Assembly (NCBI RefSeq): GCF_005887635.2
Contig: NZ_CP040818.1
Span: 921,001 to 985,000 of the forward strand
Direction: 5' to 3'
DNA: 64,000 bases
Source: Paroceanicella profunda
GTDB lineage: Bacteria > Pseudomonadota > Alphaproteobacteria > Rhodobacterales > Rhodobacteraceae
In this document: positions 1 through 64,000 of the stretch, one piece after another
How the letters are laid out: each line of letters begins with the position of its first letter
Numbering within the stretch: position 1 is the stretch's first letter
Notes under the pieces: model-generated
The model's input: only the letters and a program-made list of their open reading frames with translations
Databases searched by the model: none
Told to the model about the DNA's origin: nothing
Position numbers and translations under genes: made by a program

Positions 1-163
1 TCGCGATCCAGGCCGGCCAGTCGCCGCCCGCCGGGCCCGGCACCGCCCCCAGCACCACCGCGAGCGCGCCCGCGAGCAGCAGCGCCGCGAGGGCGATCAG
101 CCCCGCTCCGGCACGGCGTGGGCCAGGGCCGGCAGGTGGCGTTCCGGGGGCGGCCTCGGTCAC
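1..163 (-). CDS. N-terminal part of a membrane protein of the MoxR operon (cut by window edge)
   Basis: A GTG start at 163 overlaps the TGA stop of the moxR-like gene at 162-160, so translation is coupled. About 54 codons are visible: a short Pro/Gly-rich lead followed by one strongly hydrophobic segment of about 20 residues (roughly residues 20-40), consistent with a membrane anchor. In operons of the type DUF4129-DUF4350-MoxR the next gene is usually a DUF58 protein, a von Willebrand A-like membrane protein that works with MoxR. That identity is inferred from position only; the visible part has no diagnostic motif. Confidence 0.55.
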
Positions 164-1116
164 CGCGGCGCCTCGACCTGGTCGAGGATGTTGGCCAGCA
201 CGTCGTCCGGGCTGCGGCCCTCGATCTCCGCCGTGGGGCCGAGCACGATGCGGTGGCGCAGCGCCGGGCCGCAGAGGCGTTTCACGTCGTCGGGAAGGGC
301 ATAGTCCCGCCCGTCCAGCGCCGCCAGCGCCCGGGTGGCCGCGGCGATCGCGTCCGCCGCGCGGGTGGAGGCCCCGTGGGTGATCTCGGCCGCCGAGCGC
401 GTGGCCCGGGCGATGGCGAGGATGTAGCGCAGGATGCTGTCATCGAGCCGGATGGCATCGACGCAGGCCCGCCCGGCGGCGATCTCCTCCGGCCCGGCCA
501 CCGGCGCAATCTCCGCCAGTGCGGCCTCCCCGCCCAGCGACCGGTCCGCATGGCGGCGCAGGATGTCGAACTCGGTCGCCTCGTCGGGGAACTCCACCAG
601 GAGCTTGAACAGGAACCGGTCGAGCTGGGCCTCCGGCAGCGGGTAGGTGCCCTGCTGCTCGATCGGGTTCTGCGTGGCGACCACGGTGAACCAGGGCCCG
701 AGGTCGCGGTCCTTGCCGTCGATGGTGGCGCGGCGCTCGCTCATCGCCTGCAGCAGGGCGGCCTGGGTCTTGGGCGGCGCGCGGTTGATCTCGTCGCCCA
801 GCAGGATGTCGGTGAACACGGGGCCCTTCACCAGCCGGAAGGCGTTGGTGCCGAAGTCGAACAGATTCGCGCCCAGCACATCGCCCGGCATCAGGTCCGG
901 GGTGAACTGGATGCGGCCGAAGCGCAGGCTGAGGGCGGCTGCGAAGCTGCGCGCCAGCAGGGTTTTCGCCGTGCCCGGCGGGCCCTCCAGCAGCACGTGC
1001 CCGCGCGAGAACAGCGCGGCGAGCATCAGCTCCACCGTCTCCTCCTGGCCGCGCACGGCCCGGCCGATCTCGCCGCGGATCGCGTCAGCGAGGCCGGATA
1101 GCTGCTCCAAGTTCAT
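160..1116 (-). CDS. MoxR-family AAA+ ATPase
   Basis: A 318-residue AAA+ ATPase of the MoxR family, chaperone-like ATPases that help assemble or activate metalloenzymes and cell-envelope complexes. Walker A is GPPGTAKT at residues 45-52, Walker B is LLGDE ending at 109, sensor 1 is in VVATQNP with Asn150, and the conserved PEAQLDRF box lies at 161-168. Length is normal for the family. The start at 1116 overlaps the end of the upstream DUF4350 gene (stop at 1085), and its own stop overlaps the next GTG, so three or four genes are translated as a unit. The client is not visible from sequence; the family commonly acts with DUF58/VWA proteins. Confidence 0.93.
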
Positions 1117-2371
1117 GCCTGATCTCCTCGATGATGGTCTCGAAACGCTCGAGGCGCGCCAGCGCCTCGGTGGGGGCGGGCCGCCCGGGGCAGGTTGCGA
1201 CGGCGTCTGCCGCAGCGCTCAGCCGCGTCGCCAGCCCCGTGTCGCGCCGCGCCACCCGTTCGCGCACCTGGGCGAGCGCATCGCCGGAGCCCCGGTGCGG
1301 CCCGAACAGGTCCGCGGCCAGGGCCTGCAGCCGGGCCGCCGCATGGGCGCGCAGCAGGTCGCCGTCATGGCCCGTCAGGCGCATCAGCCGGGACTGGGCC
1401 TCCAGCCCGGTGCCGCGCCCGAAGCGCCGGCCGGTGCGCAGCGGCGGCCCCGCGCGCACCGCGCCGCGCCACAGCGCGAGCAGCGCCAGCCCGGCCGCCG
1501 CCGCCCAGAGCAGCGAGAAGGGCCAGGCAAAGTAGCGCTCCAGGTCCTGCGCGGTGCGCTCGCGCAGGTCCTCGCCGGCCCCGTCCGACATCCAGATATC
1601 GGTGCTGTAGTCGATCAGCACCGTGCCGCTGCCGGCCGCCTCGGACAGGAACCAGCGCGCGAAGGCGGCATTGTCGCCCAGCGCCAGCCCGGCGTTGGAC
1701 ATGAGGTCCGGGTCCGACAGCAGCAGGAAGGTGCTGCGCTTCGTCTCGCAACGGCCCAGCAGCATGCCGCGCTCCGTGCCGATCAGCGGCGTGCAATCCG
1801 GCGCCTCGACGAGCTGCGGCGCGTAGATTTCCAGGTCGAAATCGCCCTCCGGCGGCCGGAAGCCGACGAAGCCGCCCTCCGTGCGCCGCAGGGTGAGGGG
1901 CATGCGCAGCGCCTTGGCATATCCTCGCGAGACCGCGGCGGTGTCATTGGCGAAAGCGGGGTGCATGCGCCCGCTTGCGGGAACGGCGCCGCGCCATTTC
2001 GGCAGGATCAGCAGCGTCGGAATGTCCAGCTTGCTCCGCAGCACCCAGGCGGGGATGTCCACCAGGTCCGCGTTCTCCCGCGCCCGGGCGCGGGTGTCGG
2101 ACGGGGCACCCGCCCGCGTGGGGTCGGTGTCGTAGAGCGGCAGCAGGCGCAGGCCGATGCTGCCCGGGTCGCGATAGGTGCCGCCGGTGAAGGTGCGGGC
2201 GTCGATACCGTCCTGCCGCAGCCATTCCGCCAGCGCGTCGAAGCCGATCACCGACTGGCGGATCTCGCCCCTCGGGCTGGCGAGCCAGACCCATCCGGCC
2301 ACCAGCGCCGCCACGCCGACCAGCAGCAGCAGCGTGTCGCCTCCCGGCAGGCGCCGCGCTCCGCTGCTCAT
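1085..2371 (-). CDS. DUF4350 domain-containing membrane protein
   Basis: 428 residues. An N-terminal transmembrane segment (about residues 12-30) is followed by a soluble domain beginning with a [13 protein letters not shown] motif typical of DUF4350, then a second hydrophobic segment at about residues 280-300 ([19 protein letters not shown] region) and an Arg-rich C-terminal tail. The ATG start overlaps the stop of the DUF4129 gene by 4 nt and the end overlaps moxR by about 30 nt. In other bacteria this family sits in the same MoxR/DUF58/DUF4129 operon. The biochemical role is unknown; the architecture suggests an inner-membrane partner of the MoxR ATPase with a periplasmic domain. Confidence 0.85.
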
Positions 2372-3102
2372 GCCATGGGCCCCGTGGCCGGGCCGAGGAT
2401 GCGGCGGGCGCGCTCGGCGCAGGCCTCCAGCACGCCCGGGGGCACATCGCGCCCGCCGAAGCGCACGCTTTCCTGCGTGCGCAGCAGCTCGGCCAGGTCC
2501 CGGGTGGCGGCGCGCTCCGCCGGCAGGGCGCGCAGCACGTCGCGCGCCGTCTCGCCCCGGCCGACGCGCCGGCCCTCCGCGGCAGCGGCATGCGCGAGAA
2601 CGAGCGCGAAGAGCCGGCTCAGCGCCTCGCGCCGGTCGTCGAGGGCGAGGATGTCGCTGAGCGAGGAGACGGACCCCTGCGGCGCCGGCGCAGGGCCGGC
2701 CGCCGTGGCCGTGCCGCGCGGGCGGCCGTCCGCCTGCGGCCGCCGCGCCGCGACCCGGCCCCCGCCATGGACCACCGCCAGCGCGAGGAGGCCGAGCAGG
2801 ACCGCCCCGGCCACCCCGACCAGCACCCAGCGCATCACCGGGCCCAATGCGTCGAGGCTGTCGAATACCTCTGACCCCTCTGCCGGATCGGTGTCCGGTG
2901 CGAGGGCGGGCGCCGGGCCGTCGGGATCATACCAAGTGCCCTCGGTCTCCAGCCCGCTTTCCTTCAGCGCCTGCCGGAAGGCCGCGCTGCCGGCGCCCGA
3001 CGGCGGGTCCAGCCGCACGGCGGGCGGGGCGGGGCCCGTGTCCGGCGCGGCGGGGGCCGCGATGGCGAGCAGCAGGCCAACGATGAGGGAGGGCAGCTTC
3101 AT
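2368..3102 (-). CDS. DUF4129 domain-containing membrane protein
   Basis: I place the start at 3102 (MKLPSL), where a typical signal peptide begins; the frame is open for 23 more codons upstream but that stretch is low-complexity. The mature protein has a Pro/Ala-rich region, a transmembrane helix at about residues 110-130 of the mature form, and a C-terminal DUF4129 domain of about 80 residues (ALSRLFALVL to the end). First gene of the MoxR cluster; its stop overlaps the DUF4350 start by 4 nt. DUF4129 domains also occur at the C terminus of transglutaminase-like membrane proteins in the same kind of operon. Function unknown. Confidence 0.8.
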   Translation of the reverse strand: MKLPSLIVGLLLAIAAPAAPDTGPAPPAVRLDPPSGAGSAAFRQALKESGLETEGTWYDPDGPAPALAPDTDPAEGSEVFDSLDALGPVMRWVLVGVAGAVLLGLLALAVVHGGGRVAARRPQADGRPRGTATAAGPAPAPQGSVSSLSDILALDDRREALSRLFALVLAHAAAAEGRRVGRGETARDVLRALPAERAATRDLAELLRTQESVRFGGRDVPPGVLEACAERARRILGPATGPMA

Positions 3103-3193
3103 GAAGGACGGCGGCCTGTTCTGCTGCGACGGGCACGAGGAAAGGCGACCGTAAGGACCGCCTCCCCGCATTGCAACAGGAGCGCGGGGCGGC

Positions 3194-3892
3194 TCAGCCG
3201 CGCGGCCCGATCAGCGTGGTGAGGCTGCCCAGGGCCGGAATCTCGACCACGCAGGTGTCGCCCGGCACCAGTTCGCCCACGCCGGCCGGCGTGCCGGTGA
3301 AGATCAGGTCGCCCGGCGCCAGCGCCACGCTGCGCGACAGGATGGCGATCACTTCCGGGATGCGCCAGATCATCTCGGAGAGATCGCCCTCCTGCTTCAC
3401 CGCGCCGTTCACGGTGAGGCGGATCGGCCCGGCCTCCGGGTGTCCGACCGCGGACACCGGGTGCACGGCGCCGCAGACGGCGGAGCGGTCGAAGCCCTTC
3501 GCCAGGTCCCAGGGGCGGCCCATCTTCTTCGCCACGCCCTGCATGTCGCGGCGGGTGAGATCGTTGCCGATGGCATAGCCCCAGACGTGGGAGAGCGCCT
3601 CCGCCTCCGGAATGTCGGCGCCGCCGGTGCTGATGGCCACCACCAGCTCGGCCTCGAAATGCAGGCTGTCGGTCTGCGGCGGATAGGGCAGCGTCTCGCC
3701 GTCCTGGGCCAGCGCGTCGCCCGGCTTGGAGAAGAAGAACGGCGGCTCGCGGTCCGGATCATTGCCCATCTCGCGGGCATGGGCGGCATAGTTGCGCCCC
3801 ACGCAGTAGATCCGGCGCACCGGGAAGCGCGTGTCACTGTCGGTAACGGGAAGCGAGGGGGTGGCCGCGGGGGGGAAGGCAAACTGGGTCAT
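3194..3892 (-). CDS. Fumarylacetoacetate hydrolase (FAH) family protein
   Basis: 232 residues from the ATG at 3892, which has an AAAGGA ribosome site 8 nt upstream. The FAH-family fold is recognised by the GRNYAAHA motif near the N terminus, FFFSKPGDAL, the metal-binding HFEAEL pair of acidic residues, and GNDLTRRDMQ with the third metal ligand. Such enzymes hydrolyse or decarboxylate acylpyruvates or 2-hydroxyhepta-2,4-diene-1,7-dioate-type compounds using a divalent metal; the substrate here cannot be assigned. It is divergent from the TPP-dependent enzyme at 4027, so the 134-bp gap probably holds both promoters. Confidence 0.88.
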   Translation of the reverse strand: MTQFAFPPAATPSLPVTDSDTRFPVRRIYCVGRNYAAHAREMGNDPDREPPFFFSKPGDALAQDGETLPYPPQTDSLHFEAELVVAISTGGADIPEAEALSHVWGYAIGNDLTRRDMQGVAKKMGRPWDLAKGFDRSAVCGAVHPVSAVGHPEAGPIRLTVNGAVKQEGDLSEMIWRIPEVIAILSRSVALAPGDLIFTGTPAGVGELVPGDTCVVEIPALGSLTTLIGPRG

Positions 3893-4026
3893 CTCGGTCC
3901 TTTTCAGCTCGGTCCTGCCAGCGATACGCCGGAGCCGCGCCCGGGTCGAGCCCCCGCGCACCCTGTTGCCGGCGCCCGTGGACATGCTATGCCTCGCGGA
4001 CGCGAAAAGGAATGCGAGGGCATGAC

Positions 4027-5664
4027 ATGAAGACCGGCGGACAGCTCATCGTCGAGGGACTCGAGGCGCAGGGCACGGACAGGGTGTTCTGTGTGCCCGG
4101 AGAAAGCTACCTCGCCGTGCTCGACGCCCTGGTGGGCAGCGGCATCCGCCCCGTGCTCGCCCGCCAGGAAGGCGGCGCGGCGATGATGGCGGAGGCCGAC
4201 GGCAAGCTCACCGGCCGCCCCGGCATCTGCTTCGTCACCCGCGGCCCCGGCGCCACGAACGCCGCCGCAGGCGTGCATGTCGCCCAGCAGGACGCCACGC
4301 CGATGATCCTCTTCGTCGGGCAGATCGGCCGGCGCATGCGCGGCCGGGACGCCTTCCAGGAGGTGGACTACCGGCAGTTCTTCGGCTCCATGGCCAAGTG
4401 GGTGGAGGAGATCGACCACGCGGACCGCATCCCCGAGGTCCTCTCCCACGCCTTCCATGTCGCGATGAGCGGCCGGCCCGGCCCGGTGGTGCTGGCCCTG
4501 CCCGAGGACATGCTCTCCGGCGAGGCCCCTGCCCTCGCGCCCGCGCCGCGGGTGGAGGTGGCCGCGCCGGCCCCCGCGCCGGGTGACATCGACCGCCTCG
4601 GCGCCCTGCTGGCCGCGGCGGAGCGCCCGATGCTGGTGGTCGGCGGCGCGCGCTGGGAGCCGGCGGACAGCGCCGCCCTCATCCGCTTCGCCGAGGCCTG
4701 CGACCTGCCCGTCGCCTGCTCCTTCCGCCGGCAGATGCTGCTGGACAACACCCACCCGCATTACGCCGGGGACATCGGCCTCGGCCCCGCCCCGGCCCTG
4801 GTGCAGCGCATCCGCGAGAGCGACCTGCTGATCCTCGTCGGCGCGCGCTTCTCCGAGAACCCGTCGCAGGGCTTCTCGCTGCTCGACATCCCGGCCCCCG
4901 CGCAGACGCTGGTGCACGTCCACCCCGGGCCGGAGGAGCTGGGGCGCATCTATGCCCCCACCCTCGCCATCAACGCCACGCCGGGGCGCTTCCTCGATGC
5001 GGTGGCGGGCCTGTCGCGCAGCGCCACCGGTGCCGCCGCGGCGGCCAACGCGGCGTGGCACGCCTGGTCCGACACCCCGCCCGAAACCCCCGGCGCCGTG
5101 CAGATGGGCGCCGTGATCGCCCATCTCAACGCCGAGATGCCGGAGGCCTGCATCACCAACGGCGCCGGCAACTACGCCACCTGGTCTCACCGCTTCTTCC
5201 GCTACCGCGGCTGGGGCAGCCAGCTTGCGCCCACCTCCGGCTCCATGGGCTACGGCCTGCCCGCCGCCATCGCCGGAAAGCTGCGCATGCCCGGGCGCGA
5301 GGTGATCGCCATGGCCGGCGACGGCTGCCTGCAGATGACGATGCAGGAGTTCGGCACCGCCTGCCAGGAAGGCGCGGCGATCCTGCTGATCGTGGTGGAC
5401 AACGGCATCTACGGCACCATCCGCATGCACCAGGAGCGCGAATACCCCGCGAGGGTGAGCGCCACCACCCTGCGGAACCCGGATTTCGCCGCCATCGCCC
5501 GGGCCTACGGCGCCTTCGGCGCCCGGGTGGAGCGCACGGAGGACTTCGCCGCCGCCCTTGCCGCGGCGCGGGCCAGCGGCGGGCCTGCCCTGCTGCACCT
5601 GCTCACCTCCCCGGAGGCGATCACCCCGGCGCGCACCCTCACCCAGATCCGCGAGAAGCGCTGA
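4027..5664 (+). CDS. Thiamine-pyrophosphate-dependent enzyme, acetolactate synthase-like
   Basis: 545 residues. I choose the ATG at 4027 because it has a GAGGG motif 9 nt upstream; an in-frame ATG at 4012 has none. Domain order is the usual TPP_N (residues 1-165, catalytic Glu48 in ARQEGG), central domain (about 185-320) and TPP_C (about 365-530) with the GDG motif near residue 431 and the distal Asn in VVDNGIYGTI. It binds TPP and decarboxylates a 2-keto acid. There is no neighbouring ilvN, so it is probably a catabolic or unassigned member (glyoxylate carboligase, oxalyl-CoA decarboxylase or acetolactate-synthase-like) rather than the biosynthetic IlvB. Confidence 0.88.
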   Translation: MKTGGQLIVEGLEAQGTDRVFCVPGESYLAVLDALVGSGIRPVLARQEGGAAMMAEADGKLTGRPGICFVTRGPGATNAAAGVHVAQQDATPMILFVGQIGRRMRGRDAFQEVDYRQFFGSMAKWVEEIDHADRIPEVLSHAFHVAMSGRPGPVVLALPEDMLSGEAPALAPAPRVEVAAPAPAPGDIDRLGALLAAAERPMLVVGGARWEPADSAALIRFAEACDLPVACSFRRQMLLDNTHPHYAGDIGLGPAPALVQRIRESDLLILVGARFSENPSQGFSLLDIPAPAQTLVHVHPGPEELGRIYAPTLAINATPGRFLDAVAGLSRSATGAAAAANAAWHAWSDTPPETPGAVQMGAVIAHLNAEMPEACITNGAGNYATWSHRFFRYRGWGSQLAPTSGSMGYGLPAAIAGKLRMPGREVIAMAGDGCLQMTMQEFGTACQEGAAILLIVVDNGIYGTIRMHQEREYPARVSATTLRNPDFAAIARAYGAFGARVERTEDFAAALAAARASGGPALLHLLTSPEAITPARTLTQIREKR

Positions 5665-5725
5665 GACGGTCGCGAAACCGTCACGATCCGGTGCCACACC
5701 CCGGCCAGCGGCAAGGAGACACGCG

Positions 5726-6421
5726 ATGAAACGCTACGGCATCTACTACGCCCCGCCGGCCGGCTCGGCGCTCGCCCGCTTCGGCGCGGACTGGCTGGGC
5801 TGGGACGCCGAGGCCGGCCGGGCCTGCCGGCCCGACCCGATGCCGGAGCTGCCGCTGGACTGGGAGAGCGTGACCGCGACACCGCGCCGCTACGGCTTCC
5901 ACGGCACGCTGAAACCGCCCTTCGCCCTCGCCCCCGGCACGGATGTGCAGGGCCTGCTCGCCGCGGTCGAGGCGCTGGCGGCCGGCATCCCGGCCTTCGG
6001 GATCCCGCCCTTCGCGCCATCGCTGGAGCATGGCTTCCTCTCCCTGCGGCCCTCCGGGCCCTCCGAAGCACTGGAGGCCCTCGCCGCGGACTGCGTGCGC
6101 GCCCTTGACCGCTTCCGCGCCCCGCCCTCCGAGGCGGAACTGGCCCGGCGCCGCAAGGCCGCCCTCTCCCCCGCCCAGGAGGCCCATCTCGCCCGCTGGG
6201 GATACCCCTATGTGATGGAGCAGTTCCGCTTTCACCTCACGCTGTCCGGGCACCTCGGCCCCGAGGATGCCGCGGCGCTGCGCGACGCCCTCCGGCCCCT
6301 GCTGGCCCCGCTCACCGCGCCCGGGCGCACCGCGCCGGAACCGGTGCGCGAGCTCTGCGTGTTCGGAGACCCGGGCGACGGCCCCTTCCACCTTCTCCAC
6401 CGCGTTCCCCTCACCGGCTGA
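5726..6421 (+). CDS. DUF1045 protein, 2H phosphoesterase-like (phosphonate-associated family)
   Basis: 231 residues from an ATG with AAGGAG at 5713. Two H-x-T motifs are visible: HGT at residues 59-61 in the stretch YGFHGTLK, and HLT at about residue 169 in FRFHLTLSG. This is the signature of the two-histidine phosphodiesterase superfamily, in which DUF1045 is best known from phosphonate (phn) operons, beside phnN and phnM. No phn genes are in this window, so involvement in phosphonate metabolism is only a family-level expectation. It lies 61 bp downstream of the TPP enzyme and could be co-transcribed. Confidence 0.85.
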   Translation: MKRYGIYYAPPAGSALARFGADWLGWDAEAGRACRPDPMPELPLDWESVTATPRRYGFHGTLKPPFALAPGTDVQGLLAAVEALAAGIPAFGIPPFAPSLEHGFLSLRPSGPSEALEALAADCVRALDRFRAPPSEAELARRRKAALSPAQEAHLARWGYPYVMEQFRFHLTLSGHLGPEDAAALRDALRPLLAPLTAPGRTAPEPVRELCVFGDPGDGPFHLLHRVPLTG

Positions 6422-6475
6422 GGCGCGCAAAGAACCATTTGCACTGCCCTCCGGCATCGACTATACGACCCCCGG

Positions 6476-6540
6476 TGCACCCGTGGCCCGACCGGACAGA
6501 GCGCAGCGCTCAGAAGGCGGATGCCAAGGGGAGTGCCGTG
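6476..6540 (+). pseudogene. Degenerate tRNA-Arg-like sequence
   Basis: From GCACCCGT at about 6476 this segment aligns without gaps to the first 55-60 bases of the intact tRNA-Arg at 6863, with roughly three-quarters of the positions identical by eye. The anticodon loop reads CTCAGAA instead of CTCCGAA, the anticodon stem no longer pairs (several mismatches), and the T arm and acceptor 3' strand are lost. It is therefore a decayed copy, not a functional gene. It is the first of three tandem tRNA-Arg-like sequences here. Confidence 0.55.
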
Positions 6541-6652
6541 AAGAAGAGGACTAGGAAAGACGCGTGATACCAAGCTCTTGCCGGGCAGATCGGGTTTCGA
6601 TCAGAGGGCCGGAGACGTCACGTAAGCAGTCAGGGTCTGATTACCCTGCTGT

Positions 6653-6694
<42 letters not shown>

Positions 6695-6862
6695 TTACGT
6701 CCGACGCGAGAGCAGTGATTTTATACCGGATTTGCGCGGGTTTAGGGAGGCTGAAGAAAGAAAGGACGAAAAAACTCACCAAAATCTCACCGTGATCGGA
6801 CAGCCGAATTTGATCATGGATTGACGTTTTTCGGCGCAAATCTTACGGCTTTTACGCCTTAC

Positions 6863-6939
6863 GCACCCATAGCTCAGCTGGATAGAGCGCTGCCCTCCGA
6901 AGGCAGAGGCCAGAGGTTCGAATCCTCTTGGGTGCACCA
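6863..6939 (+). tRNA. tRNA-Arg (anticodon CCG)
   Basis: A complete 77-nt cloverleaf: 7-bp acceptor stem (GCACCCA with TGGGTGC), D arm, anticodon stem CTGCC/GGCAG around loop CTCCGAA giving anticodon CCG (reads CGG), T arm with GGTTCGAATCC, and encoded 3' CCA. The mobile element begins directly downstream, so this gene is the probable integration target. Confidence 0.97.
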
Positions 6940-7310
6940 AAACTCTCCAAGAAAATCAGTAGGTTGAGTGGGTTGTTACCTCTCCCGCCAGTTCTCCCGC
7001 CAAACCGAAAACTCACCAGCTTTGGCCGTGATGACAGCAAGAACCCCGGAATTCTGCCCGAAACGCCTCGGGTCAAACTCACCAACAGCGAAAACTCGCC
7101 TGAAAAGCGTCCCTGCCAGCGAACGGAACGCGACTGAGGGATGACCGAGGGAGCGACGCGCTTCCCTTCAGGACCGGCGCTCTATCTCCGCTGCGCTCCG
7201 ACCGAACCCCTGATGGGTTTCGGCGCATCCGCGTCACGATCACCTAGCGGACGGCGTGGACACGCAGAACAATAGCCGGTGCCTGTTCGGTGGCGCCGCA
7301 AGCGGCGCGG
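6940..7310. other. Non-coding segment between tRNA-Arg and the ICE genes
   Basis: No convincing gene. Short open frames are present but none has a ribosome site or recognisable product. This is where an attachment-site arm and element terminus would be expected. I found no integrase gene or clear terminal inverted repeat in it. Confidence 0.5.
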
Positions 7311-7480
7311 TGCTTGGGGCGCTGCCCCTGGCGCCCTTCGGATCGGCTTCCGCCCAGCTTCCTCCGCGCTGCGCGCTCCGTGCAGCCGGTTCCCCGCGAA
7401 GCCGCCCCTCCGGTTGCCCCCCTGGTCTCGCCGACGGGCAGGGTTTCAGCGCGGCGCTTCCCGCTGCGCGGAAACCCAAG
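7311..7480 (+). promoter_or_regulatory. Conserved structured 5' leader, copy 1 (before the parB-like gene)
   Basis: About 170 bp just upstream of the parB-like gene are closely similar to 10767-10940, which precedes the DUF932 gene; shared blocks include GCTTCCGCCCAGCTTCCTCC, CGTGCAGCCGGTTCCCCGCG and TCTCGCCGACGGGCAGGG. It ends in a long hairpin at 7441-7477 whose outer stem is GGGTTTC pairing with GAAACCC, placed just before the ribosome site AAGGAG. Similar sequence in front of two different genes implies a shared cis-acting element, either RNA or promoter. Confidence 0.7.
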
Positions 7481-7491
7481 GAGTAGGGAAA

Positions 7492-9501
7492 ATGACCGAT
7501 ACCATCGAAACCGGGACGACCGAGCAGACCGAACAGGTGAGCCGCATCATCCATGTGCCGCTGAACAAGCTCAAGAAGTCGCCCAACAACGCTCGCAAGG
7601 TGCCGCACAGTGAAGCCACCATCGAGGCGCTGGCAGCATCCATCGCGCACAAGGGGCTGATACAGAACCTTGTGGTGGAACCCGAAATGAAGGGCGACAA
7701 GCCCACCGGCGCATATCTCGTCACCGCTGGCGAGGGCCGCAGGCTAGCCTATCTGCTGCGAGCCAAGCGCAAGGAGATCAGGAAGAACCATCTTATCCGC
7801 TGCTGGCTCGACACCGAGAATGACCCGTCCGAAGTCTCGTTGGACGAGAACGTCACGCGCGAGAACATGCACCCCGCCGACCAGTTCGAGCGGTTCCATG
7901 AACTGTCCCGCGACAAGGGATGGGGCGCGGAGGAAATCGGTGCGCGGTTCGGCGTCTCGCCCGAGATCGTCAAACGGCGGTTGCGGCTCGGCGCGGTCAG
8001 CCCGAAGCTGATGGGCATCTACCGGCAGGACGGGATCACGCTCGACCAGTTGGCGGCGTTCGCGATCACCGACGATCATGCCCGGCAGGAGCAGGTGTTC
8101 GACAATCTGTCGTGGAACAAGGAACCGTGGATCATCCGGCGTGACCTCACCGCCAGCAATGTTCCGGCAGACGACCGGCGGGCGGTGTTCATCGGCGCGG
8201 ATGCCTATATCGAGGCAGGCGGGACGATCATCCGCGACCTGTTCACCGAGGATGACGGCGGTTTCTTCGAGGATTCGGGCTTGCTCGACATGCTCGTCAC
8301 CGAGAAGCTGCGCGAGATCGCCAGCGGCGTCCTGGCCGAAGGCTGGAAATGGGCCGAAGCGTGCATCGACTTTCCGCATGGCCACGGGATGCGGCGTCAT
8401 TATCCGCAGCTTGTCGCCTTGTCGGATGAGGACGAAGCACGGTTTTCGGAAGCAGCGGAGGCGCATGACGCCTTAATCGAAGGCTATGACTCCTATGAGG
8501 ATATGCCCGACGAGGTAGCGGCGAAGGCGCAGGCGTTGAGCGACGAGATCGACGCGATCAGCGCCAAGCGTTCGGCCTACGACCCTGCGATCATCGCGCG
8601 TGGCGGCGTGTTCGTCTCGCTCGGTTCCGATGGCAATGCGAAGATCGAGCGCGGCTATGTGCGGGCCGAGGACCAACCGCAGGTAGAAGCGGAGGACGAG
8701 AGCGACGGTATCGTGTCCGAAGATGGCGAAGCCGTTGGGAACGAGGATGCGGACGGGGAAGATGTTGAGGACGCCGACGCGGCTAAGCCCATTTCTGACA
8801 CGCTCTTTCGTGACCTCACCGCCCATAGGACAATGGCCCTGCGTCTGGTCCTTGGCGAACAGCCCGGCATGGCGATGATCGCGCTGACCCATGCGCTGGT
8901 GCTGGACCTGTTCTATCGTGGGTTCGGCAAATCCTGCCTCGAAATCACCGCCAAGAGCGAAGAACTCGGCATTCATGCCGAGGGCATTGCGGATAGCAAG
9001 GCGGGCGAGGCGCTGGCGGCACGGCACGACCAATGGGGCGCGCAGCTTCCGAGCGAGGCGGCGGACCTGTGGCCCTTCCTCGCCGGGCTGGACGCCGACA
9101 GCCGCACCGATCTTCTGGCACATTGCGTGTCGCTCACCGTCAATGCAGTGAAGGTGCCGTGGGAGCGTTCCACCGGACGCATCGAGGCGGCGGAGCGGCT
9201 GGCGCAGGCCATGAGCCTCGACATGTCCACCACGTGGCAGCCGACTGCCCGCAGATATTTCGGGCGCGTGACCAAGGCGCACATCGCGCAGGCCGTGAGC
9301 GAGGCAGTGTCTTCGGAAGCCGCCGAGCGCATCGCACCGATGAAGAAGGCGGACATGGCCGAGGCGGCAGAACAGCTTATCGCCGGAACCGGATGGTTGC
9401 CTGCCGTGCTGCGGACCATTGTGCCGGAGCCGGAAGGTGATGAGGTGGAGCAGATTGAAGTCATGGAAGTGGACGATGCCTATTCGATTGCAGCCGAATA
9501 G
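7492..9501 (+). CDS. ParB/RepB/Spo0J-like partition-family protein of an ICE
   Basis: 669 residues from the ATG at 7492 with AAGGAG 11 nt upstream. The N-terminal ParB/Srx-like domain (about residues 18-115) contains the GEGRR box at 80-84 and an ENVTREN motif near residue 125; an HTH of the KorB/ParB type follows (GWGAEEIGARFGVS, about 145-160). The long C-terminal region is acidic (about 385-425) and then helical. Canonical ParB proteins are half this size and bind CTP and parS; this large version is a hallmark first gene of alphaproteobacterial ICEs and has no adjacent parA. A role in element maintenance or regulation is likely but not shown. Confidence 0.88.
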   Translation: MTDTIETGTTEQTEQVSRIIHVPLNKLKKSPNNARKVPHSEATIEALAASIAHKGLIQNLVVEPEMKGDKPTGAYLVTAGEGRRLAYLLRAKRKEIRKNHLIRCWLDTENDPSEVSLDENVTRENMHPADQFERFHELSRDKGWGAEEIGARFGVSPEIVKRRLRLGAVSPKLMGIYRQDGITLDQLAAFAITDDHARQEQVFDNLSWNKEPWIIRRDLTASNVPADDRRAVFIGADAYIEAGGTIIRDLFTEDDGGFFEDSGLLDMLVTEKLREIASGVLAEGWKWAEACIDFPHGHGMRRHYPQLVALSDEDEARFSEAAEAHDALIEGYDSYEDMPDEVAAKAQALSDEIDAISAKRSAYDPAIIARGGVFVSLGSDGNAKIERGYVRAEDQPQVEAEDESDGIVSEDGEAVGNEDADGEDVEDADAAKPISDTLFRDLTAHRTMALRLVLGEQPGMAMIALTHALVLDLFYRGFGKSCLEITAKSEELGIHAEGIADSKAGEALAARHDQWGAQLPSEAADLWPFLAGLDADSRTDLLAHCVSLTVNAVKVPWERSTGRIEAAERLAQAMSLDMSTTWQPTARRYFGRVTKAHIAQAVSEAVSSEAAERIAPMKKADMAEAAEQLIAGTGWLPAVLRTIVPEPEGDEVEQIEVMEVDDAYSIAAE

Positions 9502-9617
9502 GTGATGGGCCGGGGCTGCATCGACGGCCCCGGCTTTTCCAATCAGTCAGAGCCGGATAATTCGCGGCCGCACCCTCACGGGCGCGGCTGCTCTTGTCAC
9601 ATGCGAAAAAGTGCGCC

Positions 9618-9644
9618 GCTCGCCGGGCTCATGCCCGGCTCGCG
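9618..9644. repeat. 27-bp GC-rich hairpin repeat downstream of the parB-like gene
   Basis: GCTCGCCGGGC and GCCCGGCTCGCG flank a 4-base loop; the core is a perfect 7-bp stem GCCGGGC/GCCCGGC. The same sequence apart from the loop lies at 11886-11912, downstream of the DUF932 gene. It may be a terminator-like or transcript-stabilising structure; there is no clear T tract. Confidence 0.6.
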
Positions 9645-9655
9645 CAAACAGGGTT

Positions 9656-9991
9656 TTAGCCAAAGAGACCAGGCAGTACCGGCATAAACTCGCCATACGT
9701 CATCGCGCGCGCAGCGTTACAGGCTGGGGCCACCGTCACCCATTCCACTCGCCAGTCGAGGCGCAGCACGTCACCGGCACCGTCTCGCTGGATGCGCGTG
9801 ATGCCCGCCCCCTCCTCGCTGACCGCGAAGCGGCAGGTATCATTGTCGCCGTAAACGGCTTCGATCAGCGTGCCATCCGAGAAGCTGATCCAGCAGCGCC
9901 CGGCGCCGCCACGCGGCACGGCCAATTCCGCGTCTATGTCGCCCACCACTCTCAGCCTCATGCGGTCCTCGCCGCGAATCATCACGCTCAT
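9656..9991 (-). CDS. Hypothetical protein, beta-rich, ICE-associated
   Basis: 111 residues from the ATG at 9991, which has GAGGG upstream. The upstream extension of the frame to 10048 lacks a ribosome site. The sequence has alternating hydrophobic residues (CWISFSDGTLIEAVYGD, VLRLDWRVEWVTV), suggesting a small beta-sheet protein. It is opposite in strand to its ICE neighbours. I do not recognise a family; small orphan proteins at this position are common in related elements. Confidence 0.6.
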   Translation of the reverse strand: MSVMIRGEDRMRLRVVGDIDAELAVPRGGAGRCWISFSDGTLIEAVYGDNDTCRFAVSEEGAGITRIQRDGAGDVLRLDWRVEWVTVAPACNAARAMTYGEFMPVLPGLFG

Positions 9992-10160
9992 ACGACATCC
10001 CTCGATTCGGAAAGCCGCAATCTGGAACATAATGGGAACATTATTCAAGAGGCATCTCCGCCAGTGACGTCATCGGAACGAGCGACAGGCATCGATCGCG
10101 AAGGTTGAGAGGCCTTCGATCTTCGCCCCACGCCCGCATAGATGGCTGCTTTGGCAGAAT

Positions 10161-10198
10161 CCGTCCGCCCTTCCGCAAAGGCGTCGGACGGCTTTTTT
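10161..10198 (+). terminator. Rho-independent terminator-like hairpin
   Basis: CCGTCCG (10161-10167) pairs with CGGACGG (10185-10191), followed by GCTTTTTT. It lies within the 367-bp gene-free stretch between the minus-strand gene starting at 9991 and DUF736 at 10359, so it either ends a short upstream transcript or attenuates the DUF736 leader. The rest of that stretch (10199-10358) is GC-rich and rich in short inverted repeats. Confidence 0.65.
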
Positions 10199-10358
10199 CC
10201 GCCGCCCGTGACCGGGCTTTGCTGCGCGAAGCAAAAAAGTCGCCCGCCGCCAAACCTCCACTGCGTTCCGGCCGCAAGCGGTGCGGGTGCGTCTCGGTCC
10301 CCGCCTTCGAGACGCCATCGCGGTCGCATGGGGCGACCCGATACGAAAGGACTGAACA

Positions 10359-10658
10359 ATGGCGATCATCGGAACCTTCACCGCCCAGGACAACCGCTTC
10401 GTGGGCAAGCTCGAAACCTTGACCCTCTCGCAGCCCATCCAGATCCGGCCCGTCGAGAAGGATAGCGACAAAGCGCCGGATTACCGCGTCTATGCCGGTG
10501 AGAGCGAGGTTGAAATCGGCGCCGCCTGGAAGAAAACCAGCCGCGACGGCCGCGACTATCTCTCGGCCAAGATCGACGATCCCAGCCTTCCCGCTCCGAT
10601 CTACGCTTCGCTGACGGAGGGCGACGACGGCAAGCACCAGCTCATCTGGTCGCGCTGA
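10359..10658 (+). CDS. DUF736 family protein
   Basis: 99 residues with an AAAGGAC ribosome site upstream. It begins MAIIGTF and carries the DUF736 signature: a PVEK block, DYRVY, an IGAAWKK motif and [20 protein letters not shown]736 proteins are small, widespread in alphaproteobacterial ICEs and plasmids, and of unknown function. A second, diverged member is encoded at 16258. Confidence 0.92.
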
Positions 10659-10766
10659 CCGGCGCACCAGAACGGCGCCCGCCGATGGCGGGGCGCCTTC
10701 TTGCTGTTCTTGTGGGTGACGATGACAAGATGGACGGGCCATCTGGCCCGGCGCTGATGATCGGGT

Positions 10767-10940
10767 TGCTTGGGACGCTGCCCCGAGCGCCCTTCGGAGC
10801 GGCTTCCGCCCAGCTTCCTCCACGCGCGAACGCGTTCCGTGCAGCCGGTTCCCCGCGAAGCTGCCCACTCCGGTTGCACCCCCGGTCTCGCCGACGGGCA
10901 GGGTTTCAGCGCGGCAGTACCGCTCGCGCGGAAACCCAAG
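10767..10940 (+). promoter_or_regulatory. Conserved structured 5' leader, copy 2 (before the DUF932 gene)
   Basis: Counterpart of 7311-7480. The final hairpin at 10901-10937 keeps the GGGTTTC/GAAACCC outer stem while the inner loop bases differ from copy 1 (AGTACCGCTCGCG versus GCTTCCCGCTGCG), which is what a conserved RNA stem would show. The ribosome site AAGGAAGGAAAG follows directly. Confidence 0.7.
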
Positions 10941-10958
10941 TCAAGGAAGGAAAGACCC

Positions 10959-11804
10959 ATGAGCATCCATCACCTCGCCACCCGGTTCGGTCGCAATGCC
11001 CATCAGATCAGCGGGCGCGATCCGCTCGACAACGAGGCGCTCTATCGCCACGTCCCATCCATTTTCGCCAACGAAGCGCATGACAGCCGTTCGCAGCGCT
11101 ATGTCTATGTTCCGACCATCGACATCGTGGAGGGGCTGCGCCGGGAAGGCTGGTTCCCGTTCTTCGCCGCCCAGTCAGTCCCCCGCGACGGCAGCCGTCA
11201 CGGCCACGCCAAGCACATGTTGCGTCTGCGCCGGGATGACGGCATCGGCAAGCCCGAGGCCGCCGAGGTCATCATCGTCAACAGCCATGACGGGACCAGC
11301 GCTTACCAGATGTTCGCCGGAATGCTGCGCTTCGTCTGCACCAACAGCATGATCGCGGGCGAGCGGTTCGAGGAAGTCCGCGTACCCCACAAGGGCAATA
11401 TCCAACATGACATCATCGAGGGTGTTTACACGGTAGCGGAAGACTTCCCCCGGTTGATCGATGCCAGCGAGAACATGAAGGAAATCCAGCTTTCCGGCGA
11501 CGAACAGCGGTTGCTGGGTGAAGTCAGCCTTGTCGCCCGCTACGGCGACGACGAAAGCCCGATCCGGCCCGAACAGATCATCGAGCCGCGCCGCCGTGAG
11601 GATAGGGACCCGAGCCTCTGGACCACGTTCAACGTCATTCAGGAGAATGTCATTCGGGGCGGCTTGCAGGGCCGCAAGCGCAATGCCGAAGGGCGCATTC
11701 GTCGCAGTCGATCGCGTCCGATCAACGGCATCGACCAGAATGTGACCCTCAACCGGGCACTGTGGACGCTGGCAGAAGGGATGCAGCGCCTCAAATCCGC
11801 CTGA
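10959..11804 (+). CDS. DUF932 domain-containing protein (plasmid/phage-like)
   Basis: 281 residues from an ATG preceded by GGAAGG. Nearly the whole length matches DUF932: RYVYVPTIDIVEGLRREG near the N terminus, AAQSVPRDGSRHGHAKHMLRL-type core, and LRFVCTNSMI followed by a VPHKG block. DUF932 proteins occur on conjugative elements and phages in proteobacteria, often beside antirestriction genes. Their activity is unknown. The two arms sharing leaders and 3' hairpins with the parB-like gene suggest common control. Confidence 0.9.
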   Translation: MSIHHLATRFGRNAHQISGRDPLDNEALYRHVPSIFANEAHDSRSQRYVYVPTIDIVEGLRREGWFPFFAAQSVPRDGSRHGHAKHMLRLRRDDGIGKPEAAEVIIVNSHDGTSAYQMFAGMLRFVCTNSMIAGERFEEVRVPHKGNIQHDIIEGVYTVAEDFPRLIDASENMKEIQLSGDEQRLLGEVSLVARYGDDESPIRPEQIIEPRRREDRDPSLWTTFNVIQENVIRGGLQGRKRNAEGRIRRSRSRPINGIDQNVTLNRALWTLAEGMQRLKSA

Positions 11805-11885
11805 TCGCGGCGCCGTAGGGCCGGTTCCGGCCCTACGGCTTCCCGGACTGCGCAGGCTACCGACCCGGCCGGTCGAAGCGGACGG

Positions 11886-11912
11886 GCTCGCCGGGCGTTC
11901 GCCCGGCTCGCG
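11886..11912. repeat. 27-bp GC-rich hairpin repeat downstream of the DUF932 gene
   Basis: Same flanks and stem as 9618-9644 with loop GTTC instead of TCAT. The stem is preserved in both copies. Confidence 0.6.
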
Positions 11913-11955
11913 TTTCAGTGTTCTGAATGGCTGACAAGGATTTGATAAATGAGGG

Positions 11956-12174
11956 TCAGGCCTGATCGTCCGGCTGCACCAATTCGACGTGACTCACGCC
12001 AAGAGCCTGGGCCAGCTCATACAGCGTGATGACGGTTGGATTCCTTTTGCCGCGTTCAAGGCTGCTCAGATATTGCTGACTGAAGCCGGACCGCGCTTCC
12101 ACCTCTTCCTGGGTCAGCCCCTTGTCTCGGCGCAAACGCGCGAAGTTCCGGCCAACCAATTTGCGCATATCCAT
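11956..12174 (-). CDS. XRE-family transcriptional regulator
   Basis: 72 residues, a single Cro/C1-type HTH domain: VGRNFARLRRDKGLTQEEVE, SGFSQQYLSSLERGKRNPT and LYELAQALGVS are the canonical helices. Proteins this small act as dimeric repressors. It is transcribed away from the ICE regulatory genes at 12447 and 12859, with a palindrome (12192-12228) starting 18 bp upstream of its start, so it probably represses itself and the divergent genes. Confidence 0.93.
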   Translation of the reverse strand: MDMRKLVGRNFARLRRDKGLTQEEVEARSGFSQQYLSSLERGKRNPTVITLYELAQALGVSHVELVQPDDQA

Positions 12175-12191
12175 GCGCTGCAGGATCGTGA

Positions 12192-12228
12192 TTTACATAC
12201 TTTGAGTTTATCAACTATAGTATGTAAA
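12192..12228. promoter_or_regulatory. Palindromic operator, probable XRE binding site
   Basis: TTTACATACT at 12192-12201 and its exact reverse complement AGTATGTAAA at 12219-12228 are separated by 17 AT-rich bases. It lies between the divergent XRE gene and the ICE regulatory genes, overlapping the likely promoters. Confidence 0.7.
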
Positions 12229-12446
12229 CGACCTTCGCTGTGTTGGCGCCCCGTTGGTACGCGCACCAAGACTATGTGCATGTATCACCGGCGAGACGCT
12301 CCGGCCGAAGGATAGAAGCGCAACCGAGTTATCCGCAAATCATCATGTTGCGATAGCGAATGCGGGAGGATTGCTTCGATCCATTCCGGTGTATGTTTGG
12401 TAAATCTGCACACACTTGGATCGGGGTTGAGGCGAAGAGGTAAGCG

Positions 12447-12701
12447 ATGGGAATACCCGTCTTCGACGATCACGCCCCGGACGTGCCATACGTCACGGCT
12501 TACGACGAACGCCACCATCACACCTATTGGCGGCTGCTCGATGCAGCCGAGGAAAAGGCCGACTGGCAGGAGGTGGTTCGCATCATCTTCGGCCTGGACC
12601 CGACCGCCGAGCCGGACCGGGCGCAAACCGTCTATGACAGTCACCTCGCTCGCGCTCGCTGGATGTGTGAGAGTGGTTATCGCCACTATCTGCGGTCCTG
12701 A
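12447..12701 (+). CDS. Small conserved ICE protein next to DUF2285 gene
   Basis: 84 residues. Rich in His, Tyr and Trp near the N terminus (YDERHHHTYWRLLDAAEE), then WQEVVRIIFGLDP and a helical C terminus. I recognise the pattern as one that recurs between the XRE regulator and the DUF2285 gene in related elements but I know no function. Predicted cytosolic. Confidence 0.75.
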   Translation: MGIPVFDDHAPDVPYVTAYDERHHHTYWRLLDAAEEKADWQEVVRIIFGLDPTAEPDRAQTVYDSHLARARWMCESGYRHYLRS

Positions 12702-12858
12702 CCCAATCCATCAAATCCGCACCGCCCGCCGGCATCCTCCTCTATCGCTGTCTTAATTCCGCTATGCGCCGGAGCGCGCAGCGGAACTTCCCTGCGACTG
12801 CCACCCCGAACAACATCTCTCTTCGCGCTCCGCAGAGAGCCATGCTTGGGAGGGGCAT

Positions 12859-13638
12859 ATGCCGCCTGAGAGGGACTGGCGCGCGCCCCCGGACGAAGCC
12901 GGGAGCGATGCGCTCGCATATTCCGACATCGCCCTCGGCTATCTCAGCCGCAACCCGACTTACCGCGCCGACTACACCCGCGCGCTACGGTGTGTGAAGC
13001 GTGGGACGATCACCGCTGACGACGCCACCACCGGTTTGGTGCGCCGCTGGGGCATCAGCTTTCACGCAGAACCGGCGACGGCCTTCGATCCGAAGCTGGC
13101 GGTCGCTCGACCGGACCTGTCGCCGGCCAGCATCGTCCTGGTTCCAGCGCCGCCCGACATCGGCGCGATGCCCGGCATCGACGAAAAGCGACTCGGCACA
13201 ATCCGCGCACGAATGCGAATCGGCAAATATATGCACGTCATTCTCGCTGATTCCGATGGCGACGAGCACATCTGGATCGCGGGCGCGCTGGACGGCCCGT
13301 TGGCAATGATGCTGCCGATCGAGGCCGATCCGTTTGCTCGTCTTGCCGCAGCCGAGCGGCTTTGCCGCCGCCTCAACGGCACGGCGGCGGGACCGCCGAC
13401 ATTGCGGCCGCCACCCTTTCGGCGCCTGCACCTGCTCACGCTGCTGCAGGTGCTCGACGGCCTGCAGGCGGGCGCCACGCAGCGGGAGCTGGCCGCATCG
13501 CTCATTCACCAGAAGGTTCGCCGTTACAGCGCCGCAGACTGGGTTGAAAGCAGGGAACGCAAGCGCGTCCGCCGCTGGATCGCCGAAGCCGTCGAGCTGC
13601 GCGACGGCGGCTATGTCCGTCTGCTGCGTGGCGGCTGA
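12859..13638 (+). CDS. DUF6499-DUF2285 protein, FseA-like ICE excision activator
   Basis: 259 residues with a GGAGGGGC ribosome site upstream. The N-terminal segment (residues 5-50: DWRAP to LSRNPTYRADY) matches the transcriptional-regulator-like DUF6499, and the rest matches DUF2285 (HLLTLLQVLDGL, ATQRELAASL and a basic RERKRVRRWIAEA motif). In ICEMlSymR7A the activator FseA joins DUF2285 and DUF6499-type proteins by programmed frameshift and turns on rdfS. Here both domains are in one open frame and in the opposite order. By analogy this is the likely activator of the excision and transfer genes that follow. Confidence 0.8.
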   Translation: MPPERDWRAPPDEAGSDALAYSDIALGYLSRNPTYRADYTRALRCVKRGTITADDATTGLVRRWGISFHAEPATAFDPKLAVARPDLSPASIVLVPAPPDIGAMPGIDEKRLGTIRARMRIGKYMHVILADSDGDEHIWIAGALDGPLAMMLPIEADPFARLAAAERLCRRLNGTAAGPPTLRPPPFRRLHLLTLLQVLDGLQAGATQRELAASLIHQKVRRYSAADWVESRERKRVRRWIAEAVELRDGGYVRLLRGG

Positions 13639-13756
13639 GGGGACGTTTTCACGCCCACCGGCAATGTCCCTTCTTTAGACAGCGGTCGTTTCGCCATCAT
13701 CGCCTCCTGACCGCCGGCCTTCCTTGCGGGTGCCGGCCATCACCAGGAGGATCATC

Positions 13757-14023
13757 ATGACCGAACCTGTGGCCGTGATTACGCCGCGCTACCTCAAGAC
13801 GCCCGACGCGGCGATCCACCTTGGCCTGTCGGCCCGGACGCTGGAAAAGCACCGCTGCTTCGGCACCGGGCCTGTGTTTCGCAAGCTCGGCGGCCGCATC
13901 GTCTATGCGATCGACGACCTCGAAGCCTGGGCGGCGCTGGGCACCCGTCGCTCGACCTCCGACACTGGCACCGGCGTGGTCCATCCCGCCAAGCGCCAGC
14001 CCACCGATTGCGTCCGGCGCTGA
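13757..14023 (+). CDS. AlpA/RdfS-like helix-turn-helix excisionase
   Basis: 88 residues, ATG at 13757 with a strong AGGAGG ribosome site. It contains a MerR/excisionase-type winged HTH: RYLKTPDAAIHLGLSARTLEKHR, then GTGPVFRKLGGRIVYAIDDLEAW. In ICEMlSymR7A the equivalent small protein RdfS is the recombination directionality factor and sits at the head of the transfer operon, just as here. The role in excision is therefore probable. The cognate integrase is not in this window. Confidence 0.88.
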   Translation: MTEPVAVITPRYLKTPDAAIHLGLSARTLEKHRCFGTGPVFRKLGGRIVYAIDDLEAWAALGTRRSTSDTGTGVVHPAKRQPTDCVRR

Positions 14024-14030
14024 CAGGTCC

Positions 14031-14924
14031 ATGCAGGCTGCACGTTCCCATTCCGGGCAAACCAGCGCTGAGCGGACGCAGCTCGAGCTGTTCCGCTCCG
14101 TCCCCGGCGACCTTGCCGCACGCGATGCTCAGGATCTCATGTCCTGGCCCTTCTTCAGTCTGGCCAAGACCAGGCGGCAGGCGCCGATCGACTTTCGGAT
14201 GGGCGCGACATGGATCTCGATCGAGGCCGTCCCCGAGCACGGCATAGCGACGATCTGGGACGCCGACGTGCTTATCTGGGCCGCCAGTCAGCTCGTTTCC
14301 GCGCGGGATGCAGGGCGGCCGACCTCACGGCTGATGATGACGACGCCGCACGAGATACTGGCATTCACCCAGCGCGGGACCGGTAAGGCGAGCTATGAGC
14401 GACTGAAGGCGGCGCTCGACCGTCTCCAATCCACCACCGTCGCCACCTCGATCCGACAGGAGCACCAACGCCGGCGCCATCGCTTCTCATGGATCAACGA
14501 GTGGCGCGAACTGGCGGACGGCAACGGCCGTGCGCTGGGCATCGAACTGATCCTGCCCGACTGGTTCTATGCTGGCGTGCTCGAGCGCGCGCTCGTGCTG
14601 ACGATCGACCGCGCCTATTTCGACCTGACGGGTGGTCTCGAACGCTGGCTCTACCGCATCGTGCGCAAGCATGGCGGACGGCAGGCCGGTGGCTGGAGCT
14701 TCGATGTCCCGCACCTTCATCTCAAGTCGGGCGTGCTCTCGCCGCTGCGCCGCTTCGCGTTCGAGCTCCGCGCCATCGTCGCCCGCCAGCCACTCCCCGG
14801 ATACGTCCTTGCGCTTGAACATGCGCTCGGCCGAGACCGGCTGAATTTCACGCCGATTCCAGTCGATCCGTTCGATGCCGCCGTGCGCCGCGTCGGTCTC
14901 AAGCCTGTGGAGAACCGGCCATGA
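14031..14924 (+). CDS. Replication initiator protein A (RepA-like)
   Basis: 297 residues from the ATG at 14031, 7 nt after the stop of the HTH gene; the frame is open further upstream but overlaps that gene. Motifs typical of the family: TQLELFRSVPGDL and MSWPFFSLAKTRR near the N terminus, a winged-helix segment (TPHEILAFTQRGTG, YERLKAALDRLQSTTV) and SYL-type C-terminal region. It is the plasmid-like initiator found in the transfer operon of this ICE family and probably supports replication of the excised circle from the iterons just downstream. Confidence 0.88.
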   Translation: MQAARSHSGQTSAERTQLELFRSVPGDLAARDAQDLMSWPFFSLAKTRRQAPIDFRMGATWISIEAVPEHGIATIWDADVLIWAASQLVSARDAGRPTSRLMMTTPHEILAFTQRGTGKASYERLKAALDRLQSTTVATSIRQEHQRRRHRFSWINEWRELADGNGRALGIELILPDWFYAGVLERALVLTIDRAYFDLTGGLERWLYRIVRKHGGRQAGGWSFDVPHLHLKSGVLSPLRRFAFELRAIVARQPLPGYVLALEHALGRDRLNFTPIPVDPFDAAVRRVGLKPVENRP

Positions 14925-14926
14925 GA

Positions 14927-14992
14927 CACGGACTATCAGGAACGCCCGGAGTCGGACGATCAGGAACGCGAAACACGGACTATCGGGAACAC
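14927..14992. repeat. Three iterons, probable replication origin of the element
   Basis: Three 19-bp direct repeats of the pattern (a/t)CGGAC(t/g)ATC(a/g)GGAAC(g/a)C at 14927-14945, 14951-14969 and 14974-14992, spaced 24 and 23 bp, about two helical turns. They begin 3 bp after the repA stop codon. An AT-rich segment and a hairpin follow (15040-15075). This is the layout of an iteron-regulated origin. Confidence 0.75.
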
Positions 14993-15056
14993 TTATCTCC
15001 CGAAAACCCGCAGAAAACCGCGCGGAATCACCCCCTCTCTAACTATCCTAATAGAA

Positions 15057-15075
15057 AAGAATCCTTCGGATTCTT
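15057..15075. terminator. Short hairpin after the iterons
   Basis: AAGAATCC-TTC-GGATTCTT, a perfect 8-bp stem. There is no long T run, so it could be a weak terminator after repA or part of the origin. Confidence 0.45.
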
Positions 15076-15180
15076 GCTAACGGCGCGCGTGGCTGTGGAA
15101 GACACGGCGCCGTTCGGCCAGCGGCCCGCCCGCCGCCATCGCGCAGCGCCCATCGCGGCGCTTATCCCGGGAGACAATCG

Positions 15181-15702
15181 GTGACCGACGACCGACCCCC
15201 GGCCGTCCGCCCCGGCGGCGCGTTCGGCGCGCTTGCCCGCGACGGCCTCACCCATGTCGAGTTGACCTGGATCGAGAAGAAACTGGAACACTGGATACGC
15301 TTCGGCCGCATCGCGGACGATCGTATCCTTACGCGCCGGACGCGCGTGGTCGGCTTCCGGCCGGGCGCGGTCTTCGCCTTCGTCCGCTGGGCGTCCAACG
15401 ACTTCGGCACCATCGTCTCGCGTATCGACGTGGTGCGCGCGGTGGCGGCGAACGAGCCCTATACCACGCTGCCCTTCGTGCGGCCGGGCGGTGATATCCT
15501 GCTCAAGATCGAAGGCTGGCCGAAAGTTCAACAGGTACTCGCCGCCATAGACGCGGTGGAGACCGCTGCCGTCGATCCGTGCGACGCCGCGCCAGACCAC
15601 TGGCGGCATGTCCACCAGCGCATTACCGCCGGGCATCAACCACGGCTCTACACGGCCGAGCGCCATACCGCCTGGCTCAAGCGCCGGGAGATCGAGGGAT
15701 GA
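15181..15702 (+). CDS. DUF2840 domain-containing protein
   Basis: 173 residues from a GTG start. Family features: THVELTWIEKKLEHWIRFG near the N terminus, a WASNDFGTIVSRIDVVRA block and FVRPGGDILLKIEGWPKVQ. DUF2840 is confined to the transfer operon of alphaproteobacterial ICEs, always next to the TraF-like peptidase. The 3' end overlaps the peptidase start by 4 nt (ATGA), so the two are translationally coupled. Function unknown. Confidence 0.9.
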   Translation: MTDDRPPAVRPGGAFGALARDGLTHVELTWIEKKLEHWIRFGRIADDRILTRRTRVVGFRPGAVFAFVRWASNDFGTIVSRIDVVRAVAANEPYTTLPFVRPGGDILLKIEGWPKVQQVLAAIDAVETAAVDPCDAAPDHWRHVHQRITAGHQPRLYTAERHTAWLKRREIEG

Positions 15703-16277
15703 CCCGCCGCCGCTACGCTGTGGCGACGGCCATCGCCGCGTCGGCTTTTGCGGTCTCGTTCGTTGCCGTTGCCGTCGTCCATCCGCAGCCGCGCCTCGTC
15801 TGGAACGCCAGCGCCAGCGCGCCGATCGGTCTTTACCGCATCCAGACCGACCGCGATCCGCCCACAGGTGCGCTGGTCGCTGCAATGCCACCCGATGGAC
15901 TCGCGCGTTGGCTTGCCCGGCGCGGCTATCTGCCCGCCGGTCTACCGCTGCTAAAACACATCGCGGCCAAGGCCGGACAACGCATCTGCCGGCACGGCGC
16001 TGTCGTGAGCATCGACGCGCGTCCCGTCGTCATCGCCCGCGCACGCGATGGCCGAGGCCGCCCACTCCCGGTCTGGCACGGCTGTCACACGCTGCAAGCT
16101 GGCGAGCTGCTGCTGCTCAATCCGGCGGTCCCGGACAGTCTGGACGGCCGCTACTTCGGCGCGCTTCCGGCGTCGGCCGTCATCGGACGCGCCCTGCCGC
16201 TGCACCTGAGCCCACCTCCGCAACGCCTTCACACGTCAAGCCCGAAGGAGACTGACCATGCCCGTGAACGTCTTTGA
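15699..16277 (+). CDS. traF: S26-family signal peptidase, TraF-like pilin maturation protease
   Basis: 192 residues. An N-terminal membrane anchor (about 8-28) is followed by the catalytic Ser in SASAPIGLYRI and the general-base Lys in LLKHIAAK, and a C-terminal strand RYFGALP typical of S26 peptidases. In conjugation systems TraF processes and cyclises the TrbC pilin. The trbC substrate gene is missing from this element, so the enzyme may lack its usual client. The 3' end overlaps the DUF736 gene by 20 nt. Confidence 0.9.
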   Translation: MTRRRYAVATAIAASAFAVSFVAVAVVHPQPRLVWNASASAPIGLYRIQTDRDPPTGALVAAMPPDGLARWLARRGYLPAGLPLLKHIAAKAGQRICRHGAVVSIDARPVVIARARDGRGRPLPVWHGCHTLQAGELLLLNPAVPDSLDGRYFGALPASAVIGRALPLHLSPPPQRLHTSSPKETDHARERL

Positions 16278-16590
16278 GCCGACCGACAACGGCTATGCCG
16301 GTCGCATCCGGCTGTTTGCGATCGACGAAACGATCATGCTCGTTCCAGCCGAACCGAGCGACGCCGAGGACGCGGCCGATTACCGCATCCATCTCGACAA
16401 CGCAGAGGGTCCGATCGTCGGTTTCGCCCGCAAGCGCACCAGCGAACGGGCGGGCGACTACATCGCGCTGGAGATCGAAAGCCCGCTCTTTGCGCGTTGG
16501 CTCAAGCCCAAGCTGTTCCGCGCGGATGCCCAGGGCCGGACTTTTCGGCTGTCGTGGCACCACCCGCGATCCAACCAGGACCGGAACTGA
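16258..16590 (+). CDS. DUF736 family protein (second copy)
   Basis: 110 residues. More diverged than the protein at 10359 but with the same order of motifs: FEPTDNGYAGRIR, DYRIHL, VGFARKRTSERAGDYIALEIESPLF. Located within the traF-transglycosylase-relaxase operon as in related ICEs. Function unknown. Confidence 0.88.
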   Translation: MPVNVFEPTDNGYAGRIRLFAIDETIMLVPAEPSDAEDAADYRIHLDNAEGPIVGFARKRTSERAGDYIALEIESPLFARWLKPKLFRADAQGRTFRLSWHHPRSNQDRN

Positions 16591-16593
16591 TCG

Positions 16594-17460
16594 GTGCTGA
16601 TCCCGATCATCCCTTTGTTCGCGGAAAAGCCGTCTCATCCCTTCGTCCCGCTCGATCGTAGGCCGGCCGGCGCGCACAGCGAAGGTCAAGGGCGGCCCCC
16701 GACCGGCGCATCGCGCGCACCCTTTGCCGGAGCGAGCACGCTGGCAGGCTGGCGGCGGAGCGGAGTCGGATCGGTCGTCGGTCTGGCGATCCTGCTGCTG
16801 GCCTCGCCCAGCACAGCGCTGGCGCAAAATGCGCCGGCTGAAGAGACGACTGCGAGCACCCCTTATGCCGCACTCATCGTCGAGGCGGCGGAGCGCTTCG
16901 GCATCCCAGAGCGCTGGATATGGGCAGTGATGCAAGCGGAGAGCAATGGCGATCTCCGCGCCGTCTCTTCGGTCGGAGCGATGGGGCTGATGCAGATCAT
17001 GCCCGCCACCTGGACCAGCCTGCGCACACGTTATCGGCTCGATTCCGATCCGTTCGACGCGCACGACAACATCCTGGCGGGCGCGGCTTACCTGCGCGAG
17101 ATGTACGACCGCTATGGCGACGTGACCGCCATGCTGGCCGCCTACAATGCGGGTCCTGGCCGTACCGACGAATATCTTTCGCGCGGCCGTCCGCTGCCTG
17201 TAGCCACGCGCGCCTACATCGCGAAGTTGGTGTCGATCACCGGTGGTTCGGACGACACCCGGCTCGCAGTTGCGCAGCCGTCCGATCCCTTTGCCTGGCG
17301 CCGTGCGGCGCTGTTTCCGGCACGCGCGGGTGGGTCTTCTACTGCCGCCACCGCACGTTCGGAAGGTGCGCCGGCCGTCCCATCACCCGTCGCCGCAGAG
17401 CCTGTCGCGCTTCACCAAGCCAGCTTGTTCGTCCCCCTTTCCGACGAGATCACACAATGA
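16594..17460 (+). CDS. Lytic transglycosylase (SLT domain), conjugation-associated
   Basis: 288 residues from a GTG start 3 nt after the preceding stop. A basic N-terminal extension precedes a hydrophobic export signal ending at an Ala-Leu-Ala-Gln site (about residue 78). The SLT domain (about 88-215) has the catalytic Glu in WIWAVMQAESNGD, then GLMQIMP and the AYNAGPGRTDEY motif. It cuts peptidoglycan to let the mating channel through. The Ala/Pro-rich C-terminal tail is of unknown role. A hairpin followed by T residues ends the operon downstream (17644-17664). Confidence 0.93.
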   Translation: MLIPIIPLFAEKPSHPFVPLDRRPAGAHSEGQGRPPTGASRAPFAGASTLAGWRRSGVGSVVGLAILLLASPSTALAQNAPAEETTASTPYAALIVEAAERFGIPERWIWAVMQAESNGDLRAVSSVGAMGLMQIMPATWTSLRTRYRLDSDPFDAHDNILAGAAYLREMYDRYGDVTAMLAAYNAGPGRTDEYLSRGRPLPVATRAYIAKLVSITGGSDDTRLAVAQPSDPFAWRRAALFPARAGGSSTAATARSEGAPAVPSPVAAEPVALHQASLFVPLSDEITQ

Positions 17461-17643
17461 TCGCGCGAGATCGTCAGCGTTTCGGCCGTCCATTTGCCGT
17501 CAGTGACGGTATTCACGCGCCCTGGCGTTGCCAGTCGCAGCGTGGCCCAGCGCCGGAAGGGAGAAGGCTTCAGCTTTTGCAGGGGAAGTGTCGAGGGCAA
17601 GATAAAGGGCGGCAATGTGCGAAGCCCCTGCGCCCCGGTCGTG

Positions 17644-17664
17644 GCCTTGATTCTCAAGGCTTTT
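17644..17664 (+). terminator. Rho-independent terminator
   Basis: GCCTTGA-TTC-TCAAGGC followed by TTTT: a perfect 7-bp stem. It is located 184 bp after the transglycosylase stop and upstream of the relaxase gene, separating the two transcription units. Confidence 0.7.
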
Positions 17665-17667
17665 GGG

Positions 17668-17700
17668 CATTGCGGCGCAATGTGTGCGGAAATCCCGCAC
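17668..17700. promoter_or_regulatory. Candidate oriT: two adjacent hairpins upstream of the relaxase
   Basis: CATTGC-GGC-GCAATG (17668-17682) is followed immediately by GTGCGG-AAATC-CCGCAC (17684-17700), with further repeats of TGTGCGG to 17752. oriT sites usually combine such inverted repeats near the relaxase gene, which begins at 17765. The nic site is not identified. The rest of 17461-17764 has no gene. Confidence 0.4.
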
Positions 17701-17764
17701 TGTGCGGCGCTATCCGAAACTCAGTTCCCGCCTCGGTTTTTCGCATTGTGCGGAGCGCCGCCGC

Positions 17765-19495
17765 ATGAGTGGCGACGAGAATTTCCGCATTCGGCCTGGC
17801 CGCATCCGCTCGCGCGGCAGCCAACGTGCGCGGCCGATCATCGCGCAGGCGCTTGCCGCCGCGCAGCGCGCCGGGGGGCATATCTCGCGACGCGGCCGGA
17901 TCATTGCGCCGGGCCGTTCGACCTTCGGCCGGGGCCGCGTCGCCAGCCTGCGCGCCACGCACCGGCTCGGCCACCGATCACGCCAGGTCGTCGTCAAGGC
18001 GCGGGTGGTCCGTCACGGTGGCCGCGCCTCGCTCGCGGCTCACCTCAACTATCTGCAACGCGATGGCGTCACCCGCGACGGTGAGAAAGGCATGATGTTC
18101 GGTGCAGACTCCCAGGGTCTCGATCGCAACGCGTTCGCCGCGCGCTGCGAGAACGACCGCCATCATTTCCGCTTCATCGTCTCGCCCGAGGACGCGCCCG
18201 ACATGGGCGATCTCAAGGGCTTCACCCGCGAGCTGATGACGCAAATGGAAAAGGATCTCGGCACCAGCCTCGACTGGCGAGCCGTCGAGCACTGGAACAC
18301 CGATAACCCCCATGTCCATGTCATCGTGCGCGGCGTCGCCGAAGACGGCCAGAACCTGGTCATCTCGCGCGACTATATCGGTGAGGGAATGCGCGCCACC
18401 GCGCGCGAGATCGTCACCCGCGAGCTGGGGCTGCGCAGTGACCTCGACATCCGCGCCTCGCTGGAGCGCCAGGTCGACTCCGAACGCTGGACCGAGATCG
18501 ACCGCGACCTCTCGCGCACGCTTGGCCGCGAGGGCGTCATCGACATGGCTCCCGAACCGGACGTGCGGCCCGACGGCGACCACACGCTGCGGATCGGACG
18601 GCTGCGTAAGCTCGAGAGACTCGGCCTCGCCAGCGAGATCGCGCCGGGTCAGTGGACGCTTGCCGGCAATGCGCAGACCGCCTTGCGCGAGCTGGGCGAG
18701 CGCGGCGACATCATCAAGCGGATACACAAGGCGATGAGCGACCGCGGCGTGGACCGGGGTGCCGCCGGCTATGTGCTCCAACCCGATCCCTCCCAACCCG
18801 TCATCGGCAAGCTGGTCGACCGCGGTCTTCATGACGAGCTGACCGGCCGCGCCTACGCGATTGTCGACGGGATCGACGGGCGTACCCACCATGTCCAGTT
18901 TCCCGACATCGAGGCGACCGGCGATTGCAAGCCCGGCGCGATCGTCGAGCTGCGCCACTTCGAGGACCGCAAGGGCCGCCAGCGGGTGGCGCTCGCCGTG
19001 CGTTCGGACCTGGACCTGTCGGGACAGGTTCACGCGCCGGGGGCCACCTGGCTCGACCGCCGCAACCTGTCGAGCGAAGGCCGCGATCTCGGCGGCGGCT
19101 TCGGTACCGAAGTGCGCACGGCGATGGAAGCGCGCGCCGAGCATCTCGCCGACACCGGCCTGGCGCGGCGGCAGGGGCAGCGCATCGTTTTCGCGCGCGG
19201 CCTGCTCGACAGGTTGAAGCGCCGCGAACTGGACGCGGCGGCCAAGGACCTGTCGGCCGAGATCGGTCTGCCGCACACGCCGTCCAAGCCCGGTGAATAT
19301 GTCGCCGGCACCGTGCGCCAGCGCCTCGCGCTCGCCTCGGGCCGCTTCGCCATGATCGACGACGGCCTGAGTTTCCAACTCGTCCCCTGGACCCCCTCGC
19401 TCGACCGCCAGATCGGCAAGCACATTTCCGGAGTCATGCGCGGCGACGGCGGCGTGGACTGGTCGCTCGGTCGCGGCCGGGGGCTCGGGCTGTAA
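17765..19495 (+). CDS. rlxS: Conjugative relaxase, DUF3363 family (RlxS-like)
   Basis: 577 residues from the ATG at 17765. A basic Arg-rich N terminus leads to the relaxase domain; the histidine cluster is HWNTDNPHVHVIVRG at about residues 176-190, preceded by DRHHFRFIVSPEDA. The C-terminal half is DUF3363, ending in the characteristic SLGRGRGLGL. It nicks oriT and pilots the strand, with TraG as its coupling partner. Length is near normal. The name follows the ICEMlSymR7A relaxase; the equivalence is by family and gene order. Confidence 0.92.
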   Translation: MSGDENFRIRPGRIRSRGSQRARPIIAQALAAAQRAGGHISRRGRIIAPGRSTFGRGRVASLRATHRLGHRSRQVVVKARVVRHGGRASLAAHLNYLQRDGVTRDGEKGMMFGADSQGLDRNAFAARCENDRHHFRFIVSPEDAPDMGDLKGFTRELMTQMEKDLGTSLDWRAVEHWNTDNPHVHVIVRGVAEDGQNLVISRDYIGEGMRATAREIVTRELGLRSDLDIRASLERQVDSERWTEIDRDLSRTLGREGVIDMAPEPDVRPDGDHTLRIGRLRKLERLGLASEIAPGQWTLAGNAQTALRELGERGDIIKRIHKAMSDRGVDRGAAGYVLQPDPSQPVIGKLVDRGLHDELTGRAYAIVDGIDGRTHHVQFPDIEATGDCKPGAIVELRHFEDRKGRQRVALAVRSDLDLSGQVHAPGATWLDRRNLSSEGRDLGGGFGTEVRTAMEARAEHLADTGLARRQGQRIVFARGLLDRLKRRELDAAAKDLSAEIGLPHTPSKPGEYVAGTVRQRLALASGRFAMIDDGLSFQLVPWTPSLDRQIGKHISGVMRGDGGVDWSLGRGRGLGL

Positions 19496-19515
19496 CCCTT
19501 CCAAGGAGATTGAAT

Positions 19516-21546
19516 ATGCCCGCCAGCAGGATTCTTTGGGGCCAGGTCGTCACCGTCCTCGCGATCATCGTCGCGACGCTCTGGATCGCCACTCAATGGA
19601 CGGCCGCGGCGCTCGACTACCAGCCGCAGCTCGGACCGCCCTGGTTCTTCGCCTTCGGGTGGCCGGTGTATCCGCCCTACGCGTTCTTCGTCTGGATGTT
19701 CTTCTACGACGCCTATGCGCCCAGGATATTCGAGACCGGCGCGCTAATTGCCGCTTCGGGGGGCTTCCTCGCCTTCATCGTCGCCATCGCCATGTCGGTG
19801 CGCCGCGCCCGCGAACTCAAGAACGCGGAGACCTATGGCTCGGCCCGCTGGGCGGAGCGACAGGAGGTAGAGGCCGCGGGCCTGCTCGGGCCGAACGGCG
19901 TTACGCTGGGCCGGCTGGGACGCGACTATCTGCGCCACGACGGCCCTGAGCATGTGCTGTGCTTCGCGCCGACCCGGAGCGGCAAGGGCGTGGGTCTGGT
20001 GGTGCCGACGCTGCTGACCTGGCCGGAGAGCTGTATCGTCCACGACATCAAGGGCGAGAACTGGCAACTCACCGCCGGCTTCCGCGCACGCCACGGCCGC
20101 GTATTGCAGTTCGATCCCACCGACGCGCGCTCGGCCGCCTACAACCCGCTGCTCGAAATCCGCAAGGGCGCGCTTGAGGTGCGCGACGTGCAGAACGTCG
20201 CCGACGTGCTGGTCGATCCCGAAGGCAGCCTTGAGAAGCGCAACCACTGGGAAAAAACCTCCCATGCGCTGCTCGTCGGCGCGATCCTGCATGTCCTCTA
20301 TGCCGGCGAGAACAAGACGCTGGCCGGCGTCGCTGCCTTCCTGTCGGACCCGCGCCAACCGATCGAGTCCACCTTGCGCGCGATGATGACCACGCCGCAT
20401 CTTCGGCAAGCCGGCGTCCATCCGGTGGTGGCCTCGGCCGCGCGGGAGTTGCTCAACAAATCGGCCAACGAGCGATCCGGCGTGCTCTCGACCGCCATGT
20501 CGTTCCTCGGCCTCTACCGTGACCCCGTCGTCGCCGAAGTGACCAGCCGATGCGACTGGCGCATCGCCGATCTGGTTGAGGGAGCGTTGCCCACCACGCT
20601 CTACCTGGTCGTGCCGCCCTCCGACATCTCGCGCACCCGGCCACTGATCCGGCTCATGCTCAACCAGATCGGGCGCCGCCTCACCGAGGACCTGAAGCCC
20701 GCAGCCGAGCGTCACGAGCTGCTCATCATGTTCGACGAGCTACCCTCCGAAGGGCGCCTGGACTTCTTTGAGAGCCAGCTCGCTTTCATGGCCGGCTACA
20801 AGATCAAATGCTTCCTGATCGCGCAGTCGCTCAACCAGATCGAGAAGGCTTACGGCCCCAACAACGCGATCCTCGACAACTGCCATGTCCGGGTCTCGTT
20901 CGCTTCGAATGACGAGCGCACCGCCAAGCGCATCTCCGACGCGCTCGGCACCGCCACCGAAATGCGGGCGATGAAAAACTATGCTGGCCATCGGCTCTCG
21001 CCCTGGCTGGGCCATTTGATGGTGTCGCGCTCCGAAACCGCCCGCCAACTCCTCACACCCGGTGAGGTGATGCAGCTCCCGCCCGACGATGAGATTGTGA
21101 TGGTGGCGGGCGTGCATCCGATCCGCGCCAGGAAGATTCGCTACTTTAAGGACCGGCGGTTCACTGAACGGGTGCTGGCGCCGCCGAACCCGAAGGCCGG
21201 CGTCGGCAAGCCGCGGCCCGATGACTGGAGCGATATGCCGCCGATCGCGGCACCGCCGATGCCGGAGCCGACCGAGGAGAAGGCGCCGAAGAAACCGAAG
21301 AAGAAAAAGGCCGCCGAAAAGGCGGCGGAGGAGGACGATGCGGAGAATGCGGACCTGCGCCGCGAGCCAGACATGGAGCGCCATATTGACGTCGCGCCGC
21401 CGCCCAGCCCAGCGCCCGCCAACGAATTCGAGCTTGACGATCTGGAACCCGATACCGACGCGGCGCGGCAAGCTACGATACGGCGACAGATGCAGGGCAT
21501 GGCCCGGCAGGCGTCACTCGATCCTGACGACGGCATCGAGCTATGA
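19516..21546 (+). CDS. traG: Conjugal transfer coupling protein TraG/VirD4
   Basis: 676 residues; ATG at 19516 with AAGGAG 8 nt upstream. Two N-terminal transmembrane segments (about 8-28 and 60-90), Walker A in APTRSGKGVG at about 151-160, and Walker B LLIMFDELPS at about 400-409. The C terminus has a Lys/Ala-rich stretch and an acidic tail. It is the ATPase that feeds the relaxosome into the type IV channel. The trb genes normally found downstream are missing. Confidence 0.95.
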   Translation: MPASRILWGQVVTVLAIIVATLWIATQWTAAALDYQPQLGPPWFFAFGWPVYPPYAFFVWMFFYDAYAPRIFETGALIAASGGFLAFIVAIAMSVRRARELKNAETYGSARWAERQEVEAAGLLGPNGVTLGRLGRDYLRHDGPEHVLCFAPTRSGKGVGLVVPTLLTWPESCIVHDIKGENWQLTAGFRARHGRVLQFDPTDARSAAYNPLLEIRKGALEVRDVQNVADVLVDPEGSLEKRNHWEKTSHALLVGAILHVLYAGENKTLAGVAAFLSDPRQPIESTLRAMMTTPHLRQAGVHPVVASAARELLNKSANERSGVLSTAMSFLGLYRDPVVAEVTSRCDWRIADLVEGALPTTLYLVVPPSDISRTRPLIRLMLNQIGRRLTEDLKPAAERHELLIMFDELPSEGRLDFFESQLAFMAGYKIKCFLIAQSLNQIEKAYGPNNAILDNCHVRVSFASNDERTAKRISDALGTATEMRAMKNYAGHRLSPWLGHLMVSRSETARQLLTPGEVMQLPPDDEIVMVAGVHPIRARKIRYFKDRRFTERVLAPPNPKAGVGKPRPDDWSDMPPIAAPPMPEPTEEKAPKKPKKKKAAEKAAEEDDAENADLRREPDMERHIDVAPPPSPAPANEFELDDLEPDTDAARQATIRRQMQGMARQASLDPDDGIEL

Positions 21547-21959
21547 CCACCAAGACACCATTCTCGGTCTATCTCGACCCGGAGCTGATGCAGGCGCTCG
21601 CCGCCTATGCCGACCGGCGTGGAAAGTCGCGCTCGCTGGTCGCAGAGGCTGCCATTGCATCCTTCCTGTCGCCCGACGCCGATGAGCAGCGGGAGGCGGC
21701 TATCGCCAAGCGGCTTGATCGGCTCGACCGACGCCAGATGCGGTTGGAGCGCGATGTCGGGATCGGCGTTGAGATGATCGCGCTGTTCGTTCGCTTCTGG
21801 CTGTCCAACACGCCGCCACCGCCCGATACGGAGCGCGCCGCGATGCGCCACTTGGGTGGCGATCGATACGACGCCTTCATCGAAGCGCTGGGCCGTCGAC
21901 TTGCGAAAGGTCCGAAGGTCCGGCAGGAGATCAGCGAGGATGTCGAAGCTGCATCATAG
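21543..21959 (+). CDS. CopG-family ribbon-helix-helix protein
   Basis: 138 residues; the start overlaps the traG stop (ATGA). The N-terminal 45 residues form a ribbon-helix-helix (PFSVYLDPELMQALAAYADRRGKSRSLVAEAAI), followed by a helical, partly coiled-coil region with a hydrophobic stretch near residue 75-95. In complete relatives this gene links traG to trbB. It is likely a regulator or relaxosome accessory protein. Confidence 0.88.
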   Translation: MTTKTPFSVYLDPELMQALAAYADRRGKSRSLVAEAAIASFLSPDADEQREAAIAKRLDRLDRRQMRLERDVGIGVEMIALFVRFWLSNTPPPPDTERAAMRHLGGDRYDAFIEALGRRLAKGPKVRQEISEDVEAAS

Positions 21960-22534
21960 AAGTCCGCTCGGTCGGACGATCCGGAAAGGCAGGTTACAGC
22001 CGCACAAATGGAATAGCCGACATTCGGATGCGTCGTTGTCCACTTCCGACCCTTTTCGCTCCCTCAGGCGCAATTTTGCTCTCCTAGGAGCGGACGTTCT
22101 GCTTTTCCGGCAGATCCCGAATAACCCAAGCCATTCAGGGTGGTTGATGGCATAACAGGTTCTTGCTGAAATCCGCCGTTCGGGTCACGCGCCCAGTTGG
22201 TCGGTTTGCGCCCGTCAATCGTAGAAGCGCATCTCAGCACTTACTACCTGTCGAATGCCAGCTTGCTGCCACCGCGGTGCGAAACGCGCCAGATTTGGCC
22301 GAATCCCACTATTTTCAGCCTGTATGTCGCGCGCCGCAATGACCGACGAGCGAGTAATATTCCGGCGTCGATTTGATCAAGGTAGTTTTCGGGCGCGAAA
22401 ATCCGCCCCGTCTTACTTGCCGATCGCGGATTTCAGATTGGCGACGCCTGAACCCGATGGCAGATTGTTTCGCATGAAGTGCGCATACTCAAATTCTATG
22501 GGGCTGGTCATCATGAATGGCGGGGGCCACCTGC
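21960..22534. other. Gene-free junction between ICE transfer genes and defence cargo
   Basis: 575 bp without a convincing gene. Base composition falls toward AT-rich from about 22300. It occupies the position where trbB-trbI would begin, so it is the probable deletion or insertion junction. No inverted repeats, integrase remnant or target duplication were recognised by eye. Confidence 0.5.
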
Positions 22535-25500
22535 ATGACTGACGGTAAAACACCCTCGCATCCGGTCGAAGAAGGCGATGACGGCGCCGGATCGGGAGCC
22601 CATTCCCTAGCTGGATATGATTACCAGGTCGACGTGTCGGTGTGGCTCGCGCTGGATCTCCTACTGGCGAACAAGATTGCCCAATCGATCGAACTCGAGC
22701 CCGGCACTGAGGAGGATATCGAGGCGGAGCTCATCGAGAGCGAGCCTGGCCGCCTGGCGACGAAAGTTTCCGCCGACGGCTATAAGCTTGTCGTGCAGGC
22801 AAAGCTCCGTGGCGGCGATGCTTGGACGGTCGCAGGCATCAATGCGCTGCTGAAGCATGGCGGCGCGCGCCGGCTCTCTGCGGCGCGACGCCTCGCCGAC
22901 TCTGATGTTCGATACCTTCTGATCACCAGCGCTGCCCTGAACGGCGAAACGCGAGGCCTGCGCGTCGGCCGAGCAGGGAGCTGGCCCAAACCAGGTGGAA
23001 TGCCAGCGACGACGGTTTCCAGCCTTCCCGCCAAAGCTGCCGGACGTGTGGGCATCATCGCTAACCTCGACGAGGACAAGCTGGTCGGGGAGATTAAGCG
23101 TATCCTGATCGAGCGCTTTGGGATTCCCTATTCCCGCTGGATAGAATGCCTCCACAAGCTGCGCGAGGAAGCGCGCATGCGTGTTCGGCGGGTCGGCGGG
23201 GGCCAGTGGCAGCGCGACGAGGTGGCACACATTATCCGGGAACATGACGGCTATCTCGCGACATCGCCGCAGCTTGAGAACTATGTCTATCCCAAGAACT
23301 GGGCGGCGCTGCGGGAGGCGATGGGCTCGCCCCGATATGCCGCCGTGATCATCGGTCAGTCGGGAACCGGCAAGACACTCGCGACGCGCAAACTCTACGA
23401 GGAGTTGCGTGCCGAGAATCCTGGCATGTCGTCAAAGCCGATCCGGCAAGGACCGCAGCAACTTCGCGACGACAAGACTGATCCTGCCGTCCTTTACGAC
23501 ATCGAGGACCCGTGGGGCCGTTTCGATTTCGAGCCAGCCAGCCGCCCCTGGAACGACCAACTTGCCCGCTTTCTTGCCGGCGCCACACATGATCGGCGTA
23601 TCGTCGTCACGACCCGGCGCGACGTGGGTGTGTCGGCGGGCGTACTCAGCACCATCGAGCCGTGGTTGGTGCCACTCGAGGTCGAGCATTACGGCCCAAA
23701 GGAGCGCAGCAAGCTCTATCGAACCCGGATCAGCACGCTGCCTCGCGATGTGCAAATGCTCGCTGCCGACGCAGAACAGCAGGTGCTCGACGAGCTCGCC
23801 TCACCGCTCGAGATCGAAAAGTTTTTCGATGCCATGCGAACGTCCGGGCGGCCTGAGCTCAATAATAACGGTGGCTTCATTAAGGCGGCGATGAACCGAG
23901 CGCATGAGGAGTCGATCGAGCTAACGGTCGTCGAGCAGATTCGGGAACGGAAAGATGTCGCAGCCGCTGCCGTGATTTGGGGGCTCCTGAAGGCGAGCGA
24001 GAAGCTGTCGATCCGGACCGTTCGATCGCTGGAAGTCGATCTGGCGGAGCGCAGTGACAGCTTCGACCGCGGCGTCCAACCCCTTATCGATTTCTTCGCG
24101 GCTGCACGCAATCTGCGCGTCGGCGAAGGCGACGCGACCTACTATCATCCTCGAGTGGAGGCCGGCATTCAGGCCGCGCTGAAGCGCGATCCCGTTCCTG
24201 CTGCCGTCGCGCTTCGGACGCTGATTGACGTGTTGACGGATCCAGATGGCCCTGGGGCTGCCTGGGGATCGGGGATCGCGGCACGCATCCTAGAAGCGAC
24301 AGGTCGCGTGGAGGAGTTGGCTGTATCGCCGAAACCCGCCGCGCAGAAGGCGATCGACACCTGGATCGATCAACAGTTCTCAGATCCCGCTACGCGCATT
24401 CCTGAACATTTTCGGATCGCAGCCGCGGTCGGATCGGAGGAGTCGGTCGGCGCGGAATTCGCGCGATACATCAACCATCGGCCCGACAGAACCTTCGCCA
24501 ACCTGATGCACTGGAGTTCGCCGGGGCACGGCCAGGATTGGTACGATCGAATGGCTCACTCACCGCAGATGCCGAAGATTGCGACACGGTTCGTCCGCGA
24601 GATGCTGCCGAATGATCGAACCGGCTACGGTTTCGCGCTCGTGGCCGATCTCGAGCGCTTCGCGCCCGATCTGACCCCGGTTTATCTCGAGGCGACCGCC
24701 GGGATCGTTCGAAATGGGTTTGACCCGGTCGTCGACACGCTGGCCGAGGGAGCTTTGCGCGATCTCGACGGGTTCGAAAGCATCGTTGACGCCGCTGTCG
24801 CTGAGCTTGCGCCCAAACCAAACGATCCCGAAACGGACCGCAAGGAACGCCTTGCCTACATCAACAGCGTTTATTCCGACGAATATATGGAGCATCTCGC
24901 CGAGAGAGGCGACGGGCACACAGCCCAGCAACTTCTGCGCGCCTATGTCGATAAGGTGCGTGAGGTCAAAGGCTGGCAGCGGCTGGCCCAGCACCCTCAG
25001 GCTGAAGCCCTTCAGGCGGACTGGATGCGATCGCTCGCAACCGACGCGCGCGAAGGAACGCCGCCCAGCTCAGAGGAGCTTGGTGGTGCCTGGTCGATCG
25101 TCCGAGACGGCGAGAACGAAGATGCGATCTGGCACGCGCTTCGTCATCATTGGGACGATGCCTATCATGATCGCCTAATCGAACGAATCTCGAAAGGGCT
25201 CGACGGCAGGGATGTCAGGACGGCAGCACTGTCATGTTTGATCGCCCATCGCCGGGAAGAGTTGCCACGAATTCTCGATGGCCTGATCGCTACGGGTGAA
25301 CAGGAGCGAGCGGTCGAACTCGCAATCGATCTCGGCCACATCCTCGCTCAGCGCGCCAGGAGCGGGCCTTTCCATGAGCCGGACGATGACGCTCCGAACC
25401 CGGGAGAAGATGAAGCCAACGCCGCCAGGAACCTATTGCCTGCGGACTACGCGGCTATCGCATACGCCGCCCGCGCGCTGCGAACCGATGCGGCCGAGAT

Positions 25501-26497
25501 CGTTCCACTCCCGCCACCAGCGGCAGCGTTGCTCGCTGCTACACCCGGAACCCGCCCCGACGTTCGGCGGCTGCGGATCAAACAACACGCGGTGTTGGGA
25601 GCCAATGTCGGGCCAGACATTGAGGTAACGCTTGCTGAAGCTAGGGTCACCTGGGAGGATGCACATCCGTGTGCCGAGGCGATAGCCGCCGCAATCGCGC
25701 TGGGCCTCAACCACATCGTCGAAGACGCGCTTGATCACATGTTCGCCGACGTCGTCGCGCCCGCGCTCAAGGCGGTCGGCGATCCGTTGGAAGCCCCACT
25801 TCCTGCGGGTTTGCTCGAACTGGCAAAGGCGGACGGGAGTCCGGTCCGGAAGGCTCTGGTGGCGCTTTTGGCTGCAAAGCCCCATCCCGACCATGTTCCG
25901 ACGTTGATGTCGCTGGCACATGAACAGTGGTCTGCTTCCTATCGACGATACGAAGAGGATGATCACTTCCCCATCGCCCACCAAGCGATTGCCGCGCTTG
26001 CGGCACTGCCAAGCCTGCCATACGATGATCTTGAACGTCTCGACACGCTCGGGATTGAGACCACCGATCCAAAGCTCCGCTACGACGTCTTTGAACTGCT
26101 TGTCACGCATGGCGGACGGGCGATGCAGGAGCGCCTGCTAGATCTCGCCCGGTCGCCCAGCTGTGCGACGAGCGGCTGCCCATGCCCTCGTCTTCAAATC
26201 GGAGAGTCTAGATGCGGCCGTTGTCGTCGACATCGACGCGGCGACAGTCGCGACCCGCATGCCGAGCGTCGCCGCTTCGCTCGTGCTTGTCGCCGCCTAT
26301 CGTGGCCGGAGCGAATTTGTTATCGCGCTCGCACAGTACCTGGCAGCGCGCCCGAAGCGACGCGTTCTCGTCCTCCTTGCAATCTGGCTAACCCGCGAAG
26401 AGCGTCCGGAAGTGGCCGAGGCATTGGAGGCGCTCCTTCCCACAGGCCATGCAGCGATTGCCTGGCTTCGGAGCGGTCCCGCGACGGTTGCCGATGA
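22535..26497 (+). CDS. Cap4-like nuclease / STAND-type NTPase / helical-repeat protein, frameshifted near the 3' end
   Basis: 1320 residues as read. N terminus (about 25-150) looks like the DUF4297/Cap4 PD-(D/E)xK nuclease: LAGYDYQVDVSVWLALDLL, acidic LEPGTEEDIEAE, then KLVVQAK. A P-loop NTPase follows: Walker A IGQSGTGKT at about 272-280 and a DIEDPWGRFDF motif around 325-335 that resembles nSTAND3 proteins. The remainder (about 480 onward) is helical, HEAT-like. The last roughly 110 residues are out of frame; the true continuation is at 26163-26579. This architecture is typical of antiviral STAND (Avs-type) sensors in which phage recognition triggers DNA cleavage. Assignment is by motif, not by search. 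Confidence 0.72.
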   Translation: MTDGKTPSHPVEEGDDGAGSGAHSLAGYDYQVDVSVWLALDLLLANKIAQSIELEPGTEEDIEAELIESEPGRLATKVSADGYKLVVQAKLRGGDAWTVAGINALLKHGGARRLSAARRLADSDVRYLLITSAALNGETRGLRVGRAGSWPKPGGMPATTVSSLPAKAAGRVGIIANLDEDKLVGEIKRILIERFGIPYSRWIECLHKLREEARMRVRRVGGGQWQRDEVAHIIREHDGYLATSPQLENYVYPKNWAALREAMGSPRYAAVIIGQSGTGKTLATRKLYEELRAENPGMSSKPIRQGPQQLRDDKTDPAVLYDIEDPWGRFDFEPASRPWNDQLARFLAGATHDRRIVVTTRRDVGVSAGVLSTIEPWLVPLEVEHYGPKERSKLYRTRISTLPRDVQMLAADAEQQVLDELASPLEIEKFFDAMRTSGRPELNNNGGFIKAAMNRAHEESIELTVVEQIRERKDVAAAAVIWGLLKASEKLSIRTVRSLEVDLAERSDSFDRGVQPLIDFFAAARNLRVGEGDATYYHPRVEAGIQAALKRDPVPAAVALRTLIDVLTDPDGPGAAWGSGIAARILEATGRVEELAVSPKPAAQKAIDTWIDQQFSDPATRIPEHFRIAAAVGSEESVGAEFARYINHRPDRTFANLMHWSSPGHGQDWYDRMAHSPQMPKIATRFVREMLPNDRTGYGFALVADLERFAPDLTPVYLEATAGIVRNGFDPVVDTLAEGALRDLDGFESIVDAAVAELAPKPNDPETDRKERLAYINSVYSDEYMEHLAERGDGHTAQQLLRAYVDKVREVKGWQRLAQHPQAEALQADWMRSLATDAREGTPPSSEELGGAWSIVRDGENEDAIWHALRHHWDDAYHDRLIERISKGLDGRDVRTAALSCLIAHRREELPRILDGLIATGEQERAVELAIDLGHILAQRARSGPFHEPDDDAPNPGEDEANAARNLLPADYAAIAYAARALRTDAAEIVPLPPPAAALLAATPGTRPDVRRLRIKQHAVLGANVGPDIEVTLAEARVTWEDAHPCAEAIAAAIALGLNHIVEDALDHMFADVVAPALKAVGDPLEAPLPAGLLELAKADGSPVRKALVALLAAKPHPDHVPTLMSLAHEQWSASYRRYEEDDHFPIAHQAIAALAALPSLPYDDLERLDTLGIETTDPKLRYDVFELLVTHGGRAMQERLLDLARSPSCATSGCPCPRLQIGESRCGRCRRHRRGDSRDPHAERRRFARACRRLSWPERICYRARTVPGSAPEATRSRPPCNLANPRRASGSGRGIGGAPSHRPCSDCLASERSRDGCR

Positions 26498-26579
26498 TAA
26501 GCTCGTCAAGGATCTGGGCGACCCGGCGGTCTGCCAAGAGGTCCTGCGCTGGCTCAACCCCAAGGAGCCAAAAGCGTGA
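26163..26579 (+). pseudogene. Frameshifted C-terminal end of the STAND-type protein
   Basis: About 138 residues in the +1 frame. Reading LLDLARSP from the long frame and switching near 26150-26165 gives a continuous helical-repeat sequence (AVRRAAAHALVF and onward) ending 4 nt into the next gene. A single extra base or a two-base loss would explain it. A programmed +1 shift is less likely because no slippery run is obvious. Confidence 0.7.
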
Positions 26580-27673
26580 AAAAGCCCTTCGACCTGTTGC
26601 GTGAGATCGCCCGGTTCGGCGTGAGCCAGGGGGTTTCGCTCAATGATCCCGCGATGCCGGCAGCGTTCGGCTTGCATGTCGATGATTCGATGAAGGAGGC
26701 GATGTCGGATCCGACCTTTCTTCAGGGTCTTCGGGCCGAGGCCATGTTCGAAAACCTCGTGACGAGCCTGGACGAGGTCATGATGATCAAGCCCGAAGAC
26801 ACTGGCCCCCTCCAATCCGCCGTGTTCATGCAAGCGCCCGATTTCCGGATCGTGCTGAAGGATGGGTCGAATTGGCTCGTCGAGGTGAAGAACGTCTACG
26901 TCCGGAACGCCTTGCGCCAGCGCCGCAAGATCCTGAAGCGAGATTATCGGCGCGCGCTCAACAATTATGCGCAGGCGACAGGTGGAACGCTCAAGCTCGC
27001 CGTTTTCTGGGCTCGGTGGTCGATCTGGACGTTGATCGATCCCGAGCAACTTGCTCCCGGTGACCAAGACCTGACGCTCGACATGATGGATGCGATCAAG
27101 GCGAATGAGATGGCAGCGGTCGGCGATCAGACCCTTGGATTACGGGCGCCGCTAACGCTGCGACTGACGATGGATCCTGATCGCACCAGCGACATCGGTG
27201 AGGATGGCCGTGTGCTGGTCAACATCGGCAAAGCCCAGCTTTTCTGCGATGGCAAGGAGCTGTTGCACCCGCACGACCAGCAGATCGCCTGGACCGTGAT
27301 GAACTATAGCGACTGGGAAACGCCGGACGCCCGCGCCACCGTTGACGGAAAGCGCGTTCTCGCGATCGAGTTCGAGAGCAACCCGCCGGAGCTGAGCTAT
27401 CAAGGTTTCGAAATGGCTGGCAGCCTCAGCCGAATGTTCGCCCATTATTATGCGCAGCGAACGATGTCCGGTGGTGAGGTCATCGATATCAGCGCACCCG
27501 TCCAGGCCGGATGGTTCACTTCGCTTTGTTCCAGAGAAGGCTTAAACCGCATGCCGCTGTGGCGCTTTGTCATGCAGCCAAATTATGGAGACTTCCAGCC
27601 AGTCGACGCAGCGCGACACGCGATCGGTTCGCTGCGGCAGCCGGCGGTACTCGAACACAAGCGGACGGATTGA
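26576..27673 (+). CDS. PD-(D/E)xK nuclease-like protein, partner of the STAND-type gene
   Basis: 365 residues from a GTG that overlaps the upstream stop by 4 nt. Residues 57-106 carry the nuclease-fold signature: an early Glu in GLRAEAMFENL, Asp89 in APDFRIVL, and Glu103-x-Lys105 in WLVEVKN, separated by predicted strands. The rest has mixed alpha/beta character, with a conserved-looking QIAWTVMNYSDWE segment. Overlap implies joint translation with the STAND-type protein, suggesting one two-gene defence unit. I do not recognise the full-length protein. Confidence 0.65.
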   Translation: MKKPFDLLREIARFGVSQGVSLNDPAMPAAFGLHVDDSMKEAMSDPTFLQGLRAEAMFENLVTSLDEVMMIKPEDTGPLQSAVFMQAPDFRIVLKDGSNWLVEVKNVYVRNALRQRRKILKRDYRRALNNYAQATGGTLKLAVFWARWSIWTLIDPEQLAPGDQDLTLDMMDAIKANEMAAVGDQTLGLRAPLTLRLTMDPDRTSDIGEDGRVLVNIGKAQLFCDGKELLHPHDQQIAWTVMNYSDWETPDARATVDGKRVLAIEFESNPPELSYQGFEMAGSLSRMFAHYYAQRTMSGGEVIDISAPVQAGWFTSLCSREGLNRMPLWRFVMQPNYGDFQPVDAARHAIGSLRQPAVLEHKRTD

Positions 27674-27810
27674 TTTGGGCTCGCACCATTCCCAAGGCGG
27701 CCCACGGAAGCCAAAGTGTTCGTTCCAAGCGGCGGATTGCGCAGCGTCCTTCCCGTCCACCGGGAGGTAGGCATTGGGAGTGCGCAGTTAGGTGCGAGTA
27801 TACCGCGGTA

Positions 27811-28038
27811 ATGGCAATCGGCAGAGGCACCCACATTGTCGTAAGCCCCGGCGAAATCGTCATCGTACCTGCTGGAATGTTGGATCGTAAGCGCGAAAAC
27901 CTTAATATTTTCGTAGGCGCTGACCTTGGCTATGTTTTGCCCCTTAGCTTGAGGGGTATCGTAGCGGCCGATGATGTAAGAACATTCGTAACAGGTTTCG
28001 AAAGGCAGGAGGGCCAGCGCCCCTCGCGTATGGCATAA
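27811..28038 (+). CDS. Small hypothetical protein
   Basis: 75 residues from ATG (MAIGRGTHIVVSPGEIV). Hydrophobic alternation suggests a beta-rich domain. It is separated from the PD-(D/E)xK gene by 137 bp and lacks a strong ribosome site. It could be the remains of a longer gene; the frame is open upstream but overlaps the nuclease gene. No family recognised. Confidence 0.35.
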   Translation: MAIGRGTHIVVSPGEIVIVPAGMLDRKRENLNIFVGADLGYVLPLSLRGIVAADDVRTFVTGFERQEGQRPSRMA

Positions 28039-28266
28039 AGCTGCGTGCCAGCGCCGTCATGCCATATGATATCCGAATGCCGGAGGAGACTGGGATCGCG
28101 GCTTGACCCGACCGCAGAACGACTGACACCCCGCCGCACCAGCAACGCTGAGGAGCTGCGCATGCCCCGGCCGGGCGATCAGATCTTCGATCTTCACCCC
28201 AGCCCAGGCCATCTTCATCGAAAGCGCAGATGGAGAAGGGAACCTCGATATCCAAAAGCCATCGGA

Positions 28267-28368
28267 TCAGACCAGTTGGACGCGTAGACCCGGCACTGCT
28301 GGTGCGATCACATGGGTAAAGTCCCTGTCGCACGTAACAACCACATAGTTACGCTCAAGCGTGTTGGA
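28267..28368 (-). pseudogene. C-terminal fragment of a PIN-like (DUF5615-type) toxin gene
   Basis: Read on the minus strand, the 33 codons up to the TGA at 28269-28267 give a strand-loop pattern RNYVVVTCDRDFTHVI ending in VQLV, similar to the C-terminal half of Mut7-C/DUF5615 PIN-like toxins. The frame runs directly into the IS21 end, so the N-terminal part was removed. A short match, hence uncertain. Confidence 0.4.
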
Positions 28369-28390
28369 TGTCACTGAGAACTGACCCAGC
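28363..28390. repeat. IS21-family element, left terminal inverted repeat
   Basis: 28 bp matching 30829-30856 in reverse complement without mismatch. The element proper probably starts at the TGT of 28369; the six outer bases GTTGGA also match the other side. A second, weaker copy lies inside (28393-28412), as in IS21 multiple terminal repeats. Confidence 0.8.
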
Positions 28391-28433
28391 ATTGTCATCG
28401 AGATTTGACCCGCCTGTCAGTATGTCGGTCGGT

Positions 28434-29225
28434 TCATGATGGGGTCAACATTGGCGTCTCCTTCCTCTTTTTTTTCGCGGTCTCGGAGCTGGCCTTGAAG
28501 CGATAACTGTCGTTTCCGGTTTCCAGGATGTGGCAGCGGTGTGTGAGGCGATCGAGGAGCGCCGTGGTCATCTTGGCGTCACCGAAGACGCTGGCCCATT
28601 CGCTGAAGCTTAGGTTCGTGGTGATCACGACGCTGGTGCGTTCGTAAAGTTTGCTGAGGAGGTGGAACAGCAAGGCGCCGCCCGAGGCGCTGAACGGCAG
28701 GTATCCGAGCTCGTCGAGGATCACCAATTCGGTTTTCACCAACGCCTCGGCGATTTTCCCGGCCCTTCCCAGCGCCTTTTCCTGTTCCAGCGCGTTCACC
28801 AGCTCGACTGTGGAGAAGAAGCGCACGCGTTTGCGGTGATGCTCAATCGCCTGGACTCCGAGGGCGGTCGCCACATGGCTTTTCCCGGTGCCGGGCCCGC
28901 CAATCAGGACCACGTTTTCGGCAGCATCGAGGAACTCGCATCGATGAAGCTGCCGAACGAGGGCCTCGTTGACCTCGCTGGCCGCGAAGTCGAAGCCTGA
29001 CAGGTCCTTGTGGGCCGGGAAGCGCGCTGCCTTCATGTGATAAAAGATGGACCGCACTTCACGTTCGGCCATTTCAGCCTTCAGCAGCTGGGACAGGATC
29101 GGGATCGCCGCATCGAACGCAGGCGCGCCCTGTTCCATGAGGTCATGCACGGCTTGGGCCATGCCTGGCATCTTCAGACTGCGGAGCATGATGACGATGG
29201 CAGCTCCGGCGGGATCATGACGCAT
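28434..29225 (-). CDS. istB: IS21-family helper ATPase IstB
   Basis: 263 residues from the ATG at 29225, overlapping the istA 3' end by 11 nt; an upstream in-frame ATG exists but lies deeper in istA. DnaC-like AAA+ ATPase with Walker A GGPGTGKS, Walker [12 protein letters not shown], and [13 protein letters not shown]. It works with IstA to select the target. The C terminus is lysine-rich (ETAKKKRKE). Appears intact. Confidence 0.93.
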
Positions 29226-30744
29226 GGCGTTTGCCTCCGGATGTGCGCAGCCCATCGTAGCGTGCAACATTGGCCTCGGGCTCCTTGCTCAGCGTCAAGG
29301 CCGGAGGCGGCGTTACGTCTGGCAACTCGACTGAAGTGCCGTTCACCAGCCTGTGCAATAGGTTCAGCACGTGGGTCTTTGTCGGCACGCCGGCCTTCAA
29401 CGCCATGTCCACCGCGCACAGGACCGCCTGTTCGTCGTGATGCAATACCAACGACAGGACGTCGACCATCTCCCGATCACCGCCGGGTCTGCGCAGCATC
29501 TGATCCTGCAGCTCACGAAAGCCCCTCGGCATCTCAACAAACGGGGCGCCGTTACGCAGCGCACCGGGCTTGCGCTGGATCACGGCCAGGTAATGCCGCC
29601 AGTCATAGATGACGCGGCCCGGTTGCCGATGCGACCTTTCAATGATGCGCTGGTGCTCGCAGACGACATGCCCTTCAGCAACGACAACCAGCCTTTCGGG
29701 GTAGATGTGCAGGCTGACTGGCCGGTTCGCAAAGCTGGCAGGCACGGAGTAGCGATTGCGATCAAACGTGACGAGGCAGGTTGGGGACACCCGCTTGCTT
29801 TGCTCGACATAACCGTCGAACGCGGTGGGCAACGGCATCAGCGAGGGCTTCTCCGCTTGCCAGACGTCTGCGATGCTGCCGGGCAAACCGCCATGTGCGG
29901 TTTCGGCCCACAGCGCCTTGCACCGTTCTTCCAGCCAGCAGTTCAGCGCATCGAGATCAGGGAAGGTGGGCATCACCTGCCACATCCTGCTGCGCGCATC
30001 GCGGACGTTCTTCTCGACCTGGCCCTTTTCCCATCCCGCCGCCGGATTGCAAAAGTCGGGTTCGAACACGTAGTGGCTGGTTATCGCCATGAAGCGCGCA
30101 TTTACATCGCGCTTTTTGCCGACGCCCACGCGGTCCACCGCCGTGCGCATATTGTCGTAGATCCCGCGGCCCGGCACGCCTTCGAAGATTCTGAACGCAT
30201 GCCAATGCGCGTCGAACAGCATCTCGTGTGTCTGCAGCAAATATGCCCTGACCAGGAACACGCGGCTGTGCGACAGCTTGATGTGTGCGACCTGCAGCTT
30301 GGTCCGTTCACCCCCGACGATCGCGTAGTCTTCGCTCCAATCGAATTGGAAGGCCTCGCCCGGCTTGAACACCAGAGGCACGAATGTCCCGCGATCCGTC
30401 GTGTTCTGCGCGCGCTGCCGGTCCGATTTCCAGGCTCGGACAAAGGCTGAGACCCGCTCGTAGGACCCATCGAACCCCAGCTGAACCAGATCCGCGTGCA
30501 TCTGTTTCGCCGTCCGCCGCTCTTTGCGCGATTTGCGCTGTTCGGCCAGCAACCAGCCCGACAGCTTCTCCGCGTACGGGTCGAGCTTGCTCGGCCTCGA
30601 TGGTGCCTTGAACTTGGGCTCGACGATCCCGGCACGCAGGTAACGCCTGATCGTATTTCGGGACAGTCCAGTCCGCCGCGAAATCTCGCGGATGGGCATC
30701 TTGTCCCGCAGTGCCCACCGTCGAATGACGCTCAAAAAATCCAT
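29215..30744 (-). CDS. istA: IS21-family transposase IstA
   Basis: About 509 residues from the ATG at 30744 ([10 protein letters not shown]); the frame extends 9 codons further. N-terminal HTH ([21 protein letters not shown]), then the rve integrase core with the first catalytic Asp in FQFDWSEDY, the second in [12 protein letters not shown] and the Glu in [11 protein letters not shown], then the C-terminal Mu-transposase-like beta domain ([17 protein letters not shown]). All catalytic residues are present, so the element may be active. Confidence 0.94.
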
Positions 30745-30828
30745 GTCGATCACTCCAATGACCCCCGACAAATCTCGTCAGGGGGAGGGTTCCACATGGG
30801 TCAATTCTCAGTGACATTTCCTATCGCT

Positions 30829-30856
30829 GCTGGGTCAGTTCTCAGTGACATCCAAC
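30829..30856. repeat. IS21-family element, right terminal inverted repeat
   Basis: Exact reverse complement of 28363-28390. It is followed by AGCTTGACC, which itself mirrors the left flank (GGTCAAGCT versus GCTCAAGCG), so similarity extends beyond the recognised IS end. Confidence 0.8.
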
Positions 30857-32029
30857 AGCTTGACCACAAAATCTGTTGCTGCATTGGTTTCAACAAACTC
30901 AATATGCCAAGGGGTTCAAGTTCCGATACTTTGGCCGCTTCTCTTTCAAACGGGAAGCAGTATCACTTTTGCGCATACCAGCTTTAAGTGGTCAAATCTG
31001 GCAAGTCACAATGCGGGTGTGACAGTTGTAATCGTTGCGATCAGCAATCAAGCCGACAAAACGCCTACCATTTACACGCTAGAGGACGGGGCGACCGTAG
31101 CGAATTCGGTTGAGAATATTTCATCATATCTGGTGCCAGGAAAAGCGATAAATATCAAGCCAGCGAGAAGTTCGATTTCTGGCTGTGCTTACATGGATCT
31201 TGGCAATATGCCCAAAGATGGAGGCCATCTTCTGATGACTGCGTCGGAAGCTGAGCTTGTCTCGAAATCTGACCCTGTGGCCGAAAAGTATTTGTTCGAC
31301 TTTGTTGGTTCACAAGAATTCGTCAAGGGCATCGTCCGCCGATGCCTTTGGATAGAGGATGATCAAGTTTCTGACGCCTTAACCTCACCTGAAATCTCAA
31401 AGCGGCTTGATGGCGTTAAGGAAATGCGTTTGGCCAGCGATGCAGAATCTACTCGCGCATTTGCCGATCGACCGCATAGGTTCAAACAGATTCAAGGTCG
31501 AGGGACTGACAAGACAATAGTCGTACCGAAGGTAACGTCGGAAAATCGAGTTTACCTTCCGGTAGGTCTCCTGTCTAAGCATTCTATAGTTTCGGATAAC
31601 GCGTTTGCTTTGTACGACGCGCCAATATGGAACATGGCGCTTATCGCCTCTAGGGTGCATTGGGTCTGGGTTTCAACCGTCTGCGGGCAGCTTGAGACGC
31701 GCATCCGCTACTCAAATACACTTGGATGGCATACGTTCCCCGTTCCCAAGTTGACCGAGAAGAACAAGGAAGATTTGACCCACTGCGCCGAGGACATCCT
31801 GTTGGCGCGCGAGGCGCATTTTCCCGCCACCATCGCCGACCTCTATGACCCCGAGAAAATGCCGGACGATCTGCGCGCAGCGCATGATCGCAACGACGAG
31901 GTTCTGGAGCGCATCTATATCGGCCGCCGCTTCAAGAACGATACCGAGCGCCTGGAAAAGCTTTTTGAGCTCTACACCAAGATGACTTCCACAAAGGGTG
32001 CTGCAGGTAGAATAGCAGGTGCCTCGTGA
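30851..32029 (+). pseudogene. C-terminal half of an MmeI-like (type IIL) restriction-methylase, truncated by the IS21 element
   Basis: About 390 codons open directly out of the IS21 right end. The sequence matches the target-recognition and C-terminal helical regions of MmeI-like enzymes: VSTNSICQGVQVPILWP, FAHTSFKWSNLASHNAGV, then WNMALIASRVHWVWVSTVCG, and at the end ADLYDPEKMPDDLRAAHD with LEKLFELYTKM. The N-terminal PD-(D/E)xK nuclease and the SAM-binding/NPPY methylase motifs are absent, so it cannot methylate or cut. The recognition part (to about 31720) is AT-rich while the tail is GC-rich. The end overlaps the next gene by 4 nt. Confidence 0.85.
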
Positions 32030-33204
32030 GTGAGTCCCCAAACTACGCTCAAGGTGGCGATGCGCAGGCGATCAGAAGGATCGCAAACGACTACTATGGC
32101 GGGTACGCCGAGATGTTCGCTGCGCATGGCTGGCCTGAACGCGGCAACAAGTTGATGCCATCGGTCCAAGCGCGCGTCGTTGACACCTACGGCAGCGTTC
32201 GAGCCTTCGAGGAAGCGCACAAGGAAAGCGATTTGATGTTTCCGATGGAAGCCATCAAGTCCGACCCGCCCAATGTCTGGCTCACCAGTTTCTATGGCTT
32301 CAAACCCGAAGAATGGGGCTTTCTCGGATTTGCCGACGAAAGCAGGAGGCAGGGCTTCATCAACGGTAGTAAGCCAGGCGTTCTCGTCGTGATCTATGGG
32401 GCGGGAGAAGCCTCGAAAGACGAGCTCTACAAAGTCATTGGCGTTCAGCAATGCTCTCACAAGATCGGCAATGCCGAACAGTTTATGTTCCCACCCGCAT
32501 GGGATGCCAAGGAGAAAGACCCCCACCGCGCGGGCCGCTGGAACTACGGGGTCAAGGCAACGCGGGCTTGGCGCGTTACGCCCGAAACTCGCATGAATGT
32601 GCTCGATTTTGCGCCCGAAGCGACGAAGTCGAAAGCTTGGCAGCACATAGGTTCGCGCGGCGTTCCCCTGTCGCAGGCAGAGGCCGCCAACATACTCAAA
32701 CTGGATTTGCAGGAAGTCGATGTTTATGGCCAGAACCCTATTATCGGTTCGCTGGCCGGAACTGCACAGGAGATTCTCGCTCCAAGCAAGGCGGGACCCG
32801 TTTCGCAAAACTCGTTTGTCACCCGAGAGTCCGAAGGACCCAAGCATCTCTACATTCTCGCATTGCAGGGCGATACAGATGCTTTTCTGGGTAGGCCTGC
32901 GAATGGCCAGATTATCGTGAAGGCCGGCTTCTCCAAGTCGCCACAGACACGATGCGCCGATCACAACAAAGCCATTCCGAAGTGTGCTTTCCGATGGGAA
33001 GTCCTGCATTCCGGACCGAAATACGGCATCAACCCATATCCAAGCTCTGATCACGCGAAGAGCGGGGAACGTGCCATGCAGAAGATTTTATGCCAAAAAC
33101 CAAAAGGTTGTTCTCTAGGCGGCGAGTTCTTCCTCGCCGAATCTGGGCTCGTGCAAGAAGCATGGGACAAGGGCAACCACGCAGCGAAAGTGTTTAAGAA
33201 ATGA
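32026..33204 (+). CDS. EVE-like domain plus GIY-YIG-like protein
   Basis: 392 residues; GTG start overlapping the methylase remnant. Residues about 75-235 (VWLTSFYGFKPEEWGFLGF to a W-rich RAWRVTPETR block) have the pattern of a PUA-like EVE domain, which in other systems reads modified bases. Residues about 275-385 (HLYILALQ, VKAGFSKSPQTRCADHN, AFRWEVL, and Glu in GGEFFLAESG) resemble GIY-YIG nucleases of the T5orf172 group. Together they suggest a modification-sensing nuclease working with the helicase that overlaps it. Domain calls are by eye. Confidence 0.6.
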   Translation: MSESPNYAQGGDAQAIRRIANDYYGGYAEMFAAHGWPERGNKLMPSVQARVVDTYGSVRAFEEAHKESDLMFPMEAIKSDPPNVWLTSFYGFKPEEWGFLGFADESRRQGFINGSKPGVLVVIYGAGEASKDELYKVIGVQQCSHKIGNAEQFMFPPAWDAKEKDPHRAGRWNYGVKATRAWRVTPETRMNVLDFAPEATKSKAWQHIGSRGVPLSQAEAANILKLDLQEVDVYGQNPIIGSLAGTAQEILAPSKAGPVSQNSFVTRESEGPKHLYILALQGDTDAFLGRPANGQIIVKAGFSKSPQTRCADHNKAIPKCAFRWEVLHSGPKYGINPYPSSDHAKSGERAMQKILCQKPKGCSLGGEFFLAESGLVQEAWDKGNHAAKVFKK

Positions 33205-35252
33205 GTACCAAGTCTGTCCCCTCCGTTTCCGTCACCTATTCCCGAAACGGAAGCTCCACCAAGTCGAACGAGCTCGGCATGCGGCCCATGCAGGAACGCG
33301 CGTATGAGAAACGGGGTGAGCAGTACCTTTTAATCAAGTCGCCGCCTGCCTCCGGCAAGAGCCGCGCGCTTATGTTCATCGCGCTCGACAAGCTGCACAA
33401 TCAGGGGCTCAAGCAGGCCATCATCGTCGTGCCCGAGAAATCCATCGGATCGAGCTTTCATGACGAGCCGCTGAGCAAGTTCGGGTTCTGGGCTGACTGG
33501 ACGGTTTCGCCGAAGTGGAACCTATGCAACGCGCCTGGCAGCGAGGGCGGCAAGGTCAACTCGGTTAAGGCCTTCCTTGACGGCGACGACCGCGTGCTGG
33601 TCTGCACCCATGCGACCTTCCGTTTTGCCGTGGACAAGTTCGGGATTGAGGCATTCGATGATCGGCTGATTGCAGTGGACGAGTTCCACCATGTTTCGGT
33701 GAACCCCGACAACAAGCTGGGCGCGCATCTGGCCGACTTCATCGCGCGCGACAAGGTGCACATCGTCGCCATGACGGGATCGTATTTCAGGGGCGATGCC
33801 GAGCCCGTCATGATGCCGCATGACGAGGCGAAATTCGATACCGTCACCTATACCTACTATGAACAACTCAACGGCTATAAGTACCTGAAGCAGCTCGACA
33901 TCGGCTATTTCTTCTACTCGGGCGCCTATGCTGACGACATCCTAAAGGTTCTGGATGCAGGCCAGAAGACCATCGTGCACATCCCGAACGTGAACGCGCG
34001 CGAGAGCACGAAGGACAAGCACCGCGAGGTCGAGCACATCATTGATGCCCTGGGCGATTGGCAGGGCTCCGATCCTGCGACCGGCTTCCAGCTTGTGAAG
34101 ACGGCGGACGGCAAGGTGCTGCGTATCGCCGATCTGGTGGATGATGAACCAGCCAAGCGGGACAAGGTATCGGCCGCCTTGAAAGACCCCGCCCAGAAGA
34201 ATAACCGCGATCACGTCGACATCATCATCGCCCTTGGCATGGCCAAGGAAGGGTTTGACTGGATTTGGTGCGAGCACGCCTTGACCGTGGGCTACCGCGC
34301 CAGCCTGACGGAAATCGTGCAGATCATCGGCCGCGCCACGCGCGATGCCGAAGGAAAAACCCGTGCCCGCTTCACCAACCTGATCGCCGAGCCCGATGCC
34401 TCAGAGGAAGCTGTAACCGAGGCCGTGAACGATACCCTCAAGGCCATCGCAGCCAGCCTCCTGATGGAGCAGGTGCTCGCCCCTCGGTTCAACTTCGCAC
34501 CCAAGAAACCCGACAGCGGGCCGGTGGAAGGCTTCGACTACGGCGAAGGCGGCTACAAGGAAGGCGAATGCAATGTCGGCTTCAACGAGGAAAGCGGGCA
34601 GTTCCAAATCGAGATCAAAGGACTGGTGGAGCCCAAGAGCAAGGAAGCTGCACGCATCTGCCAGCAAGACCTGAACGAAGTGATTGCTGCGTTCGCGCAG
34701 GACAAAACCAACATCGAGCGCGGTCTCTTCGATGAAGAGCTTGTTCCCGAAGAGCTAACCCAGGTCCGCATGGGCAAAATCGTCAAGGACAAGTATCCCG
34801 AGCTCGATGAAGAAGACCAGGAAGCCGTGCGCCAACACGCGATTGCTGCGCTCAATCTGACGCAAAAGGCCAAGGAGATTGCTCTCGGCAACGATAATGA
34901 TGATGTCGCCAGCGCAAACACCGCGCTAATCGACGGCGTGCGAAAGTTCGCCATGGACGTGCGCGAACTCGACATCGACCTGATCGACAGGATTAATCCG
35001 TTCAGCGAGGCATATGCGATCCTTGCCAAGACAATGAGCGAAGAAAGCCTCAAGCAAGTTGCTGCCGTTATCTCGGCCAAGCGCGTACAACTCACGCCGG
35101 ACGAAGCACGAGACCTGGCGAAGCGAGCCCTGAAATTCAAACAAGAACGCGGGCGCTTGCCGTCGATCACTTCACCCGACGCATGGGAAAAGAAGATGGC
35201 CGAGGGCGTTGCCTTTCTGGCCCGTATGAAGGCGGAGGCCGCAAATGGCTAA
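33201..35252 (+). CDS. SF2 DEAD/DEAH-box helicase
   Basis: 683 residues, start overlapping the previous stop by 4 nt. Helicase motifs in order: motif I SPPASGKSRA (about 46-55), motif II VDEFHH (about 157-162), motif III MTGSYFRG, and motif VI QIIGRATRD (about 373-381). The C-terminal 280 residues are acidic and helical, with a KSKEAARICQQDL region and no recognised nuclease. Such helicases are the translocating subunit of restriction-like systems. Stop overlaps the next gene by 8 nt. Confidence 0.88.
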   Translation: MSTKSVPSVSVTYSRNGSSTKSNELGMRPMQERAYEKRGEQYLLIKSPPASGKSRALMFIALDKLHNQGLKQAIIVVPEKSIGSSFHDEPLSKFGFWADWTVSPKWNLCNAPGSEGGKVNSVKAFLDGDDRVLVCTHATFRFAVDKFGIEAFDDRLIAVDEFHHVSVNPDNKLGAHLADFIARDKVHIVAMTGSYFRGDAEPVMMPHDEAKFDTVTYTYYEQLNGYKYLKQLDIGYFFYSGAYADDILKVLDAGQKTIVHIPNVNARESTKDKHREVEHIIDALGDWQGSDPATGFQLVKTADGKVLRIADLVDDEPAKRDKVSAALKDPAQKNNRDHVDIIIALGMAKEGFDWIWCEHALTVGYRASLTEIVQIIGRATRDAEGKTRARFTNLIAEPDASEEAVTEAVNDTLKAIAASLLMEQVLAPRFNFAPKKPDSGPVEGFDYGEGGYKEGECNVGFNEESGQFQIEIKGLVEPKSKEAARICQQDLNEVIAAFAQDKTNIERGLFDEELVPEELTQVRMGKIVKDKYPELDEEDQEAVRQHAIAALNLTQKAKEIALGNDNDDVASANTALIDGVRKFAMDVRELDIDLIDRINPFSEAYAILAKTMSEESLKQVAAVISAKRVQLTPDEARDLAKRALKFKQERGRLPSITSPDAWEKKMAEGVAFLARMKAEAANG

Positions 35253-36453
35253 GCAGTTTACCGATGACGATGATGCATTGCTTGCCGAGCTTGGCGTCGA
35301 GGTAGAGGACAAAAAGGCTTCCAGCCGCACCCCTCGCGAAGAACGCATTATCGCGGGCTTCGAGGAAATCCAGCGGTTCGTCGACGAGCATGGTCACGCT
35401 CCTCGTCATGGGGAGAGCCGTGATATTTTCGAGCGCATCTACGCGGTTCGGTTGGAGCGCATGCGTGAGCTGGATGAGTGCCGTACACTTCTGGAGCCGA
35501 TGGATCGGCAAGGACTTATTGCAGGAAGCGAGGATCTGGCAGCCGAGCCCGCTGATGATCTGGACGATGACGCGTTGCTCGCCGAACTTGGCGTTGAAGT
35601 GCAGACATCGGAGCTTACGCAACTCCGCCATGTCAGGCCAAGCGCCGAGAAGAAGGCTGCCGAGGAAGTTGCGAACCGCCAGAGGTGCGAGGATTTCAGC
35701 AAGTTCAAGCCGCTCTTCGAGCAAATCCAGAAGGAGCTTGATGCGGGGATACGCGAAACGCGCCCCTTCGAAATGAAAGCCGAGATCGAGACAAGCCGCT
35801 TCTTCATTGTCGGCGGACAAAAAGCCTACGTCGCCGAGAAGGGCGAAGTCATTACGACCGAACACGGGCGGACGGATGCCAGGCTTCGTGTGATCTTTGA
35901 CAACGGCACCGAGAGCAACATGCTCATGCGCTCGCTACAGCGCGCCCTGAACAAGGATGATGCCGGACGCCGGATTACCGAGCCCACTGCCGGTCCGCTC
36001 TTCACCGATCAGACCATTGATGGTGATGAGGCCAGCGGGACGATCTACGTGCTGCGCAGCAAATCCGACTTGCCTCTTGTCGCCGAAAACCGCGATCTGG
36101 TGCACAAAATCGGCGTCACCAATATGAGCGTCGAAAAACGCATTGCGGGCGCGCACCTTCAACCGACGTTTCTTATGGCGAACGTCGACGTGGTCGCGAC
36201 CTACGAACTTTACAACATAAACCGCACCAAGCTCGAAAACCTGATCCATCGCATCTTTGCCCCTGCAAAGCTCGACATCGAAATCAAAGATAGGTTCGGC
36301 AATCCTGTTGTTCCGCGCGAATGGTTTCTTGTGCCCCTCTACGCCATTGATGAGGTTGTAGAGAGGATCAAAGACGGGACAATCAAGGAATATCAATATG
36401 ATCCGAATTCGGCCACGCTTGTTTCGCGAGCGCAGAAGAATGCGACGAAGTGA
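35245..36453 (+). CDS. GIY-YIG nuclease family protein (MUG113/T5orf172 type)
   Basis: 402 residues. N-terminal half contains a repeated acidic motif DDDALLAELGVEV (at about 8-20 and again near 110-122). The C-terminal domain (about 265-375) starts GTIYVLRSKSD and has HKIGVTNMSVEKRIAGA, YELYNINRTKLENLIHRIF and a terminal PREWFLVPL with the metal-binding Glu; this is the GIY-YIG fold. It probably supplies a nuclease to the helicase module. It overlaps the helicase gene by 8 nt. Confidence 0.82.
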   Translation: MAKQFTDDDDALLAELGVEVEDKKASSRTPREERIIAGFEEIQRFVDEHGHAPRHGESRDIFERIYAVRLERMRELDECRTLLEPMDRQGLIAGSEDLAAEPADDLDDDALLAELGVEVQTSELTQLRHVRPSAEKKAAEEVANRQRCEDFSKFKPLFEQIQKELDAGIRETRPFEMKAEIETSRFFIVGGQKAYVAEKGEVITTEHGRTDARLRVIFDNGTESNMLMRSLQRALNKDDAGRRITEPTAGPLFTDQTIDGDEASGTIYVLRSKSDLPLVAENRDLVHKIGVTNMSVEKRIAGAHLQPTFLMANVDVVATYELYNINRTKLENLIHRIFAPAKLDIEIKDRFGNPVVPREWFLVPLYAIDEVVERIKDGTIKEYQYDPNSATLVSRAQKNATK

Positions 36454-36523
36454 ACATAATGACCGGGCAAGCTAGTGACATGAACTATAGGTCTATGAGC
36501 GCGGGAAGAGCCGGAGAGCTGAA

Positions 36524-38161
36524 ATGCTGACTGTAGAACAAGAGCATTTCCGCAGAGCGGCATTGGAAATCGGTCAGAGCGGCGAAAACGACACGCTCCC
36601 CTATGATGTAGATGCGGGCTTCATTCGCGACAAAGCCGATGAACTATCAGAGATATGTATTCGGCTCTTCCAAAGCGTTAATGCAAAATCCGTGAAGGAT
36701 GCAGCGGGCTTTATGAACGAGCTGACGATCGGTTCAGAACGTCTCTTGGTTCCTGCAGGTTCTCACGGCTTTCGCATCACCACGAAGATTCATCCTTTCT
36801 GGAACCTCTACCTCAACGGCCTCGGTTTCGCGATTGCGGAAGCCAACGAACCAAATCGCAGCGACCGCGCGCACTCCTATAGGCTGAGTGCCGACGGAGA
36901 GTCCCTGTTTGACAAAGGCCGGTCTTGGAGAAGTTACAAAGAAGCAACCATTCAAGAGCCCGCTCTAGAACGGGAGGGCTGCGTAGTCGTTCAGACGGAC
37001 ATCTCTAGTTTCTACGAACATATCTATCATCACAGACTAGAGAACGTCGTCAATGACCTGGCTCCCGCGAATTCAACCGTTGCCGTTCAAATAGACCGAA
37101 TTCTTAGCAAGCTGGCATCAGGGAGGTCATTCGGATTGCCCGTTGGGGGGCAGTGCGCGCGCGTGCTTGCTGAAGCTATGATGACCCCAATAGATATCTC
37201 GCTCTCTGATGCGGGTATCGTCTGGCATCGCTTTGTCGATGACTTCACATTGGTCTGCAACTCTCAGCAAGAAGCGTACGCGGCTCTTTCCACACTTTCG
37301 AATTCTCTTGCGGACTACGGGCTTTCGCTAAATCGGACCAAGACGACCACCCTAAGTGCGAAGCATTACAAAGAATACATCGGCGTGCAGCTCGGACAGG
37401 GTGATGAAACAACAATCGCCCTACGCGAGCTTGATCTCCATTTTGACCCTTATTCAGATGCCGCTCAAGCTCAAGCCCAGTACGAGCAGCTAAAGAAATC
37501 TTTTGACGCCATAGATATTCAGTTTCTCTTGGACCTTGAGAAGGAAAAATCGCAACCCGATGCCTTCGTGATGGCTCAGATCGGCAGGGCATTGAAGTTT
37601 CAAGAGCCGCAAGTTGCTGCGCAGCTATGCGCCACGCTGCTGGACCCGAGCAATTTAGACTCGTTCCGAGCCTCTTGGTCGAAGATTCTTCGAGGCGTCT
37701 ACGCAGTCCGGGCCAATGAAGAGTTCGAAGGCGTATTCGGGCAAATTGATGATTTGCTGGATAGAATCCCCGCTGCAACGCCTCACCTTTTGATGCCTGA
37801 AGCGAATATTCTGCACTACCTCCGCGCCATTCGCTTTAGACGGACAGAAGTCAGGGGAACTTTTGTCAGGCGAACATATGACCAGAGCTCATCCAGTTCG
37901 GTTCGACGTGCTTGTATCGACTGCTGGAGACACTGGCGCGACCGGGCAAGTTTTACGCGGCTGATAAACCTGTGGCAGAACCTAAACCCTGATGAGCAAA
38001 GGATGCTATGGTTGGCGGCCGGGAATTTCGGCGACGATGGAACCCATGCCAGGAGCCAGCTACGCAGGTCGTTGGAAGGATCATGGCGACTAGGTTTCGA
38101 AGATAACAATGGCGAGACGTTTGCAACCTGCTATCAGAGTTGGGTGGCGAACAATGGCTAA
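36524..38161 (+). CDS. Reverse transcriptase, UG/Abi (defence-associated) type
   Basis: 545 residues, ATG with GGAGAG upstream. RT motifs: first catalytic Asp in VVQTDISSFYEHIY (about 155-168), GLPVGGQCARVLAEAMM (about 205-222), and the catalytic pair in WHRFVDDFTLVC (about 233-244), then LNRTKTTTLS. The C-terminal 270 residues are helical without maturase, endonuclease or CRISPR-Cas domains. That excludes group II introns and fits unknown-group/Abi RTs (DRT), which act in phage defence. The next gene overlaps it by 8 nt and encodes a nuclease-like protein. The subtype cannot be assigned by eye. Confidence 0.85.
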   Translation: MLTVEQEHFRRAALEIGQSGENDTLPYDVDAGFIRDKADELSEICIRLFQSVNAKSVKDAAGFMNELTIGSERLLVPAGSHGFRITTKIHPFWNLYLNGLGFAIAEANEPNRSDRAHSYRLSADGESLFDKGRSWRSYKEATIQEPALEREGCVVVQTDISSFYEHIYHHRLENVVNDLAPANSTVAVQIDRILSKLASGRSFGLPVGGQCARVLAEAMMTPIDISLSDAGIVWHRFVDDFTLVCNSQQEAYAALSTLSNSLADYGLSLNRTKTTTLSAKHYKEYIGVQLGQGDETTIALRELDLHFDPYSDAAQAQAQYEQLKKSFDAIDIQFLLDLEKEKSQPDAFVMAQIGRALKFQEPQVAAQLCATLLDPSNLDSFRASWSKILRGVYAVRANEEFEGVFGQIDDLLDRIPAATPHLLMPEANILHYLRAIRFRRTEVRGTFVRRTYDQSSSSSVRRACIDCWRHWRDRASFTRLINLWQNLNPDEQRMLWLAAGNFGDDGTHARSQLRRSLEGSWRLGFEDNNGETFATCYQSWVANNG

Positions 38162-38903
38162 GAGGCTTCCGTTTCGCGACCCGAGAACTGTTGCGCGGGA
38201 CATTCCTGGTGTTCTGGATATTCTCTTTCCGCGCTTGACTGGCGGCCTTGTCGGCGCTCTCAACAAGAGCATGTTTTCATTTCAGGGTATTGAAGCGCTT
38301 TCTGATGAACTTGTCGACGAAAGCCAACTCCACAAGGCGATGCTGTTCGAGCTTTCGATGGCGAGGGCAGAAAGGCTCTTGCAGGATGACGATGCGCCAA
38401 GTTGGGACGATGTCCTTCGCGTTGCTGTGGAGCGCCAGCGACAACATTTTGATGCCAAGATACCTGACGAGATTGTCCAGCACGACAAGGAATTGGCCAC
38501 TCATGCGGCGAGCAATTTGGTCGCCATGTTGCGTAGCGCTCAGGAACAGCATCCTGATGTTACACTCTCCATTGCCCCGCCGATACCAGGTCTAGGATGG
38601 ATAGCGTCTGGCACTGGGGATTTTGAGCTGGGAACAATCCTCATAGAAGTGAAGCACACTGACCGAAACTTCATGGCAAGGGATTTTCGGCAAGTCTTGA
38701 TGTATTGGCTCTTGAAATACTCCGCGACGATAGAGCGTGGCGAGGATATCTGGACGGATTGCCTGTTCCTCAACCCGAGGCGCAATTCCGGGTTGCTATT
38801 TAATTTTGATAAGGTCCTGCACTCGGCTTCAGCGAGCTCAAACCGTGTTGAGTTGCTTGAGCTACTTCGTTCTGTTGTTGGCGACGAGTTTGCTCGCCGC
38901 TAA
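38154..38903 (+). CDS. PD-(D/E)xK nuclease-like partner of the reverse transcriptase
   Basis: 249 residues from the ATG at 38154 inside the RT 3' end. N-terminal 150 residues are helical. The nuclease core has Asp156 in GTGDFELG, Glu165-x-Lys167 in ILIEVKHT and Gln180 in RDFRQVLMYWLL, the order expected for restriction-endonuclease folds. A following strand region includes WTDCLFLNPRRN. Overlap implies stoichiometric expression with the RT. Full-length family not recognised. Confidence 0.7.
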   Translation: MAKRLPFRDPRTVARDIPGVLDILFPRLTGGLVGALNKSMFSFQGIEALSDELVDESQLHKAMLFELSMARAERLLQDDDAPSWDDVLRVAVERQRQHFDAKIPDEIVQHDKELATHAASNLVAMLRSAQEQHPDVTLSIAPPIPGLGWIASGTGDFELGTILIEVKHTDRNFMARDFRQVLMYWLLKYSATIERGEDIWTDCLFLNPRRNSGLLFNFDKVLHSASASSNRVELLELLRSVVGDEFARR

Positions 38904-39272
38904 TCGGCTCCTATTTGACCACAATTTTGTATCTCCAGTTCGAGTATTTCGCGCACCCTTCGGGCCGGGCTGTCGTGAACCGAGCCTGACAGGTCAGTCT
39001 CGGCCATGCGGCTTCCATCCCTTGCGCATCATCGGCCAGCCGTGAACGGCTGACACCTTCTTCCTTTTCGTTGGGGGCCTGACGGCCCCGTCCTCCGTCA
39101 AGACCAAGCCCTCCGCTTTGGCTTCGGGCGAAAGCCATGGGCCGTGGCTCGCCTGCGGCTGCGCCCGCACCACCTCCATGGCTTTCGGTCTGGACGGCCG
39201 TCCCCCCGCTCATTGGCGCGGGCCTAGTCCGGTTTCATGCGAAACCGACTAACCCAATGAAGGGAAAAGCCA
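38904..39272 (+). promoter_or_regulatory. Long GC-rich leader of the ardC gene
   Basis: 369 bp without a gene. It holds several inverted repeats, and ends with CGGTTTC-ATGC-GAAACCG at 39230-39247, just upstream of the ardC ribosome site AAGGGAA. The outer GGTTTC/GAAACC stem is the same as in the leaders at 7311-7480 and 10767-10940, although the remaining sequence differs. Confidence 0.5.
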
Positions 39273-40184
39273 ATGAAACAGGATATTTACCAGAAAGTAA
39301 CCGACAAGATTATTGCCGATCTGGAGCAAGGGCAGCTGACTTGGCTGAAGCCTTGGAGCGCTGGCAACATGGAAGGGCGGATCATGAAGCCCCTGCGGCA
39401 TAACGGCATGCCCTATAGCGGCATCAATGTTCTGATGCTTTGGGGCGCGGCCGTCGAGGGCGGTCATCTCTCGCCGTTCTGGATGACCTTCAAGCAGGCC
39501 AAGGAACTCGGCGCGCATGTGAAGAAGGGCGAGCGCGGCAATCAGGTGGTCTATGCCAACACCCTGACCAAGCTTGATGAGAAGGACGACGGATCAGAGG
39601 AAGAGCGGAAAATCCCCTACCTCAAGCAATATACCGTCTTCAATGTCGAGCAGATCGAAGGCTTGCCCGAACACTACTACGCCAAGCCCGAGCCCATAAT
39701 TGATCCCGCGCAGCGGATCGAGCATGCGGATGCGTTCTTCACCAGCACAGGCGCAGACATCCGCCATGGCGGGAACAGCGCGCACTATAGCGGCGGGAGT
39801 GATCATGTGCAGATGCCGGTGTTTGAGTCTTTCCGCAGCCCCGAGGCCTACTACGCAACCCTTGCCCATGAACTGACCCACTGGACCAAGCACAAAAGCC
39901 GCCTTGACCGCGAGTTTGGGCGCAAGGTCTGGGGCGATGAAGGCTATGCCAAAGAGGAATTGGTGGCAGAGCTGGGCGCAGCATTCCTTTGCGCCGATCT
40001 GTCCCTGACGCCCGAGCCCGGCACTGACCACGCCGCCTACATTCAGAGCTGGCTCAAAGTCCTGAAAGACGACAAGCGGACGATCTTCGCCGCTGCCGCT
40101 CATGCGCAGCGCGCGGCCGACTACCTGCACGGCCTGCAGCCCCTTATCGAAGTCGAGCCCCAGCAAGCAGGAGCCGCCGCGTAG
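39273..40184 (+). CDS. ardC: ArdC-family antirestriction protein
   Basis: 303 residues. N-terminal ssDNA-binding domain (about 1-130): IYQKVTDKIIADLEQG, WLKPWSAGN, YSGINVLMLW, FMTFKQA-type motif and a VKKGERG block. C-terminal zincin-like metallopeptidase domain with HELTHW at about residues 199-204 and a downstream EELVAELGAAFL supplying the third zinc ligand. ArdC protects incoming single-stranded DNA from restriction during conjugation. Fits an early-expressed gene of a mobilisable element. Confidence 0.94.
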   Translation: MKQDIYQKVTDKIIADLEQGQLTWLKPWSAGNMEGRIMKPLRHNGMPYSGINVLMLWGAAVEGGHLSPFWMTFKQAKELGAHVKKGERGNQVVYANTLTKLDEKDDGSEEERKIPYLKQYTVFNVEQIEGLPEHYYAKPEPIIDPAQRIEHADAFFTSTGADIRHGGNSAHYSGGSDHVQMPVFESFRSPEAYYATLAHELTHWTKHKSRLDREFGRKVWGDEGYAKEELVAELGAAFLCADLSLTPEPGTDHAAYIQSWLKVLKDDKRTIFAAAAHAQRAADYLHGLQPLIEVEPQQAGAAA

Positions 40185-40191
40185 GCGGCTC
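40171..40191 (+). terminator. Hairpin spanning the ardC stop codon
   Basis: GAGCCGCC-GCGTA-GGCGGCTC, a perfect 8-bp stem containing the stop codon, followed 6 nt later by an A/T-rich run. Probably a terminator for ardC. Confidence 0.55.
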
Positions 40192-40210
40192 CATTTCAGA
40201 AAAAATTTTC

Positions 40211-40232
40211 GCGCCTGCCATCTGGCAGGCGC
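40211..40232. terminator. Second hairpin downstream of ardC
   Basis: GCGCCTGCCA-TC-TGGCAGGCGC, a perfect 10-bp stem, preceded by an A/T run (AAAAAATTTTC), which makes it terminator-like on the minus strand as well. No minus-strand gene is seen immediately to its right. Confidence 0.5.
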
Positions 40233-40350
40233 TTCCATGCTCTGGCAGGGCAAAATTCAAGAGGTACTGTCGCATCGATTATTTTTCTTTTAAAAACATA
40301 AGGATGATCTATCCTAAACGCTTACTTGGTTAGATAAGAATGCACACACG

Positions 40351-41571
40351 ATGACCTATTTTGTACCGCAGACCCTCGAAGATATCCTAGAGATGCAAGA
40401 GCGAGGCGATTCCGAGAACGCCACACTTGAGTTCAAGTCATGCCGTCTTTTTGCGCAGAAAAATGAAAAGATCTTCGAAACTCTCTCACGGGAGATCACG
40501 GCATTTTCTAACAGCATTGGCGGTGTCCTTATCATCGGTGTCGAGGAGGACACTGATAGACGGATTTCCGAAATTGTACCCATTACAGATAGCAAAAAGC
40601 ACGAGGCTTGGATCGAAGACGGTCTTCTCTCCCGAATCACGCCAAGCCTGCATTTGACAATTGCAAGAATCGAGGTTGACGAGGGGCATCTGCTCGTCAT
40701 CAACGTGCCGCCTTCGAGGGCCGCGCCACATCAATCCGCCGACAAGCGATTCTATGCGCGTCGTCTGTTCCGCGTCGACCCGTTGCTTTCATTTGAAGTT
40801 GACGATATTCGGAGACGCGCCGCAGCCATGGCTGGCGGTGCAAATCTTTCAGTCCTCTTCCAGGGTGGCGCAATATCATTCGCCATTGAAAATGAAGGGC
40901 TGGAGGCGATCTTTGATGTCTGGATTGACGTTAAAGGCATTGAAAACAGCGACATTGCAAAGGTGTGGACCCCTGGGCTGGGCCGTCCCTATACAGAGCC
41001 CTTCCGCATTATTCACCCGGGTGAACGGCGAAATTTCCTCGGTGCTGGCTTTGATTTCTTCGAAGAGCAACTCGATGATCGTATGGATGTCACCCTTAAC
41101 TATACGGACGACGAAAATGTAGTGCACGGCATAACTTATACCTACTATCTGAAGGATTTTCACAGCACCGCCCGCTTGAGGACGCCACACGAAGAATTGC
41201 TCGATCAGGGAATTAAGAAGCTTGAAAAATTGGAGCGCGCACTTTCTGATCTTGCACGGGATATTCGCGAAATTCGGGAATGTGCGTTTCATCCAACCGG
41301 CTTGAACCTTTCCAAGACTACACTGTCTGTTCTTGCAGGCGAGGAAGGTGTGAAGTGGCCAGGCGAGGCTCTGACTTTTCAGGCGCTGGCTGAATTACTT
41401 GAGGTGGACTTCGAGACGGCGATCAAGATTCAGCAAGAAATTTTTGGAGCGACGAAATATGTTGGCGGAAAGAATACGCCTTTAGGTGATGCTAAGTTGC
41501 CAGAACAGGTAAAGGAGAAAATCCTACAGCAACTCGCTCTTCCTCCAGAAAGTCTGAATTCGAAGAAGTGA
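40351..41571 (+). CDS. AlbA_2/Schlafen-type ATP-binding domain protein
   Basis: 406 residues. Residues about 15-155 match the AlbA_2 (Schlafen core) domain: NATLEFKSCRLF, ISAFSNS-type stretch in EITAFSNSIGGVLIIGVEED, and a LLVINVPPS strand, followed by the family's DKRFYARR motif. The middle is beta-rich (about 165-275) and the C terminus has a coiled-coil segment (about 290-320). Such proteins act as regulators, RNA/DNA-binding factors or defence components. AT-richer than the ICE core, with its own AT-rich promoter region upstream (40270-40345). Confidence 0.8.
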   Translation: MTYFVPQTLEDILEMQERGDSENATLEFKSCRLFAQKNEKIFETLSREITAFSNSIGGVLIIGVEEDTDRRISEIVPITDSKKHEAWIEDGLLSRITPSLHLTIARIEVDEGHLLVINVPPSRAAPHQSADKRFYARRLFRVDPLLSFEVDDIRRRAAAMAGGANLSVLFQGGAISFAIENEGLEAIFDVWIDVKGIENSDIAKVWTPGLGRPYTEPFRIIHPGERRNFLGAGFDFFEEQLDDRMDVTLNYTDDENVVHGITYTYYLKDFHSTARLRTPHEELLDQGIKKLEKLERALSDLARDIREIRECAFHPTGLNLSKTTLSVLAGEEGVKWPGEALTFQALAELLEVDFETAIKIQQEIFGATKYVGGKNTPLGDAKLPEQVKEKILQQLALPPESLNSKK

Positions 41572-41609
41572 TCGCTCCGCTGCAAAGGCGGCGGCGCGAC
41601 CGCGTAAAG

Positions 41610-41789
41610 TTACAGACCTGGCGCGCGCGCTGCGAGCTCGGCCTCGATATTGTGCATCGACTGCAGGGCGTTGTGACGCTCCTGGCTGCCGCGCGGGGCG
41701 GCGGCAAAGGCGTTGAATGCCTCCCGCAATAGACCGTGCAATTCTGCCGTGCTGCGGGATGCCGCTTCGAACCGTGTGACGAGTTTCAT
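41610..41789 (-). CDS. Small hypothetical ICE/plasmid protein (59 aa)
   Basis: An ATG at 41789 with a strong GGAGG ribosome site encodes 59 residues (begins MKLVTRFEAASRSTAEL). It is predicted to be two helices, with an APRGSQERHNALQSMHNIE middle. I recall similar small proteins near antirestriction and mobilisation genes in alphaproteobacterial elements; no function is known. Confidence 0.65.
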   Translation of the reverse strand: MKLVTRFEAASRSTAELHGLLREAFNAFAAAPRGSQERHNALQSMHNIEAELAARAPGL

Positions 41790-42359
41790 GGCTCATCCTC
41801 CTTTTCGCTTGAAGGAGGCCCCGAACCACTCAGGGCCTTTCGGCCCGCTCATCACAATCATTGGCCAGTGAAGGCCTGATGGGTCGGGTGACGACTGCCC
41901 ACGCGGAAAATATGGGGGTGAGCCCATGAGATACTTTGCAACTGGTTTGCTGCGGTGATCCCCGCAAGTGGGGCTCTTGGATTGCTGACGGGATTGATCG
42001 TGAGCAGCGTTCAACAGCGCTGATGCTGCTGACGCCCCGCCTGTGCCAAGGAGCGGCTTTCCCTGTTCAGGGTGCGGATTTCACCATAGGCCGAGCGCTG
42101 CCCGTGTGCCTGTCACTAACGCGCACGGATAGCCGTCTCGGGCGGTTCGTTCGTTTTCTGCCTCGTTTGCCGGTCTCTTCCTTGCTCGGGGACGGCTTGC
42201 ACCAAATGCCCCAATTCCCTGGCCGAAGGCGGCTCATCCTTCAATGTCCTGCCCGCGCCACCTGGCTCGCGCCAGCCGTGTTGAACATGAACGCTGACCC
42301 TTTGCCTCCGGCCCTGCGGGAGGGCGTTAGCAAGCCAACCCAAGCAAAGGAGAAGACAC
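41790..42359. other. Gene-free leader region
   Basis: 570 bp between the divergent small genes at 41789 and 42360. It is GC-rich in its right part with several short inverted repeats, like the other long leaders in this element. No gene supported. Probably contains divergent promoters. Confidence 0.5.
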
Positions 42360-42596
42360 ATGGCACGCGAAAACGAGAAACCCACCCAAGACATCAACGC
42401 GCCGGACTATCTGGCCTGGCACGTCACCCAGAAGGGCGAGAAATCTTTCTGGAACAAGGTCGGAGCCGCATGGAAGCACAAGGACGGGCGCGGCTACACC
42501 CTCCAGCTGGAGACCTGCCCGATCAATGGCCGCATCGTCCTGCGCCTGCCGCTGGAAGATGCACCCCAAACCGAAAACGAAGCGGGGCGCTCATGA
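42360..42596 (+). CDS. Small hypothetical plasmid/ICE protein
   Basis: 78 residues, AAAGGAG upstream. Core WHVTQKGEKSFWNKVGAAWKH and RGYTLQLE suggests a small beta-sheet protein of the kind found on alphaproteobacterial mobile elements (general pattern like DUF736). Function unknown. Overlaps the next gene by 4 nt (ATGA). Confidence 0.8.
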   Translation: MARENEKPTQDINAPDYLAWHVTQKGEKSFWNKVGAAWKHKDGRGYTLQLETCPINGRIVLRLPLEDAPQTENEAGRS

Positions 42597-42880
42597 GCGC
42601 CCCCATTACCATCCAGATCGTCTGGAACGGCATTGCGGTCCAAATCACGCACCACAAAGGCCGCTGGCATAAGGACTTCGATCACATCGAAATCCTCAGC
42701 GAAGATCGCAGAGCGCTGCCCGTCACCGAGACCGGCTACCTCTCGCATCACGTTGCCGCCGCCAGCGTCGAAGAATACGGCGGAGCCGAAAGCTACGTCC
42801 GCGCCTTCCTCGACCATGAAGCCGCCAAGCCCGGCTGGAAAGAGCGCGAAGCCGCCTCGCGGCAGATGTCGCTCTTCTAA
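42593..42880 (+). CDS. Small hypothetical protein
   Basis: 95 residues, translationally coupled to the preceding gene. Begins with a beta-rich stretch (PITIQIVWNGIAVQI), contains DHIEILSEDRRALP and SHHVAAASVEEYGG, and ends in a short QMSLF motif reminiscent of clamp-binding peptides. Family not recognised. Confidence 0.78.
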   Translation: MSAPITIQIVWNGIAVQITHHKGRWHKDFDHIEILSEDRRALPVTETGYLSHHVAAASVEEYGGAESYVRAFLDHEAAKPGWKEREAASRQMSLF

Positions 42881-43197
42881 GCTTGAACCGCGTCCGCCGT
42901 ATCGGCGGGCGCGGGCGCGATCTCGACGAGCCAGCCCTCAAGGTTTGTCAGTCCTTCGTCGATCCAGACGACGGTGCCATCGCACGGGGCGTAAAGCTCA
43001 ACCGCGCCGTTTTCACCTTCGGCGACGATCACAGCTTCATCACGCAGTACAGCATCGCCGACATTCTTGATGACGTGCAGGTGAGTGAGCGCGCCGGTAT
43101 AGGCCTGTATCGCTTCGCCAGCGCCGAGGCGCACGGCATTACCCGAGAACAGCACGCGCTCGCCGGTCGGCGTCGTGAACTCCTGATCTTTCAGCAC
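42877..43197 (-). CDS. Hypothetical protein with biotinyl-lipoyl-like pattern
   Basis: 106 residues. The sequence alternates strands and Gly turns (NVGDAVLRDEAVIVAEGENG, VELYAPCDGTVVWIDEGL), a pattern like a hammerhead/biotinyl-lipoyl fold, but the modifiable Lys motif is absent. It overlaps the convergent gene at 42880 by 4 nt and the upstream minus-strand gene by 7 nt. Part of the mobilisation operon. Function unknown. Confidence 0.7.
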   Translation of the reverse strand: MLKDQEFTTPTGERVLFSGNAVRLGAGEAIQAYTGALTHLHVIKNVGDAVLRDEAVIVAEGENGAVELYAPCDGTVVWIDEGLTNLEGWLVEIAPAPADTADAVQA

Positions 43198-43406
43198 GGC
43201 GCGTTGTCCTCCGGCTCGGGGCGGGATGGTCTGGAGCGCGGCTTGAACTCCGGCACCAGCACATCGGGCTTTTGCTTGCAGCGCGCGTGGGTGAGGCGGA
43301 TCGCAAAGCGGGCCGTATCCTCGGCCGAGAGCTTGAAGTGCAATCGCAACTCTTCGAGCAGCCTTGCGTGTTTTTCATCTAGATTGAGCATGAGCGTGTG
43401 TCTCAT
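43191..43406 (-). CDS. Small hypothetical protein of the mob operon
   Basis: 71 residues from the ATG at 43406 with AAAGGAG upstream. LNLDEKHARLLEELRLHFKLSAEDTARFAIRL resembles a ribbon-helix-helix-type DNA-binding region; the tail is Pro/Arg/Glu-rich. Lies 17 bp downstream of mobA and is probably co-transcribed with it. Confidence 0.7.
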   Translation of the reverse strand: MRHTLMLNLDEKHARLLEELRLHFKLSAEDTARFAIRLTHARCKQKPDVLVPEFKPRSRPSRPEPEDNAPC

Positions 43407-43422
43407 AGCAGTTCTCCTTTCG

Positions 43423-44745
43423 TTAACCGGGTTCAAAGCCAGGTCCGCTCCCGCGTTCGCGGGAGCGTTCCACATCGCGAGTCTCGCGCTGCCTCTGGCG
43501 TTGCTTTGATTGTTGGGTCGGGATGGGGGCAGCCGCGCCCATTTCCATGTACCGCGCGACATCGCGGCCGAGCGCGGTGATGCGTTCATTTTGCTTGTCG
43601 CGCGCGAGCTTGATCTGGCGCTGCAGATTGCGCCGCTCGGCAAGCTGGCGCTCGATCACCGTTTGCTTTTCGGCTCGGTCGCGCGCCTGCGCTCTGGCGA
43701 TCTCGGCCTCGTTTTCCTGCCTGATCTTGTGGTTCTTGCCCGTGATCCAGCCCCAAAGACCCTTGAGACCTCGCGGCGTACGCGCCGCCCGTTTGCGTTC
43801 CTCATCCAGCCAGCGTTCCTGTTGCTGGGTCTTGAGCCCGTCCCGTACTTGCCGGTGGCGCTGCACCATTTGTTCGCGCTGGAACTGCGCGGCCAGGCCA
43901 GCTTTCTCGGCTCTGGCCTGTTCCTCCTTCGCCCATGCCTGCAGCCTGGGCGTCATCTTCTCCGCGATCCGCGCCTTTGCTTCATCGACCGAAGGTAACT
44001 CCCGCGCACCCCCCAGCCGCTCTTTGAGGTCTTTTGTTTTCGCGCCTGTTGTGCGGCTCAGGGAATAAATCTCGCCGCGCCAGTCAACGGCGACGTAGCC
44101 GCGCGCATCACCCCGCGCCAGAAAATACCCCCGCTCGCGTAGTGCCGACTCAAACGCCGCGCGATTGTCGGACGCGCTCCAGCATTCCTGCAATGCCTGC
44201 TTTATGGCCTTCGGGTCTTGGTGCGTGCGCTTGGCCTGTTGCCATTCCTCGCGGGTAAACTGGAACGGATCGCGCTGGCGCTGATCGCGGAAGCCCTTCG
44301 GCATTTCCCAGCCATGCTCAAGGTAAAGGTCGCGCGCGATGCCGTTCAGCGCGCGTTTGTAGAAGGGCAGGTTGATGGCCTTCATCTCTTCGCCGTCGAT
44401 CCGGCTCCAGACGGCATGGGCATGACGCCTGCCTTCCTTTTCATGGAAGACGATAGCGCGGGGTTGGCCTTCCAGGCCGAGTTCGCTTTCGATCCTGCCG
44501 ATGGCCTGCTCGAACGCCTCGACCGGCACGGCTTCATGTTGCGGCGGGCTGAGCGAGAGTGAGAACAGGTGTTTCTGGCAACGCGTGCCCTTGGCGATGG
44601 CCTCGCTTTCCTGCATCGCGCCGAACAAATCATCGGCGGCAAAGCCGCGCAGATCGTGCAATTCGATATGCTCGTTCTCCGCGCCCCGCATCAGGTGGTT
44701 TGCCAGTTCGCGCCCATTGCCGCGCTCATTGCCTTTCAGGATCAT
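43423..44745 (-). CDS. mobA: Relaxase/mobilisation protein MobA-like
   Basis: 440 residues; ATG at 44745 overlaps the mobC stop (ATGA). N-terminal relaxase domain: MILKGNERGNGRELANHLM, then HLFSLSLSPP and the metal-binding HEKEGRRHAHAVWSRID (about residues 99-115). Middle contains GYFLARGDARGYVAVDWRGE, followed by a long Arg/Gln/Glu-rich coiled-coil C terminus. This is the MobA/VirD2-like type found on alphaproteobacterial plasmids and is unrelated to the DUF3363 relaxase at 17765. Confidence 0.9.
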   Translation of the reverse strand: MILKGNERGNGRELANHLMRGAENEHIELHDLRGFAADDLFGAMQESEAIAKGTRCQKHLFSLSLSPPQHEAVPVEAFEQAIGRIESELGLEGQPRAIVFHEKEGRRHAHAVWSRIDGEEMKAINLPFYKRALNGIARDLYLEHGWEMPKGFRDQRQRDPFQFTREEWQQAKRTHQDPKAIKQALQECWSASDNRAAFESALRERGYFLARGDARGYVAVDWRGEIYSLSRTTGAKTKDLKERLGGARELPSVDEAKARIAEKMTPRLQAWAKEEQARAEKAGLAAQFQREQMVQRHRQVRDGLKTQQQERWLDEERKRAARTPRGLKGLWGWITGKNHKIRQENEAEIARAQARDRAEKQTVIERQLAERRNLQRQIKLARDKQNERITALGRDVARYMEMGAAAPIPTQQSKQRQRQRETRDVERSRERGSGPGFEPG

Positions 44746-45146
44746 TGCGCGCCTCCATCCATGCCGAGGGCACGCAGCAGTTCGGCGCGGATCGCCATGA
44801 CCTCCTGGCAAGCCTGCTTGATTTCTTCTTCTGTCTCGGGATGGACGGGCAAAGTGCCGGTATTCACAGCCCGCGCCAGCTGGTTCAGGTTCTGGGACAG
44901 ACGCGACCCGCCAAGCGCGGCCAGCACCCTTGCCAGCGCCTGATGGTCGGCGAGCGGCTTGGCACCGCGCCGCCGAACTTTCGGCAGATCGCTCTCGAAC
45001 AGCCTGGCTTTGATATACGCGCCAAGCGGCACGCCGTTCGCAGCCTCTTCCAGCTTCGCCCGTTCCTCGAAGCTGAGCCGCAGCGAGAACGGCGGCGGCG
45101 TCTTGCACTTGGCTATCTGGTTGAATTTATGGTGCGTTTTCGTCAT
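44742..45146 (-). CDS. mobC: MobC-like mobilisation accessory protein
   Basis: 134 residues. N-terminal ribbon-helix-helix-like part (FSLRLSFEERAKLEEAANGVPLGAYIKARLF) and the MobC signature RLSQNLNQLARAVNTGTLP near residues 80-100. MobC proteins bind oriT and help the relaxase melt the nick site. First gene of the minus-strand mob operon, so the oriT is expected just upstream, to the right of 45146. Confidence 0.9.
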   Translation of the reverse strand: MTKTHHKFNQIAKCKTPPPFSLRLSFEERAKLEEAANGVPLGAYIKARLFESDLPKVRRRGAKPLADHQALARVLAALGGSRLSQNLNQLARAVNTGTLPVHPETEEEIKQACQEVMAIRAELLRALGMDGGAQ

Positions 45147-45734
45147 CGTCGCACCGCGGGGCTTTAAACCCTATGGATGCGAGATGGCTTTCCCATTCCT
45201 CCAGCGCTTCGAAGAGAGAGTTCGAACTTTCTCCTCCCAGGCGCACCAATCCTCTCAAGGGCTTAGAGCCGTTCTTCCCCGATTGCCCCTCCTCGTCTCA
45301 GGATATGCACCAAGCAACGGTGCTCAGATTCTTCTTGCTGGGACAATCCGGCACCACGAGGCGCGTTCTGGCACCCATGCCACACGCATGCTTCCGGGAG
45401 GCTGCGGTGCAGGGCCGGGCGGGCACGTCGGCACATCTGTTTCAACGTAGCCTGCCCCCCTGGAGCGGACTGCTTTCGGACGAATGGGGATGCTACAGGC
45501 CCCACTCTCATTTCCCGTCCTCCGGGCCACGCGATATTGGGCATGGCGTCAGAGATGTCCGTCACAGCCTTCCCGGCGAAAGACGCCGGTGTTCCGGGTT
45601 TCTGTGCCATCTCCACTCCCTCGTGGTTGCGATGAGCCGGAAGCCCTCCTTTCCGAAGGCAGTTCAGGCCCCCGTCAGCGCCGATGCCGGACAGATCCCG
45701 CTGGCCGAAGGCCGCGTCGACGACAGTGCAGGGA
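45147..45734. other. Gene-free right boundary of the mobile region
   Basis: 588 bp with no supported gene. The left part (45147-45260) is the likely place for the mobC-side oriT and promoter. No integrase, att duplication of the tRNA-Arg 3' end, or inverted repeat was recognised. The island probably ends somewhere in this stretch. Confidence 0.5.
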
Positions 45735-46901
45735 TCATTGCGAGCGTCCCGCGGTGGGCGGCGCGCCGATACCCGTGTCGGAGACTGGTCCGTGCGGATA
45801 CTCGGGGCTGTGCGAATGCGTGGCCTGATCGCCAGACGCGACGCCGGTGAACCCCTCGCTGCCGTAGAATGCCCGGTGGAGCCCCCAATAGCTGCCCATG
45901 AACACGGCGACGGCCATCGCCAGACCCGCCGGTATCGCGGGAACCGCGGATTTGAAGCGTGGCAGAAGGCGTGTCTGGCGGCAGCGATCGGCCACAACGG
46001 CGACGAGGACGGCCATGATCAGGCCGTGCCCGATGAGATCGATACGCCCGAATGGCCAGACCGCCGCAGTGAAGATGACAATCAGGGCAGCGGCTGACAG
46101 CCTTCGGATCAGCGGGGTCCACAGCAGGCCGAACCCCATCGTGAATTCGGCAACCCCTGCCATCGGAATGAAGACGTCGCGTGGCATCCCGAAGGTGAGG
46201 AACGGCTTCTCCAGAACCAGCGGGTAGAACCAGCCCGGAAATGCGAACTTCTCCAGGCTCGACCACATGAGGGCGACCGCGAGACCCCACCGCAGGACCT
46301 CGAATCGATGGGACCGCCAAGCCTCGTTCTTCGAGGGTTCGAGGACAAGGTAGCCGGCAACACCGAGGCCAAGCGCCAGATAGTCGAACAGGTGAAACAG
46401 GTCGTAGTCTCTGAGGGCCAGAACCCAGAGAAGGATGATCCCGGCGCCCGCGAGCGGCATCGTCCGGCGGAAGAAGATGCAGCCGGCGATGAGAAGCTGC
46501 AGCCACGATACCCATTCCGCGGGCGTCTTCAGATCCGGCGTCAGATACACTCCGCCCACCGAGAAGATGGCCACGAAGAAGGCGCCGACGGTGACGCGCA
46601 CATAGTCATCGAGCCTGTGCCCCACAGGTGCCGAAAGCCGGTCGAGCCCGGCATGAATGCCGCTTCCGGAACGGCTCGCTTCGATCAGCCGGGCGGCCAC
46701 GAAGAAGAGCGCGGCAAGAAGGATCCCGGCCCAGAACCATGGATCCGCCATCACGCTTGCGATCGGCTGCGGGCTGGCTCCGACGATGTAGGGCGCGAAC
46801 CATTTGACATGGGCGGAGGCGGACGTGACGGCTCCCAGGGTTCCGAGAAGGAAACTGGCCGCCAGTATTTCCCTTCGTTGCCTGTGTCGGTCCCTGCACA
46901 T
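45735..46901 (-). CDS. Multi-pass membrane protein, DoxX-like C-terminal part
   Basis: 388 residues. Begins with a signal-like segment ending in SASAHVKWF, then about nine to ten hydrophobic helices. The second half has the DoxX-like pattern (SSLEKFAFPGWFYPL, then FTMGFGLLWTPLIRRLSA). The C terminus is His/Pro-rich (HSHSPEYPHG), possibly metal binding. No operon partners nearby. The precise role is unknown; DoxX-like proteins are linked to redox or sulfur/quinone functions. Confidence 0.75.
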   Translation of the reverse strand: MCRDRHRQRREILAASFLLGTLGAVTSASAHVKWFAPYIVGASPQPIASVMADPWFWAGILLAALFFVAARLIEASRSGSGIHAGLDRLSAPVGHRLDDYVRVTVGAFFVAIFSVGGVYLTPDLKTPAEWVSWLQLLIAGCIFFRRTMPLAGAGIILLWVLALRDYDLFHLFDYLALGLGVAGYLVLEPSKNEAWRSHRFEVLRWGLAVALMWSSLEKFAFPGWFYPLVLEKPFLTFGMPRDVFIPMAGVAEFTMGFGLLWTPLIRRLSAAALIVIFTAAVWPFGRIDLIGHGLIMAVLVAVVADRCRQTRLLPRFKSAVPAIPAGLAMAVAVFMGSYWGLHRAFYGSEGFTGVASGDQATHSHSPEYPHGPVSDTGIGAPPTAGRSQ

Positions 46902-47184
46902 TGGATAGTTCCTTCCTGTTGCCTGCAGTATCAGCCCGGCTGAACCGCGCGGTGATATCGGGATGCAGGGTGATTCAGCGACAGGTGCGGAGCGAAGTCT
47001 TGTCGCGCCGGCTCGAAAGCGTTCCGGATGTCCGTAACGGGCGCGCCGGCGGTTGTGGCGGAGGCGAAAATCGGTTCATCTGCCGCGTCGGCCAAGGCTG
47101 AACGGGCTTGCGTGGGACAGGTCTCCACCGCGAGTCCTGCCGGGGGGACGCGGGCTTCAGGCCGGGCGATGCCCGCGCAGGTCG

Positions 47185-48039
47185 TCAGGCCATCGGCAAG
47201 CGCGCCTCGATCCAGTCCCGGATGTCGGCCATAACCTCCTCCTTGCCCAGGTCACTCAGGAGATCGTGGTAATGGCCGTCATAGAGCCTGAGCGACTTGT
47301 CGGTCGATCCGGCAGTCTCGTGGAAGAACCGGCTCCCGCTCGGCCTGGTGGCTTTGTCGGCCGTCCCGTGAAGGATGAGGACAGGCAGGGTGATGAGCGG
47401 AAACTCACGCTTCAGCCGCTCGTCGGCCCGTATCAGCGATGCCACGGTTTGACACGGCTGGGATTCACCGGCGATCAGCGGGTCGTCGTTCAACGCCTTG
47501 ACGACCTCCGGGTCTCGCGAGAAATCCGCGTTCCTGAGCCGCAGGACACGCGCATGGGGCGCGATGCGGCTGACGCCCTTGATCACGGCCAGGGCGATGT
47601 CGGGCGCCGGCACCTGGAAGGCGAAGCTCTCGCAGATGAGGCCGGCGAGTTGCGATTGGTTCTCGAGCGCGTAGACGCAGGATGTCACGCCGCCGGCGCT
47701 GTGGCCGAGAAGATAGACCGGAAGACCCGGCTCCCGCACCCTGGCGAGCCGGATCAGGGCAGAGAGGTCGCTGACGTAATCGTCAATGCTCCCGGCGAAG
47801 AACCGGTCTCCTTCGGATCGACCGCGACCGCGCAGGTCAAGCGCGTAGACGGAGAGACCGGCGGCGACCATCTGCTCGGCGACCCAGGCGTATTGGCCGC
47901 TGTGCGAGTTGAGCCCGTGGCAGATGGCGAGGATCGCGCGCGGCGGGGTCGACGGGCGCCAGATGCGGGCGAAAATCTGCAGCCCGCCGCTGGTGATGTG
48001 GACCTCCTCGGGGGAAAGCCTGTCGGTGAGTCTGGTCAT
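47185..48039 (-). CDS. Alpha/beta hydrolase, monoacylglycerol lipase/lysophospholipase type
   Basis: 284 residues. Classical serine hydrolase fold of the Hydrolase_4 group: CHGLNSHSGQY (oxyanion hole), DLRGRGRSEG, nucleophile elbow GHSAGG (about residues 114-119), Asp in HGTADKATRP and His in LYDGHYHDLL. It probably hydrolyses monoacylglycerols or lysophospholipids in the cytosol. Monocistronic; divergent from the PAS kinase at 48256. Confidence 0.9.
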   Translation of the reverse strand: MTRLTDRLSPEEVHITSGGLQIFARIWRPSTPPRAILAICHGLNSHSGQYAWVAEQMVAAGLSVYALDLRGRGRSEGDRFFAGSIDDYVSDLSALIRLARVREPGLPVYLLGHSAGGVTSCVYALENQSQLAGLICESFAFQVPAPDIALAVIKGVSRIAPHARVLRLRNADFSRDPEVVKALNDDPLIAGESQPCQTVASLIRADERLKREFPLITLPVLILHGTADKATRPSGSRFFHETAGSTDKSLRLYDGHYHDLLSDLGKEEVMADIRDWIEARLPMA

Positions 48040-48255
48040 CGGAACCTCTGTTTCGTCGCTGATGCCGTTGCTTGACTTCTAGCGCGAAACATGGGGTTCT
48101 CGAATATAGGGAATGGGTTGCTTCACTTATACGAAAGTTTCCCTCCGGCCGCGGCGGAAGATCAAGAACAAGTCATTTCAGATACTCAGACGATGGATTG
48201 GTATGTGCCTGGGTGATTTTTGTTCGCGGGAGAGGACGGAGCTGAGGCATATCCC

Positions 48256-51237
48256 ATGACTGATCTGGATGATGGTCTTCCGGACCTCGTACCCGACAGC
48301 ATCGTCGCTCGCGCAATGGATGGGCGCGTACGCCACTGGAATGGCGGGGCGGAGCGCCTGTACGGGTGGCCGGCGCACGCTGTCCTCGGAAGGGACATCG
48401 ATGAGCTCGTGCGGTCTCGCCATCCGTTCGGCCTGGCCGCCATCATGGAAGCGCTCAAGACCGACGGACGCTGGGAAGGAGAGATTTTCAGGACGGCCGC
48501 CGATGGAAGGGAGCTGTGTGTCTCCGTCCGGGCGATGCTGCGACGCGGCGCGGACGGCAGCCCCCCGGAGATCATCGAATGGTCGCGCGATACGGCGCGC
48601 GCCAGCAAGTCGGAAATCGACGGGCACAGATACGAGAACATCTTCCACGCAATGGCCGTTTCGTTCTGGGAGCTGGATTTCTCGCGGGTGCGCAAGGCGA
48701 TCGGCGAGCTTGTGGCCTCGGGCGTGACCGACGTCGCGGGATACCTCAGGACCGACACCGATTTCATCGACGCCGCGATCGAACTGGTCTCGGTTGTCGA
48801 CGTGAACGACATGACGGCCGAGCTGTTCGCAGCCCCGCGCGACATCATCCTGTCGCAGCACATGGGCTGGGCCTGGCCGCCGGACAGCCGGCATGTCTTC
48901 GCGGAATCGCTGATCGCCGCGGCACGGCAGGAGGACAGCTACAGCACCGAAACCGTCGTGACGACATACGATGGCCGCCGGATGGACGTGCTCTTCACCG
49001 TCTGCTGGCCCACAGGCCACAAGGCCAAGGGAACCGTTCTCGTCGGCGTCATCGATATCAGCGAACGCAAGCGGGCAACGGCGGAACTGCGCAGGAGCGA
49101 GGAAAGGTATCGCCGCCTGTTTGAAGCGATGGCCGTCGGCTATCTCGAGGCCGACATGGACCGCGTCGACGACCTGCTGGACGATCTGAGGGCGGCCGGC
49201 GTCGAGGATCTTGTCGCGTACATCGACGCACATCCGGAGTTTGTGCGCCGGGCGATCGACGCCATTGTGCTGGTGGATGCCAACGAAATGGCGATCGACC
49301 TGTTCGAGGCTGGCTCTCGGGACAACGTGCTCGGCGCGCCGGGCAGGTTCATTCCCCCCGAAGGCGAATGGGCGTTTCGCGAAGCGTTCGTCAGCCGCTA
49401 TCACAAGCGGAAGCTCGGGCCGCTCGACCTGCAGTTCCGCACGTCTGAAGGAAAGCTGATCGATGTCCGGTTCACGACATGGACGACGCCTGACCGCCCG
49501 CGCGGCGAGAACGTGCTGATCAGCCTCCTCGACATCGGGGAACACAAGCGGGCCTATCGGGAACTGGAGGTCAGCGAGCACCGGTATCGCGACCTGTTCA
49601 ACCACATGCCGATCGCCCTGCTGCAACTCGACATGAGGCCGCTTTTCAGCCGGCTCGCGGCCTTGCGGGCGGACGGTATCGCCGATCTGGCTGCCCATGT
49701 CCGGGACAATCCCGATTTCGTGCAGGAGGCCCTGCACCTGCCCCGGATCGAGGACGCGAATGCCGAAGCGTTGCGTCTGTTCGAGGCCGGAAATGTCGAC
49801 GACATAAGGGGCCCGATCACGTGGGGGTGGAAGGAGAGCCCCGAGACCATCGGCCGGTCGCTTCAGGCCCGGCTGGCCGGCCGGCCATCCTATTCGGAAG
49901 AAACGCGCGTCAACACGCTCGCCGGCAATGTCACCGACGTGCTCTATGCCATGTCCTTTCCGGCGGCGCTCATGGATCGGGGGATCAATGTCGTCGGCTT
50001 CGTCGACATCAGCGAGCGGAAACGGGCCGACCGTGCCCTCGGCCAGAGCGAGCGCCGCTATCGGGACCTGTTCAACCACATGCCGATCGCGCTGTGGCAA
50101 TGCGATACGTCAGGGCTCACGGACATGCTGGCGCAACTGAAGGCGGCCGGCGTCACTGACCTCGGCTCCCATTTCGATGCGCATCCCGGGTTTCTGGCGC
50201 GCTGCCTGGATGTTGTGACCGTTCAGGAGGTCAACGACGCGACCGTCCGGCTGTGCGGCGGAACCGACCCGGCGGAATTTGCCGGAACGACGGCGGCGCG
50301 CTACTGGCACCGCAACCCCGGCCCGTTCCGCCGTTCGATGGAAGCACGCTGGGCGGGGAAGTCCGGGCATGGTGAGGAGACACGCATGCTCGCGCTCGAC
50401 GGCCGCGAGATCGACGTCGCCTTTTCCATTTCCTATCCGCCCGCCCTGCAGGAGCGCGGCATCACCGTCTTCGCCACGGTTGACATCCATGATCGCAAGC
50501 GCGCCGAGGAGCGGCTGCGCCGCGCCCAGGCGGACGTCTCGCACGCCGCCCGAGTCTCGACCCTGGGCGAGTTGACCGCCTCGATCGCGCATGAGGTCAA
50601 CCAGCCGCTTGCCGCGATCTCGGCCCTCGGCCAGGCCAGCCTGCGCTGGCTGGCGCGCGCCGAGCCGGACCTGCAGGAGGTCGCGGCCCTGGCGGGGCAG
50701 ATGGTGGCGGACGCCCGCCGGGCGAGCGACATCATCGCCCGCATTCGTGGCATGGCGCTCAAGCGCGACCCGGAACTGGCCCCCCTTCTCATCAACGAGG
50801 TGGTGGAGGAGGCGCTGCTGATCGTCCGCCACGAGAGCCAGTCGAAGGCCATCGACATCTCTGTCCGGCTGGGAAGCGATCTGCCGCTGATCCACGGGGA
50901 CAAGATCCAGCTCCAGCAGGTCGTCATCAATCTCGCGGTGAACGCCATCCAGGCCATGGCCTCGAACACTGCCAGGCCGCGCCGTCTCACCGTTTCCACC
51001 GGGCTGAGCGAGGATGGCAGCGTGACGGCGACGGTGTCCGATACCGGCCCGGGAATCGCGGCGACCGATATCGATGACCTGTTCACCGGCTTCTTCACCA
51101 CCAAGAAGGAGGGCATGGGCATGGGTCTGTCGATCTGCCGTTCGATCGTGCAGAGCCATGACGGAACGATCAGCGCCAGGAATGGCCCCGATGGCGCCTG
51201 CTTTGTCGTCCGCCTGCCCCCGGCCCTGCGGCAATGA
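48256..51237 (+). CDS. Multi-PAS sensor histidine kinase
   Basis: 993 residues from the ATG at 48256 (GAGG upstream); a TTG further upstream is less likely. An N-terminal PAS domain (about 10-120) is followed by four tandem sensory units of about 155-160 residues that each begin with a motif such as YRDLFNHMPIA and contain a HPEFV...DAN-type core and a DISERKRA-like PAC end. The kinase core has the H-box in ASIAHEVNQPLAAIS (His at about 778), then N, G1 and G2 boxes in the HATPase domain. No transmembrane helix, so a cytosolic sensor. The two response regulators at 51244-52331 face it. Confidence 0.92.
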   Translation: MTDLDDGLPDLVPDSIVARAMDGRVRHWNGGAERLYGWPAHAVLGRDIDELVRSRHPFGLAAIMEALKTDGRWEGEIFRTAADGRELCVSVRAMLRRGADGSPPEIIEWSRDTARASKSEIDGHRYENIFHAMAVSFWELDFSRVRKAIGELVASGVTDVAGYLRTDTDFIDAAIELVSVVDVNDMTAELFAAPRDIILSQHMGWAWPPDSRHVFAESLIAAARQEDSYSTETVVTTYDGRRMDVLFTVCWPTGHKAKGTVLVGVIDISERKRATAELRRSEERYRRLFEAMAVGYLEADMDRVDDLLDDLRAAGVEDLVAYIDAHPEFVRRAIDAIVLVDANEMAIDLFEAGSRDNVLGAPGRFIPPEGEWAFREAFVSRYHKRKLGPLDLQFRTSEGKLIDVRFTTWTTPDRPRGENVLISLLDIGEHKRAYRELEVSEHRYRDLFNHMPIALLQLDMRPLFSRLAALRADGIADLAAHVRDNPDFVQEALHLPRIEDANAEALRLFEAGNVDDIRGPITWGWKESPETIGRSLQARLAGRPSYSEETRVNTLAGNVTDVLYAMSFPAALMDRGINVVGFVDISERKRADRALGQSERRYRDLFNHMPIALWQCDTSGLTDMLAQLKAAGVTDLGSHFDAHPGFLARCLDVVTVQEVNDATVRLCGGTDPAEFAGTTAARYWHRNPGPFRRSMEARWAGKSGHGEETRMLALDGREIDVAFSISYPPALQERGITVFATVDIHDRKRAEERLRRAQADVSHAARVSTLGELTASIAHEVNQPLAAISALGQASLRWLARAEPDLQEVAALAGQMVADARRASDIIARIRGMALKRDPELAPLLINEVVEEALLIVRHESQSKAIDISVRLGSDLPLIHGDKIQLQQVVINLAVNAIQAMASNTARPRRLTVSTGLSEDGSVTATVSDTGPGIAATDIDDLFTGFFTTKKEGMGMGLSICRSIVQSHDGTISARNGPDGACFVVRLPPALRQ

Positions 51238-51243
51238 TCATGG

Positions 51244-51960
51244 CTATGCCTGCGGGCGGATGTCGAGGCGCTCCGCCATGCGCACGAAATCCGCAAGGCT
51301 GCGCGCGCCCATCTTTTTCATCGCCGACGCTCGGTACAGTTTCACCGTGATCTCGCTCAGGCCCAGCTCATGCGCAGCCTGCTTGTTCAGCTTGCCGGAC
51401 GTGACGAGGCCCATCACCTGCTTCTCGCGTGTGGACAGGGTCTCGTAGCACGCCTTGACCTTGCCGAGCTGATCGTCAGCGCTTCTGCGCCGGATGTCGC
51501 GGTCAATGGCGATGCCGACCGCATCCAGCAGATCCTGGTCGCGGAACGGTTTGGGCAGGAAGTCCACCGCACCCGCCTTCATCGCACGCACGGACATGGG
51601 CACGTCGGCATGCGCCGTGATCATGATGACCGGCAGCCTGATCCCGTGGCCCTGCATGCTGGTCTGGAAATCCAGCCCGCTGACGCCGGGAAGCCGGACG
51701 TCGAGCAACAGGCACCCCGGAACATCGTCCACGTCCGCCGCCAGGAACGCCTGGCAGGAGTCGTAAGCCGCCGACCGGATGTCGACCGATCGCAGCACCG
51801 CCGCGATGGCATACCGCATGGACGGGTCGTCATCGACGATATGCACCAGGGACCGGACATTCATCATTTCGGCATTACGCGCAGATGGTTCGCCAATGGG
51901 AAGATTCATCGAATTCTTATATGCAGTGCCCCGAGTATCAAGATACATGTTCATCAGCAT
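51244..51960 (-). CDS. FixJ/LuxR-family response regulator
   Basis: 238 residues if translation starts at 51960, which overlaps the previous stop (ATGCTGA); internal starts at 51909 or 51864 are possible because the receiver domain begins only at about residue 36. Receiver: IVDDDP, phospho-Asp in LLLDVRLPG, Lys in LPKPF. LuxR-type HTH at the C terminus (LSTREKQVMGLVTSGKLNKQ, LSEITVKLYRASAM). It is the likely DNA-binding output of the adjacent kinase. Confidence 0.93.
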   Translation of the reverse strand: MLMNMYLDTRGTAYKNSMNLPIGEPSARNAEMMNVRSLVHIVDDDPSMRYAIAAVLRSVDIRSAAYDSCQAFLAADVDDVPGCLLLDVRLPGVSGLDFQTSMQGHGIRLPVIMITAHADVPMSVRAMKAGAVDFLPKPFRDQDLLDAVGIAIDRDIRRRSADDQLGKVKACYETLSTREKQVMGLVTSGKLNKQAAHELGLSEITVKLYRASAMKKMGARSLADFVRMAERLDIRPQA

Positions 51961-52331
51961 TCCCCTTTACCCACGAATTCCCGGATCACCCTCACGAGTT
52001 CGTTCTCGTCGAATGGCTTCTCGAAATAGCTGGCAGCGCCTGCGGACATCGCGCGGTCGCGCAACGATCGATCCGGCAGGGCCGTCATCACGATCACCGG
52101 CAGCCCGGGCGACGCGATGCGCAGCCGCTTCTGGAGATCGAGGCCGCTCATGCCCGGCATCTGGATATCGGTCAGGACACAGTCCGGAACCGCCCCGGAT
52201 GGCTCCCCCAGAAATTCGTTCGCGCTTCCGAACGTCTGAACATCAAACCCCTCGACCCGCAGAAGGCTGGCGAGCCCTTTGCGGACACTTGCGTCATCAT
52301 CGATGATCGCGATCAGAGGAGAGTTCGGCAT
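51954..52331 (-). CDS. Single-domain response regulator (CheY/FixJ-N type)
   Basis: 125 residues, receiver only: IIDDDASVRKG, phospho-Asp in VLTDIQMPGMSG, switch residues VIVMTAL and Lys in YFEKPFDENE. It overlaps the LuxR-type regulator by 7 nt and is co-transcribed with it. It may modulate the phosphoflow from the PAS kinase as a phosphate sink or intermediate. Confidence 0.93.
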   Translation of the reverse strand: MPNSPLIAIIDDDASVRKGLASLLRVEGFDVQTFGSANEFLGEPSGAVPDCVLTDIQMPGMSGLDLQKRLRIASPGLPVIVMTALPDRSLRDRAMSAGAASYFEKPFDENELVRVIREFVGKGEC

Positions 52332-52909
52332 TCGGGAAGGTTCCGTTCACTGTCCGGGGATGCGCGCTTGACCCGGCCATAGCGCTCGGTCGTGTCGGCA
52401 TCGAAATCGTCGGCACCTGCCTGTATGTCGATCGCCCGTGATCCGCGGGCCGATCGCGACAGCCAGTCCGTGGCGCCGCTTCCCGGAACGACACCCGGCG
52501 CACCTTCGAACTGGCCGAAGACGGCTCTCTCCCGGTTGGCGCACCGGATGTCGCAGACGAGGGCGCATGCGCGGCCGTGGCCACGGGCCCCGGCTTCGGC
52601 AACAGCGACAACCCGTGATCGAGCCAGTCCGGTCCCGATATTCGGCCACTCGGGAAAGGGTGCAGCATCGGGCCCGTCCGGCATTTCCCGCCCCCGAGCC
52701 ACGTCATGGTGAGCACCGGGAAAGGCAGGATCGCTGCTGTCGAAAACGACCACCTTTAGCTTCGGATCGCTGTCGATGCCGTCCGCCGGCAGACGCAATT
52801 CCGCAAGCATCTCCGGGTCATGGAGCGGGATCGGCGGAGTGCTGATCGCGGCGCGCCAACAGGCGGGCCGGGCCTCGGTCACGATCAGGCGCATGGCGGA
52901 GGCCGTCAT
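52313..52909 (-). pseudogene. Decayed enoyl-CoA hydratase/isomerase (crotonase)
   Basis: 198 codons from the ATG at 52909 (GGAG upstream). Crotonase landmarks survive: PIPLHDPEMLAEL, KLKVVVFDSSDPAF, the VVAVAEAGARGHGRACALVCDIR oxyanion region, FGQFEGAPGVVPGSGATDWL and GADDFDADTTERYG. The usual AH(Y/H)D and GGGxE features have changed (GHGRAC) and about 70 C-terminal residues are missing; the tail (NLPECRTLL) is unrelated. The 3' end overlaps the response-regulator start. Most likely a non-functional remnant. Confidence 0.6.
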
Positions 52910-52987
52910 CGGAGTTCTCCAACTGGATTCTCGAAAGCGACCTGGCTGGGGGAGGCCAGGAGCGGTTCGACCCCGGCGCCCGGACAC

Positions 52988-53857
52988 CCCTCCGATGCAT
53001 CACGCCGTTCTTTCAGCGTGAAGCGACCATGACAGGAAAGCAACTATACGAACGTTTGGTCACCTTTCAGGCGGCTCTATAAAGTTTATTTCGAAGAGAT
53101 ATTCCAATATTTACTTATATAAATATGATTATTTCAATGCGACGCCGCGAAGAACATTCACACTTCATGCTCGCCGCAAAGACACGGCTTGCTGACAGCA
53201 AATTGCATCGCCCTGCAAATGCTTGCCCGAGACATCCCCACATCCAATTCCCGTCCGGCGTGCGAACCGTCAAAAGCGCGGGGCGCCAACGAGCATCGCC
53301 GCCTATGGATGCGCGCGCGGACCGGCCTCCCCTCCTGATCCGCTTGCCAGCGGTGCCAGGGCCGGTGCGCAGGTCAGAACCTCCGAACGGATCCTTCTTC
53401 CAGGCCACCGCACAAACATTGGGGCCTCTTTCTTGTGAGCACTCAGCGTCAAAGTGAGAGTTCTCCCGGACCAGAGGACATTGGAATATGTCACGCGTTC
53501 AAGACCCTGGTCATGATACGGCCCGGACGGTTCTGTTCTCGGCGACCCCTGCAGTAACTTCCTCTCTGAAGGGGGGGATTTCGACCACTGGTCGCCAAGA
53601 TCGCTCGCTCCGTCAACCTGCACGCCAATCTTCGTGCGGTTCCGGCGGCTGTTCGCGCTGCTGGATTGCCGGCAGCGGCCGGGCGATGTGCGCGATGACG
53701 GACTTCCCGCGCGCGTGTCGTGGGGGATGACCGCGAGAATGAGCGGCAAATCCGGAGTTGCACCCCGGCCCGCGCGCTGGAGGCTTGCTTTCGCACCCCC
53801 GCCGGGGACACCTTCTGGTACAGGCGATGCCTCCACCGCAGCGCCGGAAAGGACAGC
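52988..53857. other. Gene-free region upstream of the cytochrome gene
   Basis: About 870 bp. 53060-53130 is strongly AT-rich and looks like a promoter zone. Open frames on both strands exist but have no ribosome site, domain or typical codon pattern that I can support. Confidence 0.5.
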
Positions 53858-55828
53858 ATGACCCGTCTCGCCAGCCGTCCAGCCAGCCTCGCCTGCCTCA
53901 TCCTGCTCTGGCTCGCGGGCTGGGGCCCGGGGCCCGCCCAGTCGCAGCCCGCGGGATATGTCGGCTCGCAGGCCTGTGCCGGCTGCCACGCCGACGCCAT
54001 GCAGGCCTGGGCCGATTCACATCACGCCCTCGCATGGACCCTGCCCGACGATGGCCACCTGCTGGCCGATTTCGATGACAGCAGCTTCACCCTGGGCGAC
54101 ATGTCGGTGCGCTTCCGCACCGCGCCGGACGGCACGCGACACATCGAGGTCACCGAGCTTGACGGGCGCAGCACCGATTACCCGCTGCACTCCGTGGTGG
54201 GGATCGCGCCGCTGCAGCAATACCTGGTGGAGACCGGGCCGGGCCGGCTGCAATCCTTCGACGTGGTCTGGGATACCGAGCGAAGACAGTGGTTTCACCT
54301 CTACCCCGATACCCGCCTGCCGCCCGACGACGGCCTGCACTGGACCGGCCCCTACAAGACCTGGAACAGCCGCTGCGCCACCTGTCACGCCACCGGGTTC
54401 GCAACGAATTACGATGCCCGCGCGCAGTCCTACGCCTCCACCGCGGCGGAAATCGGCGTGGGCTGCGAGGCCTGCCACGGCCCCGGCGCAGACCATCTGG
54501 CCTGGGCGCAGACCCCGGCCGCGCCAGCCCCCGCCACCCACGGGTTCAGCGCCGATCTCTCCACCAGCGCGGGGCTGATCCAGCAATGCGCCGGCTGCCA
54601 CTCGCGCCGCGAGGCGTTCCTCGACGGCAATCCCCTGCCCGGCACGCCCTACAGTGACGCCTACAGCCTGGCCCTGCTGCGCCCGGGCCTCTACGAGGCC
54701 GATGGCCAGATCCTCGACGAGGTCTATGTCTACGGCTCCTTCCTCCAGTCGAAGATGTACGCCGCCGGGGTGGATTGCGCGAATTGCCATGAGCCGCATT
54801 CCGCCCGCCTGCGGGCCGAGGGCAACGCCCTGTGCACCCAGTGCCACGCGCCGGACGCCAACGCGGATTTCCCCCGGGCCGGCCGGGCCACCTACGACAG
54901 CCCCGAACATCATCACCACGCGCCCGGCACGCCCGGCGCCCAGTGCCGCAGCTGCCACATGACCGAGCGGGTCTACATGGGCAATGACTGGCGGACGGAC
55001 CATTCCTTCCGCATCCCGCGCCCGGACCTCGCCGCCACCACCGGCGCGCCGGACGCCTGCACCACCTGCCACGCGGACCGCTCGGCGGACTGGGCGGCCA
55101 CGCGCATCGCAGAATGGTTCCCCGACGAGAGCCACCGCGGCCCGCATTACGGCGAGGTGCTGGCCCGCGGCAGGGCGAACCCCGCCGCAGCACACGCCGA
55201 GCTGTCGCTGCTGGCGCGTGACGCGGACATGCCGGGCATCGTGCGCGCCACGGCGCTCTGGCTGCTGGAACAGTCGGAGTCCGAGGAGGACGCTACCGCC
55301 CTCGCCGGCCTGCTCGACGATCCGGACCCGGTGGTGCGCGAGGCCGCCGTCGGTGTGCAGCGCCTCGCCCCGCCGCAGGTGCGCGTCCAGCGGGTGATCG
55401 GGCTGCTGGGAGATCCGTCACGCGCAGTGCGCATCGCCGCGGCGCGCGAGATGATGAACGCTCCGATCGCCCGTCTCCCGCCCCGCTACGCCGGGCAGCT
55501 GCGCCGCGCGATGGGCGAATGGCAGGAGGCGCTCGGCAGCCGGCTGGACTTCCCGGAAACCCACCTGCAGCTCGGCGGCATGGCGCTGACCAGGCGCAAC
55601 CTGCCGGCCGCGGCACAGGCTTTCCGTTCGGTGGTGGCGCTCGATCCGCAGCGCGTGGATGCCTGGGTGATGCTGGCCCGCATCGCGGCGGCGACCGAGG
55701 GCGAGGCCGCGGCCATCGCCACGCTGAACGAAGCGCTTCAGGCCGCGCCCGGCAACCTCACGCTGCTCTCGATGCGCGCCGAGCTGACCGGGCAGGCCCC
55801 GAACCTGCTGCCGCCCCCGCCGCAGTGA
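53858..55828 (+). CDS. Eight-haem cytochrome c with HEAT and TPR repeats
   Basis: 656 residues; ATG at 53858 with GAAAGGA upstream. A signal peptide (cleavage after about residue 25) exports it to the periplasm. Eight CxxCH motifs: CAGCH, CATCH, CEACH, CAGCH, CANCH, CTQCH, CRSCH, CTTCH, all within residues 35-410. The C-terminal 250 residues hold HEAT-like (ARDADMPGIVRATALWLLEQ) and TPR-like (ALTRRNLPAAAQAF) repeats. This resembles the cytochrome c554-like multihaem/TPR proteins found next to membrane or nitrogen-cycle redox modules. Its electron partner is not in the window. Confidence 0.88.
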   Translation: MTRLASRPASLACLILLWLAGWGPGPAQSQPAGYVGSQACAGCHADAMQAWADSHHALAWTLPDDGHLLADFDDSSFTLGDMSVRFRTAPDGTRHIEVTELDGRSTDYPLHSVVGIAPLQQYLVETGPGRLQSFDVVWDTERRQWFHLYPDTRLPPDDGLHWTGPYKTWNSRCATCHATGFATNYDARAQSYASTAAEIGVGCEACHGPGADHLAWAQTPAAPAPATHGFSADLSTSAGLIQQCAGCHSRREAFLDGNPLPGTPYSDAYSLALLRPGLYEADGQILDEVYVYGSFLQSKMYAAGVDCANCHEPHSARLRAEGNALCTQCHAPDANADFPRAGRATYDSPEHHHHAPGTPGAQCRSCHMTERVYMGNDWRTDHSFRIPRPDLAATTGAPDACTTCHADRSADWAATRIAEWFPDESHRGPHYGEVLARGRANPAAAHAELSLLARDADMPGIVRATALWLLEQSESEEDATALAGLLDDPDPVVREAAVGVQRLAPPQVRVQRVIGLLGDPSRAVRIAAAREMMNAPIARLPPRYAGQLRRAMGEWQEALGSRLDFPETHLQLGGMALTRRNLPAAAQAFRSVVALDPQRVDAWVMLARIAAATEGEAAAIATLNEALQAAPGNLTLLSMRAELTGQAPNLLPPPPQ

Positions 55829-55976
55829 CCCGACGCCGGCGCGCGCCGCACACGCCGGTTCACACCGGAAGGAGGGACCGGACCTCGCGCAGCCTTCTGT
55901 GCGGGGTTTGCACGGGCCCTGCGCGGCCGGCACATGGCTTACGCACGGCGGGTTTCCACCGGGGCGGCCAAGGCTG

Positions 55977-56414
55977 TTATCCCCTCGACCCGAAAGGCCA
56001 GCTCCGCCTGTCGTCCGCGACCGGCGCGGTGAGGGCAACGTAGAGGAAGGCCCCGGCCAGCCCCACATGCTCGAAGAACCCGTTCGTGGCCATGCTCCGC
56101 GCCGGGCCGCTCTCCATCTCCCAGAAACGCAGGGCCATCAGCGTGGCGGCAAGGGTGAAGGCGGCAAGGGCCAGCGCCGCGATCCGGCGGCCGTATCCGC
56201 TGACCACCATCGCCGAGGCGACCAGCTCGAAGCCGATCACCCCCACGGCGAAGAGCGGCGCCGGCGTCAGCCCGAAATGCGTCATCTCGGCCAGGGCCCC
56301 GGGGAAATCGGCGATCTTGGTCAGCGGGCCCTGGATGTAGGCGGCGCAAAGCGCCAGCAGGCAGAGCCTGCGCGCGACACGCAGGCGCGCGGGGGCGGAC
56401 GAGAGCGGCATCAT
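55977..56414 (-). CDS. DoxX family membrane protein
   Basis: 145 residues, four predicted transmembrane helices. DoxX features: RLCLLALCAAYIQGPLTKIADFPGALAEM at the N terminus, GFELVASAMVV, and FFEHVGLAGAFLYVAL at the end. Small DoxX proteins are inner-membrane components associated with redox and respiratory-stress functions. Function of this one unknown. Confidence 0.87.
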   Translation of the reverse strand: MMPLSSAPARLRVARRLCLLALCAAYIQGPLTKIADFPGALAEMTHFGLTPAPLFAVGVIGFELVASAMVVSGYGRRIAALALAAFTLAATLMALRFWEMESGPARSMATNGFFEHVGLAGAFLYVALTAPVADDRRSWPFGSRG

Positions 56415-56585
56415 CGGAAATCCTTGTCAGAAGTGGCCACGCGCGAAGGCGCGCCGGAGGGACTGCCCGGGCGCGGCAGGCATGATTGCGCCTTCACCGC
56501 ACGGGGCTTCGGCAGGCATCGGCCCCCACGGACGGGGGCCTGCCGGGCATGGCCCGCGGCGGCCCGGACGGGTGCTGCGCCGGGG

Positions 56586-56879
56586 TCAGCCCGCGTTGCG
56601 GTCCGACACCCCGGGGGCGGAACGGCCCTTTTCCGCCGGGCCGTGGGCGCTGGGAAGCTCGCCGAACAGGTGCCGCATCGAGGCACGCGAGTGGCCCTCG
56701 CTCTCGGCGGAGGTCTTCGAGGTCACCCAGCGGACCGCGGGCATCGCCTGTTCCCCGATCAGGATGCCCAGCAGCCCGACCAGCGCAACCACCGGCGGAG
56801 CCGGGGAGCGCACCTGAAGCAGGCTGTAGATGACACCGACCAACAGGCCGCACGCGAGGGAGATGAGGTAGATCTTCAT
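56586..56879 (-). CDS. XapX domain-containing membrane protein (DUF1427)
   Basis: 97 residues. MKIYLISLACGLLVGVIYSLL, RSPAPPVVALVGLLGILIGEQ is the XapX signature, two helices with the conserved RxPAPP between them. The C-terminal 45 residues are a hydrophilic extension not usual for the family. Function unknown; often near permeases. Confidence 0.9.
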   Translation of the reverse strand: MKIYLISLACGLLVGVIYSLLQVRSPAPPVVALVGLLGILIGEQAMPAVRWVTSKTSAESEGHSRASMRHLFGELPSAHGPAEKGRSAPGVSDRNAG

Positions 56880-57006
56880 GGGTGGATTCCGGAAAGGCCC
56901 GTTTCGGACAGGCGGTTGCGGGAGGGAGAGGCGGTCAGGATGCGGCCGTCGCCGGGTCGGATATTGCGGGATCGCGACATTTTCGGAACGAACGCCGCAT
57001 CGCGCG

Positions 57007-57738
57007 TCAACCGGGCTTCGCGGGCAGCGGACGGGCCAGGAACGGATGGCGCATGATCGCCAGCGTGGCCCCCAGCACGATCAGGCCCGCGAGCAGCAGC
57101 GGAACCACCAGCCCGGCGATCCGCATCAGCCCCGCCCCGATGAAGGCCCCGGCGAACATGGCCACCACGGCGCCGATGCGGCGGCGCAGGTTCGGGTCCG
57201 CGCCGCCGGCCAACGAACTGTCGGCCGCGAGCCCGGTCAGCGTGAGGGTGAGCACCGTGGTGGTGAGATCGGCAACCCCGAGCCGCCGGATGGTGGCGTT
57301 GCGAAAGCCCATCGCGAAGCCGAGACAGGCGATCGCCGCCAGCAGGAGGCCGCCCTCCGGCCCGCTGCGCAGCACCAGCCCGCCGTCACCCGCCCAGAAG
57401 CAGGACGCGGCAGCGGCCCAGATCGGCCCCGTCTCGGCGAGCGCGGAGAACAGCAGCCAGCGTCGGGGCGGCTGCGCGCGATACCGATTGGCCAGGCAGC
57501 CCGACAGCGTAGCCCCGACGAGAAACGCCAGCAGCGCCATGGCGAGGGACAGGGGCGCGAACCGGCTCTCCCCCGCCGCCGCGAACCCCAGGAACACCAC
57601 GTTCCCGGTCATGTTCGCGGTGAAGACATTGCCCAGCCCCAGAACGCTGATCGCGTCGATCATGCCCGTGGTGGCGGACAACAGCAGCAGGAATCCCGGC
57701 AGGGGCGAGGGCATCGGTGGGGCAGTCTGGTCCGGCAT
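57007..57738 (-). CDS. DUF1275 (YoaK) family membrane protein
   Basis: 243 residues from the ATG at 57738; an upstream extension of 40 codons is low-complexity. Six or so transmembrane helices with family motifs SATTGMIDAISVLGLGNVFTANMTGN, GFAMGFRNATIRRLG and LTTTVLTLTLTGLA. These are small inner-membrane transporter-like proteins of unknown substrate. Confidence 0.9.
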   Translation of the reverse strand: MPDQTAPPMPSPLPGFLLLLSATTGMIDAISVLGLGNVFTANMTGNVVFLGFAAAGESRFAPLSLAMALLAFLVGATLSGCLANRYRAQPPRRWLLFSALAETGPIWAAAASCFWAGDGGLVLRSGPEGGLLLAAIACLGFAMGFRNATIRRLGVADLTTTVLTLTLTGLAADSSLAGGADPNLRRRIGAVVAMFAGAFIGAGLMRIAGLVVPLLLAGLIVLGATLAIMRHPFLARPLPAKPG

Positions 57739-58128
57739 GGCTGGGATCGGTCTCCTCAACAGGCCGGGCCCGGCGCAGGAGCGACACTGCCCTGCCCGGC
57801 CACGGATCAACGCCACCCTGCCCGCAGCGCCGTTCCGGGGCTTGTCGAAACGGCGCATTTGCGCGAGCTGCCTGTCACGAGATGCGCAGGATGGCTCTCC
57901 GCCCTCGCGCGGCTTTCGCCGCGAGGGGCATGTTGGCGGGCGTTGTGTGTCTCCTGGCTTGGAGAACAGTCTGACCCCGGAAGGCGGACGTTTCAGGGGA
58001 GCAGGTGCGCCTCATTGCCTGGTTCGCGCCTGACGCCCCGCAGGTATATTGATGCGCGCCACAGGCCAATGTTAGTCTGATGATGATCATGACTCACGAA
58101 ATCGGGATCAGGAAAGGGGCTGGACGTC
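57739..58128. other. Intergenic region upstream of the LysR gene
   Basis: 390 bp between the divergent DUF1275 and LysR genes. It holds the promoters of both. The stretch TGATGATGATCATGA near 58079-58093 has partial dyad symmetry. No gene supported. Confidence 0.45.
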
Positions 58129-59040
58129 ATGAATTTTGATGGACGCATCCTCTCCGGCGTGGGGGTGCTGGCGGCTGTGGTGGAACGTGGCACCTTCGCC
58201 AGCGCAAGCGAAATGCTTGGACTGACGCCGTCCGGCGTTAGTCGGGCGATCTCCCGCCTGGAGGACCGCTTGGGCATCCGACTGTTCGACAGGACCACGC
58301 GATCTCTTCACCTGACCGACGAAGGAGCCCGCTTTTACGAGGCTGTTGTTGCCCATCTCGAAGGAATCGAGGAGGCAGCCGCGATTGCGTCCGGCGCGGC
58401 GCGCACTGTCCGCGGGCGCCTGAGGGTGAACGTCGATCCGTTTTTCTCCGGCCTGGTCCTGGCGCCGAACCTGCGCAGGTTCACGGAATTGTATCCGGAA
58501 CTCCAGATCGAAATCCACACGCGCGAGAGCGTCGGCGACCTAGTGTCGGAAGGGATGGATGTTGCCGTACGCTTTGGCCCGCAACCGTCCTCATCGCTCA
58601 TTTCGCGCCTCCTGCTGGAGACGCGCATTCTGACGGTTGCAGCGCCATCGTATCTCGCCTCTTACGGAAAGCCAAAACGACCTGAAGATCTGTCAGGCCA
58701 TGCCTGCATTCAGTTTCGAGATCCGCAGACAGGGCGGCCGTTTGATTGGGAGTTCCAGCGCGGGAAGACGATCCTGCCCGTGCATACGGGGGGTCCATTG
58801 CTGTTGACCGACGTCAACACGATGCTTCAGGCCTGCCTGGCCGGCTGCGGCGTAGCTCAGGTCATGTCCCTCGGCGTGCAGCATTTGATTGCGGGCGGAC
58901 ACCTTATGGAGCTCTTCCCGGATTGGCCGGGCGAGACCTTTCCCCTCTACGCAATCCATCCATCTCGGCGCCATCCTGCCGCCAAGGTTCGTGCATTCCT
59001 GGATTTTTGCGCGGAACTGGGAGAGAAAGCGCCAAAATAG
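58129..59040 (+). CDS. LysR-family transcriptional regulator
   Basis: 303 residues, CTGGACGTC upstream. N-terminal winged HTH (GVLAAVVERGTFASASEMLGLTPSGVSRAISRLEDRLG) and a LysR substrate-binding domain (about 90-300) including DVAVRFGPQPSSS and PSYLASYGKP. Member of the subgroup that regulates efflux pumps and oxidoreductases; the downstream MFS exporter is a candidate target. Confidence 0.95.
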   Translation: MNFDGRILSGVGVLAAVVERGTFASASEMLGLTPSGVSRAISRLEDRLGIRLFDRTTRSLHLTDEGARFYEAVVAHLEGIEEAAAIASGAARTVRGRLRVNVDPFFSGLVLAPNLRRFTELYPELQIEIHTRESVGDLVSEGMDVAVRFGPQPSSSLISRLLLETRILTVAAPSYLASYGKPKRPEDLSGHACIQFRDPQTGRPFDWEFQRGKTILPVHTGGPLLLTDVNTMLQACLAGCGVAQVMSLGVQHLIAGGHLMELFPDWPGETFPLYAIHPSRRHPAAKVRAFLDFCAELGEKAPK

Positions 59041-59159
59041 ATTGCGAACCGAAATGGCCCATCCCGTTATCATGGTGTTTTCAAACATCAGATTTACCCT
59101 TATCTCTCCTATAATGAGACGCTCATAACCTCTATCTTCGAAAATATACGGAGAATGTT

Positions 59160-59542
59160 CCTGTGCTCTGCGGTACATTACTGGTAAAATTTGCATCTGC
59201 CGTCGATCTGCAACGCTGGCCAAGGCGCTGATCGACGCACCGGGGCCGGGAAATCTGGGGTGCCCGCTCGGCTCGCTGGTCGGCGACCTTGCCAATCGGC
59301 CGGCGCAGCGCGCCATGCCTGCGCAGGGCTTCACTCACTGGTGCGCGATCTTCGCCGATGGTTTCGTCCGCGTGCGGGGCCCTGGCCGGCTGCGTGACAT
59401 GATCGATCCGAAGCATCCCGCCATCATGTGCCGCGCGGCCCTTCAGGGCGGGCCGTTTCTGGCCCAGGCGGAGCAAGCAACCCGCCCACTGACGCTCGCA
59501 CTGGAGATGGCGTTCGCGCAGGGTGCGGCAAAGGCGCCGTGA
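59160..59542 (+). pseudogene. TetR-family regulator remnant (C-terminal part)
   Basis: The frame ending at the TGA of 59540-59542 reads APGPGNLGCPLGSLVGDL, GFTHWCAIFADGFVRVRG and LQGGPFLAQAEQATRPLTLAL, which matches the C-terminal ligand-binding region of TetR regulators. A frame change near 59210 would join it to an upstream FASAVDLQRW segment. The N-terminal HTH is absent. It is directly upstream of the MFS gene, a common TetR-efflux pairing. Confidence 0.65.
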
Positions 59543-59743
59543 CCGGCTATGGCGTCGGATCGCCCCTCACTCGAGCATCGGCGCCTTCCGTCGCGCGGAT
59601 GTGCTCATCAGGTTTCGCCATGGCGGATCCGTTTTTCGAGCGCCTTGTTTCGTGACGTGTCAGCACGACTAACCAGACACTTCGTCACTAAGCGCATCAA
59701 TCAGCCTCTGGCATGTTGGGTCAAACCCATTCCGGAGATTAAA

Positions 59744-60970
59744 ATGTCTGAACACACTCAAAGCGAAAGCTATGAGACGGCAGTTCCGTCAACGGCTTTC
59801 ATCGGGGAGATCAAGCGGCGTTCGCCTCTTGCCGAAGCGCTTGCCGTCATCGCGCTCTCACTTGGAACATTCGCTTTCGTCAGCACGGAGCTGATGCCCA
59901 TCGGCATCCTTCCCCAGATGGCGGAAGGCGTCGGCGTATCCCTCGGGCAGGCCGGGTTCCTGGTGACTGGTTTCGCGTTGCTCGTGGCAATCGCGGCCAC
60001 ACCGTTGACGGCGGCCACCCGCCACTGGAACCGCAAATGGCTGATGCTCAGCCTTCTGCTCGCCTGCACGCTCGGCAACGTGCTGACATGCTTTGCAGAA
60101 AGCTATGCCGTGCTGCTCGCAAGCCGGCTTGTCGTTGCGGCCGCCATCGGCATCTTCTGGTCGACAGCGGCGAGCATGGCAGTGCGCATCGTCCCCCAAA
60201 AGCATGCCGTTCGCGCCACATCGGCGGTCTATGGCGGCTTGGCCCTCGCCTCCGTGCTGGGCATCCCCGCCGGCACATTTCTGGGCAATTACGCCGGCTG
60301 GCGCGTTGTTTTCGTCGCGCTGGCGGTCCTCTCCTTCGCCGTTTTCATCAAGATGTGGCTGACCCTGCCTGATCTTGCGGCACGTCACGACGGCAAGCAC
60401 AGCACCGTGTCAGAGGCATGGCGCGAGCGCCCCCTGCGCGCGGCGGTCTATGTGACGGCACTCATCATGATGGCGAATTTCCTCGCCTTCACCTACATTG
60501 CGCCGTTCCTTGAGCAGATCACGGGCTTTCAGACATCGTGGATCGGCGGCCTGCTGCTGGCCTACGGTGCCGCAGGTCTCATCGGCAATTTCGGCATCGC
60601 TCCGATCATGGCCTACGGCTATCGGCCGACGCTGTTCGTGACGATGAGCGTCCTGATCGCCAGCCTCGCCGCACTCGGCTTTGCCGGCACGAACCATGTG
60701 CTTGTGGTCGCTCTTCTCCTGATATGGGGCACGGCCTACACCGCCCTGCCGGTGCTCATGCAGACCTGGGTGTTCAAGGCCGCCGCCCATCTGAACGGAC
60801 CCGAGGCGCCGTCTTCGCTCTACGTCTCCGCCTATAACGGCGCAATCGCGGCCGGAGCCCTGATTGGAGGCGTGATCGTCGACCACGCGGGACCTTGGTC
60901 GATCATGCCGATCTCGGCACTCCTCGGCATTCCCGCCTTGCTGATTGCGCTGAAACACGCCCCGAAATGA
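59744..60970 (+). CDS. MFS transporter, AraJ/SotB-type sugar or drug efflux
   Basis: 408 residues from the ATG at 59744 with GGAGATT upstream. Twelve predicted transmembrane segments. Typical of the AraJ group: ALSLGTFAFVSTELMPIGILPQMA in helix 1, FLVTGFALLVAIAATP in helix 2, SRLVVAAAIGIFWSTAASMAVRI, and ALASVLGIPAGTFLGNYAGWRVVF. Exports sugars or drugs in antiport with protons. Substrate not determinable; likely regulated by the LysR protein or the now-broken TetR. Confidence 0.93.
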   Translation: MSEHTQSESYETAVPSTAFIGEIKRRSPLAEALAVIALSLGTFAFVSTELMPIGILPQMAEGVGVSLGQAGFLVTGFALLVAIAATPLTAATRHWNRKWLMLSLLLACTLGNVLTCFAESYAVLLASRLVVAAAIGIFWSTAASMAVRIVPQKHAVRATSAVYGGLALASVLGIPAGTFLGNYAGWRVVFVALAVLSFAVFIKMWLTLPDLAARHDGKHSTVSEAWRERPLRAAVYVTALIMMANFLAFTYIAPFLEQITGFQTSWIGGLLLAYGAAGLIGNFGIAPIMAYGYRPTLFVTMSVLIASLAALGFAGTNHVLVVALLLIWGTAYTALPVLMQTWVFKAAAHLNGPEAPSSLYVSAYNGAIAAGALIGGVIVDHAGPWSIMPISALLGIPALLIALKHAPK

Positions 60971-61260
60971 CTCGGCGTATTCCAGAATTCCAATCCTCAG
61001 GGAGACCTTCTTTGTCACGCACATTCCTCACCGGACCCGCCATACGACGGCGCCGGGCCCGACGCGCTTGCCATGAAACCACTCGCCGACGCCCAATCTC
61101 AAACCGGCAGGCTTGCGTTATGAACGAGGGACGTTCCGGGGTGCGGTCAGTCAGACTGCTGACATTTCTGGTGAGCAGGTCAGCGGAGGGAACCGGGCGG
61201 CCTCAGCGGCTCGTGCCGCCGATCGCTGTCTTCTGACAGCTGCTTTTGCGGGTCGAACGA

Positions 61261-61294
61261 CGAAGCCCCCGGCGGGGTATCGCCGGGGGCTTCG
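61261..61294. terminator. Strong hairpin downstream of the rRNA operon
   Basis: CGAAGCCCCCGGCG-GGGTAT-CGCCGGGGGCTTCG, a perfect 14-bp stem, 11 bp from the 3' end of the tRNA-fMet gene. It can serve as terminator of the minus-strand rRNA transcription unit; the T tract is poor on that strand but present (TTTT) on the plus strand. Confidence 0.75.
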
Positions 61295-61305
61295 TGGAGG
61301 TTTTC

Positions 61306-61382
<77 letters not shown>

Positions 61383-61422
61383 GTGTTTGATGTATCGTGA
61401 GGAGAGGGAATGAGGATGTATT

Positions 61423-61540
61423 GGTCTGGCGGCGACCTACTCTCCCACGTCTTGAGACGCAGTACCATTGGCGCGGCGGGTCTTATCGGCCGAGTTCGGG
61501 AAGGGATCGGGAGTTTACCTCGCGCTGTGACCACCAGACC
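61423..61540 (-). rRNA. rrf: 5S ribosomal RNA
   Basis: About 118 nt with complementary ends (GGTCTGGTGG and CCGCCAGACC) and the conserved CCGATCCCTTCCCGAACTCGG core seen on the minus strand. Located between 23S and tRNA-fMet. Ends are approximate to a few bases. Confidence 0.95.
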
Positions 61541-61694
61541 TTCGGGGGAGCCGTTTTGGCGGGCTCCTCGGAAGGTCTGGCCGTCCTGGCCTTTTGGGCC
61601 TGGACAGTGAGACGCATTTTTGCCCTTTCGGGCGTCTTTCCAAGTCTTTGTGTATCTGACCTGAGTTGGGATCGGTTGTCTTGCGACTACCGGA

Positions 61695-64000
<2,306 letters not shown>

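What the first reader, a model, noticed from the sequence alone, without database searches (positions are those of the whole stretch)
36524..38903. Reverse transcriptase overlapping a PD-(D/E)xK nuclease gene
Seen in sequence: RT motifs with intact TDIS and FVDD catalytic positions and a helical C terminus, an 8-nt overlap with a second gene whose core has D156, E165-x-K167 and Q180. Known: UG/Abi (DRT) reverse transcriptases are phage-defence enzymes, some with partner genes. Inference: the pair is a two-gene defence system in which the RT and a DNA nuclease act together. I recall that at least one DRT type has an additional partner gene but cannot tell whether this is it, so novelty is open.
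Basis: partly seen in the sequence, partly recalled or inferred. Interest (0 to 1): 0.8.

Follow-up and report, generated by a model that had tools for sequence, protein, structure and literature searches.

The report
Reverse transcriptase–nuclease phage-defence pair (DRT8)
Two overlapping bacterial genes encode a DNA-making enzyme and a DNA-cutting enzyme that are inherited together; this is a member of an already named phage-defence type (DRT8) whose working mechanism has not been established.

Summary
In detail: an RT (36524-38161, 545 aa, TDIS and FVDD intact) overlaps by 8 nt a nuclease gene (38154-38903; D156, E165-x-K167, Q180). The pair is a known type: the RT matches PADLOC's Drt8 model at 2e-148 (next 6e-29), the partner RTasPDDEXK at 7e-71. 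In 80 of 81 testable loci the nuclease follows the RT; in 75 intact pairs the genes overlap in 74 and nuclease core and RT motif C never vary. But 6 of 9 sampled genomes whose RT scores with the Drt8 model lack the nuclease. Added here: the RT model fits class 1, template-free polymerases over its full length (DRT6, DRT4, AbiK); no conserved RNA was found within 500 nt; invariant Y310 lies in a poorly ordered stretch and may prime DNA; the nuclease is RecB-like (QxxxY; AdnA, AddA, MGME1, ACE1). Best mechanism, inferred: protein-primed untemplated ssDNA synthesis opposed or processed by its own exonuclease. Two 2026 papers call the DRT8 mechanism unestablished.

The parts
36524..38161 (+). DRT8 reverse transcriptase (545 aa): RT domain to about 290, poorly ordered stretch about 295-321, alpha-helical C-terminal domain about 330-545
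36995..37006 (+). motif A T158-D159-I160-S161; D159 in 74 of 75 RTs (the exception, L071, is cut before it)
37232..37243 (+). motif C F237-V238-D239-D240; both Asp in 75 of 75
37451..37453 (+). Y310 in DPYS, 75 of 75 RTs of intact pairs, inside a stretch with pLDDT under 50 (302-321): candidate DNA-priming tyrosine (inferred)
38154..38903 (+). RT-associated PD-(D/E)xK nuclease (249 aa), RecB-like
38154..38161 (+). 8-nt gene overlap (ATGGCTAA); translational coupling likely (inferred)
38619..38705 (+). nuclease core: D156 (38619), E165 (38646), K167 (38652), Q180 (38691), Y184 (38703); each 75 of 75

Best explanation
The locus is a DRT type 8 phage-defence system. Shown here: both proteins match the DRT8 models; the RT model has the class 1 UG/Abi build (RT plus helical domain); no conserved RNA was found within 500 nt; the nuclease is RecB/Cas4/MGME1-like; the two genes overlap and their sequences diverge in step. 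Inferred from the families: the RT makes DNA without a nucleic-acid template, primed by one of its own tyrosines (best candidate Y310), probably as an oligomer. The partner exonuclease acts on that protein-linked single-stranded DNA, keeping it short or removing it in healthy cells. Infection tips the balance (for example a phage protein that shields DNA ends or inhibits RecB-type nucleases), DNA accumulates, and the infected cell stops supporting the phage. My probabilities: DRT8 identity 0.97; template-free, protein-primed synthesis 0.75; the nuclease acts on the RT's own product 0.5, and as a restraint rather than a maturation step 0.35.
Confidence: 0.5

Rival explanations
1. The nuclease is the effector: the RT's DNA product (or its change during infection) activates it, and it then degrades phage or host DNA, as in effector-coupled retrons.
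For: Nuclease core residues in 75 of 75; the DRT1 nitrilase domain is a required effector (passages of PMC13275509); a review table lists a PNP/SLOG effector under DRT8 (passage of PMC10952713).
Against: The fold is nearest to end-dependent RecB/Cas4/MGME1-type nucleases (their end-dependence is recalled). Six RTs of the same model have no such nuclease within 9-10-kb stretches. No added sensor domain was recognised in 249 aa.
Confidence: 0.3
2. The nuclease matures the product: it frees or trims the RT-linked DNA to an active form, so both activities are needed to make the defence molecule.
For: Gene overlap and parallel divergence; a RecB-like fold suits single-stranded ends.
Against: DRT4 and the related DRT6 are described as single-gene systems without a dedicated trimming enzyme (commentary PMC13213688).
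Confidence: 0.2
3. The pair is not a defence system in its own host; it serves the mobile element (for example in transfer or stability).
For: It lies on a low-GC stretch with conjugation genes, relaxases and ArdC.
Against: DRT8 is stated to confer phage resistance, and part of a restriction-methylation enzyme lies nearby.
Confidence: 0.05

Closest known systems
DRT type 8 (PADLOC Drt8 + RTasPDDEXK; UG7 in the Mestre 2022 scheme as I recall, not checked)
   Same: Both proteins match the two models; DRT8 is described as having a PD-(D/E)XK domain (passage, PMC12596737)
   Different: No essential difference found; this copy's overlap is 8 nt where 11 nt is commonest (38 of 75)
DRT4 (UG15) and DRT6
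   Same: Full-length structural match
   Different: Described as single-gene systems; DRT8 has its own RecB-like nuclease
AbiK, Abi-P2, AbiA
   Same: RT plus helical domain, structural match over 388-456 residues
   Different: No nuclease partner that I recall; AbiK primes from an N-terminal tyrosine
RecB/AddAB/AdnAB/Cas4/MGME1 nucleases
   Same: PD-(D/E)xK core with QxxxY, fold match
   Different: Separate small protein without helicase; no set of four conserved cysteines

Membership tests
DRT type 8 | RT matches the Drt8 model best | tested here: met
   2e-148, 494 bits; next RT_UG22 6e-29. Caveat: six nuclease-less RTs also score 315-483 bits
DRT type 8 | adjacent PD-(D/E)XK partner | tested here: met
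   RTasPDDEXK 7e-71, overlapping gene
DRT type 8 | protects against phage | not testable with these tools
   needs plaque assays
Class 1 UG/Abi RT | RT domain fused to a helical-repeat C-terminal domain | tested here: met
   model pLDDT 86, full-length match to DRT6, DRT4, AbiK
Class 1 UG/Abi RT | template-independent, protein-primed DNA synthesis | not testable with these tools
   candidate primer Y310 only
Class 2 DRT or retron | conserved cis-encoded non-coding RNA next to the RT | tested here: not met
   no Rfam match at the locus; no widely conserved flank within 500 nt in 73 upstream and 74 downstream stretches. RNA inside coding sequence or farther off is not excluded
RecB-like PD-(D/E)xK nuclease | D, (D/E)xK and QxxxY motifs (signature recalled) | tested here: met
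   D156, E165, K167, Q180, Y184 in 75 of 75
RecB-like PD-(D/E)xK nuclease | fold | tested here: met
RecB-like PD-(D/E)xK nuclease | exonuclease activity on DNA ends | not testable with these tools
   needs purified protein
Fe-S Cas4/AddB/Dna2 nucleases | four conserved cysteines (recalled) | tested here: not met
   only two columns hold Cys in 30% or more of 75 rows: 54 and 39
DRT4/DRT6 | RT of that model, single gene | tested here: not met
   two genes; RT scores Drt4 at 82 bits and Drt6 at 85 against Drt8 at 494

The most novel reading that the evidence does not exclude
DRT8 is a self-contained synthesis/degradation switch: a template-free, self-primed DNA polymerase paired with its own RecB-type exonuclease that erases the product until a phage end-protecting or RecBCD-blocking protein stops the erasure. 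It would encode in the operon the exonuclease step that DRT4 takes from the host, and so act as a guard of RecB-type nuclease activity.
Probability: 0.3. Interest if true: 0.7.

Novelty: new member of a known kind. Interest (0 to 1): 0.38.

Why it matters
The finding itself is an ordinary DRT8. It matters because DRT8's mechanism was still called unestablished in two 2026 papers (PMC13213688, passage; PMC13314766, passage), and the anatomy worked out here turns it into a small set of point-mutation tests: Y310 (with Y320, Y119, Y164 as alternatives) for priming, D239/D240 for synthesis, K167 for the nuclease. It also shows that an RT hit to the Drt8 model alone does not prove a DRT8 pair.

Tried and rejected
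A flanking non-coding RNA was looked for (Rfam; pairwise flank comparison) and not found. Some flank hits lie at unlike distances from the gene (upstream L067/L068; downstream L015/L022, L015/L053, and L059 with L021 and L029) and were not taken as homologous RNA. Viral contigs: one pattern hit, no relative confirmed. Neighbour census: of 213 neighbour ORFs of 200 aa or more within 2.5 kb, the nearest 110 were taken and the three largest dropped for the size cap; in these 107 no PADLOC family occurred in more than 2 and no Pfam family in more than 4 (RVT_1), so no recurrent third partner of that size (A5 was only a container, not a meaningful alignment). RT-nuclease fusion: none among the 120 listed of 1072. 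Broken copies: the RT frame is broken or interrupted while a nuclease frame remains in 5 loci (L010, L031, L034, L063, L066), and the nuclease frame is short beside an intact RT in one (L025); as the RT gene is over twice as long, this is too few for a toxin-antitoxin argument. Tree: solos fall on one side (SH-aLRT 90) with very long branches, and the paired label needs two changes, so no direction of gain or loss is claimed. Promoter/terminator scan: no more sites than in shuffles. One search was an idle pattern search with no match.

Literature searches behind statements on print: (one search failed). Two lookups by identifier found no held paper: the UG/Abi survey (DOI from memory) and the DRT4 paper; DRT4 content is taken from later papers. 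Of PMC13213688 I saw part 1 of 2 of the text; of the other papers quoted, passages only.

Full report
What is there. Two genes on the + strand: an RT at 36524-38161 (545 aa) and a second gene at 38154-38903 (249 aa), overlapping by 8 nt. The RT hits Pfam RVT_1 at 1e-16; the second protein has no Pfam family above cut-off.

What it is. PADLOC names both: Drt8 (PDLC03783, 2e-148, 494 bits; next best RT_UG22 at 6e-29) and RTasPDDEXK (PDLC03797, 7e-71). DRT8 is described in print as the type with a PD-(D/E)XK domain (PMC12596737, passage). Its mechanism is given as 'not yet established' (PMC13213688, passage) and as unresolved (PMC13314766, passage).

Is the pair a unit? A scan of the genome collection (84,980 species) with an 8-sequence RT alignment (6 paired, 2 solo) returned 79 loci, the best of 160 confirmed relatives. 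With L002, L003, L007-L010 and the window, 86 loci were examined. In 80 a nuclease frame follows the RT. In 5 the available DNA ends before the RT would (L069, L070, L072, L077, L082; in L072 and L082 the frame is also broken). In one (L081) the RT stops early, a transposase-like ORF follows and no nuclease was found. So 80 of 81 testable loci keep the pair. Eleven loci (those six and five with a broken or interrupted RT frame) were dropped, leaving 75. There the genes overlap in 74, by 11 nt in 38 and 4 nt in 14; the exception is L025, whose nuclease frame is short. The start codon was picked by script as the one nearest an 8-nt overlap, so these lengths are not independent. RT and nuclease distances correlate at r = 0.97 over 72 pairs (L025, L049, L071 left out; 0.94 over the 62 nearest the window), with 0 of 2000 permutations as high, and the nearest neighbour agrees in 54 of 72; this does not control for common descent of the hosts. 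The scan kept only the best-scoring relatives, so the figures describe the paired clades.

The other side. Samples of the class (385 genomes) and phylum (398) gave 9 distinct genomes, the window's own included, with an RT scoring to the Drt8 model (6 at E up to 1e-40 in the class; own plus 3 at up to 1e-50 in the phylum). Only 3 of the 9 (own, G197, G029) have the nuclease beside it. Stretches of 9-10 kb around the other six show no match to the nuclease profile at E up to 10 in frames of 80 aa or more. In a quick tree these solos and one plasmid copy (L011) fall on one side (SH-aLRT 90, long branches), and the paired rows are not shown to be one clade. A Drt8-model RT therefore does not by itself imply the pair. 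Of 5 hits to the RTasPDDEXK model in the class sample, the 3 full-length ones lie next to an RT and the other two are partial.

RT anatomy. D239 and D240 are in 75 of 75 RTs, D159 in 74 of 75 (L071 is cut before it). The AlphaFold model (pLDDT 86, 31 sequences) has an RT domain, a poorly ordered stretch at 302-321 and an all-helical C-terminal domain. Foldseek ranks UG15/DRT4, DRT6 and Abi-P2 first, AbiA and AbiK next, group II RTs after them. VIA-align matches DRT6, DRT4/UG15, AbiA, AbiK and Abi-P2 over 388-456 residues and group II intron, DGR, DRT9 and DRT2 RTs over 228-292; by Z alone a group II RT (19.8) ties with DRT6 (20.4) and several outrank DRT4. In the sequence profile search Abi-P2 and UG15/DRT4 lead, but Cas6-RT-Cas1 and group II RTs precede AbiK. 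Class 1 UG/Abi RTs studied so far make DNA without a nucleic-acid template (passages). Y310 in DPYS is in 75 of 75 and lies in the poorly ordered stretch; in AbiK the priming tyrosine also lies in a mobile loop (passage). Y320 is in 75 of 75 too, and Y119 and Y164 are in all 73 full-length paired RTs. Among 7 solo RTs, Y310 and Y119 align with Tyr in 7, Y164 in 6 and Y320 in 0, but L096 and L099 align poorly around 310. Y310 as primer is inference.

No RNA partner found. Comparing 500 nt upstream (73 of 86 loci) and downstream (74 of 86) gave matches reaching more than 25 nt into the flank in 14 sequence pairs on each side, mostly near relatives and some not collinear; the window is in none. 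The nearest upstream ORF, by a crude caller, lies within 100 nt in 14 of 66 loci, and L012's RT start overlaps the gene before it. Rfam shows nothing at the locus. RNA inside coding sequence or farther away is not excluded.

How it probably works. DRT4, a close structural relative, makes random ssDNA that exonucleases remove until phage ORF55 shields the 3' end (commentary text; passages). DRT8 adds an exonuclease-type enzyme in the same operon. The simplest joint reading is that the nuclease works on the RT's own DNA. Whether it restrains, matures or is triggered by that DNA is open; I put restraint first and the effector model second. A review table that lists a PNP/SLOG effector (Cap17) under DRT8 (passage) speaks for an effector role in some systems.

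Setting. GC is 52% over the pair against 64-68% in the outer parts of the window (1-20000 and 46000-64000; profile). The surroundings hold a replication initiator, a relaxase, a T4SS coupling protein, an IS21 pair next to the C-terminal part of an MmeI-like enzyme, a helicase gene between two T5orf172/MUG113-type genes, ArdC, a Schlafen-AlbA protein and a second relaxase: probably a mobile element carrying defence genes.

Verdict. Observation confirmed; interpretation partly supported; an ordinary DRT8 with a testable mechanism.

Noticed in passing
window 32026-36453: Three overlapping genes directly upstream of the RT: a protein with a weak T5orf172 match, a DEAD/ResIII helicase (683 aa) and a MUG113/T5orf172 (GIY-YIG-like) protein; only weak PADLOC hits. 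A candidate defence operon.
   Followed up: partly
window 28437-32029: IS21 istB/istA lie directly before the C-terminal part (394 aa) of an MmeI-like type IIG restriction-methylation enzyme; probably a disrupted system. Its N-terminal part was not searched for.
   Followed up: partly
window 22517-26494: 1326-aa protein with a sub-threshold nSTAND3 NTPase match and no PADLOC hit at E <= 0.001; possibly an uncharacterised STAND defence protein.
   Followed up: partly
window 40351-41571: Schlafen/AlbA_2 domain protein (406 aa) next to ArdC (39273-40184), between the DRT8 pair and a relaxase gene.
   Followed up: no
L098 1984-5858 and L011 2621-6533: A HerA-type (DUF87) ATPase with a hydrophobic N-terminus by eye, 85% identical between the two loci, sits directly upstream of a nuclease-less Drt8-like RT: a possible different two-gene variant.
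   Followed up: partly
L014 8431-9933, L018 3291-4808, L007 8467-12159: Abi-P2 RTs (two loci) and a Drt1a RT (one locus) lie downstream of the DRT8 pair: several defence RTs side by side.
   Followed up: partly
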